From contig OZ037766.1 of assembly GCA_964035545.1 (NCBI GenBank), positions 24,264,767-24,328,766 on the forward strand: 64,000 bases of DNA. Reading direction: 5' to 3'. The notes below the pieces were generated by a model. That model did not search any database. It saw only the letters and a program-made list of their open reading frames with translations, and was not told the origin of the DNA. This DNA is from Bugula neritina (taxonomy: Eukaryota; Bryozoa; Gymnolaemata; Cheilostomatida; Bugulidae). The position numbers were made by a program, and so were the translations under genes. Numbering within the stretch: the first letter of the stretch is position 1; every line of letters starts with the position of its first letter. Below are positions 1-64,000 of this stretch, piece by piece.

Positions 1-1040
1 TAAGAAAATAAAGCTATTACTTTTTTCATTACTCCATCCATAATGTAATTTATACCGTGGTGTTACAATTTCTAATAATTTACTGAAACTAGGTTGACTT
101 TAGCGAAAATGCTAATGAAATTTACGAGTCAACTTCATTGCAATACAAATTTACAGGTGAAGGTCCCAATTATCCATGTTTGTTTATACATTTACAGTTC
201 ATTTCAATTCAGTTTATCTTACAAAAAATATGCTGGCTTACCAAAATAGTAAGCCTATGCTAAATATCAGGCACTAGCTATTCTTATAAACTAACGCCGT
301 GGTTAAACTTAATATGCAAGGAATCATTTTTAATTACAGTGACTTTGCTTTGCTTACTAGCTAAATGCTCCATTTTTATATTTGAGAGCATCAACCTCGC
401 TGCTCACAAACAAACAGTTCTTCAAACTTTGCAAACTTATGCTACAGATTTATTTAACATCTACTCAAAGCTTTTATTGAAATAAATATGCAACATTTCA
501 ACGAGAAAAAGAAATAAATAAACCTATGAAATTCCAATACAAAAATAAACAACTCTACCAAATTTTCTATCAAGCAGTTAAACATTACACCAAAGTATTA
601 CAATAAGCAGAATGTACAGGAATAGTGCAAAGCCAGTAACATGTTACTTTGACAAACATAATTTACTGTTATAAAAATTTTATTACAATATCTTCCTATC
701 ACCTATATCTACACCAATTATAATAACACAAACAACTTTTTAACATAATATGTCAACTAAACTATCAAACTGTGTCCCACAAAACCAAATATAGCAAAGG
801 GCACCTGTTCGAAATCGACGGTGCCCTTCTCATGGTAGACAGATTGTTGTTAGATGTAGCAACATGCCATGATTCAGTGTTAATCGACAGATAGAAATAA
901 AGAGCATCTGATGTCATCTGCAACTGTATGATAGAAGAGCACTAGCAGCCAGGTGTCAGTACACTGGAGAGTAGGTGGTGTCATGTGTTAGTGAGATAGA
1001 AAAAACTTGCTGCTAGACACTAACAGCGAGTGTCAAGATC
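1..1040. other. 3' flank of the first mucin-like gene, no gene seen
   Basis: AT-rich sequence downstream of the minus-strand stop codon of the mucin-like gene. No open reading frame with recognisable content was found on either strand. A short 7-bp inverted repeat (gggcacc / ggtgccc) lies near 799-825. Part of this stretch is probably the 3' UTR, but no transcript end can be fixed from sequence alone. Confidence 0.5.
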
Positions 1041-4000
1041 TTATATTATAGAAGGTGTGTAAACCTCAAACCTGTCAGGGTCTAAACCACTTCCAGCTTT
1101 ATCTTTCTCAGATCCCTAAACAGAAAAAAATAACCTGCATAAAAGACAAAATTACTGAGGTGTGTGACGATCTAACAACAACATATGTGAAAATACTGGA
1201 ACAAAGGTATAACAGCAGGCACTATATCTACACCTGATATTTTCAGCATGTTGAACCCAACACTGCTGCAGATTCTGTAAAGAAAGCATGGATCACATTT
1301 TATAGAGTATAGGCACTTTTTTTATTACTATGAGGCAAGTAAAGACACGGAAGCATGAAGTCCCATTCTAATTGCTGACAATTGCTACTAACACTCTTTG
1401 CTAAGATTACTAGTTAAAGGCAATAGTGTTGATCAGTAAATTTTGTCCATTAAAAAGCTACTTATACTCTAAAGTCTAAACGATTGGTTGAATGTGCAGC
1501 TAGAGTTAGATCTCCACATGTGTTTTTCCGAAACACCCGTTAACTCCAGCCTATTTTGAAGAGGCTAAACAACTAATAAGGTCATTAGCTTAGATACAGG
1601 TAGCTTTATCCTGTCAACAATCATTTTACTCTCCACTATGTCTGAAATCTCTTGGACAACTTACATAAACACTGTCATTTGCAAAAGTAACAGTTGAGTT
1701 CCAAGCCTTCACTGCAACATATTGCGGGCCAAATGCTGGGGTCTCACACAATTGATCAGCATGCCTCTCTGAGACTATAGCTCTGGGTATATTCTACAGA
1801 AAACAATTAGCGCTCTGAACACAATCAAAATCATTGAGACTCTCTTGTGGTAACAGCCGGTGAAAAGCAGAAGAGCTGGCACTCCTCCAATTTCACATAT
1901 AGACCCTTCTAGCTACACCCCTAGCCACATTTACACTCCCCAGTCACATATCCACCCTTCTAGCTACACCCCTAGCTACATTTACACTCCCCAGTCATAT
2001 ATACACCCTTTTAGCTACACCCCTAGCTACATTTACACTCCCCAGTCATAATATATACACCCTCCTAGCTACATATATACCCCCATGAATGTATACTCAT
2101 AACTCCAAGCCTCCCCCTGGCTACAAACCCTCAGGCACACCCCTGACCCCCCTGGCGGCACACCCCTGGCAGCACGATTGTACAGATGTATACCTACAGC
2201 TGTACAGCACATATGCATAAATACCAGCATGACTAACTCACTAAGAATAATGCCTTATCTTATCTCTCCATAAAGAAATGCAAGCGTATGATATATATGC
2301 ACATGTATGATGGCCAATGATAGTAGTATTTACAAACTGTGTAATAAGTAAATAACTTCACCACCATAAGAAAGCAAGATGGCTCTGTGATATAAAGTAC
2401 ACTTACTGGATGTACAACCACCCCCCCCCCATCCTCTAGAAAACTGGCTAGTCAACTTGTATACTTATAGCCCTAAAATCCTAGATCAGAAGAGGAGGTA
2501 GGTGCGGTAGTGGAGAAATTGAGAAAAGCCTGTGTTCCAGATTAGAAATGTAGCATAAGTTATGTCCCTGTGAGAATTTCAACCAGCGCCCCAAACCAAA
2601 GTTTAGTAACAAATTAAAGAACTTATGCTATCTCACTTTCTGTACTACTGCTTCTAATTTATACAAAAGAGCACTACATCAAGTTGGAAATCATAAACGT
2701 GGTCAAGTTAATACAGCAACGTTGATAGATACACCAATACACACACTTCACCATCATTAAAGGTTTTTTTACAATTAATGGCAACTTAGAGCTGTTGCCT
2801 AATTTGTAAACTTGTGCCAGTTCAAGAGCTGCAAAAAATCGTGCTTTTTCAAGGCAGTAAACTATAACTCTGTTGAATCACCAACTTTAAAACAAGAAAT
2901 ATATTTTTATATTGTTTAATTTTAACTCAAAGTTACCCCAGATTGGTAAACCTACGATAGTAAAGACCATAACAACCAAACATAATTACATAAACATAGT
3001 TTGGCAGGTTCATCAGTATCAACTTACTACATGCTTATTTTGGGGGAAGAGATTTTCCATCGGTCCAATATCATAGCCGTCATTACCATGGCCTGACAGT
3101 CTTTGCACAGGCAGATTTTTATCGCCTGCAACTAAAACAACACAAAGAAAACTACACCCACAGCACCAAGCAAATGTTTGAAGCATTAAGAGAGATTATA
3201 ACTGCTGCAAGAGGCAACAACTCCTACAACAATAAAATATACCTGTATTATTGACTCATATTTACGAAATTTGCTATAAGCAGCCCCAAGTTTAGGTAGT
3301 AGTTTGAGGTTTTCAAGTTTGGAATTTGGAATTCAAAGTTTCAACCTAAGCCCCAACTCCAAACTCAAGAACCCCAACTACTGCATTCAGTCACCCCTAA
3401 CTCGGCCTGCCTATAGCAACCTTCCACATTTACAGTGTTTCAAATACCTACTATACGTAGAATCCTATCAGGAATTATTGCTATAACTTATGTAATTGTT
3501 GAACTGAAAATACCATCAACTACTTATCTAACGCCTCATCATTTGTTTCACCAACAAATAAGTACCTTTTCTCCGACAGCAGAAGGCTGTGAGTATGACG
3601 GCCGCCAAGAAGACAACGACTCCGGCAGCAGCTATACCTGCAATGATGGGAGTATCCAGCTCATTGCACTTCTTTCCTCTCCAGCCATTCTTACATCTAG
3701 AGTGATGCAACAGTTGGTGTGCTGTTACATTGCTTAGCAGCTACACTCAGTATTTTACAAACATTGAGCTCTGCCGACTTGAATCACACTTTAAAACAAT
3801 TCTTTGATAGGAACTATTGCAAAGGCTTTGTGTCACAATATTCTATTCTAATGAGGAGACAAATCTTCAGAGAGTTATAGTACATAATGTGAGTCACAAG
3901 TGAGTACACTCACGACAAATATATACTGTATAATTGAGATTTTTTTCAACCATTAGCAAAATTATGCAAAAATAATGATTTTTAAACAGTAAATAAATTA

Positions 4001-7000
4001 TTAGTCAAGTAAAATGCAAATTGAAATTAAAATATGAGGTAGCAGCGTGGGTACTAAGCTCTAAATTATAAAACTACAATCGATAATTTGGTATATATAA
4101 CTTTAGGGCAATTTTAATTTGCATTAAATAAATGAATTCAGCCCTTGAGATGTTGAAGCTATAGTAAAAGTTGCAACAAAACAAGATTAACATCATATCA
4201 AGATGTGTTCATCTGTTGTACAAAAATGCGCGAAACTCAGCACAACAAATCAAAACTTCAAACGAAAAAATCTACAATTTGTACAAAATACACAGACATA
4301 CTGGATGTTGTACAAAACGTAAGGAAATAGCTGCTCTGAAATACTTGGATAAACCTACCTATTCTCCGGTGTTTGGGAGGGCGTTCTCATGGAACTGGTC
4401 CTACAAACACAGAATAATATTATGCTACAGCATCAAACATCAGCAGCTAACAATTACAAGGAACTACACTGAAGTAAAATAACTTCCAGGAATAAAATAC
4501 AAGTGTTGTGGTCCAAAAGTCATAATTGCAAGTTAGATTGGAATAGGTAAGCTTAGCGAGACACTTGAAGGTTCTTAAAAGATAAGCTGAATAATATTTA
4601 GGAAAAGATAGCACAAGTATATTGAATTATCGACTATTATTATAAGTTCCATCCCTAAAATCAATATAAAAACTATTATAGGAAACCAATAGTAAAATAG
4701 TAACAACAACTCATTTTAGATTTCCAATTCATCTGATGTCCTATTGATATGGTTGTTTAGTGGCATTGAAAGGAGAATGTAATAGAAAATTGACTAATGG
4801 CAGCAGAAATTAGTGAATAAAAAAGCCATGATTTGCCAGCATAAAAATTGAGTGCATAGAAGTAAGTTAGGAAACATAATGGATGTGCAATCAGAATAGT
4901 AGGGGGTACCAACCAGGGATTTCTATAGAATCCAATATATTTACATAGAAATAGGGTCATTTTATACATAAAATATGATGACTATAATATATGAAAAACT
5001 TACTTTGTACTGGAAGTAACATATGAAATTGACGTTAAGAACACCCTAATAGGTCTAGATGTGAGCACATCGGGGATATTGGTGAGAGTCAGAGTGATGT
5101 TTTTAGGATCGAAAGTTACATCATAGGAAGGATCTCCCTGTATCTTATAGGAATAAGACTGCACATCCTCTCTTGTTAAACTAGCTGTGGTATTGAACAA
5201 AGAGTCGGCAATATAGTTAGCAAGTGCTTTAGTGTCGATAAAGAATGTGACATCTCTCCTCTTCCTTAGCCTCGTTCCATGGATAGTTCTGCAGAAGTAT
5301 TGGGTGGCATTGATAGAGTCACAAGAGGAATTTATCTGTTTATCTGCAAGGAAATTCTCCAGCTAAAATAAAAACCAAAGTACTTTATGATAAAAACGAC
5401 TACTTGAGTGCAACCATTCAAAGTGTGAGGAAAAGAAACTTTTTGTAAGGCTATTTTTAAATATTAAGTCAACAAAATGCCATGATAAACACAAACTTAC
5501 AGATTTGACCATAGCAATCCTGTAGACCAAAACACCTTCAGGAGGAGTAGCATTGGTAAATAAAACAGGAATGGTTAAGCTTTGTCTCTGAAGATAGGAA
5601 TTGTATTTGACTATTGCTGTAGCTGAGACTTGGGTGGATGTAGCAGGTGTAAGTGCAATTGAAGCGGGTGCTTTAGTAGTTGAAGCTGGTGCTTGAGTAG
5701 TGTTAGCTACTGCTTGAGTAGTTGTAGGAAGTTCTTGAGTAGTTTTAGCAGGTGATTTAGTAGATGTAGCAGGTGCTTGAGTAGTTGTGGCAGGTGCTTG
5801 CGTAGTTGAAACTGGTGCTTTCGTACTCATAGCAAGTGCTTGAGTAGTTGAATCTGGTGCTTGAGTACTTGTAGCAGGTGCTTGTGTGATTGGAGTTGGT
5901 GCTTGAGTAGATGTAGCTGATGCATGAGTAGTGTTAGCTACAGATTGAATAGTTGAAGCAGGTGCTTGGGCAGTTGAAGCTGGTGCTTGCGTAGCTGTGG
6001 CAAGTTCTTGAGTAGTTGTAGCTGGTGCTTGAGTAGTTTCAGTAGGTGCTCGAGTACTTGTAGCAGATGCTTGAGTAGTTGTGGAAGGTGCTTGAGTAGT
6101 TGTGGCAGGTGCTTGAGTAGTTTTAGAAGGTGCGTTAGTAGATGTAGCAGGTGTTTCAGTACTTGTAGCAAGTGCTTGAGTAGTTGTAGCAGGTGCTTCA
6201 GTAGTTGTGGCAGGTGCTTGCGTAGTTGTGGCAGGTGCTTGCCGAGTTGAAGCAGGTGCTTTAGTAGTTGGAGCTGATGCATGAGTAGTGTTAGCTACTG
6301 CTTGAACAGTTGAAGAAGGTGCTTGGGTGATTGAAACTGGTGCTTGCGTAGTTGTGGCAGGTGCTTGTGTAGTTGTAGCTGGTGCCTGAGCAGTTTTAGA
6401 AGGTGCGTTAGTAGATGTAGCAGGTGCTTCAGTACTTGTAGAAAGTGCTTGAGTAGTTGTGGCAGGTGCTTGCGTAGTTGTAGCTGGTGCTTGAGTAGAT
6501 GTAGCTGGTGCTTGCGTAGTTGTAGCTGGTGCTTGAGTAGATGTAGCTGGTTCTTGAGTAGTTTTAGCAGGTGATTTAGTAGCTGTAGCAGGTGTTTTAG
6601 TAGTTAAAGCTGGTTCTTGAGTAGTTTTAGCAGGTGATTTAGTAGATGTAGCAGGTGCTTGATTACTTGTAGCAGGTGCTTGAGTAGTTGTGACAGGTGC
6701 TTGAGTAGTTGTGACAGGTACGTGAGTAGTTGTGGCAGGTGCTTGTGTAGTTGAAACTGGTGCTTTTGTAGTCATAGCAGGTGCTTGAGTGGTTGAAGCA
6801 GGTGTTTGAGTAGTTTTAGTAGGTGCTTGAGTAGCTGTAGCAGGTGTTTTAGTAGTTAAAGCTGGTTCTTGAGTAGTTTTAGCAGGTGATTTAGTAGATG
6901 TAGCAGGTGCTTGATTACTTGTAGCAGGTGCTTGAGTAGTTGTGACAGGTGCTTGAGTAGTTGTGACAGGTACGTGAGTAGTTGTGGCAGGTGCTTGTGT

Positions 7001-9595
7001 AGTTGAAACTGGTGCTTTTGTAGTCATAGCAGGTGCTTGGTTGGTTGAAGCAGGTGTTTGAGTAGTTTTGGTAGGTGCTTGAATAGCTGTAGCAGGTGCT
7101 TTAGTAGTTGAAGCTGGTGCTTGAGTAGTGCTAGCTACTGTTTGCGTAGTTCTAGCAAGTTCTGGAGTAGTTTTAGCAGGTAATTTAGTAGATGTAGCAG
7201 GTGCTTGATTACTTGTAGCAGGTGCTTGCGTGGTTGGAGTTGGTGCTTGAGTAGATGTAGGAGGTGCTTGATTACTTGTAGCAGGTGCTTGAGTAGTTGT
7301 GACAGGTGCTTGAGTAGTTGTGGCTGGTGCTTCAGTAGTTGAAATAGGTGTTTGGGCTGTAGTAGCTACCATTATACTATTATTCATAGTAGTGGTTAAT
7401 AAACGATTTTTGGTAGTCAGTGAAGTTCCTTTAGTTGAGGATACTTTACTACCACTAGGTATTGTTGAGCTTACAGGCACACTGACCAACTCATCTTTAC
7501 TGGATATAACCACTTTGCTGTCGATATTATCCAGAATAGATATAGAGCCATTAGTAAGAGAACTTAATAGGGACTTAATATCTGAAAGAAAGTCATCTTT
7601 TGTAGAAGGTATTTTAGTTGTTTTAACTGATGGTTGAGTAGTTATAGCAGGTGCTTGGGTAGTAGTAGCAGGTGCTTTAGTAGGTGAAACAGGTGATTTA
7701 GTAGTTGTAGCCATGATTAAACTATTATTCACAGTAGTGGTTAATAAACGATCGCCAGTAGTCAGTAAAGTTCCTTTAGTTGAGGATACTCTACTACTAC
7801 TAGGTATTGTTGAGCTTACAGGCACACTGACCAACTCATCTTCACTGGATATAACTACCTTGCTGTCGATATTATCTAGAATAGATATAGAGCCATTAGT
7901 AAGAGAACTTAATAGGGACTTAATATTTGAAAGAAAGTCATCTTTTGTAGAAGGTCTTTTAGTCGTTTCAACTGGTGGTTGAGTAGATGTAGCATGTGCC
8001 TTAGTAGTTGTAACTGGAGCTTGGGTAGTTGTAGCTGGTGCTTGTGTAGATGCAGCTGTATCAACAAATAAAGACTTATTGAGATCCAGAAACAGTTTAC
8101 GCAGTAAAAAATGTTTTAATAACTCACAGAAAAAAATCACTTGCATCCCATGCAACCCCAATTCACAATCATACAACTGCAACTTGCACTACATTTGAAA
8201 AAAATTCCACAGAGCAATGGATGTAATAAATCTTTCTAAAGTTCTACCTGTACAAATGACTCCATCACCAGTGTATCCATCCTTACATTTACATTGGAAT
8301 GATCCATCAGTGTTTGTACATTCTGCATTTGTTGCACAGTTGTCTATTTGTTCAGTACATTCATTTATATCTGAAATTCAATGAGTAATGAGTTTCACAA
8401 TACTCTCTAGATATTTAGCTAGACAAGACTGATTTACAGTCTTCTGTTGCTACAGCTCTGCAGTTGTAAAAGTTTATAATGTAATTAGATAAGTTATCAA
8501 GCTTACCATCAACGCAAATGACTCCATCACCAGTGTATCCATCCTTACATTTACATTGGAATGATCCATCAGTGTTTGTACATTCTGCATTTGTTGCACA
8601 GTTGTCTGTCTGTTCAGTACATTCATTTATATCTGAAATTCAATGAGTAATGAGTTTCACAATACTCTCTAGATATTTAGCTAGACAAGACTGATTTACA
8701 GTGTTCTGCTGCTACAAAAAGCTGTGGAAGCAGCACATGGACACACCTAACATGACACCTTCAAACAAGTATTAACCGCCAACAACAGATGTGACCACAC
8801 AAAAAAAAGCATGCAAACATTGTATATTGAGTGCCTGGTGTAGATTGAATCAGTAATCATTAGGTTGCACCGGTAAGACTGCTTAAAACACTATAGACTG
8901 AGTTTTTTGCCTCATCAAAAAACAAATTGAGCTTAGGCTAATAAAATAGTATGTAATATGAAAACTCTTATCGATTCCTACAATCAATGTTACCCTTTGG
9001 ACACCAAGTGGGAAAATTATTTTTAATACAATTTCACAAGACTTTAAACAATCCCATTGAAGTTCGATTCCTTCAACAGGACAATGTTTATATAAGCAGA
9101 AGATAATTTGCTTAGCCGGGTTGAACACTACCTGAACACACTGTTCCATCTCCTGTACAACCGACATCACAAAAACACTGAATTCTGCCATTTAAAAATT
9201 CACATGCGCTGCTTTCAGAACACGGCCCTCCTGTAAATTTTATATAAAAAAATGTACAAAAATTATCCAGCTACAATTCTACTTTTCAATACATATTTTT
9301 TGCTTTATGACTAAACAAAAAGATACAAATGCTATTAAAATAGAAAACACATATTTTTAAAATTTTAAAAATTCCTAGTTGTTAGAAATGGAACATTGGA
9401 AGAAGTAGCTGTTTACACAAGGGTAGAAGGGCAGTTAGTTGACCAGCCAAGGTTTCAAGGTAGAGGAATATTATTCTACTAATTAATATATACTTTTGCA
9501 TTTATTTAAATGAAACAATCAAAATAGTCAGTACCTGATAACCCTGAAACGAATAAAGCCAGTAGCAGCATCACAGGAAAACTCTTTGTCTTCAT
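1041..9595 (-). CDS. Mucin-like EGF-domain transmembrane protein 1
   Basis: Twelve-exon model, about 1267 aa. Exons from 5' to 3': 9595-9535, 9230-9132, 8632-8507, 8370-8248, 8055-5501, 5362-5004, 4400-4359, 3696-3566, 3131-3028, 1793-1665 and 1115-1041. The list counts eleven coding exons; a non-coding leader is not identified. All junctions are GT-AG and intron phases agree throughout. Domains: signal peptide (MKTKSFPVMLLLALF, residues 1-20); EGF-like 21-53; two calcium-binding EGF modules starting DINEC (about 54-136); Pro/Thr/Ser repeats of a 7-residue QAPATTT-type unit (about 137-960); a juxtamembrane module with C-x7-Y-x-C then RKRR (989-1107); a half EGF (CKNGWRGKKC); a membrane helix near 1137-1162; and a tail of about 105 residues. 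It is probably a type I cell-surface mucin. The paralogue at 31.2-42.7 kb has the same exon plan. The function of the tail is unknown. Confidence 0.85.
1903..2070. repeat. Minisatellite, about 51-bp unit
   Basis: Three imperfect copies of a 51-bp unit containing agctacacccctagc and tacactccccagtca. It lies in the intron between the 3131-3028 and 1793-1665 exons of the mucin-like gene. It is open as a short Tyr/Pro/Ser-rich frame on the plus strand, which is a by-product of the repeat. Confidence 0.8.
2490..2640 (+). repeat. Dispersed repeat, copy 1
   Basis: About 150 bp sharing blocks such as gaaaagcc, gtgttc and aaatgtagca in the same order with 29640-29780. This suggests an old dispersed repeat family. 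The orientation relative to any parent element is arbitrary. Confidence 0.45.
5501..8055 (-). repeat. 21-bp coding minisatellite (mucin Pro/Thr/Ser domain, gene 1)
   Basis: A single 2555-bp exon made largely of a 21-bp tandem repeat encoding a 7-residue unit of the type QAPATTT, with Thr, Ser, Pro and Ala dominating. Such sequence is typical of O-glycosylated mucin domains. The array is interrupted near its 5' end by two copies of a non-mucin spacer (about 7370-7610 and 7710-7950). The opposite strand is also open as Cys/Ser-rich shadow frames. Confidence 0.9.
8253..8716. repeat. Tandem duplication of one EGF exon plus intron
   Basis: The segments 8253-8454 and 8515-8716 are nearly identical, including the intron sequence downstream of the acceptor. 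The offset is 262 bp, so one calcium-binding EGF exon was duplicated together with flanking intron. The two exons diverge only at their donor ends (TCVDG-type versus TCTG-type). Confidence 0.9.
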
Positions 9596-10343
9596 GATTT
9601 GTTTGAAACAATTTTAAGTACCCAACTTAATATGATTTTTAAACTTTAACAACTATTTCCACTGAACAAAGTATTAAATTCTTTAAGAATACAGACGTCT
9701 ATTGTCTAAATCTACAGACTTCCACTATGATGACACTCAATGGCAGGTAGAGCGTATTTTATACTAAATATAGATAAGAGAAAGCATAATTATTATCGAT
9801 GAGCCAGCTCATCTCTTAAATAAAGAATTACCATGATTACCAGCTCATTACCTTAGATAGATAAAATGCCACTTTATAAGACGTAGCAGTAGGTAGGGAA
9901 TTTCAATGATTCAAGCCTCACCTGTACCACGCCCTTTTAAAACTAGTTTAAGATATGCCCTGGGAATGAATCTTTAGTCATTATGTAATTTAATTTATTT
10001 AGATCAAGTGATAAATCACACTTGTAATATTATTAAAAATTATTTGATAAGTATTTTCAAATTTTCTAACCAAAATTTTTACAAATAGTTTGCAATTGCT
10101 TGTTAAAACATCAGAAATTACGAAGTTGTATCAACTTTTTCGTAAATTCATTGCTTTTAACATTATAATAATTCCAGAGTATAAAAAACAATAATGCAAA
10201 CGTAAGCAATTTTGCTGAATAACCCTTACAGTCCTGTGGTAGTTTTGAAATATTTACAAATACCTGCTCCCACATGTCACAATGTTTACATAAGACTTAT
10301 GGCATCTCCCACCCACTTGACAGGATGAGTCACTGACACACTG
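9596..10343. other. Intergenic, no gene seen
   Basis: AT-rich spacer between the start of the mucin-like gene and the stop codon of EXOSC8, both on the minus strand. It must contain the promoter of the mucin-like gene and the 3' UTR of EXOSC8. No core promoter element could be assigned with confidence. Confidence 0.5.
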
Positions 10344-13300
10344 CTATAAGTGATTGGATGTCATTAGTTTGTTGATATCACACCACCGTTGCTTTGCTTT
10401 CGAAATGCATAAAGTCAGTTGCTCAGAATTTAGAGAAGCTCCACCATGCTTACTAACACTACAGATACTATCCCCTCCGCTGGTAATCACTGTGATTTGA
10501 CCTTGACATACAGTCTCTTCTTCGTGAGTAGGGTCAACAAGTAGAACAGCATCGTCAAACAGCTGAAGTAGAACACATAAGTAATGCCTATAAAGTATTT
10601 CTACAGACACATGACATTACTGTATAACAATGCGAGGGAAAATAAGTTTGTTATACGTAAGATATTGAAGCTACTAAACTTAAGGGCATATCAATACATG
10701 GGTTTTAAAGTGGAGTGAAAATAATGTAACATTTTACATTCAAACTTTTCTAAAAAATTGGTCACACAAGCCATAATCCATCAGGACTCAACAGTGGCAA
10801 ACCAACTTACAGCAATTTCAAATATAAGCTTGTTAACACAACAAGACTTTTTCTTCATTCAATAATTTGATAAAAAATCAACATATTTATATTCCCATTC
10901 AACATGACCGTAAACTGTAAACCTGAGACAGTAAACTTAGATCAAAAATTATTAAATTATTTTCAGAATTTAATAACTAAAGCAGTAATTTCTAAAATTA
11001 CCTCAAAATTAAAAAAATCTCTCTTTGAAAAAAATATTTGTTTGAGAACTTATAAACCAGCTTTCTTACATATGCAATGATGAAACAAGTTTAGCAAAAG
11101 AATGAAGATTGCAATATAATTGTTAGGAAATATAGAATTAATTTAATGTTATGTATACAATACACTGTACATGTATACAATATAACATACTTTACATGTA
11201 TACAATATAACATACTGTAAATGTATACAATATAACATACTGTACATGTATACAATATAACATACTGTACATGTATACAATATAACATACTTTACATGTA
11301 TACAATATAACACACTGTAAATGTATACAATATAACATACTGTACATGTATACAATATAACACACTGTAAATGTATACAATATAACATACTTTACATATA
11401 TACAATATAACATACTGTACATGTATACAATATAACATACTTTACATGTATACAATATAACATACTTTACATGTATACAATATAACATACCGTGCATGTA
11501 TACAATATAACATACTGTACATGTATACAATATAACATACTTTACATGTATACAATATAACATACTGTACATGTATATAATATAACATACTTTACATGTA
11601 TACAACATCACATACCGTACATGTATACAATATAACATACTTTACATGTATACAATATAACATACTTTACATGTATACAATATAACATACTTTAAATGTA
11701 TACAATATAACATACTTTACATGTATACAATATAACACACTGTAAATGTATACAATAGAACATGTATAAATATAATATACTGTATCTAGACACATATGTA
11801 ACATACTATATTGTGTGTTAACATATTTATAACTTACTGTGAAACTGAGAGAAACAGGCATACAGCTCAGAGTAAGTTGACGCTTATGATCTTTATCTAT
11901 AGTGAGAGTTTCTTGTTCGGCATCGTACTGGGCCATAGGCAAAGATACGTCTCTAAGAGCTGATACAGCTGCTAACAGCACTGCATCCCGTATATTACCT
12001 GCAACATTCAATATAATATAGTACCTGCCACATTCAATATAATATGTTACCTACAGCATTCAGTATATATACCTACAGCATTGAGTGCATATTACCTAGA
12101 GCGTTCAATAGATATACCTACAGCATTGAATTGTTACATACTTACAACAGTCCATGTATAATGTGTAGCCTAGTGCCCAAACACACAAGGTAAACTGTAA
12201 TGAATGTTAATAGCACAGAAAGAATCATTGCAAATGCTTTCAAGAAAATGCTATTATGTCCTTATTCCAAGAAGGCTAAGTAAAAATATCAATTTTTATT
12301 TAAAATGCCGTGCTGAATTTTAACCTAATTTTTTTAATATTCCTAAACATGTATATGTTCCACAAAGTAGTTTACTTAATCTAAACGTAAGTGCACTCTT
12401 AGTTTATTTATACTGAGTAGTTAAAAAACATTTATATTAACCAAATTTATAGGTGTATATATAGCTTCATTATTTTCAGTCAAAAATCAATTTCACAATT
12501 TTGCGATGACTTTCTCAGTCGATTTCATAATAATATCCCTGGAGACATCGACATTTAATTAAATCACTTTGTCGATTAGATCACTTACTTAAAGGATTGC
12601 TCTATCTTGTCTAATAAATGGCCATTTAGGTCAAACACACATAATATTGTGTTTTTCTAAGCATGCATTGACAAAAAACATTTGACCAAAGGTAAAAAAA
12701 GTTAGTTGAAGTTGAGGGTGTAGATTGGTAACAGCCAAAACGCCGATTTTGAAATGAGCTGGGAAATGTGACATAACAGCGCCAGCATTTCTGCTGGTCA
12801 CGTGACTATACAAATGAATAACTATAGAAATATGACTGGGAGATGTGATCTTTCAGCTCGTAATTTGTATATTCATAGAAGTGCAAATGTGAATTATCTC
12901 AATCTATAGTTTTTTGACATTTTAAATAACATGTATGTAATAACATTAGGCCATATTTTGCTTGTAAACATTAGAAAAAAGCATTGCAAAAACATGCGTT
13001 CTTTAGGATGGATGCCTGCGATCGATCTAAACTAGGTCAGATTGTGCAATATTACGGGCACACCAAAGCTGACCTATATAGTGCACTGTAACTGCTTGAG
13101 CGTTATTGGTTGATATTGTGCTCAGCAACCTTGAATACTAGCGTTATAGTTAGCACGTGCAGCATAGTTACTGGCGTTCACACGTCATGTATTAGGCTAT
13201 TCTTTTTCATGGCTGAAAATTTTACTGCCCTCAAAATTGGAATTTTGAAAAGCTGTTTTCTAGGAACATATCCCTTTGCAAAGTCACAATTGTTTGCATA

Positions 13301-15499
13301 CACATTAAATTATAGTTCATAATTATAATGTGATTGTAATAAACTAAGATTGAGCAATCCTTTAAAATCACTTACAATAAAATTGCATTAAGTCATGTCA
13401 AGTTTCACAGTTTACAATCCTATCAGCTATCATTCTCAGTTATCGATTTATGCAATTGAATATGACAATACATAAAATTTTCAACTGGCATCAAAGCGAT
13501 TAATCGAGTCATACTTGACTATTAAAAATGTCTTTACACATCAATATAGTTTCAACAAGTTTCAGTAAAGCAATAACGGGTCTTCAAACAAGTGAAATTA
13601 ACTAAATTCACTTTCGAGCGAAGATATGAAAGCATATTTACCATTTACCTAAAAGAATCAATGATTATTATTAGAATTCTCAGGCTACAAAACTATACAT
13701 GAGGCTAACTCAGCCCGTAGTTTATTATCCAATAATATTATTAGACTGATTAAAGCATAGAAAGCCAAAGTCAAAATTTTCACATCCATTGGCTTCACAG
13801 CTACTACCAATGTGAAATATTTACACTTTTTATTATTTATCCTATCAGCTAATTGTAAATCAACTAATATGAAAAATTAATATAAATTAGCTTAGCTACT
13901 ACAGTAATAACTAATACAACACGCTACCTACCAGGCAGTGTTTATTTAGAAATGGAAGATTTAAAAATTAGCTTCAAAAAGGCAAGTCAGCAAGAGTGAC
14001 CTACCATCATAGTTGCAACAGATCACATCACAGTATAGTATCCAGCAGTAGAGTCCACTCTCTATACACAGCTGTGTCCTGTCAATCATGCCAGTGTCTA
14101 AGAGCACCTGCTGCACAAAGTCACTGAGAACCTGGGCTTTCTCACTGGGTGGTCCTGCAAACAAGAAATAAAAAACTATGTATTAAGCAAAAATAGGTGT
14201 TGCAAGACATCTGAATAAAGAAAGTAATTGGAACAAGTGACTTCTAAATTGACATTAAAATCCTGTTCATTTAAGCATCAAAATAACAACAGTAGGGTCT
14301 ATAGCTTGTTTAGGTTATGATTGACCAGTATTGGACACCAATTCGATTAGTCATGCCCCAAATTAATAACGCGTTTAACAATCATTCAAAGCACAGCAAT
14401 CAAAATCTTCAACTCAAACATGGTAAAAATGGCAGAAGTAACCATTTTAAAACATTATATATAGTTGAACAATGAAACTAAATTTAGTTGAACATAATTA
14501 GATTTTAGCAATTCATAATATAAATGAGAATTGAGATACTGAATATGACTAATTAAATTTGATTTAGATAATATTATTCTATACACCCATTTCTTTTCTA
14601 TTGTTGCTGAAATGCTAAAATCTACATTCAACCTAATTCCGCAGAGTTTGAGTTAAATTGATTTTTTAAAATATGTAAATAATAATTTAAACAAAAAATA
14701 CCAGATTTAAATTCAGGAGCACACATAGCTGGCAGCTGTACATTAGCTATAATGACACCGGAATCAGGTTTCTCTGTGGGTGGTCTGGTAATCTCTGCCT
14801 TGATACCACACACAGCTACTGTGTGACCTAGTTTCACCATGGCACTGCCATCAGCTGTACTAATGGCTCCCAGTGTAAGCTTCTATACAACACTTTGAAA
14901 GGTAAGTATATTGGAAAGATAAAAATATGCTGTATAATATATGAATCAAAATACTTCTAAAACAAAAATTGATGTTACGCAGAAATAGTCTTAGAAAATG
15001 ACGGCCTTTTTAGGCAGTAAATGAAAAAAGTAACATCATTGCTGCAAAATAGAGTTTGCTACGATAATGAGGATAAAATGAAAATAACTCATAAGGCAGA
15101 TTTTATTGCAACCAACTGGTAAATGGCAATTATCATTTGTAAAATTCAATCAAACAGATTATGCTTTACAACAATACTATGTTTGCCAGCATAGATATAT
15201 CCTTCAATGCCTCTCAACAGACAGAATCTATTCCAATTGGATCAATTTTCAAGATAACACACAAGGCTTTATTTAACCTTGAAACTTGAGAAACACACAA
15301 CTAAAAAAGCACATTTTAGTGACTAAAACCAAAGAGTGAATCAAATTTTGCTGCATGTCAAGTTAATTTTTATTGTTTTAAAACTTACTGCCTCCCTGGT
15401 GTCCCCTAAACCACGATTGTCAGGTCTAACATCTTGTTCTAAAAACTTCAACAAGTATTCCTTACGTTGATAAGCCCGGACTTCATTGGCAGCAGACAT
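10344..15499 (-). CDS. EXOSC8: Exosome complex component RRP43 (EXOSC8)
   Basis: Five coding exons, 272 aa: 15499-15389, 14879-14702, 14154-14005, 11998-11838 and 10562-10344. All are GT-AG and phase-consistent, and the length is close to the roughly 276 aa usual for the family. The protein is an RNase PH-fold subunit of the hexameric ring of the RNA exosome, which in animals is structural and guides RNA to the DIS3/EXOSC10 nucleases. Recognisable family blocks are VRPDNRGLGDTR, ISTADGSAMVKLG, the region around VCGIKAE, NVQLPAMC, LYCDVIC and LLVDPTHEEE. Alternatives such as EXOSC7 or EXOSC9 fit less well by these blocks. Intron 4 carries a large 25-bp minisatellite; intron 3 (11999-14004) shows no coding content. 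The gene is not in any visible operon. Confidence 0.93.
11153..11760. repeat. 25-bp minisatellite in EXOSC8 intron 4
   Basis: About two dozen head-to-tail copies of a 25-bp unit built from atgtatacaatataaca followed by tacTKTRc. Variation is confined mostly to two or three positions (cttt/ctgt, tacatg/taaatg). Because 25 is not divisible by three, all frames read through the array in turn, giving three overlapping Tyr/Cys/Ile-rich shadow ORFs on the minus strand. The array lies between the EXOSC8 exons at 11998-11838 and 10562-10344. Confidence 0.95.
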
Positions 15500-18400
15500 T
15501 GGGCTACAAAAGAGCTCACTGATTAAATGCAGTTGATTACGCTTAATTCCTCAGTCTGAGTTTCATCCCAATTGAGAGTAGGGCCAAAAGGATGCTAAGA
15601 TGTAGATTATATAAGTTACTCAGCTAGTTGAAAATAGAGCATGGTTTGATAAAGTACAAAATCCACATGCAACTTGATACGAGAATAAGCATATGTCAAA
15701 CCATTATAACATAATTGAATCAGAGGGAAATGGTGGGAGTAACAGAAATGTCAAGTACACATCTATAGAAAATAACCACAAATTTAGTAGTTTAGAGAAA
15801 TTAGCATTAGTTCAGGGACCAATGTCTAATGTCCAATTTGCTACCAATAGTACATAGAGATGATAATTACAATTGATATCAGGAAAGGTTAGAAGAGGAT
15901 AGCAGGTCATATACAGTATACAAAGTTAGAAGAGAAAGGCATTGGATATTCTAGCAAAGACCTGAAATAAACAGATTTTTCTGAAATAGATTAACATGTT
16001 TGTTGAATTAAAGGGAGTGTGGTTGTCATGTAAAAAATGCTGGTTTGCAATTGCGTAGCAAATCTGCCAACAGCCAAGAAGCTGTTAATTCAGAAAATAA
16101 AACTATCCAGAAAATGGCAATGAGGTGAGCTGTAGTTAAAGAGTTGAGCAGAGCAGCAGTAGCACTAAAATATGTTTACTTTAATAGTATATGTAATACG
16201 TGAGGTAGGCAAGCATAGTAAAAGTAAAACTAAAAGTAGTAAACGTTATGACAAAATGGGTAGTGATAGTTAGGCCTATAAATTCACGATAAGATCACAA
16301 GAGCATTATTAATTATATTGAGTGTTAACTATAAGTATAAGCAAATGAAATTTCATATAAATTTCACATATCTTTTGGTGGCACACAATGCAATCAGTAT
16401 CACAATGCAAATACTATCAAAAGATATGGCTGTGATCCGTTGGCATTACTATAATACTATTTATATAAGCTAAAATTTGGTTTAATTTCAAGTTTAGGCT
16501 ATAATAATAATATTGTTTGTAATAGCAACATTATTATCATAATGATGGTGATATTATTAGTGGCACTTTTGGTGATAGTAATAATTATACTTATACTTGG
16601 TCTTGAGCAAGAGCATCAGATTGAAACTAGTATCAGTACTGGTACAAGTATTGCTAAAGTATTGCTATCGGTACAGTTATAAAATATAAAATAAATGTTA
16701 TAATAATAACTGATAAATAAATATTAAAATACTAATACGGTAATAGTATAAGTAAAACTAATAATTTATTTTTTATTAAATTTCACATCATAATTTTAAT
16801 TTAAATTATTAATATTATAAAATTAAATTTAAAAAATATGATGATTAAATCATTATTAAATCATAATTATCATCATGATTATGGTTGTGACTTATAATCC
16901 TATTTTAACATGTTTATGTTATTTTACATTTACAATATTGAATATTAATATAAATATTAGTTTAGTTCAACATAAATATTGAAAATTATTAAAAATATAA
17001 CTTATTAACTATAATCATAATGATAATGAATATAATACTAATCAATATCCACATTATTATTAGCATTTTTATTTTGATATTTTTGTTATGATCATTAACA
17101 AATATTAAATAATTAAGTTTAACTATCACTATGAACTTCAAGTCATAACATAATGATAAAGTTAAACATAAGAGTTAATAAGTGAACATCAACTTGAACT
17201 TGTTTCCAAATTTAGATGTGAGCTAATCAATACTCATTAACACACGCTCACTGAGTCTGACACTAAAACTAAATCTATTGTTAGTTAAGGTCCTTATTAC
17301 ACTTACAGCAGTTTAATTGTTAAAACTAAAGTAAGCTAAAACTCAACCTTTCAAATTAAACTAAAAGTAAAAGTTAATTCTAAATCACGAGTTGGGTGTT
17401 ACGGAAGTACAATGTAACAATTTCAAATGGATATTCTGCACACGTAGACACTTCACTATAAAATTAATTGTAGCAGTGGTTGAAAAGTATAATTTTTCTG
17501 CTATTTTACCCGCAATACTGTTTTATGTCTTTAAAGAATTTAGGTTTTATTTGTTTGATTTGAACTCACAAAAGCTGATAGAAACAGCGCCGAGTTGGTG
17601 GGTAATGAGTGCAGTAGTTTTGGCCTCCAAATTCGCGATAAGAAAATTGACCTCAAACTACTGTTTTGAGTGACTACCAACTTGGTGCTGTTTTTAGCAA
17701 CTCATGCGCTCACAGGCACTGAACTGAAACTATAGTTAATGCTCGCAGGCTTACACGAGTTACTGTCGCCAAAATATAACATAATTATTGAGATATTATA
17801 ATTGATATTATACACAGTCATAGTGACATAAACTTGCGTGAGTGAGTTTTATAGTGACACACTCATACTGATAGTAATATAAACTCAGAGTATTGTACTC
17901 GTACTGTTTCAAGATCAAGTCCAATCTGTATTTGTCTACTGAATACTTGCACACTTAGTGACTTTGACTTACACTAAACAATATGAATATCAATATCAAT
18001 ATGAATAAAACATAGTGATAGTGATAGAGTTTTGTATTTCAAATAGGGATTACAATTTACATTTGTGGTAGTTTTACAATTTGAATTTATGTAGCTTGAA
18101 GTCGACTGTTGAAGCCCTTGAACCAACTCCAAGTTGTTTTCTTTAGTTTAACTTAAAGTTGAAGTTTACACTTACTCTTAGGCCTACAGCTACAGGTCAA
18201 CTGTTAACTTGAACTTCAGATTGAAACTTGAAGTTAAAGCTAATAGTATCGGTAATACTAATACTAATAGTAATACTCTAATAGTAAAGTAAAAGTCTTG
18301 GTAATCTTACTTAAGTATAATAATAAACTTTTAAAGTAAAAGTATAACTCGCGGTTGCATTCACTCTCGCTCATAGTGCTAGTCTAAGTCCTACTTTTGC

Positions 18401-18570
18401 TCTTAGTCTTAGCCCTTAGGGCTGGAGACGGAGTTGGTAAAATTAAATGTATAACTTATAGTTGTAGTTGCACATATACTATTAGTAATAATATGACAAA
18501 CAATCTTGCAATGAAAGAAACTAATATTTCTGCCAAAGCATATTTAAAAGGTGTGCTAATTCAAGCCAGA
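15500..18570. other. Intergenic, low-complexity AT-rich region
   Basis: There is no gene here. From about 16150 to 18500 the sequence is cryptically simple, with shuffled runs of TAATA, AGTAA, ACTTGAA and similar words rather than a strict tandem array. The region upstream of EXOSC8 (15500-15900) must hold that gene's promoter. A short inverted repeat sits at 17582-17697. Confidence 0.7.
17582..17697. repeat. Imperfect inverted repeat, MITE-like
   Basis: The left arm (17582-17622, beginning aaacagcgccgagttggt) is matched imperfectly by the reverse complement of the right arm (about 17651-17697, ending accaacttggtgctgttt). The arms are about 40 bp, with a short centre. The size and shape fit a small foldback or MITE-like element. 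No clear target duplication was recognised. Confidence 0.45.
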
Positions 18571-18574
18571 GTAT
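18571..18574. repeat. Target site duplication (left)
   Basis: The 4-bp gtat immediately before the 5' LTR is repeated immediately after the 3' LTR at 26022-26025. A 5-bp reading (agtat) is also possible if the LTR end is moved by one base. Confidence 0.85.
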
Positions 18575-18880
18575 TGTGGTGGCTCGTGGAGCTACCAGCA
18601 ACACAATACGCAAGGTTGCGTATTGACCCGGAACAATGTATTAGCCAATTAGCTAGGCTGTTTTATGAGTAATAGTAGCAGCTTCGCGCTACTAGCTCAG
18701 TTGAGGATAGTGCTGTAAATTAAATAGACGTGCGTATCATTACTGTTGTACATTAGATTTTATTATGTATTCTTGTATTAAAATATAACGATATCTACTC
18801 GACTTAACTCGGTGAAGTTTCTCTAGCGATAAATAGATTCTCTTGGTGGCACATCAACCCTAAATCTGGAAAACATAACA
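18575..18880 (+). repeat. 5' LTR of the gypsy element
   Basis: 306 bp, starting tgtggtggctcg and ending aaacataaca (TG...CA). It is identical to 25716-26021 except for C at 18827 where the 3' LTR has T at 25968. It should carry the element's promoter and polyadenylation signals; an AT-rich stretch (attaaaatataacg) lies in its second half. Confidence 0.97.
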
Positions 18881-18881
18881 G

Positions 18882-18899
18882 TGGTGGCAGCAGTGGGAT
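18882..18899 (+). other. Primer binding site (tRNA-Leu type)
   Basis: tggtggcagcagtgggat begins one base after the 5' LTR. Its complement ends ...CTGCTGCCACCA, the form of a tRNA 3' end plus CCA. From memory this resembles animal tRNA-Leu 3' ends; the exact tRNA should be confirmed against this species' tRNAs. Confidence 0.75.
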
Positions 18900-18913
18900 A
18901 GTGTACATCAAAG

Positions 18914-19780
18914 ATGGAGACTGAAAATGCTAGAATGCAACCACCCCCAGTAGAAGGTGAGCGTAGAAATGCTGTTAATCCTGTGAATCGTGAGGGAGAA
19001 GAAGCTTATAGACATTGCTTGAAGGCTCCCACCTTTACTGGGTCGGAAGATGTCGAACAATTTATACAAGAATTTAGAGAGGTAATGGAGGTTGCTCAAT
19101 GGCCGCATAGAGTGGCCCTTATTCAATTGCGGAGAGCGGTGACGAAGCAAGCCAAGCCGTACGGAGTAGGAACGGACGTAGACGGAATACTGGCTGCGCT
19201 GCGGGCCCGTTTTGGCATCTCCACAATAGACGCTAGGACCAAGCTAGAGAGATTGTGCCGCAACCCGCGGACCTCGCTGCAAGAACATGCCGCGACGGTG
19301 AAGAAGCTGGCGCAGATTGCATATAGCGATCTGCCCGCACAACACCAAGAGCGTTACACCTATGACGCCTTTGTCCAGTCACTAAACGACCTGGGCCTAA
19401 ACCATCAACTACGAGCTAAAGGGATAACCAGAATAGAGGATGCCCTGAAAGCTGGAGAAGCTTACCTGTTGGCTACCCAAATGCATCGAGCACAACGGAG
19501 CCCACCAGTAGTTGGAGTCAACGCTGCCAGGGCTACGACAGGCCCCGAAGCCCTCCCGCTGGAAGCCGAAGTGGACCGTATGGTAGAGATGCTGGGACAA
19601 CTGGTAACCATTCTGGCCGGTGCTGGCCCCGGTCAGGCCCTGCGGGTGCCTCCAACACCTGTAGGGCAGGGCTGGAGTAGCGCTGATCAGGACCAGGGAC
19701 AGAAAGGACGACCCCAATACCAGGGGGCGTTAAACTGTCACGGCCCGCGGACACTCTCCCTCCCCGCGGGCCGCAACTAA
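18914..19780 (+). CDS. gag: Gag-like polyprotein (capsid)
   Basis: 288 codons from the first ATG after the primer binding site. The central part (about residues 35-190, including FIQEFREVMEVAQWP and the run from LERLCRNPRTSLQEH to AGEAYLLATQMHRAQ) resembles retrotransposon Gag capsid sequence. A classical CCHC nucleocapsid knuckle is not seen; only an NCHGP fragment occurs just before the stop at 19778-19780. The product would assemble virus-like particles in the cytoplasm. It lies in the same reading frame as pol, separated by two stop codons. Confidence 0.85.
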   Translation: METENARMQPPPVEGERRNAVNPVNREGEEAYRHCLKAPTFTGSEDVEQFIQEFREVMEVAQWPHRVALIQLRRAVTKQAKPYGVGTDVDGILAALRARFGISTIDARTKLERLCRNPRTSLQEHAATVKKLAQIAYSDLPAQHQERYTYDAFVQSLNDLGLNHQLRAKGITRIEDALKAGEAYLLATQMHRAQRSPPVVGVNAARATTGPEALPLEAEVDRMVEMLGQLVTILAGAGPGQALRVPPTPVGQGWSSADQDQGQKGRPQYQGALNCHGPRTLSLPAGRN

Positions 19781-20187
19781 AGGAGTATGGTGGAACACGC
19801 CGTCGTCTGTCCGTACGGACACGACGGAACATTCCACCCGAGTGGCAGGTACCACGCAGGACTAGTAGGCCCGCACAACGGCCCAGTACCTTCTCTCTGC
19901 CACTCGCTAACCGGTTTCACCGGTTACCTCGGGAAGAGGAGCCCGCCACTGAAATGGAGCCAGAAGGCCCAGTGGAGAGCCCCAAACCCCGCCGGCACCA
20001 ACCTCGCCGCCGGAAGCCCCGTAAACCACGGGTGAAACCCCCGCCGTCCTGTCACTCCAGGACAGCACATGCGGGGGGTGAAAGTACAACCACATGGAGA
20101 GAGCTATTTCCTACCCGGAAAGGTGGCTGGCAACGCCGTCACTTTCCTGCTCGACTCCGGTTGTACTACCAACCTTCTCAGTCGTAG
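19738..20187 (+). other. gag-pol junction with stops in the main frame
   Basis: In the gag/pol frame there are stops at 19778-19780 and 20033-20035. The -1 frame relative to gag is open from before 19740 to 20187 and encodes a Pro/Arg-rich basic stretch (for example RRHQPRRRKPRKPR) of nucleocapsid-like composition, overlapping the start of pol. How pol is expressed is therefore unclear: frameshifting, reinitiation, or small defects in this copy are all possible. Confidence 0.6.
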
Positions 20188-23100
20188 AGTCTTTGAGGCA
20201 CTGCCCCGCCGGGACAGGGATAGAGTACGACCGTATACTGGGGAACATGGCACCCTGGCAGACGGGTCATGTATCCCCTTTTATGGTATTATCGAGCTCC
20301 CTGGGCGTGTCCGAGATCAGGCTATACAGGAGACCTTTATCATAGGTCAACTGGAGGAAGATGCTATCCTCAGAATGCCCTTCTTGAAGCAACACCAGTG
20401 CCGAATAGATTTTAGTAAGTCGGTGGTGCTGATGGGCGGGCGAGAACTCGCCTGTGTGGATAAGTTTGGGCGTCCTCTGGTGGGCGGTGTTCAGGTAGTT
20501 CGAAACTGCACCGTACCCGGACGCTCCAGAGCTACTATCCACTGCCGAGTGAACAGCAACCGGATAGCCAGGCTCGGGGTCGTTGAAAGCGCGCACGAAA
20601 GGATCCAACTCGCCAGTAGTTTAAACCGACTAACTGAGCGAGGGGAGGTCTTAGTGCAGTGCGTCAACCCCTTTACCGAGCCCATTGAGCTCCCAGCTGG
20701 GTCAATGCTGGGCCGGTTCCATTCCGTCCAGGAAGAGGACGTGGGCCCGTCGCTGGGTGACGCGACGGAGGCGCCCCCTCGACACCCTATTCAGGGACGA
20801 GGGGCAGTCCCAACACATCTCCGAGAGTTATACGAAACAGCCAGTGGCGGCTGCGCGAGTAACAGAGAACGCCAAGCTATGGCTAAGTTACTACGCGACT
20901 ACGGTGATGTGTTCAGCAGCGGAGAGCATGACGTGGGACTGACTGGAATTGTCAGACACGAAATACCGCTGACTGCAGGGACAGTCCCTGTCCGGCAGCC
21001 CACGCGCAGGCTGGGGCCGGAGAAAGAGAAGGAGGTTAGCCGACAAGTACGGGATCTTCTGGACCGGGGACTGATAGAGCCCGCCCATAGTGCGTGGAGC
21101 TCGCCAGTCGTACTGGTCCGGAAGAAAGACGGCAGTTGGCGGTTCTGTGTGGACTACCGCAAACTCAATAGCGTAACCATACAGGACGCCTACCCTCTAC
21201 CTCGTATTGACGAGTCATTGGACGCCCTAGCCGGCAGCAAGTACTTCAGTACGTTAGACTTGCTAAGCGGCTATTGGCAGGTTCCTCTGAGTCCCGACGC
21301 CCAAGAGAAAGCGGCGTTTATCACACGGGACGGTTTGTGGAAGTGGAAGGTGCTGCCCTTCGGGTTAACCTCCGCCCCAGCCACCTTCCAGAGGCTGATG
21401 GAACAAGTCCTTAGCGGACTCCATTGGAAGACACTGCTGGTCTACCTCGATGATGTCATCGTAATCTCTCCAGACTTCGAGACACATGTCAGTCGTCTGC
21501 AGGAAGTTTTCGAGAGACTCCGAGGTGCCGGTCTCAAGCTCAAACCTTCCAAGTGCGCTCTATTGCAGCCGGAGGTCAAGTACCTGGGGCACGTTGTCGG
21601 TCGAAACGGCGTGGCAACGGATCCCGAAAAGGTACGGGCGGTAGAAGACTGGGTCACCCCCCAAGACTTGACCGGACTCCGGGCTTTCTTGGGGCTGGTA
21701 GGGTATTACAGGCAATACATACCAGACTTTGCGGGCATAGCCCAGCCGTTAAATCGGCTCACCGCAAAGGGAGTGACGTGGCAGTGGACCCCAGTCGAAC
21801 AAGAAGCGTTCGACCGCCTCAAGGGTTGCCTACTAACGGCGCCCATCTTGGCCTACCCAGACCCCACTTTGGAGTACATCCTTGACACGGACGCCAGTGA
21901 CCAAAATGTTGGCGCTGTGCTGTCACAAGTGCAGGAAGGCCGAGAGGTAGTAGTAGCCTACTACAGCAAGTCTCTCTCACCCGCTGAACGAAATTACTGC
22001 ACTACCCGCAAGGAGCTGCTGGCAGTAATCAAGTCAGTGAAGCACTTCAGACCATACCTATACGGCAGGAAGTTCCGGCTGCGTACGGATCATGCCTCGC
22101 TGATCTGGTTGTGCAAGAGAGCAGAGCCCTCTAGTCAGGTCGCCCGGTGGCTCGAAATCCTAGCTGAATTCTCATACCGGATCGAACATCGACCGGGCAA
22201 GAGACACAGCAACGCGGATGGGCTGAGTCGCCGACCTGACGGAGGTTGCAAACAGTGTCTCAACATCGAGAGGAGGGATGGAGGTCCCCCGCGATGCGAG
22301 TTGGAGACGCTGGCTCACCACGGAGCACCGTTTGACTGGGACCAGGGTCAACTCAGGCAGGGAGTTGATGAGTCCCCGGAGGATGTGAAAAACCTCCGCG
22401 CCAATTCTGTACTGGCCGGTAATGTTCGCGAGCTGAAGAAGCTCCAAGAAGAACTGCCTGGAGTCGTGGCAGACATATATCGGGCCAAAAAGGAAGGGCG
22501 ACGACCCAGCGAGGAACGCATACGACAGGGATGCGCCGAGTTCCGGCTATACTGTCAGCGTTGGGACTCGCTGCGGATCGGGCAGGATGGGTTACTAACC
22601 ATCTCCCTAGCTGCCAGCGGCAGACACCCGGAAAGGAAGAGGGTAGTCTGCCCCACGGCCATCCGCCGTGAGTTGATTTGGGATACTCACAAACAGGCCC
22701 ACGCAGGGGTCAAGCGAGTGATATCCAAATTACGACTCCGGTGGTATTGGCCGCAGATGGAGCGTGACGTCCGGCTCAGAGTCAAACAGTGTGAGATCTG
22801 CCAGGCCAGTAAGCATAGCCGCCGCCCTGGCGAAGCAGGACGGCGGAGGCTATATGCTGGTAGGCCCTGGCAAGTAGTCGCTGTAGACCTGGTCGGACCC
22901 ATGCCCCTGACCCCCAGAGGCAATAATTGGATCCTAGTACTAACCGACCACTTTACTAGGTGGGCGGATGCTCTGGCTATCCCAGATGCATCAGCCCCAA
23001 CAGTGGCCAGGGCACTAGACCAACATGTATTCTGTTATTTTGGGCTTCCCGAACAGATACACTCTGATCAAGGCGCTCAATTCCAGTCTCAACTGATGAG

Positions 23101-24073
23101 CGACCTTTGCCACCTCTGGGGAGTAAATCAGAGCAGGACCACCCCCTACCACCCTCAAGGTAACGGGGTGGTGGAGCGCAACAACCGGATGCTAGGTGAT
23201 GCACTCCGGAGTCTCCTCCTTGGACGAGGTCAAGAGGAATGGGATACCGTGTTGCCGCAAGTCATGCGTGCATACCGTAGCACCCCACACACCAGTACTG
23301 GTGAGACCCCAAACCTCTTGATGCTCGGGAGAGAGACTCGTGTCCCTGACCATCTCACCTATCACGTTCCAGAGCAAGACAACTCGGTTCACGAGTATGC
23401 CAGTGAACTAGTGGAACGGATGAAGGCCGCACACGATATACTGCGTCAACAGCAGTGGAAGGTGCGGCACGAAGATTCCGATGAACCACCTCTCTATCAA
23501 ACGGGAGATAAGGTGTGGATGGTCAATTACCGTAGGCGTCGCGGACAGGCTGATAAACTGAAGCCTAAGTTCGTAGGCCCCTACGTGGTCGTCGAGGCTA
23601 TGCCCAATCATACGTACAAGATCGAGCGCTCAGGACAGGTGTCTATCCAGAATGAGTCTCGCTTGAAACCGTATTGGGCTAGCCCCGACGGAGTGGGAGA
23701 AGCCCCCCCGTTGTTGGAGCCCAGGAGGCAGACAACGACGCGCGGGCGACGGCGGCATGGACCTGAATACGAAGTGGTCATACCGCGGGAGGAAAACTTG
23801 GTGAGAGAGGAGCGGCAGCTTTTGTCAACAGAAGCGTGTCCGCCACCGCCGAGTCTAACTCCATCACTTCCAGAAACCGAGCCGGTTCCGGAAGTGCAAA
23901 CCCCCACAGAGGGAGGGGCTCCATCCGGAGAACAAGAAGAGGTGACCACTAACGGTGAAGTAGAGACGCCATTAGAGGCCCCTACTAACGAACCGGCAAG
24001 CGTGTCACCCCCCCCTAGAAAGGGGACAGCGTACGAGGAAACCCCCACCATATTTAAAAGACTTCGTATGTGA
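20069..24073 (+). CDS. pol: Pol polyprotein: protease, RT, RNase H, integrase
   Basis: 1334 codons from the first in-frame ATG; the frame is open from 20036. Retropepsin active site LLDSG is at residues 27-31. Reverse transcriptase spans about 300-480, with the catalytic YLDD at 459-462. RNase H starts near 603 (LDTDASDQNVGAV). Integrase has an HHCC zinc-binding region (H near 874, CEIC near 908) and D, D and E of the DDE triad near 940, 1000 and 1036, spaced as a D35E core. A GPYVVVEA motif near 1170 is the GPY/F module. A Pro/Glu-rich tail of about 130 residues follows, with no chromodomain seen. All catalytic residues checked are intact, so the enzyme may be functional. The PR-RT-RH-IN order is diagnostic of Ty3/gypsy. 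Confidence 0.96.
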   Translation: MRGVKVQPHGESYFLPGKVAGNAVTFLLDSGCTTNLLSRRVFEALPRRDRDRVRPYTGEHGTLADGSCIPFYGIIELPGRVRDQAIQETFIIGQLEEDAILRMPFLKQHQCRIDFSKSVVLMGGRELACVDKFGRPLVGGVQVVRNCTVPGRSRATIHCRVNSNRIARLGVVESAHERIQLASSLNRLTERGEVLVQCVNPFTEPIELPAGSMLGRFHSVQEEDVGPSLGDATEAPPRHPIQGRGAVPTHLRELYETASGGCASNRERQAMAKLLRDYGDVFSSGEHDVGLTGIVRHEIPLTAGTVPVRQPTRRLGPEKEKEVSRQVRDLLDRGLIEPAHSAWSSPVVLVRKKDGSWRFCVDYRKLNSVTIQDAYPLPRIDESLDALAGSKYFSTLDLLSGYWQVPLSPDAQEKAAFITRDGLWKWKVLPFGLTSAPATFQRLMEQVLSGLHWKTLLVYLDDVIVISPDFETHVSRLQEVFERLRGAGLKLKPSKCALLQPEVKYLGHVVGRNGVATDPEKVRAVEDWVTPQDLTGLRAFLGLVGYYRQYIPDFAGIAQPLNRLTAKGVTWQWTPVEQEAFDRLKGCLLTAPILAYPDPTLEYILDTDASDQNVGAVLSQVQEGREVVVAYYSKSLSPAERNYCTTRKELLAVIKSVKHFRPYLYGRKFRLRTDHASLIWLCKRAEPSSQVARWLEILAEFSYRIEHRPGKRHSNADGLSRRPDGGCKQCLNIERRDGGPPRCELETLAHHGAPFDWDQGQLRQGVDESPEDVKNLRANSVLAGNVRELKKLQEELPGVVADIYRAKKEGRRPSEERIRQGCAEFRLYCQRWDSLRIGQDGLLTISLAASGRHPERKRVVCPTAIRRELIWDTHKQAHAGVKRVISKLRLRWYWPQMERDVRLRVKQCEICQASKHSRRPGEAGRRRLYAGRPWQVVAVDLVGPMPLTPRGNNWILVLTDHFTRWADALAIPDASAPTVARALDQHVFCYFGLPEQIHSDQGAQFQSQLMSDLCHLWGVNQSRTTPYHPQGNGVVERNNRMLGDALRSLLLGRGQEEWDTVLPQVMRAYRSTPHTSTGETPNLLMLGRETRVPDHLTYHVPEQDNSVHEYASELVERMKAAHDILRQQQWKVRHEDSDEPPLYQTGDKVWMVNYRRRRGQADKLKPKFVGPYVVVEAMPNHTYKIERSGQVSIQNESRLKPYWASPDGVGEAPPLLEPRRQTTTRGRRRHGPEYEVVIPREENLVREERQLLSTEACPPPPSLTPSLPETEPVPEVQTPTEGGAPSGEQEEVTTNGEVETPLEAPTNEPASVSPPPRKGTAYEETPTIFKRLRM

Positions 24074-24370
24074 CTGCATTAGAAGCGGCGCACATGAAAG
24101 TCTAGGGGAAAACCGTACGATAAAATGTTGGAGTTGTGAACCCCACGCAAATATCAACTTTTGCGAGGGCGGAATAGTGGGAGGAATTAATGCGCGTAAA
24201 GCAAATAGTTCCGACCTCGTGCCTCAGAAACGATGCTCAGCCTTTTCTTATGCTGACATCGCCAAAGGCAGACGTATCTCACAACCAGCTCCAACCTTAC
24301 CAAGAACGTTGAGTATGGACATTAATACCGAGTTCCCAGGTAAGCCAGTATAAGTCTTGTATTCCTATTC

Positions 24371-25444
24371 ATGGAAACGGGCTCGATGCCAGTAAATTCT
24401 GAACTAATTCAGCAGATTGAATCAGAATTACTGGGAACCACGTTTCATGTGAATGACGATGAAGACACTGTAATGGCCGACGGTCTGTTAGACCTGGAGC
24501 TAGACACTGTTCTTGGTCAGTCCACACATGATTCATCAGTTCCTCGAGTGCATTCCAAAAGCTGTGACTCTCAGGTTAGCAACGGTCGACAGTCACTAGA
24601 ATTATGTTGTAAAGATCCACCGCGATCTAACAATAATTCTACTTTTGTAGACACACTCGCGCCCGTCTCTCCGGGCATGCCTTCCCTAGAGATGGCGTGG
24701 GACCCAGAGCCGGCCCCAACAACTTCTACAACCAGGCAGCTGCCACCCCAGTTGGAAGCAACCTCCAACTGGATTACCCCTGCCACAGAGAGAGAGATTA
24801 GGACCCATCAAGGAGGTGAGAGTAACCGTGAATGCAACCTCTGCCAGCAGCGATTCACAACCCACCGCAGACTAAAAGTACACTTGCCGCAGCACTACAT
24901 CACCACTTTCTGCCCTTGCGGAGAATATAGCTACAATCGTGATTACCTATTGCGGCACCAACGTACTATGCAGTGTTATCAAGGGCATGTCTATGAAGTA
25001 GACGAATCATCCTATCCTGCCTTTCTCAACGCCATCAAACCACTCATCACTGACTCAGCTCGGCTATCTCGCCTGGAGCAAGGCTTCCCTTCCCCGCGAC
25101 CCATCATCTCTGGAGCCGCAGATAAACCTACACAGTCTACTAACTCTCCACCTCACAGTCCTCTACGCATGCCGCATACCTTTCCTCGTGTCGTACTACA
25201 GAGGGTAGACACAAATGCGTATACACTCCCTCCCCCCCTTCCATCCTCAGAGCGGAAAAGACACAGACAGCCGACTTCCTCTCGCTCGTCCCCCTGGGCC
25301 CGCAACCTACGTGAAGTAGAAGCTAGGGCACACGACTTAGAGCAAGAAGTGTACAGACTGGCCCCACGAGTGCAGGCTGCATCCAGTGAACTCAAATATT
25401 TACAGGAGTCTGTTAAACGCACGAAGCGTGCGGCCCGCAGTTAA
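24371..25444 (+). CDS. Third ORF of the gypsy element: C2H2 zinc-finger protein
   Basis: 357 codons, in the place where env lies in errantivirus-type elements. There is no signal peptide or membrane helix, so it is not an envelope protein. Residues 155-175 form a canonical C2H2 finger (C-x2-C-x12-H-x3-H, starting CNLCQQRF). A second finger-like unit follows directly with C-x-C-x12-H-x5-C spacing (CPCGEYSYNRDYLLRHQ). The C-terminus (about 315-357) is rich in Glu, Arg, Leu and Ala with heptad-like spacing (VEARAHDLEQEVYRL), suggesting a coiled coil. The middle is Ser/Pro-rich. A role in DNA or RNA binding is inferred only. A donor-like caggtaag lies at about 24338, so expression from a spliced RNA is conceivable. 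Confidence 0.8.
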   Translation: METGSMPVNSELIQQIESELLGTTFHVNDDEDTVMADGLLDLELDTVLGQSTHDSSVPRVHSKSCDSQVSNGRQSLELCCKDPPRSNNNSTFVDTLAPVSPGMPSLEMAWDPEPAPTTSTTRQLPPQLEATSNWITPATEREIRTHQGGESNRECNLCQQRFTTHRRLKVHLPQHYITTFCPCGEYSYNRDYLLRHQRTMQCYQGHVYEVDESSYPAFLNAIKPLITDSARLSRLEQGFPSPRPIISGAADKPTQSTNSPPHSPLRMPHTFPRVVLQRVDTNAYTLPPPLPSSERKRHRQPTSSRSSPWARNLREVEARAHDLEQEVYRLAPRVQAASSELKYLQESVKRTKRAARS

Positions 25445-25703
25445 CTTGAGTCTACCTACAATTCCATACTACTCTTCCCCTACCTCTCTGTGGCATTCCC
25501 TACCGTAATGGTGGCACGTACTCTACATGTAGATAGGACCTTCTCTTACTTATTACTTATTGTGCACGTTATATATACCTGTATATTTTATCAGTTGTTG
25601 TTTTTTTGTATATACTTTTATACTGTTCTCTTACCCCCCCCCCACAACGAAGTGTACGTTTTTTTATGTGAATCTTATTTTTATCAGAAAGTGGGCTTTC
25701 TGC

Positions 25704-25715
25704 TGGAGGGGGCAG
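25704..25715 (+). other. Polypurine tract
   Basis: tggagggggcag directly abuts the 3' LTR. It is purine-rich with a single late C, as expected for the plus-strand primer of reverse transcription. Confidence 0.75.
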
Positions 25716-26021
25716 TGTGGTGGCTCGTGGAGCTACCAGCAACACAATACGCAAGGTTGCGTATTGACCCGGAACAATGTATTAGCCAATTAGCTAGGCT
25801 GTTTTATGAGTAATAGTAGCAGCTTCGCGCTACTAGCTCAGTTGAGGATAGTGCTGTAAATTAAATAGACGTGCGTATCATTACTGTTGTACATTAGATT
25901 TTATTATGTATTCTTGTATTAAAATATAACGATATCTACTCGACTTAACTCGGTGAAGTTTCTCTAGTGATAAATAGATTCTCTTGGTGGCACATCAACC
26001 CTAAATCTGGAAAACATAACA
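25716..26021 (+). repeat. 3' LTR of the gypsy element
   Basis: 306 bp, one substitution (T at 25968) from the 5' LTR. It ends 335 bp before the ATG of the phosphatase gene on the same strand. Confidence 0.97.
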
Positions 26022-26025
26022 GTAT
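26022..26025. repeat. Target site duplication (right)
   Basis: gtat directly after the 3' LTR, matching 18571-18574. Confidence 0.85.
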
Positions 26026-26123
26026 TTAGGTAGCTTGAGTAGTAGTGAAGCCTACACGGCCATAGTTGAAGTGCTTGATCACAGTAGGAACAAATTCTGA
26101 CCGTAAAAAGAAAACATTATAAC

Positions 26124-26196
26124 TTGCCTTTGTCGGATCGAACCTATGAGTGTGGTTACTAGGCAAACGCTCTAACCCCTAGACCATGGCTGCTCC
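26124..26196 (-). repeat. tRNA-derived SINE head, copy 1
   Basis: On the minus strand the sequence starts ggagcagccatgg and carries a box A-like tggtctagggg and a box B ggttcgatcc. The 3' part does not pair with the 5' GGAGCAG, so it is not a working tRNA. Two fuller copies lie at 32231-32442 and 51789-52000. It lies between the 3' LTR and the phosphatase start codon. Confidence 0.7.
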
Positions 26197-26355
26197 TTCT
26201 ATACATGTATAGTTTTAAGTTTACTCTAACAAATATAATATATTTATTTATTTTGCATTTTAGACTGGGATCAGCCGAAAGCTATAGCTCTTTTATCCTT
26301 TATTGTCCGAAACCATAACTTCGTTCTGTCAGTTCTTGCTATTCTTTAAAAAAGT

Positions 26356-29300
26356 ATGAAGAGTGTACTCTTTGTTTGTTTGGGTGAGTTTTGTTAATTT
26401 GAATACTATGTGTTTTTAACAAACATCAAAATATTTTGCATAAGCCTCCAAATATGGATTATTTCAGTTAAGGTTTGTGCAGTTTGATTCATTGCACTTG
26501 TTCTTACTCCTGAGTTATAAATTTTTATTCAGCTATTGAGTCTCTTTATTGCTAATAATAACAGTAATATTTAGCCTTCTGATATTTTAAATAGTGGTGT
26601 TAAAAAATTTTTAAGTCTGTGTTCTATGGTCTAAAAACCTTGTTTTGTACTGCATACTTAACATACTCTGTTATTTCCTTTTATACTGCATAGCTAACAT
26701 ACTCTGCTATTTCCTTTCATACTGCATAGCTAACATACTCTGCTATGTCTTTTTATCTGACATATTTTAGGGAATATATGTCGCTCTGCCCTCGCGGAGT
26801 CTGCCATGAACCTCATAGTAAAAGAAAATGGTGCTGAATCAGAGGTAAGAGAGACGAAATCCATACAGCAATAACAATTTCTACTGCCTTTGCTTTTAAA
26901 TTGCGTCACTAACAGACTCAAACATATCATTAGTATATAACAATACTTCAATTTTGACTATCTTCAATGTTTACCAAATGTGAACATGACTGCCATGAAA
27001 GTTCATTTGACACCCGAAGCTGTTCGACATATTTTTAGCGTAAATCCAATGGAATAGTGTGAGATAAATTGAGATGTTTCGTGGATCTTTAATTGTTCAA
27101 TATCATTCTTATAAATATAGAATTATTCATCAAATTTTCACACGTTTTGTAGACCTCACAGAAATTGCTAATGAATTGCGTGTTAACTTTCTGAGAAACT
27201 GAGTAATTATATATGCAAAAGCAACATGGTAAACATGGGCACACTGTTTTAATGCAAATGCGAACTTAGTTATTGCAATAAACCATAAGTTGGTGTTATG
27301 GTTAAAAATGTTTAGAAATGATATTGCGTTTTATGAGACTCACGGGCTATCTGAAAGTTTTAACTATAAAACGCAAAGTTTTTGGTGTCACTTTGTACAA
27401 CATTCACCAACTTGAGTGTTGCAAGTTTGTAAATAAACATATGCTCTAGCTGTATATACTGGTTGCAGCTTTCGAGCTGTGTTCTATAGGCAAATGTTTG
27501 ATATTTCTTGTGGTTGTATGATTATGAACATCCTTTCATGTAGCTTTATGTTTCCATGTGAACCAGAATAGTTGGCTTAAGTTTGTTTTAGTGGCTGATA
27601 GATAGTTGTGGGACAGCTGGTTATCATATAGGTGAACGTCCCGACTCCAGAGCAAGGGCCACTATGAAGAAACATGGGCTAACAACTCAACATAAAGCCA
27701 GACAGGTATAATATTTCTATTCTGGTAATCTTGCAATCAATCTGCAGTACTGCATAATCTAACACAATAGAATTCTGATGTGTTATATTATATATAGCCA
27801 TTTTGGTAGTAAATAAGATTTGTCTGCTTTTCGTCAACTATATAAAACATTAGACAATTCCCAAATATTCTCAACTGTCGCCACATAATTTTAAATTTTA
27901 ATGTTTATATTTAGTAGCCTCCTAAAATGTATAAGGCTGCTTTTAGAGATGTGATGGTGATGAGTCTGAATTTGCCGTATAGTTATTTATGTACATTACC
28001 TGTATTTATTTTCATTCGCACTGTTTGAAGTTTTGATAATATAATAAACTGTTTTTATGTCTTTTTGCTGTAGCTGTGCACCGAAGATTTTCATCAGTTT
28101 GACGTTATCTTTGGAATGGATGAGAATAATATCAGGTATATTTGACGTGGTGATTCATAAAAGTCAAATTCAAAGCAATCCTAACAAATGATAGCAACTG
28201 AACGGCACTACTGTTTCTTATTGTAGCTGTTAGTGCACATTATAACTTTCAGTGTTGAGTATCATTTCAATAGTAGTCAACTGTCATCACTTGCTTCTTA
28301 TTCAGTTTAGATTCTTCCTTATTTCATTCCTAAAAATACTTTTGGTGATGAAACATGCTATCTGGTGTGTCTCCCCTAATGTTGATCATGAATTAGGTTT
28401 CAATTAATTTTGCATAATTGAAACTAATGCACAGTGTTGTTATTAAGAATTACAATTATCAATTCCCATCTCTCTGTGGGTGAAGCCTGTGTCTACCACA
28501 ACATCAAACTAATGAACTTATAGCAGAGTACGCGTATTAAGGATATAACAAACACAGTATAATATATTACATTATAAATCCAACTGCAAGATTTTGTGAC
28601 TTGCAAATTGGTGTGATGTCATTGCAGTGAATCCATATTGTATGCTTTGTGTTGTTTGTTTTTAAAGCATCTGTAAAATGATTTATCAAAATTATTGACA
28701 TCTCTTTATGAAGCGATTTCCAACAGTTCAGGTTTGAATTCACTTGGCGTCGTAAAATAAACTCTTATTTACTCTCCTAATAAACCAGTTATGCAGAAAA
28801 AAGCTGTAGTTCTTTGAAGCTCTCCCTTATCCGAAGCTGATTTAATGGCGTTTGCAAGTCACAAAGTTTTACAGTTAGATTTATAATGCAATATACTACA
28901 CTGTTATTGTTATATTATTATTATGCATATTCAACAATGATAGTTTTGTTTTGTCTTAGATACAAGTTTATACCACAGTGGTATAAGAGTAGATGCAGTT
29001 TTGAATTTGTTATAACAAGTAACTCTGCCATGTTGCTCTAATAAGAGTTATGTTATCTTGTTTCTAATGCTTTCAGGGATATACAGAGAGTGAAACCTAA
29101 AGGTTCGAAGGCTAGAATTGAGCTTCTTGGAGATTATGATCCTCAGAATATAAAAATCATAGAGGATCCTTACTATGTGCGTCACTTCTGTGATAACATA
29201 ATGCTATATAGGTCATATCCTGTTGCATCTTTAACACATATGCACACATTTCACCACCTTTCACCACCATTGTCCTGTGCAGGTGGCAGGTTTCTGTCTC

Positions 29301-30084
29301 ATTCTAAGTTTCATTCAACTTCTTCTATTTCTGTTTTCTCTGTAGCAGCAACATTAAGGCATCTAAGGTTAGCCTTTATGGGGTCACACTACTTTACTTT
29401 GGTCGTCCTGTAAGTCAAATTCTCATCTCTGTTACTCTCTTAGTGTCCTTTCGGCGCACAGTGGGCCATATGTCTTCATCTTTCTCTACCTCAGCCAGGT
29501 CTTTAATTGACACCACCCTAACTTCTCACTTCTCTTGTGATCATCCAGGCTTATTCCTATAGACAGTGCTGATTGGTTCAATTTTTTTCTAGAGTTTTCA
29601 ATTTTCAGTACATCACTGTAAATTCATTTAAACTCGTATTCAGAGGTAGATGCATTAAGGAAGAAATTCAGAAAAGCCAGTGTTCTAGATTATAAATGTA
29701 GCAGAAGAGTTTTTGTTCTCACTCAAGCCAAAATTAATTAAGAAAATTACAGAACTTAGTCTATTGAAATTTCTCCTTTACTGCATAAAATGAAAACTTT
29801 CAAGTCATTACTACTGGATTGATAATATGTCAATTAAACCACTACCTCTCTAACATTACATCTGATTGTAGGAGTTGCCAAAAGTAGCTGATTTCAATGT
29901 CAGGCTAAGCATGTTATTTTATTATCATTTTTCATACATATGTATAATCGCATTTTAATGGTTACAGTATGCTAATTGAGAGCTGTCTATATTTTTGTAG
30001 GGAGGAGATGATGGTTTTGAGGTAGTATATGAACAATGTATGAGGTGCTGCAAAGCTTTCTATGAACAGACAAATAAAAGCTAA
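26356..30084 (+). CDS. ACP1: Low molecular weight phosphotyrosine protein phosphatase
   Basis: Six exons, 153 aa: 26356-26383, 26771-26844, 27592-27705, 28074-28135, 29077-29176 and 30001-30084, with consistent phases. The length matches the roughly 157 aa of the family. The P-loop C-x5-R-S is split by intron 1: C8 and R14 in VCLGNICRS. The general acid is D123 in EDPYY, followed by the two tyrosines that are phosphorylation sites in vertebrate enzymes. Other family blocks are IDSCGTAGYHIGERPDSRA and FGMDENN. It is a cytoplasmic enzyme that hydrolyses phosphotyrosine. The coding start lies 335 bp after a young LTR, with a SINE head between, so promoter effects are possible. Intron 1 has a 36-bp tandem repeat and intron 5 (29177-30000) a copy of a dispersed repeat. 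Confidence 0.94.
26642..26752. repeat. 36-bp tandem repeat, three copies
   Basis: Three head-to-tail copies of a unit starting tactgcat and containing aacatactctg, in intron 1 of the phosphatase gene. No coding content. Confidence 0.85.
29640..29780 (+). repeat. Dispersed repeat, copy 2
   Basis: Shares ordered blocks with 2490-2640 (gaggtag, gaaaagcc, gtgttc, aaatgtagca, cagaactta). It lies in intron 5 of the phosphatase gene. Confidence 0.45.
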
Positions 30085-31220
30085 AGTGCATTGATGCTAG
30101 TCACTCACATCAACTGCTGAATTTTATTCTTAGCTTAGGGTAGCAATCTGTTAAATATTGTGCCCAGTTTTTTTTAGCAATTTGTATTCACATTTTAAGA
30201 AAGAAATGTGGTAAATATTAAAAACTTGTTACAGAAATCTTGCTAATGAAACTCAAATTCACGACCTTTTTCACAGAAGTTTTGTTGCCCACCCATATAC
30301 ATTTTTACTGTTGAGGTATGCTGTTGCTAAAATAGTTGATTTTGTGATAATGAAGTCCATAAAGTAATGAATTTCATAATTTTTCTGCTGTATTGATTAG
30401 CTGGTCAAAACTGGTTAATAGTCCGTTTGAAAGGGAATATGGCATCCCTGATATTTTGCTTATCAGAAATGCAGTGAAGAACGCAAGTTTGAAAGATTTG
30501 CATTTTTTTCTTACTGCAAGAAGTTGTTACAGCAATTAGCCTGTTATTTTGTCTTGGGCTCAATTTGTGAGGGGAGATTTTATATCAAAGTTTTTAACGT
30601 CTAACATTTGTGTGTATTCGTGTTCCTATCATATTTGATGCATTACACTGAATATAATGTATGAAAATGTTTTCAAAATGATATTTATATTTGAAATGAG
30701 GTAAAGTGAACATAAATAATGGCATAATAATAAATAAATACACATAAGCAGTTAGTACAAAAGAATATAGAATAATGGGAATAATCATATTTCAAGTTAT
30801 ACCAAATGAAATGCAATAAAAGGAAAGTCTCAATCACAATTTAAAATTTCAAAATATTACTGTTGAGTAAAATTATGGTGAAGCATAAACTTTATGTCCT
30901 GTGATTTACAATTGGAAAGTTTACTATGACAGGAAACATGAGCTTGTATACTTTATAGCAGAGCCTAAAACATAATCTAATTGGATAAAGTAAATGGTAC
31001 AGGTAAACTGCCTACTGCTGCAAAATTTCTTTCTCATCTGTTATGTAAAACAGATCATTATTGGTTAATGACTTTAGGGAAGTGTTGCTAATAGCAACGA
31101 GGCAGTGTGTCAACCAATCGTGTGAGCGTTATTGCAAAACCAAGCCGCTGTGTACGATGATGTTTCTTTCCTAATTATATGACACTAAGTCAGTATGCAT
31201 GTATATCAGCACGCCAGAGT
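30085..31220. other. Convergent intergenic region
   Basis: Between the stop of the phosphatase gene (+) and the stop of the second mucin-like gene (-). From about 30800 onward it matches, in inverted orientation, the decayed fragment near 43.4-44.6 kb. No additional gene was seen. Confidence 0.6.
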
Positions 31221-34200
31221 TCAATTACTTTTAGGAGGTGAAAGTTCAAGAGATTCTATCTCAGTCATTTGAGTTTCGTCGTCCTACAAACAGAATATAT
31301 CTTTGAAAGTTATCACAGAAAATAGGAAGCTGGTGTTTACAAGGTTTTTAGCTTTAAAAACATGACATAGTTTCAAGCTTGCAGTTTGAATTATGAATGT
31401 CTACGTAAATAAAGTTCCAAGATGAGAATTGGATACCAATGACAGTGTAACAACGCTGAGAGTACAAACTCGTTCTCCATTTAATGTTGCTAACTAACAA
31501 ACGTCCTAACAATTGTCCTCTTCACTTCCCTTAACCCACCTTCCCCTCCCCCACCCTCTCTTCCCCACCCTCTCTGTCCCTCCAAATTTGTATATATGTA
31601 CTGCAATCTGACATGAAAAATGTAACCAATCAGATTTCAATAAATAATTAATTAGCTCAGCCTACCATATTGTTTCTAGTTTATAGAAATGCAGTTTGTC
31701 CTAATTTATTCTAGTCTTTATATAACTACATGTTTTTAATATTAAACTAAACTAAAGTTTTAAAATAAAAAACTAGTGAGAAAGCTGCAAATACACACTC
31801 ACATCTCCAAAATATTGACGGTCAATTGAAACGTTGGAAGCCCAAGCCTTAGCTCCCACATAATGTGGCCCGTTTGCTGGTGTTTCCTCATAAATGAGCT
31901 CTCTTTTTCGATCGGATGGCTTTACTCGAGGAATTTTCTAAAATAAATTTCAACAGACACTAATGATTTTATCGAGCAAGTATAACATTTGATAGACATA
32001 CAGTAATATTAGCAGTATAAACTATTATTTCAGGATCACTTCCTAAGTGCTGTCATGTTGAGTAATAAGAATAAGATATTTTGCTCCTTTTCGTCATTGA
32101 TTAATAATATTTTGCTTATAGATTTATAGTGTATAGATTACAACATCTCGCAGAACTGATATATACTATTTGTGCGTGCATGCGGTGTGGTGTGTGTGTG
32201 TGTCAATGTATAAGTAAACTTATAATACTCAAACTCCCACAAGTTTATAGTCGCTACCCCAGTAAGAAAGCCTCTGTTGGTTTCTGGTAAATCGGGCTAA
32301 TGACTTATTAAGATGAGGCACAGGAGCAATTATGACTAGATGCTCTTGCTGACATCACCAACGGCCTTTGTTTGGACTTGAACCCATGATTTTCGTGTTT
32401 ACCAGGCAAACTATCTAACCCCTAGACCCAGGCTGCTCCCCCTTATATTTAAAGTATACTTTACTATATTATTTATAAACTACATACCACATCCACATTA
32501 CCAGAAAACAGTTTGCTAATTCTGGTGCTGTTGGCTTGCTCCAGATCAAACATAGCCACATTATAACTGTTCTTCCGAGATCCACTGCCTTCTGTAAACA
32601 ACATTGAATGTATTATGTTAAATTTATATCAGCATTATTCTTAAATGGTAATAATGGTATGAAGCAAAAGTAAGCCTATAAGCAACACTAAAGCAGTGAA
32701 ATGTGTTAAAACTGATGTAATTTTTACTAAAATTTAGACTAATATGTTATATAATATTTCATATTCGATTTCTAAAGCTAGCACCAATGACCTATACTTT
32801 AAACTCAGTATAATTTGAAAAAAAAACTTATTTTTGCAAAATCTTTGCAATAAAAATGTTTAAAATATTGACAGAAATTACTATGGTTATTTAACTTTAT
32901 CAATTATATACTTAGAGTACAGTAATATGCACTGGTGTATTTGTCATGTATGCTTTTTTCTCTATTTGATCTATCAGAACTTTGCCTTTCAAGCACACAC
33001 TAGTTATTGCACTGCAAAGCACACTGGTGCAGATTTATGTTCTGAATGATAGTATTTATTGTAAATAATATAACGGCACTTACTAGTATTGTATCTTCTC
33101 TGGCAGCACACAACTCCAATTACAATCACTAGTAATCCAAAGCAAATGCTGCCTCCAATAACAGCAGCTAGTATTGGAGAATCCATTTCCTTACAATCCG
33201 CACCTTTCCACCCATATGGACATTTTCTACATACAAAATTTTTGTATTAACATAGAACTCAATGTGGAATATTTACAGTAAACTACATATATGAGCTTTT
33301 TTGTTCAGATATTATAGATAGTTCAAATATACAATTAACAACACTCTATGAACTAACGACAAAATTGTACGTAGTTTTTCTGAGCATAATTAAAATGCTT
33401 TAAACATAGTGTAAAACACGAAATACCTTCACATAATCTACTTAATTATTTTTAGAATGTTTGAAGCTGTTAACAATTAGCAAAGGCGTATCTCAGTACT
33501 GAATGACTGAATTTGGTCAATGTTACCTGCAGGCAGTTGTTTGGGTTTGTTGAATTTGGGAAACTTAAGTTTAAAATTATAAAAAACTTATGTGACCATT
33601 GATGGAGCATAAGGATTTTGTAACTATACACTATATGTTTGTCATTGCCTCAAGATCTAAAGTGCTAGATGAAATCTCTACTTACATGCCAGGTGTATAT
33701 GCTCTAAAAGAAAAACACAAACATATGTAGTAAAATAAGGCAAGAGAAGTATTGTGAAAAGTAAAAAAATGTTATACAATGTTTTAGCTATATAATGCTA
33801 TACTAGAGTTAATACCTGGTGAATGTTGGATACGGAGTGGTTATTATTGAAGCTGACACTCCATTTCTCTTTAAAAGCTGCTCCCAGTCATGGCGTAAGG
33901 TGATGCTTGCATTCTTTATCAGAGCAGGGCTCAATGTACTTGAAACATTTGTGACTTGGGGAAGCAATGAAGAAATTTCACTAGTCGTAATATCATTTAT
34001 ATTTCCCTGGATATTACTAGTGATATATTTAATGATGGCACTTTCATCTAAATCGGGTACACTACGCTTGCTTCGAGAAACTGAGGTGATGGCAAAGGAG
34101 TTGGTACATTCGTATTCAGTTTCACTAACAGATGTACAGTTAGTTTCTGTGGCATTGATTTCAATGAAAAATCCTTGTAGCTACAAAAAAATTATCATAT

Positions 34201-37200
34201 TAAGTTTCTACAGCGAGAAAATTTTACTCATATTACTATAAATATTTTTAAGTTTTATAGAGAAAGAAAATTTAAAATAATGAATTACATACCGTTTTTA
34301 TCATGCTCACTCGATATAGGAAAATTTTATCTTCAGAGGAAGAATCAGGCAGCAGTAATGCAATTGTTAATGCATAAGATGATTCTAGTGATGCTGTAGT
34401 TGTAGCAGGCGCTTGGGTAGTTGTAGCAGGGGCTTGAGTAGTTTTAGGTGGTGCTTGAGTAGTTGTAGAAAGTGCTTGAGTACTTTTAGCAGGTGTTTGA
34501 GTAGTGGAAGCGGGCGCTTGAGTGGTTTCAGCTGGAGCTTGAGTTGTTTTAGCAGGTCTTTGGGTAGTTGTAGCAGGTGCTTTAGTAGATATAGGAGGTG
34601 CTTGAGTACTTGTAGCTGGTGCTTGAGTAGTGGAAACAGACGCTTGAGTGGTTTTGCCTAATGCTTGAGTAAAGTTAGCAGGTGCTTGAGTAGTGCTAGC
34701 GAGTGCTTGAGTGTTGGAAGTGAGCGCTTGAGTAGTTTTAGCTGGTGCTTGAGTAGTTGTAGAAAGTGCTTGAGTACTTTTAGCAGGTGATTGAGTAGTG
34801 GAAACAGGCGCTTGAGTAGTTTTGCCTAGTGCTTGAGTAGAGTTAGCAGGTGCTTGAGTACTTATAGCAGGTGCTTGTGTAGTTGTAGTAGGTCCTGCAG
34901 TACTTGTAACAGGTGCTTGAGTAGTGGAAGCGGGTGCTTGAGTGGTTTCAGTTGGTGCTTGAGTTGTTTTAGCAGGTGCTCGGGTAGTTGTAGCAGGTGC
35001 TTTAGTAGATGTGGGAGGTGCGTGAGTACTTGTAGCAGGTGCTTGATTAGTTTTAGCTGGTGCTTGAGTAGATGTAGCAGGTGCTTGAGTACTTGTAGCT
35101 GGTGCTTGAGTAGTGGAAACAGGCGCTTGAGTGGTTTTGCCTAGTGCTTGAGTAGAGTTAGCAGATGCTTGAGTAGTGTTGGCTAGTGCTTGAGTGGTGG
35201 AAGTGAGCACTTGAGTAGTTGTAGAAGGTGCTTGAGTACTTGTAGCAGGTGCTTGTGTAGTTGTAGTAGGTCCTGCAGTACTTGTAACAGGTGCTTGAGT
35301 AGTGGAAACAGGCGCTTGAGTGGTTTTGCCTAGTGCTTGAGTAGAGTTAGCAGGTGCTTGAGTAGTGTTAGCTAGTGCTTGAGTGGTGGAAGTGAGCGCT
35401 GGAGTGGTTTTAGCAAGTGCTTTAGTAGATATAGGAGGTGCTTGAGTACTTGTAGCAGGTGCTTGTGTAGTTGTAGTAGGTCCTGCAGCACTTGTAGCAG
35501 GTGCTTGAGTAGTGGAAGCGAGTGCTTGAGTGGTTTCAGCTGGTGCTTGGGTTGTTTTAGCAGGTGCTTGGGTAGTTGTAGCAGGTGCTTTAGTAGATGT
35601 AGGAGGTTCTTGAGTACTTGTAGCAGGTGCTTGGGTAGTTGTAGCAGGTGCTTTAGTAGATGTAGGAGGTTCTTGAGTACTTGTAGCAGGTGCTTGATTA
35701 GTTTTAGCTGGTGCTTGAGTAGTGGAAACAGGCGCTTGAGTGGTTTTGCCTAGTGCTTGAGTAGAGTCAGCAGGTGCTTGAGTAGTGTTGGCTAGTGCTT
35801 GTGTGGTGGAAGTGAGCGCTTGAGTAGTTTTAGCTGGTGCTTGAGTAGTTGTAGAAGGTGCTTGAGTACTTGTAGCAGGTGCTTGTGTAGTTGTAGTAGG
35901 TTCTGCAGTACTTGTAACAGGTGCTTGAGTAGTGGAAACAGGCGCTTGAGTGGTTTTGCCTAGTGCTTGAGTAGAGTCAGCAGGTGCTTGAGTAGTGTTG
36001 GCTAGTGCTTGTGTGGTGGAAGTGAGCGCTTGAGTAGTTTTAGCTGGTGCTTGAGTAGATATAGGTGGTGATTGAGTACTTGTAGTAGGTGCTTGTGTAG
36101 TTGTAGTAGGTCCTGCAGTACTTGTAACAGGTGCTTGAGTAGTGGAAGCAAGCGCTTGAGTGGTTTCAGCTGGTGCTTGAGTAGTTTTAGCAGGTGCTTG
36201 GGTAGTTGTAGCAGGTGCTCTAGTAGATGTAGGAGGTGCTTGAGTACTTTTAGCAGGTGCTTGAGTACTTGCAGAAGATGCTTGAGTAGTGTTAGCTAGT
36301 GCTTGAGTGGTTTTAGGTGGTGCTTGAGTAGTTGTGGCAGGCGCTTGAGTAGTTTTAGGTGATGCGTTGGTAGTTTTAGCAATTGGTTGTGTTTCTGTCT
36401 GTCCACCATTGGTAGTACCTGCTATAGGCATCTGTATTTTTTCAGTGTCAGATTGAACTTGTATTCCTTTCAAAGCATCTTTTATAATGTCAAATGATTG
36501 ATTTTGTAATTTATTACTTAATTTATTGACAACGTCTGTTATAAAATCTTGACCAATAAGTTGATTTACGTTCATAGCCCGTTTAAATCTTGTTAGTTCC
36601 TTTTCTCTCCAGATAACCACGCAAGTATAGTTATCTGTTGTTCTTGCATTACACTCAACTGAAGTATACTGCTGTTTTCCTGAAAACTGTTTTCTGTACT
36701 GGTTTTCTAGCTGAAAAATAAAAGCAAGATTGTATTTAGTCAACACTTCTAATATAAACATCTTAAAGTTATCATAATTATTGTAGGCCTAAAGGTTTTC
36801 ATCATAATTTTGTTGCTGGCCTAATTTTGAAACACATGGTTTTTTGCATAACAATAGGCATTTAAACTTATATACTTTTACTAATATTGCCTTATTATAA
36901 TAAATCAATACTGCGTCAAAAAGCTACCAATTCTATTATCGTTTATTACTCAGCTCACTATGGTAAACCATCAGGCAAGTTAATCAAAATAAGCCATCGG
37001 TTAGCCTACTGTAAAAAGTTATTAAATATTTTCACTGAAAATACCCTAATTTTGTAACAAGAAAATAATCCTTCATTGCTTTCCCCGTTGATCTCAGTTT
37101 GATAGTATTTTTAAAATTTAGTAAAGTAAATTTTGTTACATATCTATAGCGATTTTCTGGTGACAATTAAAAGATGTTTTTATCCTAGCAAGTTTTTATG

Positions 37201-40200
37201 TAGGCTTGTGCAATAAAAAAGTTATGTGAAGTGACTAGTAGTCTGGGAAGTTCAAAATAGTTTTAACTGATTGTAGCTTTATTGCAGCTAATTTTTAAAA
37301 AAACTAATTTGAAAAGAGTTAATAGAGGTAATGAGATATGAGAGCTAAATAAGTAATAAAGTTAAGAAAAAAATGAAATATTCAACAAATGAACAATTTC
37401 CAATAATTACCTCGCTTGAAGAGGTAATGCAGCTAAAGGTTTATTGAAGCTGAAATGGTTGCCAAGCGGGAATTCATGAGTGCAAAGCGCATCATCATAA
37501 AAATAAAGTTTTGAGTTGTTTATTTTGGGCAAAAAGCTAAATTATCATGCAGTAGCTATAACCAGCACTTACTGACAGCTGCTTCACTTAACAGAAACCA
37601 GCAATAAATCAAAAACGAATGCCATCACATTGGTTGGAACGCATACTATTCATTGGTGCCTAATATATGAATATTCACTGAACCTATAATCATGACGAAG
37701 TTAGCTTTTGAGAATCGTGAAAAACTTACTGCTTCTTTTATGCTTTGTCTGTACAACATTAGGGTTTCATCATCAGTTGTGTTTATCAGCCTTGGAATAA
37801 CTAAATTGAAGGTTGTTTTGTTAAAAATTTCAAAAGCAGGTTGTTTTTCAGTTGACATTGAGGAAATTGAAGTCAGGTTTTTAGCCATTGTTGTAGATAC
37901 TTCAGTAGCTCTGGAAGTTGCCTGAGTAGTTTTGGCAGGTGCCAGGGTAGTCGTAGCAGGTGATTGAGTCATGTCTAGTGTTTGAGTACTTGTAGCAGGT
38001 GATTTAGTAATTGTGGCAGATGTTTTTGTAACGATGGTAGGTGCTGTGGTAGATGTTGTAGGTGCCTGGGTAAATGTGGCAGGTGTTTTAGTAGTTTTGG
38101 CAGGTCCTGAGGTAGTTGTTGTAGAGTGTTGGGTCATGTCTGGTGTTTCAGTACTTGTTGCAAGTGCTTTAGTAGTTGTGGCAGGTGCTTCAGTAATTGT
38201 GGCAAGTGCGTGAGTAGTTTTGGTAGGAGTCTTAGCAGTTTTAGCTGGTGCTTTAATAGTTGTGACAGGTGCTTGGGTTGGCGTGGCAGATGCTTTCGTA
38301 GTTAAGGCAGATGCTTTCGTAGTTGTGGCAGATGCTTTCGTAGTTGTGGCAGGTGTTTTAGTAGTTGTGGCAGGTGCCTGGGTAGCTGTGGCAGGTGCTT
38401 TAGTAGTTGGGGCAGATACTTCAGTAATTGTGACAGGCGCTTGGGTAGTTGTGGCAAGTGCTTCCGTAGTAGTGGCAGGTGCTTGAGTAATGTTGGCAGG
38501 TGCCTGAGTAGTTTTAGCTGATGCTTTAGTAGTTGTAGCAGATGCTTTCGTAGTTGTGGCAGGTGCTTGAGTAGTTTTAGTTGGTGCTTTAGTAATTGTG
38601 ACAGGCGCTTGAGTAGTTGTGGCAAGTGCTTCCATAGTAGTGGCAGGTGCTTGAGTAGTTTTAGCTGATGCTTTAGTAATTGTGACAGACGCTTGAGTAG
38701 TTGTAGCGGATGCCTGGGTAGCTGTGGCAGGTGTTTTAGTAGTTGTGGCAGGTGTTTTAGTAGTTGGGGCAGATACTTCAGTAATTGTGACAGGCGCTTG
38801 GGTAGTTGTGGCAAGTGCTTCCATAGTAGTGGCAGGTGCTTGAGTAGTTTTAGCTGATGCTTTAGTAATTGTGACAGGCGCTTGAGTAGTTGTAGCGGAT
38901 GCCTGGGTAGCTGTGGCAGGTGTTTTAGTAGTTGTGGCAGGTGCTTTAGTAGTTGGGGCAGATACTTCAGTAATTGTGACAGGCGCTTGGGTATTTGTGG
39001 CAAGTGCTTCCGTAGTAGTGGCAGGTGCTTGAGTAGTTTTAGCTGATGCTTTAGTAGTTGTGGCAGGTGCTTGAGTAGTGTTGGCAGGTGCCTGAGTAGT
39101 TTTAGTTGGTGCTTTAGTAATTGTGACAGGCGCTTGGGTAGTTTTAGTTGATGCTTTAATAATTGTGACAGGCGCTTGAGTAGTTGTGGCAGGTGCTTTA
39201 GTAGTTGGGGCAGATACTTCAGTAATTGTGACAGGCGCTTGGGTAGTTGTGGCAAGTGCTTCCGTAGTAGTGGCAGGTGCTTGGGTAATGTTGGCAGGTG
39301 CCAGAGTAGTTTTAGCTGATTGGGTTGTTGGGGCGGGTGTTTGAGCACTTGTGGCAGATGCTCTAGCAGTTGTAGTAGGTGCCTGAGTAGTTGTAGCAGG
39401 TGCTTGTGTAGTTGTAGCAGGTGCTTTAGTAGTCATAGCTGGTGTTGTCTTTGGTCCTTTGTTAAAAATAAAATTGTTTGTTATAATTGTCTATCGCATA
39501 GTTTGGATTGGTTTTGGTTTAATTATAATCAATTTGTATGATATATATGTCTTTTTTATAATGCAAATAATAAAAATGCTACTCATGTTTAAAATAACAT
39601 TTTTTCTAAATTATTTCCACAACCTACCTACACATGTGATTCCGTCTCCTTTGTATCCATATTTGCAGAAACAGCGCAACTTGTTCAAAGCCATGATAAA
39701 TTCACATTTTGCATTTGGAGAGCATACTTCATTACCACATATCATACCATCTGCTTCTATAGAGACATAAACAAGTATATTGCCAGTCTGGTAATTCAAT
39801 CAAATCTAAGGTTGGTATAATATTTCTCTTTTACATAAAGTTGCATTAAGATTCAAACAATGATTTCTTAAAGCCATTCATTGTAATCATGCTTTTTAAT
39901 TCATACGGAAGTAACAGTAAAAACTATTTTTGTTCTCGCATTTTTATTCAATAGCTTATTATGGAGTTTATTAACTCAATGCTTAATTTTTGAAAGCTTG
40001 GCTGGGTTTACCCCAATTTAATAGTTAACATTCAACAATGGTTTTGCTGCTTTAGCTAGATATATTTTTTAGAACTAAGGACTCAGTCACCTTGTGACCA
40101 GTCTCTTACTAACACATAAGGCATTAAAATTTTTAGCATACATGTGATTATAATTTTTAAAGATCAATATTGTAGTTAACAATTTTTATCTAAAACATTT

Positions 40201-42700
40201 CTTCAAACATATAAGCTTTATTTATTTTGCTGTGTTAATTACCACATGTGAATGCCACTCTTCTTTTAAATTCGTCAAATAATAGCGCTTATGAGAATAT
40301 ACAAATAATCTGGTTTTCAGAATATTATATTTATTGCGTCCACTACTTAATAGTAAATAAAATACAAACACAATTAAAATTCATTCAAAAGTTCAAATAA
40401 TTTCTATTTCCTATGAAAATGTTGTTTATGAAGATGATATACTAACTGAATTAGGCAAGTTTTACTTTGAATTATTCACAACACAATACAAATCTCTAAT
40501 ACTTAGATATCTTTACTTTTCATATTCACCAAACTCTTCTATGCAATATAAAGAATTTAGTATGTATATATAATATGTATATATATAATATTTATATATA
40601 ATATGTATATAATACTTGGTACTTTATATTCCACTAGGTTATTACTACTACATTACTATTATGTAACTGCAATATAAAGAATTTCATCTATATGCTGAAT
40701 ATTGGAAAACATATTCCTATTACTACTATATTACTATTATTATTATTACGTAACTACTTTGTTGCTGTATAGCTTTGCTTTACCTGTGCAGGTGAGTCCA
40801 TCCCCAGTGAATCCTAACTTACAGGTACAGGTAAATGATCCTACAGTGTTTGTACATTTTGCATTCTTATCACACTTGTTTGATGGTACGTCACACTCAT
40901 TGAAATCTACAAACAGTTAGATTAACATCAAATAGTCACCAGTCATTACCAAGACTTACTTAAAAGTTTAGCCATGAAAAGTGCTATCTTTAATATATAT
41001 TATAATGCGTTATTTATAGAATGTGGGCAATTCGATCTTGGGGTAATTTCTACAAAGCATAACTTACTGTTACTAAACATACAGTAATTAAGCTTCAAGT
41101 TGATAAAAGTATATGAATTTGCATTGAAGAGTGTAGCTTCAATAAAACATGAGCTCTAGTAAAATTGTTATGTGTTATTGTGGTTGCTAGGCTACACTGC
41201 TTGAATGTCTTATAAAGCAATATTATTTAAAATTATTCTTTTGAAAAGTTTACCTTCTAATTTTCAACAAATATGTCACATATTTAGCATAGCTGCAGCA
41301 AGTATGTGGCCATTCAAAATCTGACTAAAGCGTTTGAGAAATAATGACACCAACCAACATGGCAACAATTTCCAAATATGTCCTATATATTACATATATA
41401 GAAACACTTCCAGACAGAAGGGTGTGGCAAGATATCATAGTTCATCTGTAGAGTAACTTTGGCAAGGAAGTTCTTCCAATACACAACTCTTTATACTCAG
41501 CGGATTCAGTAAACTTGATATTTGTACTAATGTAAAAAGTTTGAGTGTCAAAAGACCTATAAAATGTAATATTTCTGATCAAAAAAGTATTTTTACTATG
41601 AAAAAGTAGCTATTTTAAATATAGTTACTTGTTTAGTCATCACACACTAAAGTGGAATATTTCTTAAGAATTATCCTGTTTAGTATGAAATATGTTTATA
41701 ATTAAAACTTGCACATATCATTTACCAATCTAATTTTCATTTAATGAGTTGGCATATAATCTTAGTTTACTTATTGCGACAGCCAAGGTTTAGACAGAAC
41801 AAGATGCTCTTGCGCAAAAATTCCATATATGTATTAGCTTATACATCCATAGGCTTACCTATCTCGCAGCGTTTACCAGTGAATCCCTTTTTGCATTCAC
41901 AGAAGGTACCTCTTCGTAATGCCCAAAAGCAGTTTCCGTTATTTGAACAAGCTTCCTTACCACATGGAAACCTTTGCTGACCTATAATAATCACGCAGAT
42001 CTTATATGAGTTTCAGAGCATTCAATCAGCACACTCATAGTTGCATACAACTAATGTGATTCATTATGCAGCATTACAACTTTATCAGTAGATATTTCAA
42101 AACACATGTATTCACCAACAAAAAATAACTTTGAATAAAAAGGATATAAATTATTACTTATACAGAATGCCTCAATAATCAACAAATTTTCAAAAACATC
42201 TGTTTGCTGCTTAATTATGACAAATTGTGATGCACTAAAAAGCATTGTTAAATAATTTTAGTCTAGATACTCAATTGTTCATTTGTTTGATTAAAATGTT
42301 CAGTTTTGATATTTGATATTTGATATTCAATTCAAATGTCACACAATGAACCCATCAATTAAGCTATGGCTTTTTTACCTAATCAATATTAAATATTTTT
42401 ATGTAACAGCTTTATAACAATCAATACCCATGACCTTTTAATATACTGTAATAACTGGACTTCATCCCTCTTTTGCAGAGATAAATGTTCCCAAGTTGGA
42501 CCAGTTTCATTCACTTTATTTTGTTAGTAATAATATCACGGAGCAACTTTTCATACAACTAGAGCTGAGTTATTTCTTCATGAACTTATAAACACCACCT
42601 AAGTTTTGAAATATAAATATGATAAATGAACAGTACCTGTGACAGAAACAAGATTGCTGGCAATTCCCAGCAAAAGGAAGAAGCTAATTGCAGTCTGCAT
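31221..42700 (-). CDS. Mucin-like EGF-domain transmembrane protein 2
   Basis: Twelve coding exons, 1803 aa: 42700-42637, 41981-41859, 40906-40784, 39756-39628, 39456-37730, 36710-34293, 34180-33816, 33703-33686, 33226-33084, 32591-32488, 31937-31803 and 31283-31221. All splice sites are GT-AG and all phases fit. Layout: signal peptide (MQTAISFFLLLGIASN); EGF modules at 22-62, 63-103 (cbEGF, DFNEC) and 104-146; mucin region 1 (about 147-680); module a with C-x7-Y-x-C and RFKR; mucin region 2 (about 800-1490); module b with C-x7-Y-x-C and RSKR; an 18-nt microexon; a half EGF (CPYGWKGADC); a membrane helix near 1672-1697; and a tail of about 105 residues containing ETPANGPHYVGAKAW. It is probably a type I cell-surface mucin. 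Compared with paralogue 1 it has an extra mucin-plus-module unit, which looks like an internal duplication. Confidence 0.88.
32231..32442 (-). repeat. tRNA-derived SINE, copy 2
   Basis: Full-length-looking copy: minus-strand tRNA-like head with gtctaggggttaga and gggttcaagtcc, then a body containing agagcatctagtcataa and ctcctgtgcctcatctt. The body is shared with the copy at 51789-52000. It lies in the intron between the 32591-32488 and 31937-31803 exons of mucin-like gene 2, in the same orientation as the gene. Confidence 0.8.
33686..33703 (-). other. 18-nt microexon of mucin-like gene 2
   Basis: Flanked by tttttcttttag and gtaagtag. It adds six codons (phase 2 in and out) between the juxtamembrane module and the half EGF/membrane exon. 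The equivalent exon in gene 1 (4400-4359) is 42 nt and also phase 2 to phase 2, which supports both. Confidence 0.75.
34293..36710 (-). repeat. 21-bp coding minisatellite (mucin region 2, gene 2)
   Basis: Most of this exon is a 7-residue repeat (QAPATST type) with higher-order duplication: blocks containing LGKTTQAPVSTTQAP and TSTAGPTTTTQAP recur several times. The plus strand is open as Cys/Ser-rich shadow frames. Confidence 0.9.
37730..39456 (-). repeat. 21-bp coding minisatellite (mucin region 1, gene 2)
   Basis: A 575-codon exon, mostly Thr/Ala/Pro repeats with recurring 7-residue steps such as KASAKTT and QAPATTT. It also shows longer repeated blocks containing VTITEVSAPTTKAPA. It ends in the N-terminal part of the juxtamembrane module (TTDDETLMLYRQSIKEA). 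Confidence 0.9.
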
Positions 42701-43439
42701 TATTTGTCGATTGGAGTGTTAACCAGGCAGGTAGAGTGATGTGTGACCGAAACACAATGGAATAAAACTGTTCTGTACTATATTGTATAATAAAAACTTT
42801 AAAACAAAAAGGCTAATTAAACAGTGACTAGGAAGAAACACTTGTGTGTTGAAGGGCGTTGTAAGTCACTTTAACTAAGAGATGAGTAAACACCAGATAG
42901 CTGAGCACTAAGTATATTATTATCACCAAATTCAGGTTTTTATCTAAAGCATAATTTACATTTTGACGAAATTGATTCCTTGTGAAATAGAAATGCAAAT
43001 ATTTATATAGTAATAATGAAAGTGATAAGACAGCTAACTTTCGTAAATATAGAAAGTTCCGTTTTAACGACATGCAGTGATGACATGTGTGGGCCAAAGT
43101 CTGGTAATGTGACTATGAATTTCATTTTAAATTTAGATTTGCAACGTTTAGTAATTATTTATATGCTAAATTTAAACTGAACTTAAACTACTAAACTAAA
43201 CTTAAAGTTACTAAACAAAGGTATTTCTTTCTTAGCAGCTAAATAGCCATCAATAAATTTCTTGAATAGTAAAAATCAAATTGAAACCAATAATATATAT
43301 ATATGTGTGTGTGTGTGTGTGTAGGCACACACACACAATCAATCCATGAAGCCTTGTAAGAGGCAGCAAAAATTTGAATTTGCAAGTAAGGAATTAAAAT
43401 AACGTTTTTTTAGTACTCAACATAATAAGGCATTTTATA
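42701..43439. other. Upstream region of mucin-like gene 2
   Basis: AT-rich sequence upstream of the signal-peptide exon, expected to hold its promoter and 5' UTR. A (TA)n(TG)n microsatellite followed by an AC run lies at about 43294-43336. No gene was seen. Confidence 0.5.
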
Positions 43440-44640
43440 GGAAGTGATTCTGAATTAATAGTTTATACTGCTAATATTACTGTATGTCTATCAAATGTTA
43501 TACTTGCTTGATAAAATCATCAGTGTCCGTTGATATTTGTTTCAGAAAATTTCTTGAGTAAAACCATCCAATCGAAAAAGAGAGCTCATTTACAAAGAAA
43601 CACCAGCGAACCGGCCACATCATGTGGGAGCAAAAGCTTGGGCTTCTAAAGTTTCAATTGATCAACAATATTTTGGAGATGTAAGTGTATATATGCAGCT
43701 TTCTCACAGGCTTTTCGCTTCAAAAATTTAAAGAATAATGGTAGTTATATAAAAACTAGAATAGTTGAACAAACTATATTAGAAAAAAGTAGTAAACTGA
43801 GCTAATTAATGATTGAAATCTACTTGGTTACATTTTTATTCTATGCTAGCTTGCAGTACGTACTGAAATGGACAGGTGGAGAGAGGGTGGAGGGGGAGAG
43901 AGGGTGAGAGGGTGGAAGAGAGAAAATGAAGATAACAGTTGTTCAATTTTTTATGTGTTGACAACATCAAAAAGAGAATAATTTTCCACCTTAGAAGTTG
44001 TTAAACTATCATCGGTTATAAACTCTCATCTTGGAATTTGGCTTATGTTGCTGTATATTCATCTGGCTTATATTTCAAACTTGAAGTTTGAAGCTATATG
44101 TAATATTGTTGAAGCTGAAAGCTTTGTAAACACCAGCTTACTATTGTCTGTGATAACTTTCACAGATGTTTTCTGTTTGTAGGATGGCGAAACTCAAATG
44201 ACTGAGATAGAATCTTCTCGACCTGACAGCAACTGAATATGAATATGTACATGTATATATGCATACTTACCTATAAGTGTCATAATTAGGAAAAGAGATG
44301 ACAATTCTATTTGCAATAGCACTAACACGTGGTTGGTTTTTCACACTGCACCTCGTTGCTATTATAAGCAACACTTCTCTAATGTCATTAACCAACATTA
44401 AATCATTCTACGTAAAGAATGAGAACAATTTTTTCCAGCAGTGGGCTCTACCTAATCAGATTTTTAGGCTCTGTTATAAAGTATTCAAACGTGTTTCCTG
44501 TCAAAGAAGACTGTCCAGTTATATAACTCAGAACTTAAAGCTTATGCTCCGCCTTAGTTTTACTTATCAGAAACATTTAAAAATTTCAAATTATGATCGA
44601 GACTTCCCTGTTATTGCATTTCATATTAAGGTAGGCTATA
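43440..44640 (+). pseudogene. Inverted, decayed copy of the 3' end of mucin-like gene 2
   Basis: The plus strand here matches the minus strand of about 30800-32065 with many substitutions. It includes the equivalents of the last two exons: 43553-43680 (cytoplasmic tail, with the donor gtaagtg) and about 44184-44236 (last exon). The tail exon has an in-frame TGA where gene 2 has the CGA of its fourth codon, and the last exon ends early. It is therefore a non-functional fragment of a former paralogue. Confidence 0.85.
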
Positions 44641-44649
44641 GCATAGCCT

Positions 44650-44960
44650 ACCTTATGAGTTCCAGAACATTACGACAGCACATTCACTGTTTTATGAAAC
44701 CAATGTGATTCATTATCGCATTACAACTTCATCAGTCATTGTTTCAAAACACAAATTTCGGTCAGTAATAAAAAAAACGTTGAAGAAAAAGATGTCAATC
44801 ACTACTTTCACATGATATAAGAATAATAAACATATTTTTTAAAAAAGTTAGTTTACGGCTAAATTATGACAAATTGTGATGCACTAAAATGCATCACCTA
44901 ATATTTTTAGTCTTATAGATATTCATTTGTTCATCTGCTTCAGTGAAAATTTTAGTTTTG
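44650..44960. repeat. Direct copy of intron 1 of mucin-like gene 2
   Basis: Matches 42003-42310 in the same orientation (shared words: aatgtgattcatta, ttatgacaaattgtgatgc, ttttagtct). It follows directly on the inverted 3'-end fragment, so the breakpoint lies at about 44640-44650. Confidence 0.75.
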
Positions 44961-47900
44961 ATGACTTATAAGGCTGACGTAGAATAAGATTTTTTTGCAC
45001 TACATTAAATCCACTAAATCTATTTCATGTTTAAAACTCAATTTCCCAGGTGTTAGTTGAAAAGAAAATTAACTCGATGAACTATAGCTATCTTTTCAAC
45101 TATATAAGTCATTCTATAAGCTTTGCTTTTCTATACAGCTCGGCCTAACTGGTGAATCATGATTCCATCATATGCTAAAGCATTAACGTATATTTGAACT
45201 ACATTTAGTAAAATTATCTTTTTTATAATAAAAAATATATCAAGAAATAATATAACTCCTAACGATACCAAACTTTGCCACGTTTTGAAAACTTCCATAC
45301 AAAAAATGAACAGCACTCAGAAATTAAATTAGACGGTTGAGCAATTTCATTTAGGCTATAGTATTATGGCAACTGAAGTAATACTTCCAAGGTATTTCTC
45401 AGAACTTCTAGTGCATACTATTAAACCTCGATGTAGTTTGAACTATTTTTAAATTTACTAACAGTTTGTGAGATGTATTATGTAAAACCCAAAAAGGCTT
45501 TTCAGTATTTGAAAAACAGTAATTAATAGGGTTTTTTTATCAATTAAACTGCATACTTGATCAAATATTATTTGAAGTATGAAATGGTAAGATTCAAGTA
45601 ATTATTAGCCAGTATAAAGGTTGTAGCTTGTTTCATTGCTAAATAACTATATTAATTTTAACAGCATATTCTTATAATTAGACTTCATCATATAGCAGAA
45701 ATATTTATTTAATGATTTTTAATCAAATATATACATTTTTGTGATTCTACTTCTGTATGGCATTGAATTGAGCTTTATAATAAAACTTAGTTCTCAAGTA
45801 CAAAGCATGCGTATGATAACTTTTGAGCAAAGATCTTTCACTGCAGTACCAATCTGATTGAAGATAAAATATAGTTTTAGCTGGAAAAAAATCTTTTTGT
45901 TGTAGAGATAAAATAAAATATGTTTTAAAAACAGCTAGAAAATATATAATATCCATATTATGATATGCAGTAAAAAACTAATAACTAAAGTCAGTTTTAG
46001 TAGTACTACGTACAAACATACATGTATATATACATGTATATAATTATAGTATTGTAATAATTATTCTTGTGTGTTTAGTTTGATGTTACTTTTATTTAAT
46101 ATTTCATATTACATCATTATATTTTTTCTTTTTAATACCACCGACTAAAATACATACAAATTGAAAACTTAAAATTGACATGCACTTTTTCCTTTGGGAT
46201 AAGCAGTAAGTTTAAAATTTTCCACAGAATGGCATAGCTCCCAGAGTTGAGACCTTATACACTTATACATATATATAAAACCACATGCATTGCATTTCAC
46301 TTATGTATAGTTTATAACTACAGTTTATATAGTTCACAATGACGAATACATGTTTTTATACCATCCCATTAGGCTAAAGTTATTAAATCCACTTGGAACA
46401 AATTAAGTTTAACAATTTATCATGTTTTACTATTTCTAATTTTTATTTAACTTTCTCGTGGCAATTTTAAGGACAAATTGAAATTAATACTCAAAATTTT
46501 GCAGTGCACACAAAAACAGCAAACCTATCTTTCTGCCCATTCTATCCTAAACTGTATGGTGGCAAGTTTTAATGGTCTGCAATATAAAGCATGTAAAATA
46601 ATTTTGCCCCCACTGGGATTCGAACCCAAGACCTCTGGCTTGCAAGCAATTGTGCTATCCATTACACCACGAGGACCACTAGGTAAACTCATTACTACAA
46701 AGCTATTGATTAAATACAGTTTAGATTTTAGAACATAAGCAAAAGGGCTGAATGACTTTATTGCAGCTCCAAACTAAAAATCTTTGATTTTTGTGTCTCA
46801 AAGTAAGATTAAATAATCTAAACTCAATTTTATGGTTATGCTGTTTTATTATGCATGCCTTTTGCAAAATGCAAAAAATATACTTTTTTACTGTAACCTC
46901 CTTTAAATTTCTGCAAAGTCTTTAAATGCTGCAATCTAAATAATAATTTTTGGCAAAAAATTTCATTTGATGAAAGAATTCAGCTGCATTTTTTGGAAAA
47001 TAGTCAAGTTTTCAATGTAAAGAAAAGCTTGTTTAACTTGGCTAATATAGGCTTATATTTTTTTTTTCTGAAGCATCTTCTATCTGATATAATGATTTTA
47101 CATTCGTGGTAATGTCAAATAGGCATTATATTGCTATATATGATTTCGTATCTGCTTATTATGAGTAGGCACAGCCACAACTTATCAGTGTGTAGTATGA
47201 TAATATGAGTAACCCAGTTTGTCTGCTTTAATGCTTAAAAGTAAAAGTCATTAAATTTATAAATAGGTATACTATATAGCATTCGCTTCTCATATAAAAC
47301 TATTCTAAAAATGTAATACATTTTATACGTGAACCATTTTGACACACCCTTAAAATATATCATCAAAAATATTTTTTTGACAGTAGTTAAATATTTTTGT
47401 ATTTCAATAAGCGATAAAAAAGAATTCCAAAATGTAGAACTTCACTGGTCTCCAAGGCTATAAGGTTCAAGATCATGAGGGCATTAAGCACCATTGCGTA
47501 TTGGAGATGTGTTGTGTTTTTCAGTGTCATGAGATTGCAAAGTAATAAATAATTTTGACAGATTTATGTAATGAGAGATCCTAAAATGCATGATTATAAA
47601 AACAATGATTATTTCAACTCATGAATGGGAAGTAGCAAAGACTTTTGTTGAAAATAGCAGTACAGCTTAGTGGCCTTAAAATTATTTCTACAAATGTTGG
47701 CAGAACTAAGTGATTAATTGGAAGAGCAAGTGGCTGCTGCCTACAGACTAGTTGAAAAACTGGGACTATGTGCTGCCTAAAGCTATAGTGAGAAGTGATG
47801 GTAAGTCTGCAACAAGAATACAATTAATTATAAATCTTAGTAGAAGTAAGTAAAGTTTTAGCTGCATTTAGTATGCGTGCGTGTGCATGTGCATATACAT
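44961..47900. other. Intergenic, no gene seen apart from a tRNA-like relic
   Basis: AT-rich sequence with scattered short ORFs lacking any recognisable content. The only structured feature is the tRNA-like sequence at 46605-46676. Confidence 0.6.
46605..46676 (-). tRNA. tRNA-like sequence, probably a pseudogene or SINE head
   Basis: 72 nt on the minus strand with a good box A (tggtgtaatgg) and box B (ggttcgaatcc). The D-arm (GTGT/GCAC) and T-arm (TTGGG TTCGAAT CCCAG) pair. The acceptor stem pairs with several G-T wobbles, but the anticodon stem pairs poorly around a putative GCA anticodon. A working tRNA is unlikely; a tRNA-derived relic is the better reading. Confidence 0.5.
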
Positions 47901-47901
47901 A

Positions 47902-47902
47902 C

Positions 47903-47965
<63 letters not shown>
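47902..47965. repeat. (TA)n microsatellite
   Basis: About 60 bp of nearly pure TA repeats directly abutting the ribozyme-bearing repeat. Confidence 0.95.
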
Positions 47966-47968
<3 letters not shown>

Positions 47969-48023
47969 AATCTGTGGACAGCAGTTGTTTCGGGATTTGT
48001 CCCCTCATCAGCACAGAACAGAG
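47966..48023 (-). ncRNA. Type I hammerhead ribozyme, copy A (intact core)
   Basis: Minus strand, 5' to 3': stem I strand CTGTG (48016-48012), core CTGATGA (48011-48005), stem II GGGG-ACAAA-TCCC (48004-47992), core GAA (47991-47989), stem III ACA with five-base loop ACTGC and TGT (47988-47978), cleavage base C (47977, triplet GTC), then CACAG (47976-47972) closing stem I. Stem I extends by one A-T pair, an internal loop, and CTC/GAG. All invariant core positions are present. The short 3-bp stem III is typical of metazoan retrozyme ribozymes, which work best as dimers. Predicted cleavage lies between 47977 and 47976. Confidence 0.82.
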
Positions 48024-48237
48024 TACCATGGCCCACACCTTCGCAATAGTAGAAACTTATAGTTTTACTAAAGCATATTTTTAAAGGGTGTAAACCCAGG
48101 CCAGAGTGCTCAAGTGACTCTAGGGGTCACCTAGGAGTCACGAGCATTGCTAAATGCTAGCAGCTTGAGTTTGTGACCATGGTGAGAGTGTTCAATCATG
48201 TAATGTCATTGCTGAGCAGTAAATGAGAGCATAATAT

Positions 48238-48295
48238 CTCAATCTGTGGACAGCAGCTGTGTCGGGATTTGCCCCTTCATCAGCACAGAACAGAG
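48238..48295 (-). ncRNA. Hammerhead ribozyme, copy B (mutated core)
   Basis: Same stem I (CTGTG 48288-48284 with CACAG 48248-48244) and core CTGATGA (48283-48277). The GAAA box reads GACA (48263-48260), which replaces the essential A14 with C. Stem III is slightly longer (ACAG-CTG-CTGT) and keeps the GTC triplet. It is probably catalytically dead or very slow. Confidence 0.7.
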
Positions 48296-48681
48296 TACCA
48301 TGCCCCACACCTTCGCAATAGTAGAAACTTATAGTTTTACTAAAGCATATTCAAAAGGTGTGTGTTATATGTGTTATGTTATACGTCATATATATAGCCT
48401 TGTTAGTGAGTTGCCTTCTCCCTAACACGAGCCTCTAGTAATTTATGTCTGATGAATTCTCATTTGCAATCAAGCAGATGCTACCACATGTGTTGTTTTA
48501 GGATAGTTAGATGCAGCACAAGGTTTTATGTCACTGAGTACAGTATTCGTTTACTCATCGTTATCCCTCCCTGAGCTTGCCACCACCGCTCTAACTATTG
48601 CACTCAGAGACACTAAACTCTAAAGCATCGAGCTATATCCGTTTTCCTCGCAGATCTTTTGCCACAGAGCCACAGAAATCA

Positions 48682-51600
48682 ATGTTTCAAGGGAAGCTGG
48701 TGATGGCGGCAAGTGTGAGACAGCAACTGGCAGAGAGAGCGCTCACTGCTGAAAAGCTGATTGAGCAGTTGAGTCCGTGTCTAACTAAGCTTAAAGAAAC
48801 AACTGGTAATAATTATTGACGTTCTTTATTTTATTTTTTATAGTTGGAACAATTAATGCTTAAAGTTAAAGTTAATGAGTTAAGGTAACACTAACCAGGT
48901 CCAGTAACTGTAAGTGTAACAGTAACACTAACAGTAACACTACTAGTAGAGTACTAGTACTATTAATAATAGTAATGCTATTACTATTACTATTAGTATT
49001 AGTATTAGTTTCACTAATAGTAATCTGTTATAATTATTATTATATATTTATGCTAAGTACTAACGGTAACTCTAACACTAACAGTAACACTAACAGTCAG
49101 TACTAACTACTAAACTAAGTAGTAGTCTCACTTTTACTAACTGTAAGTGTAACTGACTAACTCACTATGATTAACACAGTAACTCTCTGAGTAAGTGTAA
49201 CACTAACAGTAACTGTAAGTGTAAGCCATTGGCATTAGCCTTGGGCATAGTCATAAGATTAAGACTAACTCTAAGAGACAGAGTAAGTGTAACTGTTAGA
49301 GCTAACTTTAAGTTTAAGATTAATTAATAATGATTAATAATAATCATAATGATAATGATGACTATAAGTATAAGTAAGTGCTCACACTGTGCCTGACTAT
49401 CAATATCATAAAGTTAGACTATCGTGATTCATGATTAATACTATGAGTATGACTAAAGTCGAAGACTTTCACTCTTAGTCTTACTCTTTGTCTTAGCAAG
49501 TATATAATGTAATATAGTAGGCTACAGTATATTATATTATATACTATATAGATAGTAGGCTATAACTATATCTGAAACTGAAAGTGGTTATAAGTATAAG
49601 TAAACTAAAAGTGAAAGATTGGACTAGCAATATTAGTTACTAATAGACATATTTGATAGTAATAGTAATAACAAATCACTAAAACTGAAAATATGAATTA
49701 GTTAATCACTAACTTAGTCTGAGTATGAGTAAATCGATTAAGTTAAAAATTAAGGGTTACTAAGCAAATGAATAGATTAACTATAATTACTTCCAGTTTC
49801 ATAATCATACATCAGTCTTCGACTTTCACTATCACTTCAAATCTATGGTATTGATTATAGCATTGCTATTAGTATTAGTTATACTTGAAGTAACTGCCAA
49901 TGTGTAATACCTAGTTTTATGCTTATAGTCATACTTAAACAAATACCCAACTAATAGTAATAGTAGATTGTAATAGTAATGCTAAAACTTATAGTAATAC
50001 TAATAGTAGTAGCTGACTTTACTCATATGTCATTGGTCACCATTTATTGAATGAAACAACAAACTGTAAAATTGCAAATTTTTCTCACCTCGATTAATTT
50101 TTTAATGGTGTAATGTTTTAGCTGCTAAACTGTGTGCGAAAGAGGTTGAAGAACTAAAGTTAAGTAATGCTAAACTGAGAGCTGATGTTGAACAACTTGT
50201 TCAGAGGTTGAGACGAGCTGAAGAGATCAATGGTGGTAGGAAATTAATAACACAGAGATAGTGATATTCACATAATTACTGGCAACTTTGCTAAATGTAT
50301 CCAGATTAGTATCACAATTTTTAATGCAAAATACTTTATGCTAAAATATTTAGGATTTCTAATCTGCTTGACTCAATGCTCACATTTGCAAATGGACATT
50401 TACTATATTAATTTCTTTTCAATTAAAGAATAATTATCGTTCTTTTTTTCTGAATTCGTGCACATCATTTGCAATTTATGTTCATCTCTTTTCTTTACAT
50501 ATTAGGCATGATGTTTTATTTCTTTGTTCCCTTAAAATATTTTTCTTTTGATTCAGGGTGCTGTTTCTGATGAATAATTTTAATTAAAATAGTTTAGATA
50601 GTTGCACTACACATTGAAATTTTACAACTTCAGCTTGCTCCAAATTGTTTTGTCATCTACAAAAAATCTCATAAAATACATATTGGAGTAAAAATTTTCC
50701 TACAACTAGAATGGTGCTAATCTTACATGTATACTATGAATTATACTACGTTACTGCTAAATGAATAGTTTTGAATTTTGAACTAACATATATAGTGCTA
50801 ATAATTTAAATATATGTCTCACATGATGTAGTTTGTAGAAGATAGCCAGCTGACTTTGGTAGCATTTACCAAGTCTTATCTAAATATCATTATGCTTATG
50901 GTATTAATCAATAAACCAATTCTTTTTATTGCAGGACTTTCAGAAAAAGTTTACTCTGTAGTTTTTCTCAGCCATGTTTATGTTAGTGATTCATATCCCA
51001 TAATATTATATTTATAGTGAAACAAGTTTACTATAGTACCCCTACATCTAGTCCTGCAACACCTAATGGACCATCTAGTACAGCTGAATCGTCAGTAAAT
51101 ACTCCTGCTCAGGAAACTAATCAGTCAAATACAAAGCCTGAAAAACCTCAGCAGAAAAAGGTGAAACCAAAAAGTGAGTGTAGAGTTTTTTACATTACTA
51201 AAATACTGCATGACTGTTAATCCACATTGCATCACCTATTACTATCTATATAGAAGTTGCCATTAGACTATTACAAGTACGTGTAGGTTAAACTAGGACA
51301 TAATTTACTAAAACTGTTATCTGTTTAATTACGCAATGAAAGAGACTTGACTATTGCATCAGCAGGTTGTGATATAAAAGATCTGAGCTCAGATTTAAAC
51401 TTAATTCATCAGAGTTGGTCTAAATGCAAATTATTTTATTATAATATGAAGGAGAATTAATTTCGGGTAAACACTTTTGGTGTCATTAAATTGATATGTC
51501 TCTGGACTATAGAAGGTTGGGGGGGACAATTCCGCTCCAAATTTAGTCTTACTGTTTAGCATTTGGTCACTTAACTTAATGTAAAATATATTTAATGGGA

Positions 51601-53524
51601 ATTAGCGGATTTTAGCTAATTATAATAATAATTAACCACTATGCCTCAGTATTAGTATTAACCACTACCTTAGTATTAGGATAAGCTGCTTAGTAACAAA
51701 TGAAATATAAATTGTAAAATAATCATATTCAAGTCTTTCCTCTGCACACACTGGAAGACGTTATTTTCCTGTACTGCTTAGCAAATAAACTCACACAAGG
51801 TTATAGTCACCATTCCTGTGAGAAACCCCTGATGGAAGGGGTTTTTGTTAAATCGGTTAAGGACTTATTTAGATGGGGCACAGGAGTAATTATGACTGGA
51901 TGCTCTTCCTAACATCGCCTGTAGCTTTTACTGGGGATCAAACCCATGACTTTGTGTTTACTAAGTCAAATGCTCTAACCCCTAGACCATGCCTGCTCCC
52001 TTCTCCAAATGTTATGAGTTGAGTGATAATTAATCAATAATAAATTACTTTACAGAGGAGCAAAAAGCTCCAGTGAAGGCTGATGAAGCGCCTGCAGATA
52101 TCTCTAGAGTGTTACTAAAAGTTGGGAAAATTGTGGACGTGAAGTTACATCCTGATGCTGATACTCTTTATGTTGAGACTGTGGACCTAGCCGAGGATAG
52201 ACCTAGGACTATACTTAGCGGATTAGCTGGTCGGGTGCCAATGGAGCAGGTAATTGCTGTTTCCTGCTGAAGTTTTTGTGTATGGTTACCAATTACTTTG
52301 GACAGAAGTCGAAGTTGTTCTCCATGGCTAATTATTCTATTATCTCAACTCAACAGTATTTAGGGTTTTGTATTTCAACCAAGGTTATGGAAATGGTCTA
52401 GACTAAAATATAGACATGTTTTTGAGTGGTACCTAACCACTTACAAAGTTGTCTTGCTTTTATCAAAATGGGGAGACGACTTCACTGATTTACTGTTGCT
52501 CTCAAAGTTGTTTTCAATTAATTTCGAGTTGGCATCTAAGAATAGTAGTTGTGTTCTCCTTCTGATAATAATAGCCACAGTTTCAATGTGCACTATATTG
52601 ACTATAAGTTCCTGCTAACTGCTGCAGAAATAGGAAGGTGTTCCTGCAAATACCCTGTTTAAATGATGTAATATGAAGTTATACTGATTCAGAGTTGCAT
52701 TCAAATTTGTTTTTAACGGATTTAGAAATGGCGCGTTTCTTGGAAATGGTAGTTATGCTCCCTTAATATTGGTATTGTGTTTTCAACTGTTAATATACGT
52801 TTCTGCTAACTCCTGCAGAAATAACAACATGCCCCTGCGAATACCCTGTTTAAATGATTTGATATGAAATTATACTCAGTTCACATCTAATCATGTTTAG
52901 GGTTTGAGTCAGAAATATTTGATGTTTTCAGATGAGAGACAGGTTAGCTGTGTTTGCCTGCAATCTCAAGCCTGCTAAGATGAGGGGAATTATGTCTGAG
53001 GGAATGATCATGTGTGCAAGCTCAGAAAGTAAAATACAGATTGTAGAAGTACCTGCGGGCGCTGTTCCTGGTGACATTGTAACTTTCTCAAACTATCCAG
53101 GTAAGATAATTCATTTCGGTAAGAGTCATTGATAATCCTGCTGTGTAGAAGGCATTCTCAAATTTCAAGCGGAAAAAGTTTATTTTATCTGCATCTGGTT
53201 CTTTAGCTTAATTTATTTAGGTAGCTAAGATTACAAATATATAGAACTTTTGAAAGTTTTGCTGCAAAATTGAATTTCTCTGTGTAGCTTTTATCATTAT
53301 ATGCATTTCTTTCTGTGGTCTCCTGTTTTTTTAAATAATTATTATACTGTCGTGTAGGTGAACCTGATAAGCAATTGAATCCTAAGAAAAAGATCTGGGA
53401 AGCTGTAGCTCCAGATCTTAAAACAGATGAAAATGGAGTCGCTACTTACAAAGGGTGTCCATTCACTATAGCTGATAAAGGCATATGCAAAGCCCCTGGT
53501 TGTCCAAACTTTCCTATTAAATAA
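48682..53524 (+). CDS. AIMP1: Aminoacyl-tRNA synthetase complex-interacting protein 1 (p43/EMAPII precursor)
   Basis: Six exons, 307 aa: 48682-48805, 50122-50235, 51018-51173, 52056-52249, 52932-53100 and 53358-53524, phases consistent. The start may instead be the ATG at 48703 (300 aa); the frame is open upstream but has no earlier ATG. The N-terminal part (about 8-78) is helical and charged with leucine heptads, the region that tethers p43 in the multi-synthetase complex. A Ser/Thr/Lys-rich linker follows (about 79-140). The C-terminal half is the EMAPII-type tRNA-binding OB fold plus extension: [53 protein letters not shown]. It binds tRNA and arginyl-tRNA synthetase in the cytoplasm; the C-terminal cytokine role is known from vertebrates only. 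Intron 3 contains an antisense SINE and intron 1 a low-complexity tract. Confidence 0.95.
48880..50040. repeat. Cryptically simple sequence in AIMP1 intron 1
   Basis: About 1.1 kb built from shuffled words such as agtaac, actaac, aatagt and taagtg, without a fixed period. It resembles 16150-18500 in composition. Confidence 0.7.
51789..52000 (-). repeat. tRNA-derived SINE, copy 3
   Basis: Minus strand: tRNA-like head with ggtctaggggttagag and a box B-like gggtttgatcc, then a body with agagcatccagtcataa and ctcctgtgccccatcta. It is closely similar to the copy at 32231-32442. It lies antisense in AIMP1 intron 3. Confidence 0.8.
52588..52890. repeat. Diverged tandem duplication in AIMP1 intron 4
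   Basis: Two units about 185 bp apart share ctgctaact, cctgc, gcagaaata and aataccctgtttaaatga in the same order. No coding content. Confidence 0.65.
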
Positions 53525-53596
53525 TGTTTCTTGTGCTTTCTTAGCTTCACAATTTTTAGTCCATTGCCTGAACTATATTTATAAATGATTTCTATA

Positions 53597-53602
53597 AATA
53601 AA
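53597..53602 (+). terminator. AIMP1 polyadenylation signal
   Basis: aataaa 73 bp after the AIMP1 stop codon, the first such hexamer in the 3' flank. Confidence 0.6.
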
Positions 53603-54384
53603 AGATGATGGAGCATGATAAGCTAAATCTATTTCTTTAAAACTAATAGAAGTAAAATTAATTTCTTTTCACTTTTTCATACTCATTGAGTCATTCACTC
53701 AAACTCATATTGACCTAATATTAGTTTCTCTTGTGTGATAGCTATATTTGCGACATCATGTTGCTTCATTCTATTATTATTGGTAGCAGCTTAAGTTGGT
53801 GAGCCGTGAGCAACTCATGGGACTGAAGCTACGTACATTTCGGCTACCCATGTGCTTTTGCTAACACGATGGGCTAGGCTCAGCTTAGCTCTCTCCACAA
53901 AGATATCTGTACAGTCAACAAATGTAGTTTTATTTTGTAAATCCTTTGCCTCCTCTATAATATAGTTCATGAGTTGTCCTTGTGCAAATCTGAGACTAAA
54001 ACTTCCTTGGTGCAAGTATAGATGACAACTTGAAGTTGAACATAATGTGGCAGTTGAGCACAAGTGCTACAATTACATGGAGTTTCAACTGGGCTACTAA
54101 TCAAGATTTTGATTAAAGAAAGAACAAAGTCTAAAATATAGTATGCTTGCATATGGTAGTAGGAGTAGAAAGTGCTGAAAGTTTATAAATATTTGTTAAA
54201 TTCACAACTGCTGGATGGATAATTGTTACGGCTGCAGTAAGTGTCGAATCATTGGGTCCCCTCTCATAGAACAGTGTTGCATTACATTGCAATAGTTATA
54301 TTTAATAATATAATAATAATATACCCATAATACCATATTTTCAAATGGAGTGTAATTTAAATTTTTCGTGGAAACATTGTAGCA

Positions 54385-54448
54385 TATTATATATATATAT
54401 ATATATATATACATATATATACATATATATACATATACATATATATAT
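54385..54448. repeat. (TA)n/(TACATA)n microsatellite
   Basis: TA dinucleotide run with interspersed acatatat units. Confidence 0.9.
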
Positions 54449-55897
54449 CAAAGTTAATATGTACCATAGCAGTTCAATATTGCTAATTTACACCATAATT
54501 ATTTTAGTAAGCAAGATTGTTGCACTTTGGAGTTGTGGGCCTCATGCAATTTTGATGAAATAAAGAAACCTATAAAAGGTTCTATTAATATTATTTATCC
54601 TGATCAAAGCAAATTATGACAATCTACTTATCTAGTTGCAACGCTGAGTCAACACTCTCCCTCTCTGTCGGGTAGTGTGGATGCCTGTCTACATGCTATT
54701 CAAAGGGCTGGTGTTGAAAGTTACTTAGTAAAAAATATGTACTGCTGCCACACAGTCAAACTGGAGTCTTGTAACATGCTACCCACTACACTATAAGGGC
54801 TATGGGGAATCACAACACCACATTAACTTGAGTTGCTGATCAGCTGCGTAGACCTACATGGCTACATATGCTGTTGGTCTCTGCAAACAAATAAATTTCA
54901 CGGAAGGTGCTTGTTGCTATGAGATCCTTAATATATTGTAAATGAGTTATGTACAAACTGTGATTTTCGAGCTTCTTTTTTTCTTTTAATTTACAAACTA
55001 ACTGCTCATTTGGTTTAACTGACACTAGTTATAAATTTAGAAATAATATTCTTTAATCTCATTTCTAGTTCAGAACTAGGCTATACTTTTCTTATAGACG
55101 ATTTTGATTAATGTTAATTTGCAGTTATTTTTTATTATACGATTTAAAACACTTCATACACCTGATGCTGTCTATTGGACAATTTATTATAATAAATCAA
55201 CTGTACTTCTATTAAAGCATTTGTTCTAAGGCCGTAAATCATTTAAGTTCTTAAAAACGAATGTTTCAATAGAAGTGTTTTAAAAATAGCTAAAATAAGC
55301 AGAGAGTTGGAGTCTAAATCATGGCATAATATTATAATAATAATAAGTAGACGACTCCAAAACTGAAAATAGTTAGGCAGTTCATGAAATTGAGAAAAAG
55401 TACGTACTAAGATGTGTGGCATGCAATGTTAAAAGATTATAAAATATGAGCCACATTTACCAACTATTTTGTTGAAGCACTCAATTCCGATGTGAAGAGC
55501 CAGTGCCGTGCCAGCTACAGATTTTGCTAAGATAGCATGATGATATGAATATACAATACATTTCATATTTTAAGCATTTTTAATTACAAGTATTATTCTC
55601 ATGCAGTTCAGGTGCAGCCTGCAGAGACGTATGTACTGCGATTTCAAATACAAAATTGTTATTTTATTACAAAATTATGTTATTACAATTATATTTTTAT
55701 ATGATCACACAAAACCATAAAAACAGTATGAACATGTTTATTGTGAGACGAATCAGTATTAAAAAGCATAGCCAACACGTATTGGCCTAAAATATATTTG
55801 ACCAAAAGTTTTACTGCATGTAAAAGTCTATTTTGCCTTCCCACCGTTCGTTTCAAAAAGTATTGTCTCATGGTAGTATCTATAAATACTGCAGACT

Positions 55898-56735
55898 CTA
55901 CCCTGGTGCAGCTCTAGACTCCTTATACCTAGTATACTGATCTTTTATCTGGTCAACAAGAACTGTAGCATTGTGCAGCACTGGACTTGGGGTCAAATGT
56001 AATATGCCTTCTTTTATATTAGATAGCCCGAAACCATAAGAAGTTAATTTATTGTAAAATCTTGTCTCCCACCCTCGGGCTGCCCGCAAGTACCTGTATA
56101 CTTGTCTTGGTACGTAATAATACGTGTAGCCAACATAATCTTCATCTTTCTTTCCATATGTAATGGGTGCTTGAGTGACAAGCTCCATTTCTAGTTGTGC
56201 TTCTACATTTAAATTATGCATTAACTGAACACATTTCTCCAATATAAATTCATATTATCATGGTTTGTATTTACATGGAAAACTGCAGGCTAAAAGCTTG
56301 AAACAATTGCAAGCATTTTAGTCTGACTAAATATTTATTTCAAAGATTTATTATTAATTGGTTTTTCAGAAAGTAAAAAAAGATTATTTCATTTTTTTTT
56401 CAGAAAGTTAAAAAACTCATTTGCTAACATTTTGTTGTCTACTAGTTGACAGAAACAATTTTGTGAATTCAATTATTAAGTAGTATGTGCTTGGAGTCAT
56501 AAAATATTTCTTCTATGTTTGGACATATTCTATCTTAATGCAATAGACTATAAACATCTTACGTCTTCTCTTCCAACAGAGGTAAATGATGACTGGAATA
56601 GATAAGATGGAGAATACAATTAGAACCACAACCCAAGGTTTTATTTTCTCTGGAGGTTTAGGTTTTGGCGTCACTGTGACCGTACTTAGTTTGTAATCTA
56701 AAAACACACTTATGCTATGTATGTAAATATATATG

Positions 56736-56800
<65 letters not shown>

Positions 56801-56970
56801 CTGGAAAGCTCTTTGCGTTTGTTGAGGGAGGATAATTCGGTTTGTTTTTAAATTACATATTTCTCATAGCTGCATAAGTTACATAAGTTACATAAATTAT
56901 ATCAGTACCAAATATAAATACTCTATTTTTCGAAATATTGAGTTCTTTTGATTCATTTTTTAATTATAAA

Positions 56971-57023
<53 letters not shown>

Positions 57024-57258
57024 AATATATCTTTACGAGCTAGCAATTTGATTATAAATAGGTATACGAGAAACATTGTTATTTATTACTTTATTAGGTA
57101 AAGTAATTACACTGATATTTCGGGTACCACTGTACCCATCTTCATTGCTACTCTGAAGATGGGTACAGTGGTACCCGAAATATCAGTGTAATTACTTTAC
57201 CTAATAAAGTAATAAATAACAATGTTTCTCGTATACCTATTTATATATATATATATAT

Positions 57259-57357
<99 letters not shown>

Positions 57358-59173
57358 TCTACCTATCTATATATATCTTGCTTTTTATACTGTACTTAAT
57401 ATACTTCAAATAGAAGGTTTTCATACACACTTAAACATATTCAAATAAAATAATCTTACCAACTAGCTACTTTTTCACAAAATTAGGTCATTTTCTTTAA
57501 TTTATGTTGAATACAAAATAATAATATACATGAACACACCAGTAAGGAGACGTATTTGCCCCTGTATTCCCGCGTAGACCTCAACTCCAGATGTCTGCAA
57601 GCTCCAGCAGTGATATGGCAAAGGTGTACTCTTCACACAATATTCCTGCCCATTGGTGCATACTGGGCCAACAACTTTCTTGTTTAGGTCCAACAATCTA
57701 AGCGCTTTATTCCAGAAATCAGCTACCAAATGCACGTTAGAACTTAAGGTAGTTATCGCTTTAGGATAATCAAATCTAGAATCACTCAGGTTGCCATCTA
57801 CATAGCCCGTTTCTGTTGAACCAGCAATTTTTATATTTGAACTTATTCCTTCACTCGACCAGGTGACTTGTGAAATGTAATGCTTATTCACAACGAGTAA
57901 TTTTTTTTCAGTTGCAATGAAACTGGTGGGAAAGTTGAACCCTGATTTGATTACGGTACTCAGTACACCGGAGTTCAAATTAACAGCTCTTATTGCGTTG
58001 TTGACTCTGTCGGTTATAAAAACTCTTTGTGGGTTTTCGCTATCAATGGCTACGTGCCAAGGGGAGGCGAGTCTCCCAGTTCCGATTTTACCTTCTTGGT
58101 ATCCACCCCAACCACAAGTTCCAGCTATGGTAGTCACACCATTGTTTATTCTATTTAAGAGTTTTACACAGTGTTTCTTGCTTACAACGAAAACTACATG
58201 GGTGGAGTTTAATTGCTTGAATCCCGTAATATCCTGTTTAGAAACGGTCACAAGATTTGTAATTTTTTTTCCGTTTGTAGTCCCGAGATGAGAGTCAGTA
58301 CTAAAGAGAAGACTTCTATCATTCTTATACCAGTCATCTTCCATGTGAAAAATTATTTTCTCTGTTTTTAAAAATATTTTGTTTTTCTTGAATATAAGGC
58401 TGAAAAAATAACACAATGTTATCTAAACACCATATTATATAAAAATAAAGTTATGAAATAATTATTTGTAGTCTTGTGTGATGATTATATTGTAAAGTGA
58501 ATTAAAAGTTTTCGGTTTCACAAGTCAAGTTTGAATGCTAATTAAGTGCTTTTAAATATATATGTATATATGCACCATCAGATTACCTTTCATACTGAGG
58601 ATAGTTAATTACATTGTCTTCCTGCATTACCCTCGTCACCAGGAGCTAAAATACATTACCATCTAGTATAGTTAGAAAATGTAGAAAATATCACTTCAAT
58701 ATGTTTGTTAAATATAATAATTGAAATTTTTAGAAAAAATTATTTTTATTACAAGGCAAAATCAAAATTTATTTCTATTGAAAAGAAAACAAAATAATGA
58801 TATATTTTCATTTATTATATATTTTGATTGTTTGCTACAAATGCAGTTTGTTTGAGTAATTCATTAAATATACAATGCATGAAATAAAAGGATGCCAACA
58901 TAAATGAGTATGCTAAAAATTTGAATATTATTTTAAACCATATATAGAATATAAGTGAAATAAAATCAAGTGTCTACAATATAATTGCTTGGGGAAGCAA
59001 CTCTGCAGCCATTTCACTGATGTTATGTGTATAGAAAACAATATGCTACCAGATGTGGCCATTCATCACAAAATCTTAAGCAATTATGGCTGTTACAAAG
59101 TTCTAACAGTTATTACATTCCTAATTTAATAGACAAAACTAATAATTATAACAAAATTATTTATTATGTGTTG

Positions 59174-59247
<74 letters not shown>

Positions 59248-59393
59248 CTTTAATAGTACTTTTGCATGCCATTTGGATCATTTTATTTTTAAAACTTACC
59301 AATGTTATATTTATGCTTAAATAAATGTAAATGCGCAAATTAAGAAATTGTCTTACAGATTTTACTCACGAAAATGACCAAACAGCGTTTCAT
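55898..59393 (-). CDS. Beta-propeller single-pass membrane protein A
   Basis: Five exons, 460 aa: 59393-59370, 58645-58587, 58399-57540, 56697-56563 and 56202-55898, all phase-consistent. The signal peptide is split over exons 1 and 2 (MKRCLVIF then LLVTRVM). Exon 3 (about 29-314) holds repeated beta-propeller blades of NHL type, for example RVFITDRVNNAIRAVNLNSG and HLVADFWNKALRLLDLNKK, with internal Gly-rich turns. Exon 4 carries a Pro/Lys stalk and one membrane helix (about 336-356, WVVVLIVFSILSIPVII). The cytoplasmic tail of about 100 residues is Tyr-rich and basic (YVGYTYYYVPRQVYRYL). It is paralogous, exon for exon, to the divergent gene at 61.1 kb. Ligand and function are unknown. Its third intron holds a perfect 92-bp inverted repeat and long microsatellites. 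Confidence 0.85.
56738..56794. repeat. (TA)n microsatellite
   Basis: Pure TA run in intron 3 of the minus-strand propeller gene, next to its 56697-56563 exon. Confidence 0.95.
56974..57020. repeat. (TA)n microsatellite
   Basis: TA run just left of the perfect inverted repeat. Confidence 0.95.
57053..57245. repeat. Perfect 92-bp inverted repeat with 9-bp loop
   Basis: Left arm 57053-57144 and right arm 57154-57245 are exact reverse complements; the loop is ttgctactc. The arms contain gatatttcgggtaccact and the right strand reads ctgaagat...cccgaaa. It is bordered by TA repeats on the left and TTTA repeats on the right. It lies in intron 3 of propeller gene A, so its RNA would fold into a long hairpin. 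Confidence 0.97.
57258..57358. repeat. (TTTA)n microsatellite
   Basis: About 25 uninterrupted ttta units following the right arm of the inverted repeat. Confidence 0.97.
59175..59246. repeat. (TA)n microsatellite
   Basis: About 70 bp of TA repeats in intron 1 of propeller gene A. Confidence 0.95.
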
Positions 59394-61057
59394 TCTTCTG
59401 CAAGTCTGCTTCTACTATGAATTATGTGACAGCTAGTGGTTCTCCACTCTCCTGCCACAAATTATAGTTTATTAAACATGTGCAGCAGAAGTACTATTTT
59501 TAGAGCAACTTAATCTCTATAAGTGATGGTTTGAGGTAACCCTGATGATGTCAGCCTTTTATATATTAACATAATGACTTTATCTTAATTCATTACCAAC
59601 TCATGTAGCACTCTGCAAAGAAGAATCATTTCTAAAAGAATGGGCTGTGATTAGGGCAACAAAACTTTACCAACCAATAATTTAGCAGCCGGAAAATTTA
59701 GCTATTCATATATTTATTAACATCTTAAGCAATGTAGAGATCAATTCTTATTCCAGAACAAAGATTTCAAAGTCTTCTTAACTTTTATCGTTGGCCTAAT
59801 TTTTGTAGTTGGAATTTAAAACTATGTATACATTTTTCTGTTCAGTACAGAAATTAATAGTTATTCTTCATAACTAATTTAAATTATTGGTCGAATTACT
59901 TGAAGGAGAGAAAATCTTGAATGCTAAATAAATGTTATTGTATCATAGCAAACATCCATGCAATATATCATCTATAATTTATTAATTAGGCTTTTTAATA
60001 TATAAACACTATTTTGATATTCTAACATAGTAACATCTTTTTTTAATGATATTTTATGAGTAATTTCATATAATATAATATGCTGCGTGGAGATAATAGA
60101 AATAGGCAATTGTTATTTGCACTAGATAGCTTTGAGTTAAATGTCTAACCAGAGTTTTCCAGTATAATCGATGTTCTTGCAAAGAGTTTCTATTCTCTCA
60201 ACATCATCATTGTTATAATCTAAAAGACACTGAAGGATTTAAAATAAATAACGATAAAATGTTTTTAAAATTTTTAATTTTGGAATGTCAAAAATGAACA
60301 TAATTTTAATGGCTTTACCAGTTTATCAACTAAAATTTTTAAAACGTTTTGAAATGTATTAAATAACTTACATTAGCATATTCAATTTTCTTATTATATA
60401 TAAATAACTAAATTTAGTTTCATTTACTGCAATTAGAATATTTTTTGTTCAGTCACCTTCTGGTTGTTATAAATAGGTTAATCAACATAACTTCAGCAGA
60501 CAGAGTAAACAGGTAAATAATATAATTTGTCAATTAGAAAGTTTTTTTACTTTAAATAAAAAACAAGGTAGAACCATGATTGATTAGTAGTAATTGTTGC
60601 CACATTTATTTTACCAAAAGAGGTTAAAATGCATTTTTTTTCCATTCCAAACAAACCACATGCATATATAGCTTTAATTAACTTTTTTAAACTGTTCAAC
60701 TATTGAGTCATTGTTCTTACATATGCTTATTATTAAAACGACAAACAAACCACGAACTTTAGTTTTCTTGCTGTCTAGAAAATCTTAAATATTTTTGTTT
60801 GACTGACCAGCTTGAAACTTTTTGTAACGTACAGCAGTTGAATGTTGGTATAGACATTTACATGAAAGGATCATTATCAAAATATAGAAAATCTTGAAAT
60901 AAACTTTATAAAAGTAATTTTAGAAACATCCCCAAATAATCTTTTTGTACATTAACAAAATTTTTACGAGAAGCTGTCCTGTTAATGAAGCTTGTTTCAA
61001 TATTTGAAACGCATTTCAGGTTTATTTCAAATGCTGATTAGCTGTGCGTCATTAAAG
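59394..61057. promoter_or_regulatory. Divergent intergenic region between the two propeller genes
   Basis: About 1.66 kb separates the start codons of two head-to-head paralogues. It must contain both promoters and 5' UTRs and could act as a shared regulatory region. No specific factor sites or initiator could be assigned. No further gene was seen. Confidence 0.45.
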
Positions 61058-63733
61058 ATGAAAAAGAAGACAACCCAAGCATACATGCTTACCAAAAGAA
61101 TTAACAGCTTGTTACTGGTTCTACAGGTAAGTAAATGTATAGAAACTATTGTTTTAGAAGTCAAAGATTCTAACTTAATAGTTCATCTTGACTCTCAATG
61201 CCTTTGACAAACCCGAGAAAACATTTTTCATCAGAACAATGGTTTTATATTTTTATATTGCTGAAAACTATTTTAGCTTTTTACAATGGTTAGGTTTTTT
61301 TATAGTTACTCAATACAGATTAAGTTTTGCGCTAATTCACTGCTTTCCCACAGGTCACATTATTTATTATTTTACATTGAAAGTTATTAAATTTTGTTGG
61401 GCACCTTTTTTGTTTCTTTCAAAAACCACAAATCATCAATGATTTCACATACCAACTCTATACTTTGCTTTTATGTCAGAATTTTAAGTAATATATATAA
61501 CAACTATATTATAAACATACTATTGTAGCAATCTGTCTTTAATCAGCTGTTGAGAAATTTTAGTTTTAATTAGTTTTTGCTACAATTTCCTTATTTCAAT
61601 TAACCTTTAGCTAATTGCTTTAGTTTCCTACTAGCTCAGATATATAAAATAACTTCTTTCAGCTACTTAAATCTGTATTTGAGTTCCTCAATATGTGAGG
61701 CAATGCAATCTCTTCATGGTGAACTGTTAACAACTATAGACTCAAATTCTTTTTGAAATTTTCAGATTCTTTATATACCTACACAGTTCATACTAAAAGT
61801 TTCATAACCATATTTTGCTGTTTAAAAAGTTATGCTTTACGCTGATGCTATGAATTTTTTCTTTATTGTTATAGCCATGACATTTTCTATTCTTAAGTTT
61901 TTAAATAAAATATTTGGTATACCAGTATTACTTTTGCTGCTACTACTGTATTCATTTCCCAAATGCAGATGTCCTCATTATCAAAATATTTTTGAATAAT
62001 CCAAAGAAGTTACAGCTTTTAAGCTGTTGTTAATTGCTAATGACTTGAAAAATTGTGAGCATATCTTGATGTTTTATACTAAAATAGTGGCAAAAAACTA
62101 TGATTATTATAACTTAGTGACAATATTTAACTTTTAAAAAAAAGTGTTTAAGACAAAAAATCCTAAATTGTGAGTTATTTTATGCATTTGCGCTAGCAAA
62201 ATTTTTATACAAGTTAGCTATTTACTTTTGCTGTGTTATACATTATAAGATTTGTATAACTATTCATTATTATTATTTAAAATTTCAGATTTTGTCAATT
62301 TCAACGGTCAGAATGCAATCTGGTACAAGTAAATTATCAAGGTATTATAATAACTTTGGTTTTAGGTATAAAGCAATGAAATATGTGTGTACACGTGTGT
62401 TTGGGCAAATATATGCTCGTGTTTGCGTGTTTATATGTACATGGATAAAAATTTTATTTAACCCATAAAATTTTTTAAAGTTTTGAAATTTTTCAATGCA
62501 AAAGATACCAAATTCAACTTGTTTAATATTTTAGGGAAATATTTACTAAGCAAGGATCATTTTTCAAAGCATTTGCAAATATACTTCACATAGAACGAGA
62601 CTGGTACAAGAATGATGGCAGCATTATTTATAGCACTCAACACCGCGTGGCAACAACCAATGGCAATAGAATTACCTCAACTCTGGTCCAATCAGCACAT
62701 AGCTACTTCTCCGGATTTAAGCAAATTAACAAAACTCATTTGGTATTTTCAAAGGCAAAAAGTCATTGCGTAAAACTCATAAACAGAAAAAATAAAAAGA
62801 CAGAAACATTGGCGGGTATTTGCGGAAGTCCCGGGATAAAAGATGGCACACTAGGAGTTGGCAAAATGCTGTTTCCTTACACAATTGACATAGATATAAA
62901 GAATCCAGAAAGGCTATTGATTCTTGATATTCAGCAAAATGCACTCAGGTTTTTGCTTTTCTACACAAAAGAGTTGGGTACTGTCATTCAATCCGGTTTT
63001 AATCTACCAATTTCTTTCGAGTGGACGGGTAGTGGTACATTGTTGGTAGCTAATCAACATTATATCTCGGAGGTTCGGTGGGAGAATGACAGCTCTGTAA
63101 CCAATGAGATGATTGTAGGATCCAACAGTTCTGGCAACAAGTACGGTATCTTCAGTAATTCTAGATTCACATTTCCTTGTCACATAGAAAGAGCTGGAAT
63201 AAACCAATATTATGTTACTGACTTTAACAATAAAGTTCTAAAATATGTGCAGTTAAGCAGTAAAAAAGTGGGGTATGTCTGTTTTGACTATGAAGGTATT
63301 TGTCACTCAGAAAGCTCAAAGCTTCAAGGTCTTCCAAAGGTCGTCTTAAAGGAAGGCGATGATGTATACATTACATTTGATCGGTATATCTACAAGTACA
63401 AAACTAACCGTAAGTCAACTAAACATAATTAATTTTTCAAGTTGCTATAAAATGATTTTTTTTAAAACGTTGACTTTTTGGGTTAAACAAAACATGAACT
63501 TATTAAGTTAAACTATGTTGTTGATTATAATTTCTATGCAGATTATTACCTCAAGGAGAAGGTTCAGCTTTTGCCACCACCATCAGCTAAAACACCCTCT
63601 AAAATGAAGCCCAAACGTAAACAAGTTAGATTGCTTTCAAAGACTGCCTTATTGGTAATTGGGTCTCTTGGTGGTTCAATGCTTTCCTTGCCAATTATTG
63701 CGATATGGTACTATGGATATTGGAAGAGCAGAG
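61058..63733 (+). CDS. Beta-propeller single-pass membrane protein B (3' end beyond window)
   Basis: Four exons visible: 61058-61126 (or starting at the ATG at 61085), 62289-62341, 62535-63409 and 63542-63733. Each has the same phase as its counterpart in the divergent gene. The signal peptide is split (MLTKRINSLLLVLQ then ILSIS). Exon 3 is the propeller, with clear matches to protein A: DWYKNDGSIIYST, TTNGN, HCVKLINRKN, IQSGFNLPISF, NQHYISEVRW. Exon 4 has a Pro/Lys stalk and a membrane helix (LLVIGSLGGSMLSLPIIAIW). About 396 codons are visible; the cytoplasmic tail exon lies past 64000. It is presumably a surface receptor or adhesion protein, with no known ligand. Confidence 0.83.
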
Positions 63734-64000
63734 GTATGACTAATTGATTAAAAGTTGTGTGTTTACAAAAAAGACATATTGATAAACATAGTTTGGCAAA
63801 TATTAAGCAACTAATAAAAACTATTGAATGGTTATTAACTCGCACAATGCTTTAAACAATGACTCTAGTTTGTAGAATATTTAAATTTAGCTCAAATTTG
63901 ATCCGTTTGATTAGATATACATTTATTTAATAGGCTGAAGTATTTTCTCAACTATTCCCTATAATTATTTCAATTCTATTGCGTGATATCTTATTAATGA
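63734..64000 (+). other. Start of an intron of propeller gene B
   Basis: Begins with the donor gtatga and continues AT-rich to the window end. By analogy with the paralogue, one tail exon should follow. Confidence 0.6.

Follow-up and report, generated by a model that had tools for sequence, protein, structure and literature searches.

A dispersed hammerhead retrozyme family of Bugula neritina with a TA-microsatellite target shared by Penelope-like elements

Features of the locus

The window, by which we mean the whole 64-kb stretch of Bugula neritina DNA that was analyzed, contains a (TA)n microsatellite followed by two copies of a 272-bp unit, the first complete and the second cut short (Table 1). 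Repeat comparison within the window places the direct copies at 47962–48091 and 48234–48363, with a spacing of 272 bp and an identity of 92%, which confirms the pair of direct copies 272 bp apart described in an earlier sequence-only reading of this DNA. No open reading frame (ORF) of at least 150 aa in the window overlaps the element, no direct repeat around the locus bounds it except the unit itself, and none of the 25 longest of the 46 inverted repeats listed near the locus does so.

Table 1. Positions in the window of the retrozyme, its target, and the fragment of a Penelope-like element (PLE).
Feature	Position	Strand	Remarks
(TA)n microsatellite, insertion target	47893..47965	n/a	element edge 47965/47966, ATAT ambiguous
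Retrozyme unit copy A, 272 bp	47964..48235	RNA sense on minus	
Type I hammerhead ribozyme (HHR) of copy A, complete	47966..48023	minus	predicted cleavage between 47977 and 47976
11 nt 3' of cleavage site plus ATAT	47962..47976	minus	putative (TA)n-primer pairing site and start of reverse transcription
Copy B (truncated), to about unit position 128	48236..48363	minus	HHR core broken, GAA to GAC
PLE family 2 fragment	56795..56974	plus	3' end 56894–56974, 95% to L016

The same reading had assigned a complete type I hammerhead to the minus strand of copy A, and both the core and the stems were read from the sequence in agreement with this assignment. The core comprises CTGATGA (48011–48005) and GAA (47991–47989), and stem I pairs TCTGTG (48017–48012) with CACAGA (47976–47971) over 6 bp, beyond which an internal loop is followed by a distal helix CTC/GAG (48023–48021 and 47968–47966). 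Stem II, with the loop ACAAA, joins GGGG (48004–48001) to TCCC (47995–47992) in four pairs including one G-T, while stem III (ACA/TGT, 3 bp) carries the loop ACTGC; C17 of the GTC triplet lies at 47977, where the cleavage had been predicted. A structural descriptor that demands both core and pairing found the HHR of copy A as its sole match on both strands of the window and matched none of 400 dinucleotide shuffles. The HHR of copy B has GAC in place of GAA and a stem II that is out of register.

A scan of the window with a hammerhead covariance model had been proposed as a check, and Rfam Hammerhead_1 (RF00163) gave no match at gathering score in the window and none up to E = 10 in 47900–48400. 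Since this model misses the HHR of copy A, it is unusable as a negative for the retrozyme family. Folding of a 69-nt piece of copy A gives an MFE structure other than that of the HHR, with an unremarkable energy (z 0.46), and the centroid structure of the same piece contains stem I together with a stem II that is one base out of the HHR register.

Other features of the window include an LTR element at 18575–26015, which we take to be of the Ty3/gypsy type, with 300-bp direct repeats that are 100% identical and a 1334-aa ORF carrying reverse-transcriptase (RT), RNase H, and integrase domains. This ORF is flanked by ORFs of 288 and 357 aa, in which no Pfam family was found at E 0.001, and the RT match of the element is one of many near-equal matches in the genome. 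Long minus-strand ORFs with strong GC skew (5363–8182, 34272–36761, and 37646–39436) extend over degenerate tandem repeats of 21 bp, a 25-bp tandem repeat occurs in 24 copies at 11164–11763, and a single tRNA-Cys (gca) gene is located on the minus strand at 46605–46676, 1.2 kb to the left of the TA tract.

The retrozyme family in the genome

A search of the 216-Mb assembly (295 contigs) for further copies demonstrated that the repeat is not unique. A 14-mer spanning the cleavage site, with at most one mismatch allowed, gave 686 matches in the genome against 20 for the reversed control, and a 392-bp query gave at least 81 aligned matches from the 40 scored of 634 candidates. Counted by unit starts, the family amounts to about 670 copies genome-wide, in which a unit of 271–272 bp is dispersed as monomers to multimers, and the internal junction from unit to unit occurs at 117 places and at none in the reversed control. 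The lengths of 79 distinct insertions in the fetched loci range from 33 to 1082 bp.

In the same loci, 70 of the 101 HHRs examined are fully intact. Folded as a circle, the unit has a predicted MFE of −80.3 with 67% of its bases paired (z −4.1 against 200 shuffles), and its GC content is about 44% according to base counts over unit positions 31–270. The number of unit starts, the intact ribozymes, and the circular fold all support the earlier interpretation of the repeat as a retrozyme. Mean conservation over 53 units is 0.979 for the HHR and 0.973 for the rest of the unit; as the HHR is hardly better conserved than the remainder, this comparison provides no evidence of selection on it. Over the genome, RF00163 returned a single weak match (E 0.06), which is the hammerhead of a PLE and not of the retrozyme, RF00008 matched neither this genome nor any of 14 control genomes, and nothing was found in one scan of viral contigs with a 26-base stretch of the HHR.

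Insertion into TA microsatellites

Insertions were sampled from places with an exact match to the 14-mer, taken by coordinate on contig 1 together with the first four on contig 2, and drawn from the 100 listed of the 686 14-mer places; the position order was chosen so that likeness to the window copy would not steer the sampling. The 50 loci obtained in this way (L032–L061 and L063–L082) gave a final sample of 49 distinct insertions at 46 loci, including neighboring insertions within the same loci, and left out were the contig 1 array L005/L006, L068 (without an alignable unit), and three loci repeating arrays already counted.

The left edge of these insertions is fixed. Insertions start at unit position 1 in 30 of the 49 and at position 3 in 16, positions 5, 10, and 88 being represented once each, and 47 starts fall within unit positions 1–5. 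A TA run of at least 12 within the 40 bp before the insertion start was detected at 42 of the 49 left edges. The same test picks out 0.56% of positions drawn at random from the window and, in flanking sequence away from insertions, 2 of 4590 positions. A run of at least 12 is also present at the variable right end in 29 insertions, and 28 have one at each end. The edges take two main forms, (TA)n/ATCTCAATCTG and (TA)nTAC/CTCAATCTG, where the slash marks the edge. Genome-wide, TATATA joined to the unit start was found at 427 places and at none in the reversed control, and the TA runs at the start edge together with these junctions therefore identify the microsatellite as the target of the retrozyme family. 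The TA repeat abutting the window copies had previously been taken only as a fit to an inserted element; insertion holds, but the repeat is moreover the target of the family and a marker of its polarity. The cut-off of the second copy, also taken as a sign of insertion, agrees with the family as a whole, since copy B ends at the usual variable far end. That the locus belongs to a dispersed family of non-LTR retrozymes, and that this family targets TA, is regarded as nearly certain.

The seven left edges without a TA run of 12 comprise three with a shorter TA run, one with an AC repeat, and three with neither, and two of the three short TA runs sit beside GT repeats. The edges at the AC repeat and at the short TA runs next to GT repeats are those of L057, L058, and L059 and hint at the occasional use of other dinucleotide targets. 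At L011 (838–1965), two oppositely oriented retrozyme insertions start from the two ends of a single TA tract, as though priming had occurred on each strand of this palindromic target.

Polarity and template

On the plus strand the fixed edge is the left one, and with respect to the HHR strand it is the 3' one. Followed along the HHR strand, it comes 11 nt after the predicted cleavage site, or 15 nt after it when the ambiguous ATAT is included. A fixed edge on this side is what target-primed reverse transcription of an RNA of the HHR strand predicts, and the variable far end of copy B in the window is consistent with 5' truncation of a minus-strand RNA. Tandem arrays with TA at their borders could also arise from an ordinary satellite DNA or from a TA-targeting DNA transposon (a Tc1/mariner-like MITE) in which the hammerhead is incidental. 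Such an origin is extremely improbable, however, when the inserts vary at one edge but not at the other, when 44 of the 49 sampled inserts do not exceed 276 bp, and when the fixed edge coincides with the 3' side of a strand that carries a complete HHR; among the 25 longest inverted repeats listed, moreover, none bounds the element.

The inserts continue across the cleavage site, and their template was therefore either a ligated circle or uncut RNA, whereas a cleaved linear monomer could have yielded only the few bases past that site. Because the cleavage site lies inside both the 14-mer and the junction pattern, inserts stopping there would be invisible to both, and the argument for a circular or uncleaved template holds for the inserts found and not for all possible inserts. 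Insertions that end no more than 2 bp from the unit boundary number 11 of the 49 sampled and 23 of the 79 over all fetched insertions, an excess that is simply explained by one full lap back to the primer, with a contribution from TA microhomology. The other TA-containing stretch of the unit (positions 109–120) received 3 of the 49 sampled ends and 4 of the 79 overall, and the other variable ends favor AT and TA (18 of 56 against 7.7 expected).

These ends bear on whether the template was instead an uncleaved multimeric RNA, with HHR cleavage and the circle as by-products. RNA of this kind likewise crosses the cleavage site, and HHR mutants of an anole PLE are described as inserting as well as the wild type in vitro (PMC11167929). 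A linear template nevertheless predicts ends at the start point after whole laps only via TA microhomology, and the other TA-containing stretch collects fewer ends than the boundary; the intactness of the HHR in 70 of 101 copies argues against it as well. An uncleaved template is accordingly considered rather unlikely, and the ligated circle is preferred. Unit similarity within one array (98.1%) is close to that between loci of the same similarity cluster (97.7%), and the two copies in the window have no rare variants in common (0 shared, 9 unshared); given this non-discriminating likeness and the lack of shared variants, one circle per array is not claimed.

Penelope-like elements at the same target

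A PLE reverse-transcriptase query gave 71 matches in the genome at E up to 10, including 62 at E ≤ 0.001 (best 5.1e-44), and three of the matches lie in open frames of 715–777 aa. A truncated member of PLE family 1 (PLE-1) was found at L020, where it shares a TA-rich stretch with a retrozyme; its endonuclease-like C-terminus is followed by a hammerhead, about 47 nt, and (TA)n. The hammerhead, as read from the sequence, has a stem I, a stem II, and a 2-bp stem III. The PLE-1 layout at L001 is alike and that at L037 similar, and the descriptor detected the PLE-1 HHR at all three loci; the HHR at L001 is the single weak genome match to RF00163 and scores 25.4 bits, which is below the cut-off of 34.

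The junction between the PLE-1 3' end and (TA)n occurs at 89 places, with none in the control. Sequence immediately internal to this end is about twice as frequent, at 176 places. Among the 100 listed of these 176 places, 14 pairs counted by eye stand head to head at distances of 66–206 bp, and inverted copies of this kind are known from PLEs (PMC3846280). Head-to-head copies may account for part of the difference between 176 and 89. The copies of PLE families 2 and 3 that were read also end in TA. Pieces of PLEs are present in 6 of the 46 sampled retrozyme loci and once in the window, where the PLE family 2 fragment has an inverted upstream segment (56884–56795, 93%) and is flanked by TA runs at 56739–56794 and 56974–57020. 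The landing of PLEs in the same kind of TA runs may indicate how the retrozyme repeats spread.

Pfam did not name the endonuclease pieces of the PLEs, and among their homologues one is a GIY-YIG domain protein of Holothuria leucospilota, while others carry PF26215. The GIY-YIG Pfam model found one place in the genome, an 84-aa ORF that we presume to be SLX1-like and at whose locus no PLE piece was found; as the model found only this non-PLE ORF, it misses the resident PLEs.

Retrozyme and PLE both carry an HHR beside (TA)n and occur together, which would also be expected if the unit were a pseudo-LTR fragment of a PLE and not a separate non-autonomous retrozyme. No DNA similarity was seen between the retrozyme and the 3' part of PLE-1, however, and the unit closes on itself at its 117 unit-unit junctions, making a pseudo-LTR origin very unlikely. 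The unit was also rejected as a PLE, with no ORF of at least 150 aa over the element and no similarity to the PLE-1 piece.

A separate non-autonomous retrozyme could have been mobilized by a LINE-type RT or by another TA-preferring element, and many open RT frames besides those of the PLEs are present in the genome (150 scored of 2124 candidates), some of which, judged by their sequence, are presumably LINE-like. In the one LINE-like family with a readable 3' flank (L083–L090), a TA run of at least 12 adjoins the 3' end in 0 of 7 placed copies, with 1 further copy not placed, and the 3' end shows a short repeat of the TTTG type. This family was rejected as a partner on account of its 3' ends, and since three PLE families end in TA in the copies read, mobilization by an element other than a PLE is regarded as unlikely.

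Proposed mechanism

On the sequence evidence, the most coherent chain of events is that a non-LTR retrozyme circle is copied into TA microsatellites by PLE machinery, and we consider this chain as a whole to be fairly probable. The minus strand of the unit would be transcribed, the type I HHR is predicted to cut the transcript after GTC, and ligation of the cut ends would give a circular RNA of about 272 nt. Pairing would then take place, through ATAT or ATA, between a nicked (TA)n microsatellite and the site 11–15 nt 3' of the cleavage site, and, as the fixed edge suggests, the microsatellite would prime reverse transcription of the circle. Synthesis would cross the ligated junction and halt either at no fixed position or on completing at least one whole lap. 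Joining of the far end would follow, often within the same TA tract and with TA-like ends favored. The enzyme would most likely be supplied by the resident PLEs, whose 3' ends lie in the same type of tract.

Comparison with known systems

Metazoan non-LTR retrozymes were defined by Cervera and de la Pena (2020; PMC7229834), who consider LINEs or PLEs as candidate helpers and a primed circular RNA as a requirement, the priming being by a DNA target or a small RNA, with the primer not shown in the account available to us. According to the consulted part of a review (PMC7761336), the helper is not betrayed by any motif conserved among retrozymes. The route by which retrozymes re-enter DNA is a question that the present family addresses. 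The genome likely preserves a record of the primer, a TA microsatellite, of where on the RNA copying starts and with which polarity, and of a probable helper with the same target, and the question of re-entry therefore becomes directly testable.

The family has in common with the retrozymes of that description a type I HHR, a unit within 170–400 nt, a GC content below 50%, dispersed dimers to multimers, a highly paired circular fold, and the presence of HHR-bearing PLEs in the same genome (PMC7229834). It differs from them in its insertion into (TA)n and in a single fixed start 11–15 nt past the cleavage site, whereas only TSDs of more than 4 bp, when present, are described for the former, with the enzyme left open between LINE and PLE; circles have been shown for those retrozymes (PMC7229834), and the circle of the family reported here is a predicted one.

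Poseidon of Anolis begins reverse transcription at an internal site of its RNA, past the HHR cut in the downstream direction, prefers AT-rich DNA, and inserts in vitro without the need of hammerhead cleavage (PMC11167929). The internal start past the HHR cut on AT-rich DNA resembles that proposed for the retrozyme, but the anole start site is described as not homologous to the cut DNA, whereas the retrozyme start site matches TA (PMC11167929). Tandem, 5'-truncated, and inverted partial copies are a likeness to Penelope of Adineta (PMC3846280). Unlike the retrozyme unit, PLEs encode an RT and a GIY-YIG endonuclease (PMC11167929, PMC3846280). Terminons likewise have a target-complementary repeat at the RNA 3' end adjoining an HHR motif, but they are described as giant coding elements located at telomeric repeats (PMC12477314, citing Arkhipova, 2017).

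A broader proposal, on which our judgment is evenly balanced, is that PLE protein might copy the retrozyme circle straight onto TA microsatellites, with the HHR setting a target-complementary AUAU priming site next to the point where the circle is ligated. The ribozyme would then help to define both the template and the priming site, and a hammerhead beside a priming repeat might be a design common to retrozymes, PLEs, and Terminons. The carnation small viroid-like RNA carries an HHR. This retroviroid has DNA copies, which in some cultivars are found in microsatellite-like genome sequences; it differs in being from a plant and linked to a pararetrovirus, and the portion of the source consulted does not describe it as a dispersed family whose members share a fixed edge (PMC9695139). 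The literature searched, in which few subscription papers were covered, contained no report of animal retrozymes targeting microsatellites. The family belongs to an already known kind, the metazoan non-LTR retrozymes with a type I HHR, and what is new here is its insertion pattern, with a strong microsatellite target and a start point fixed next to the ribozyme, in a genome whose PLEs share that target.
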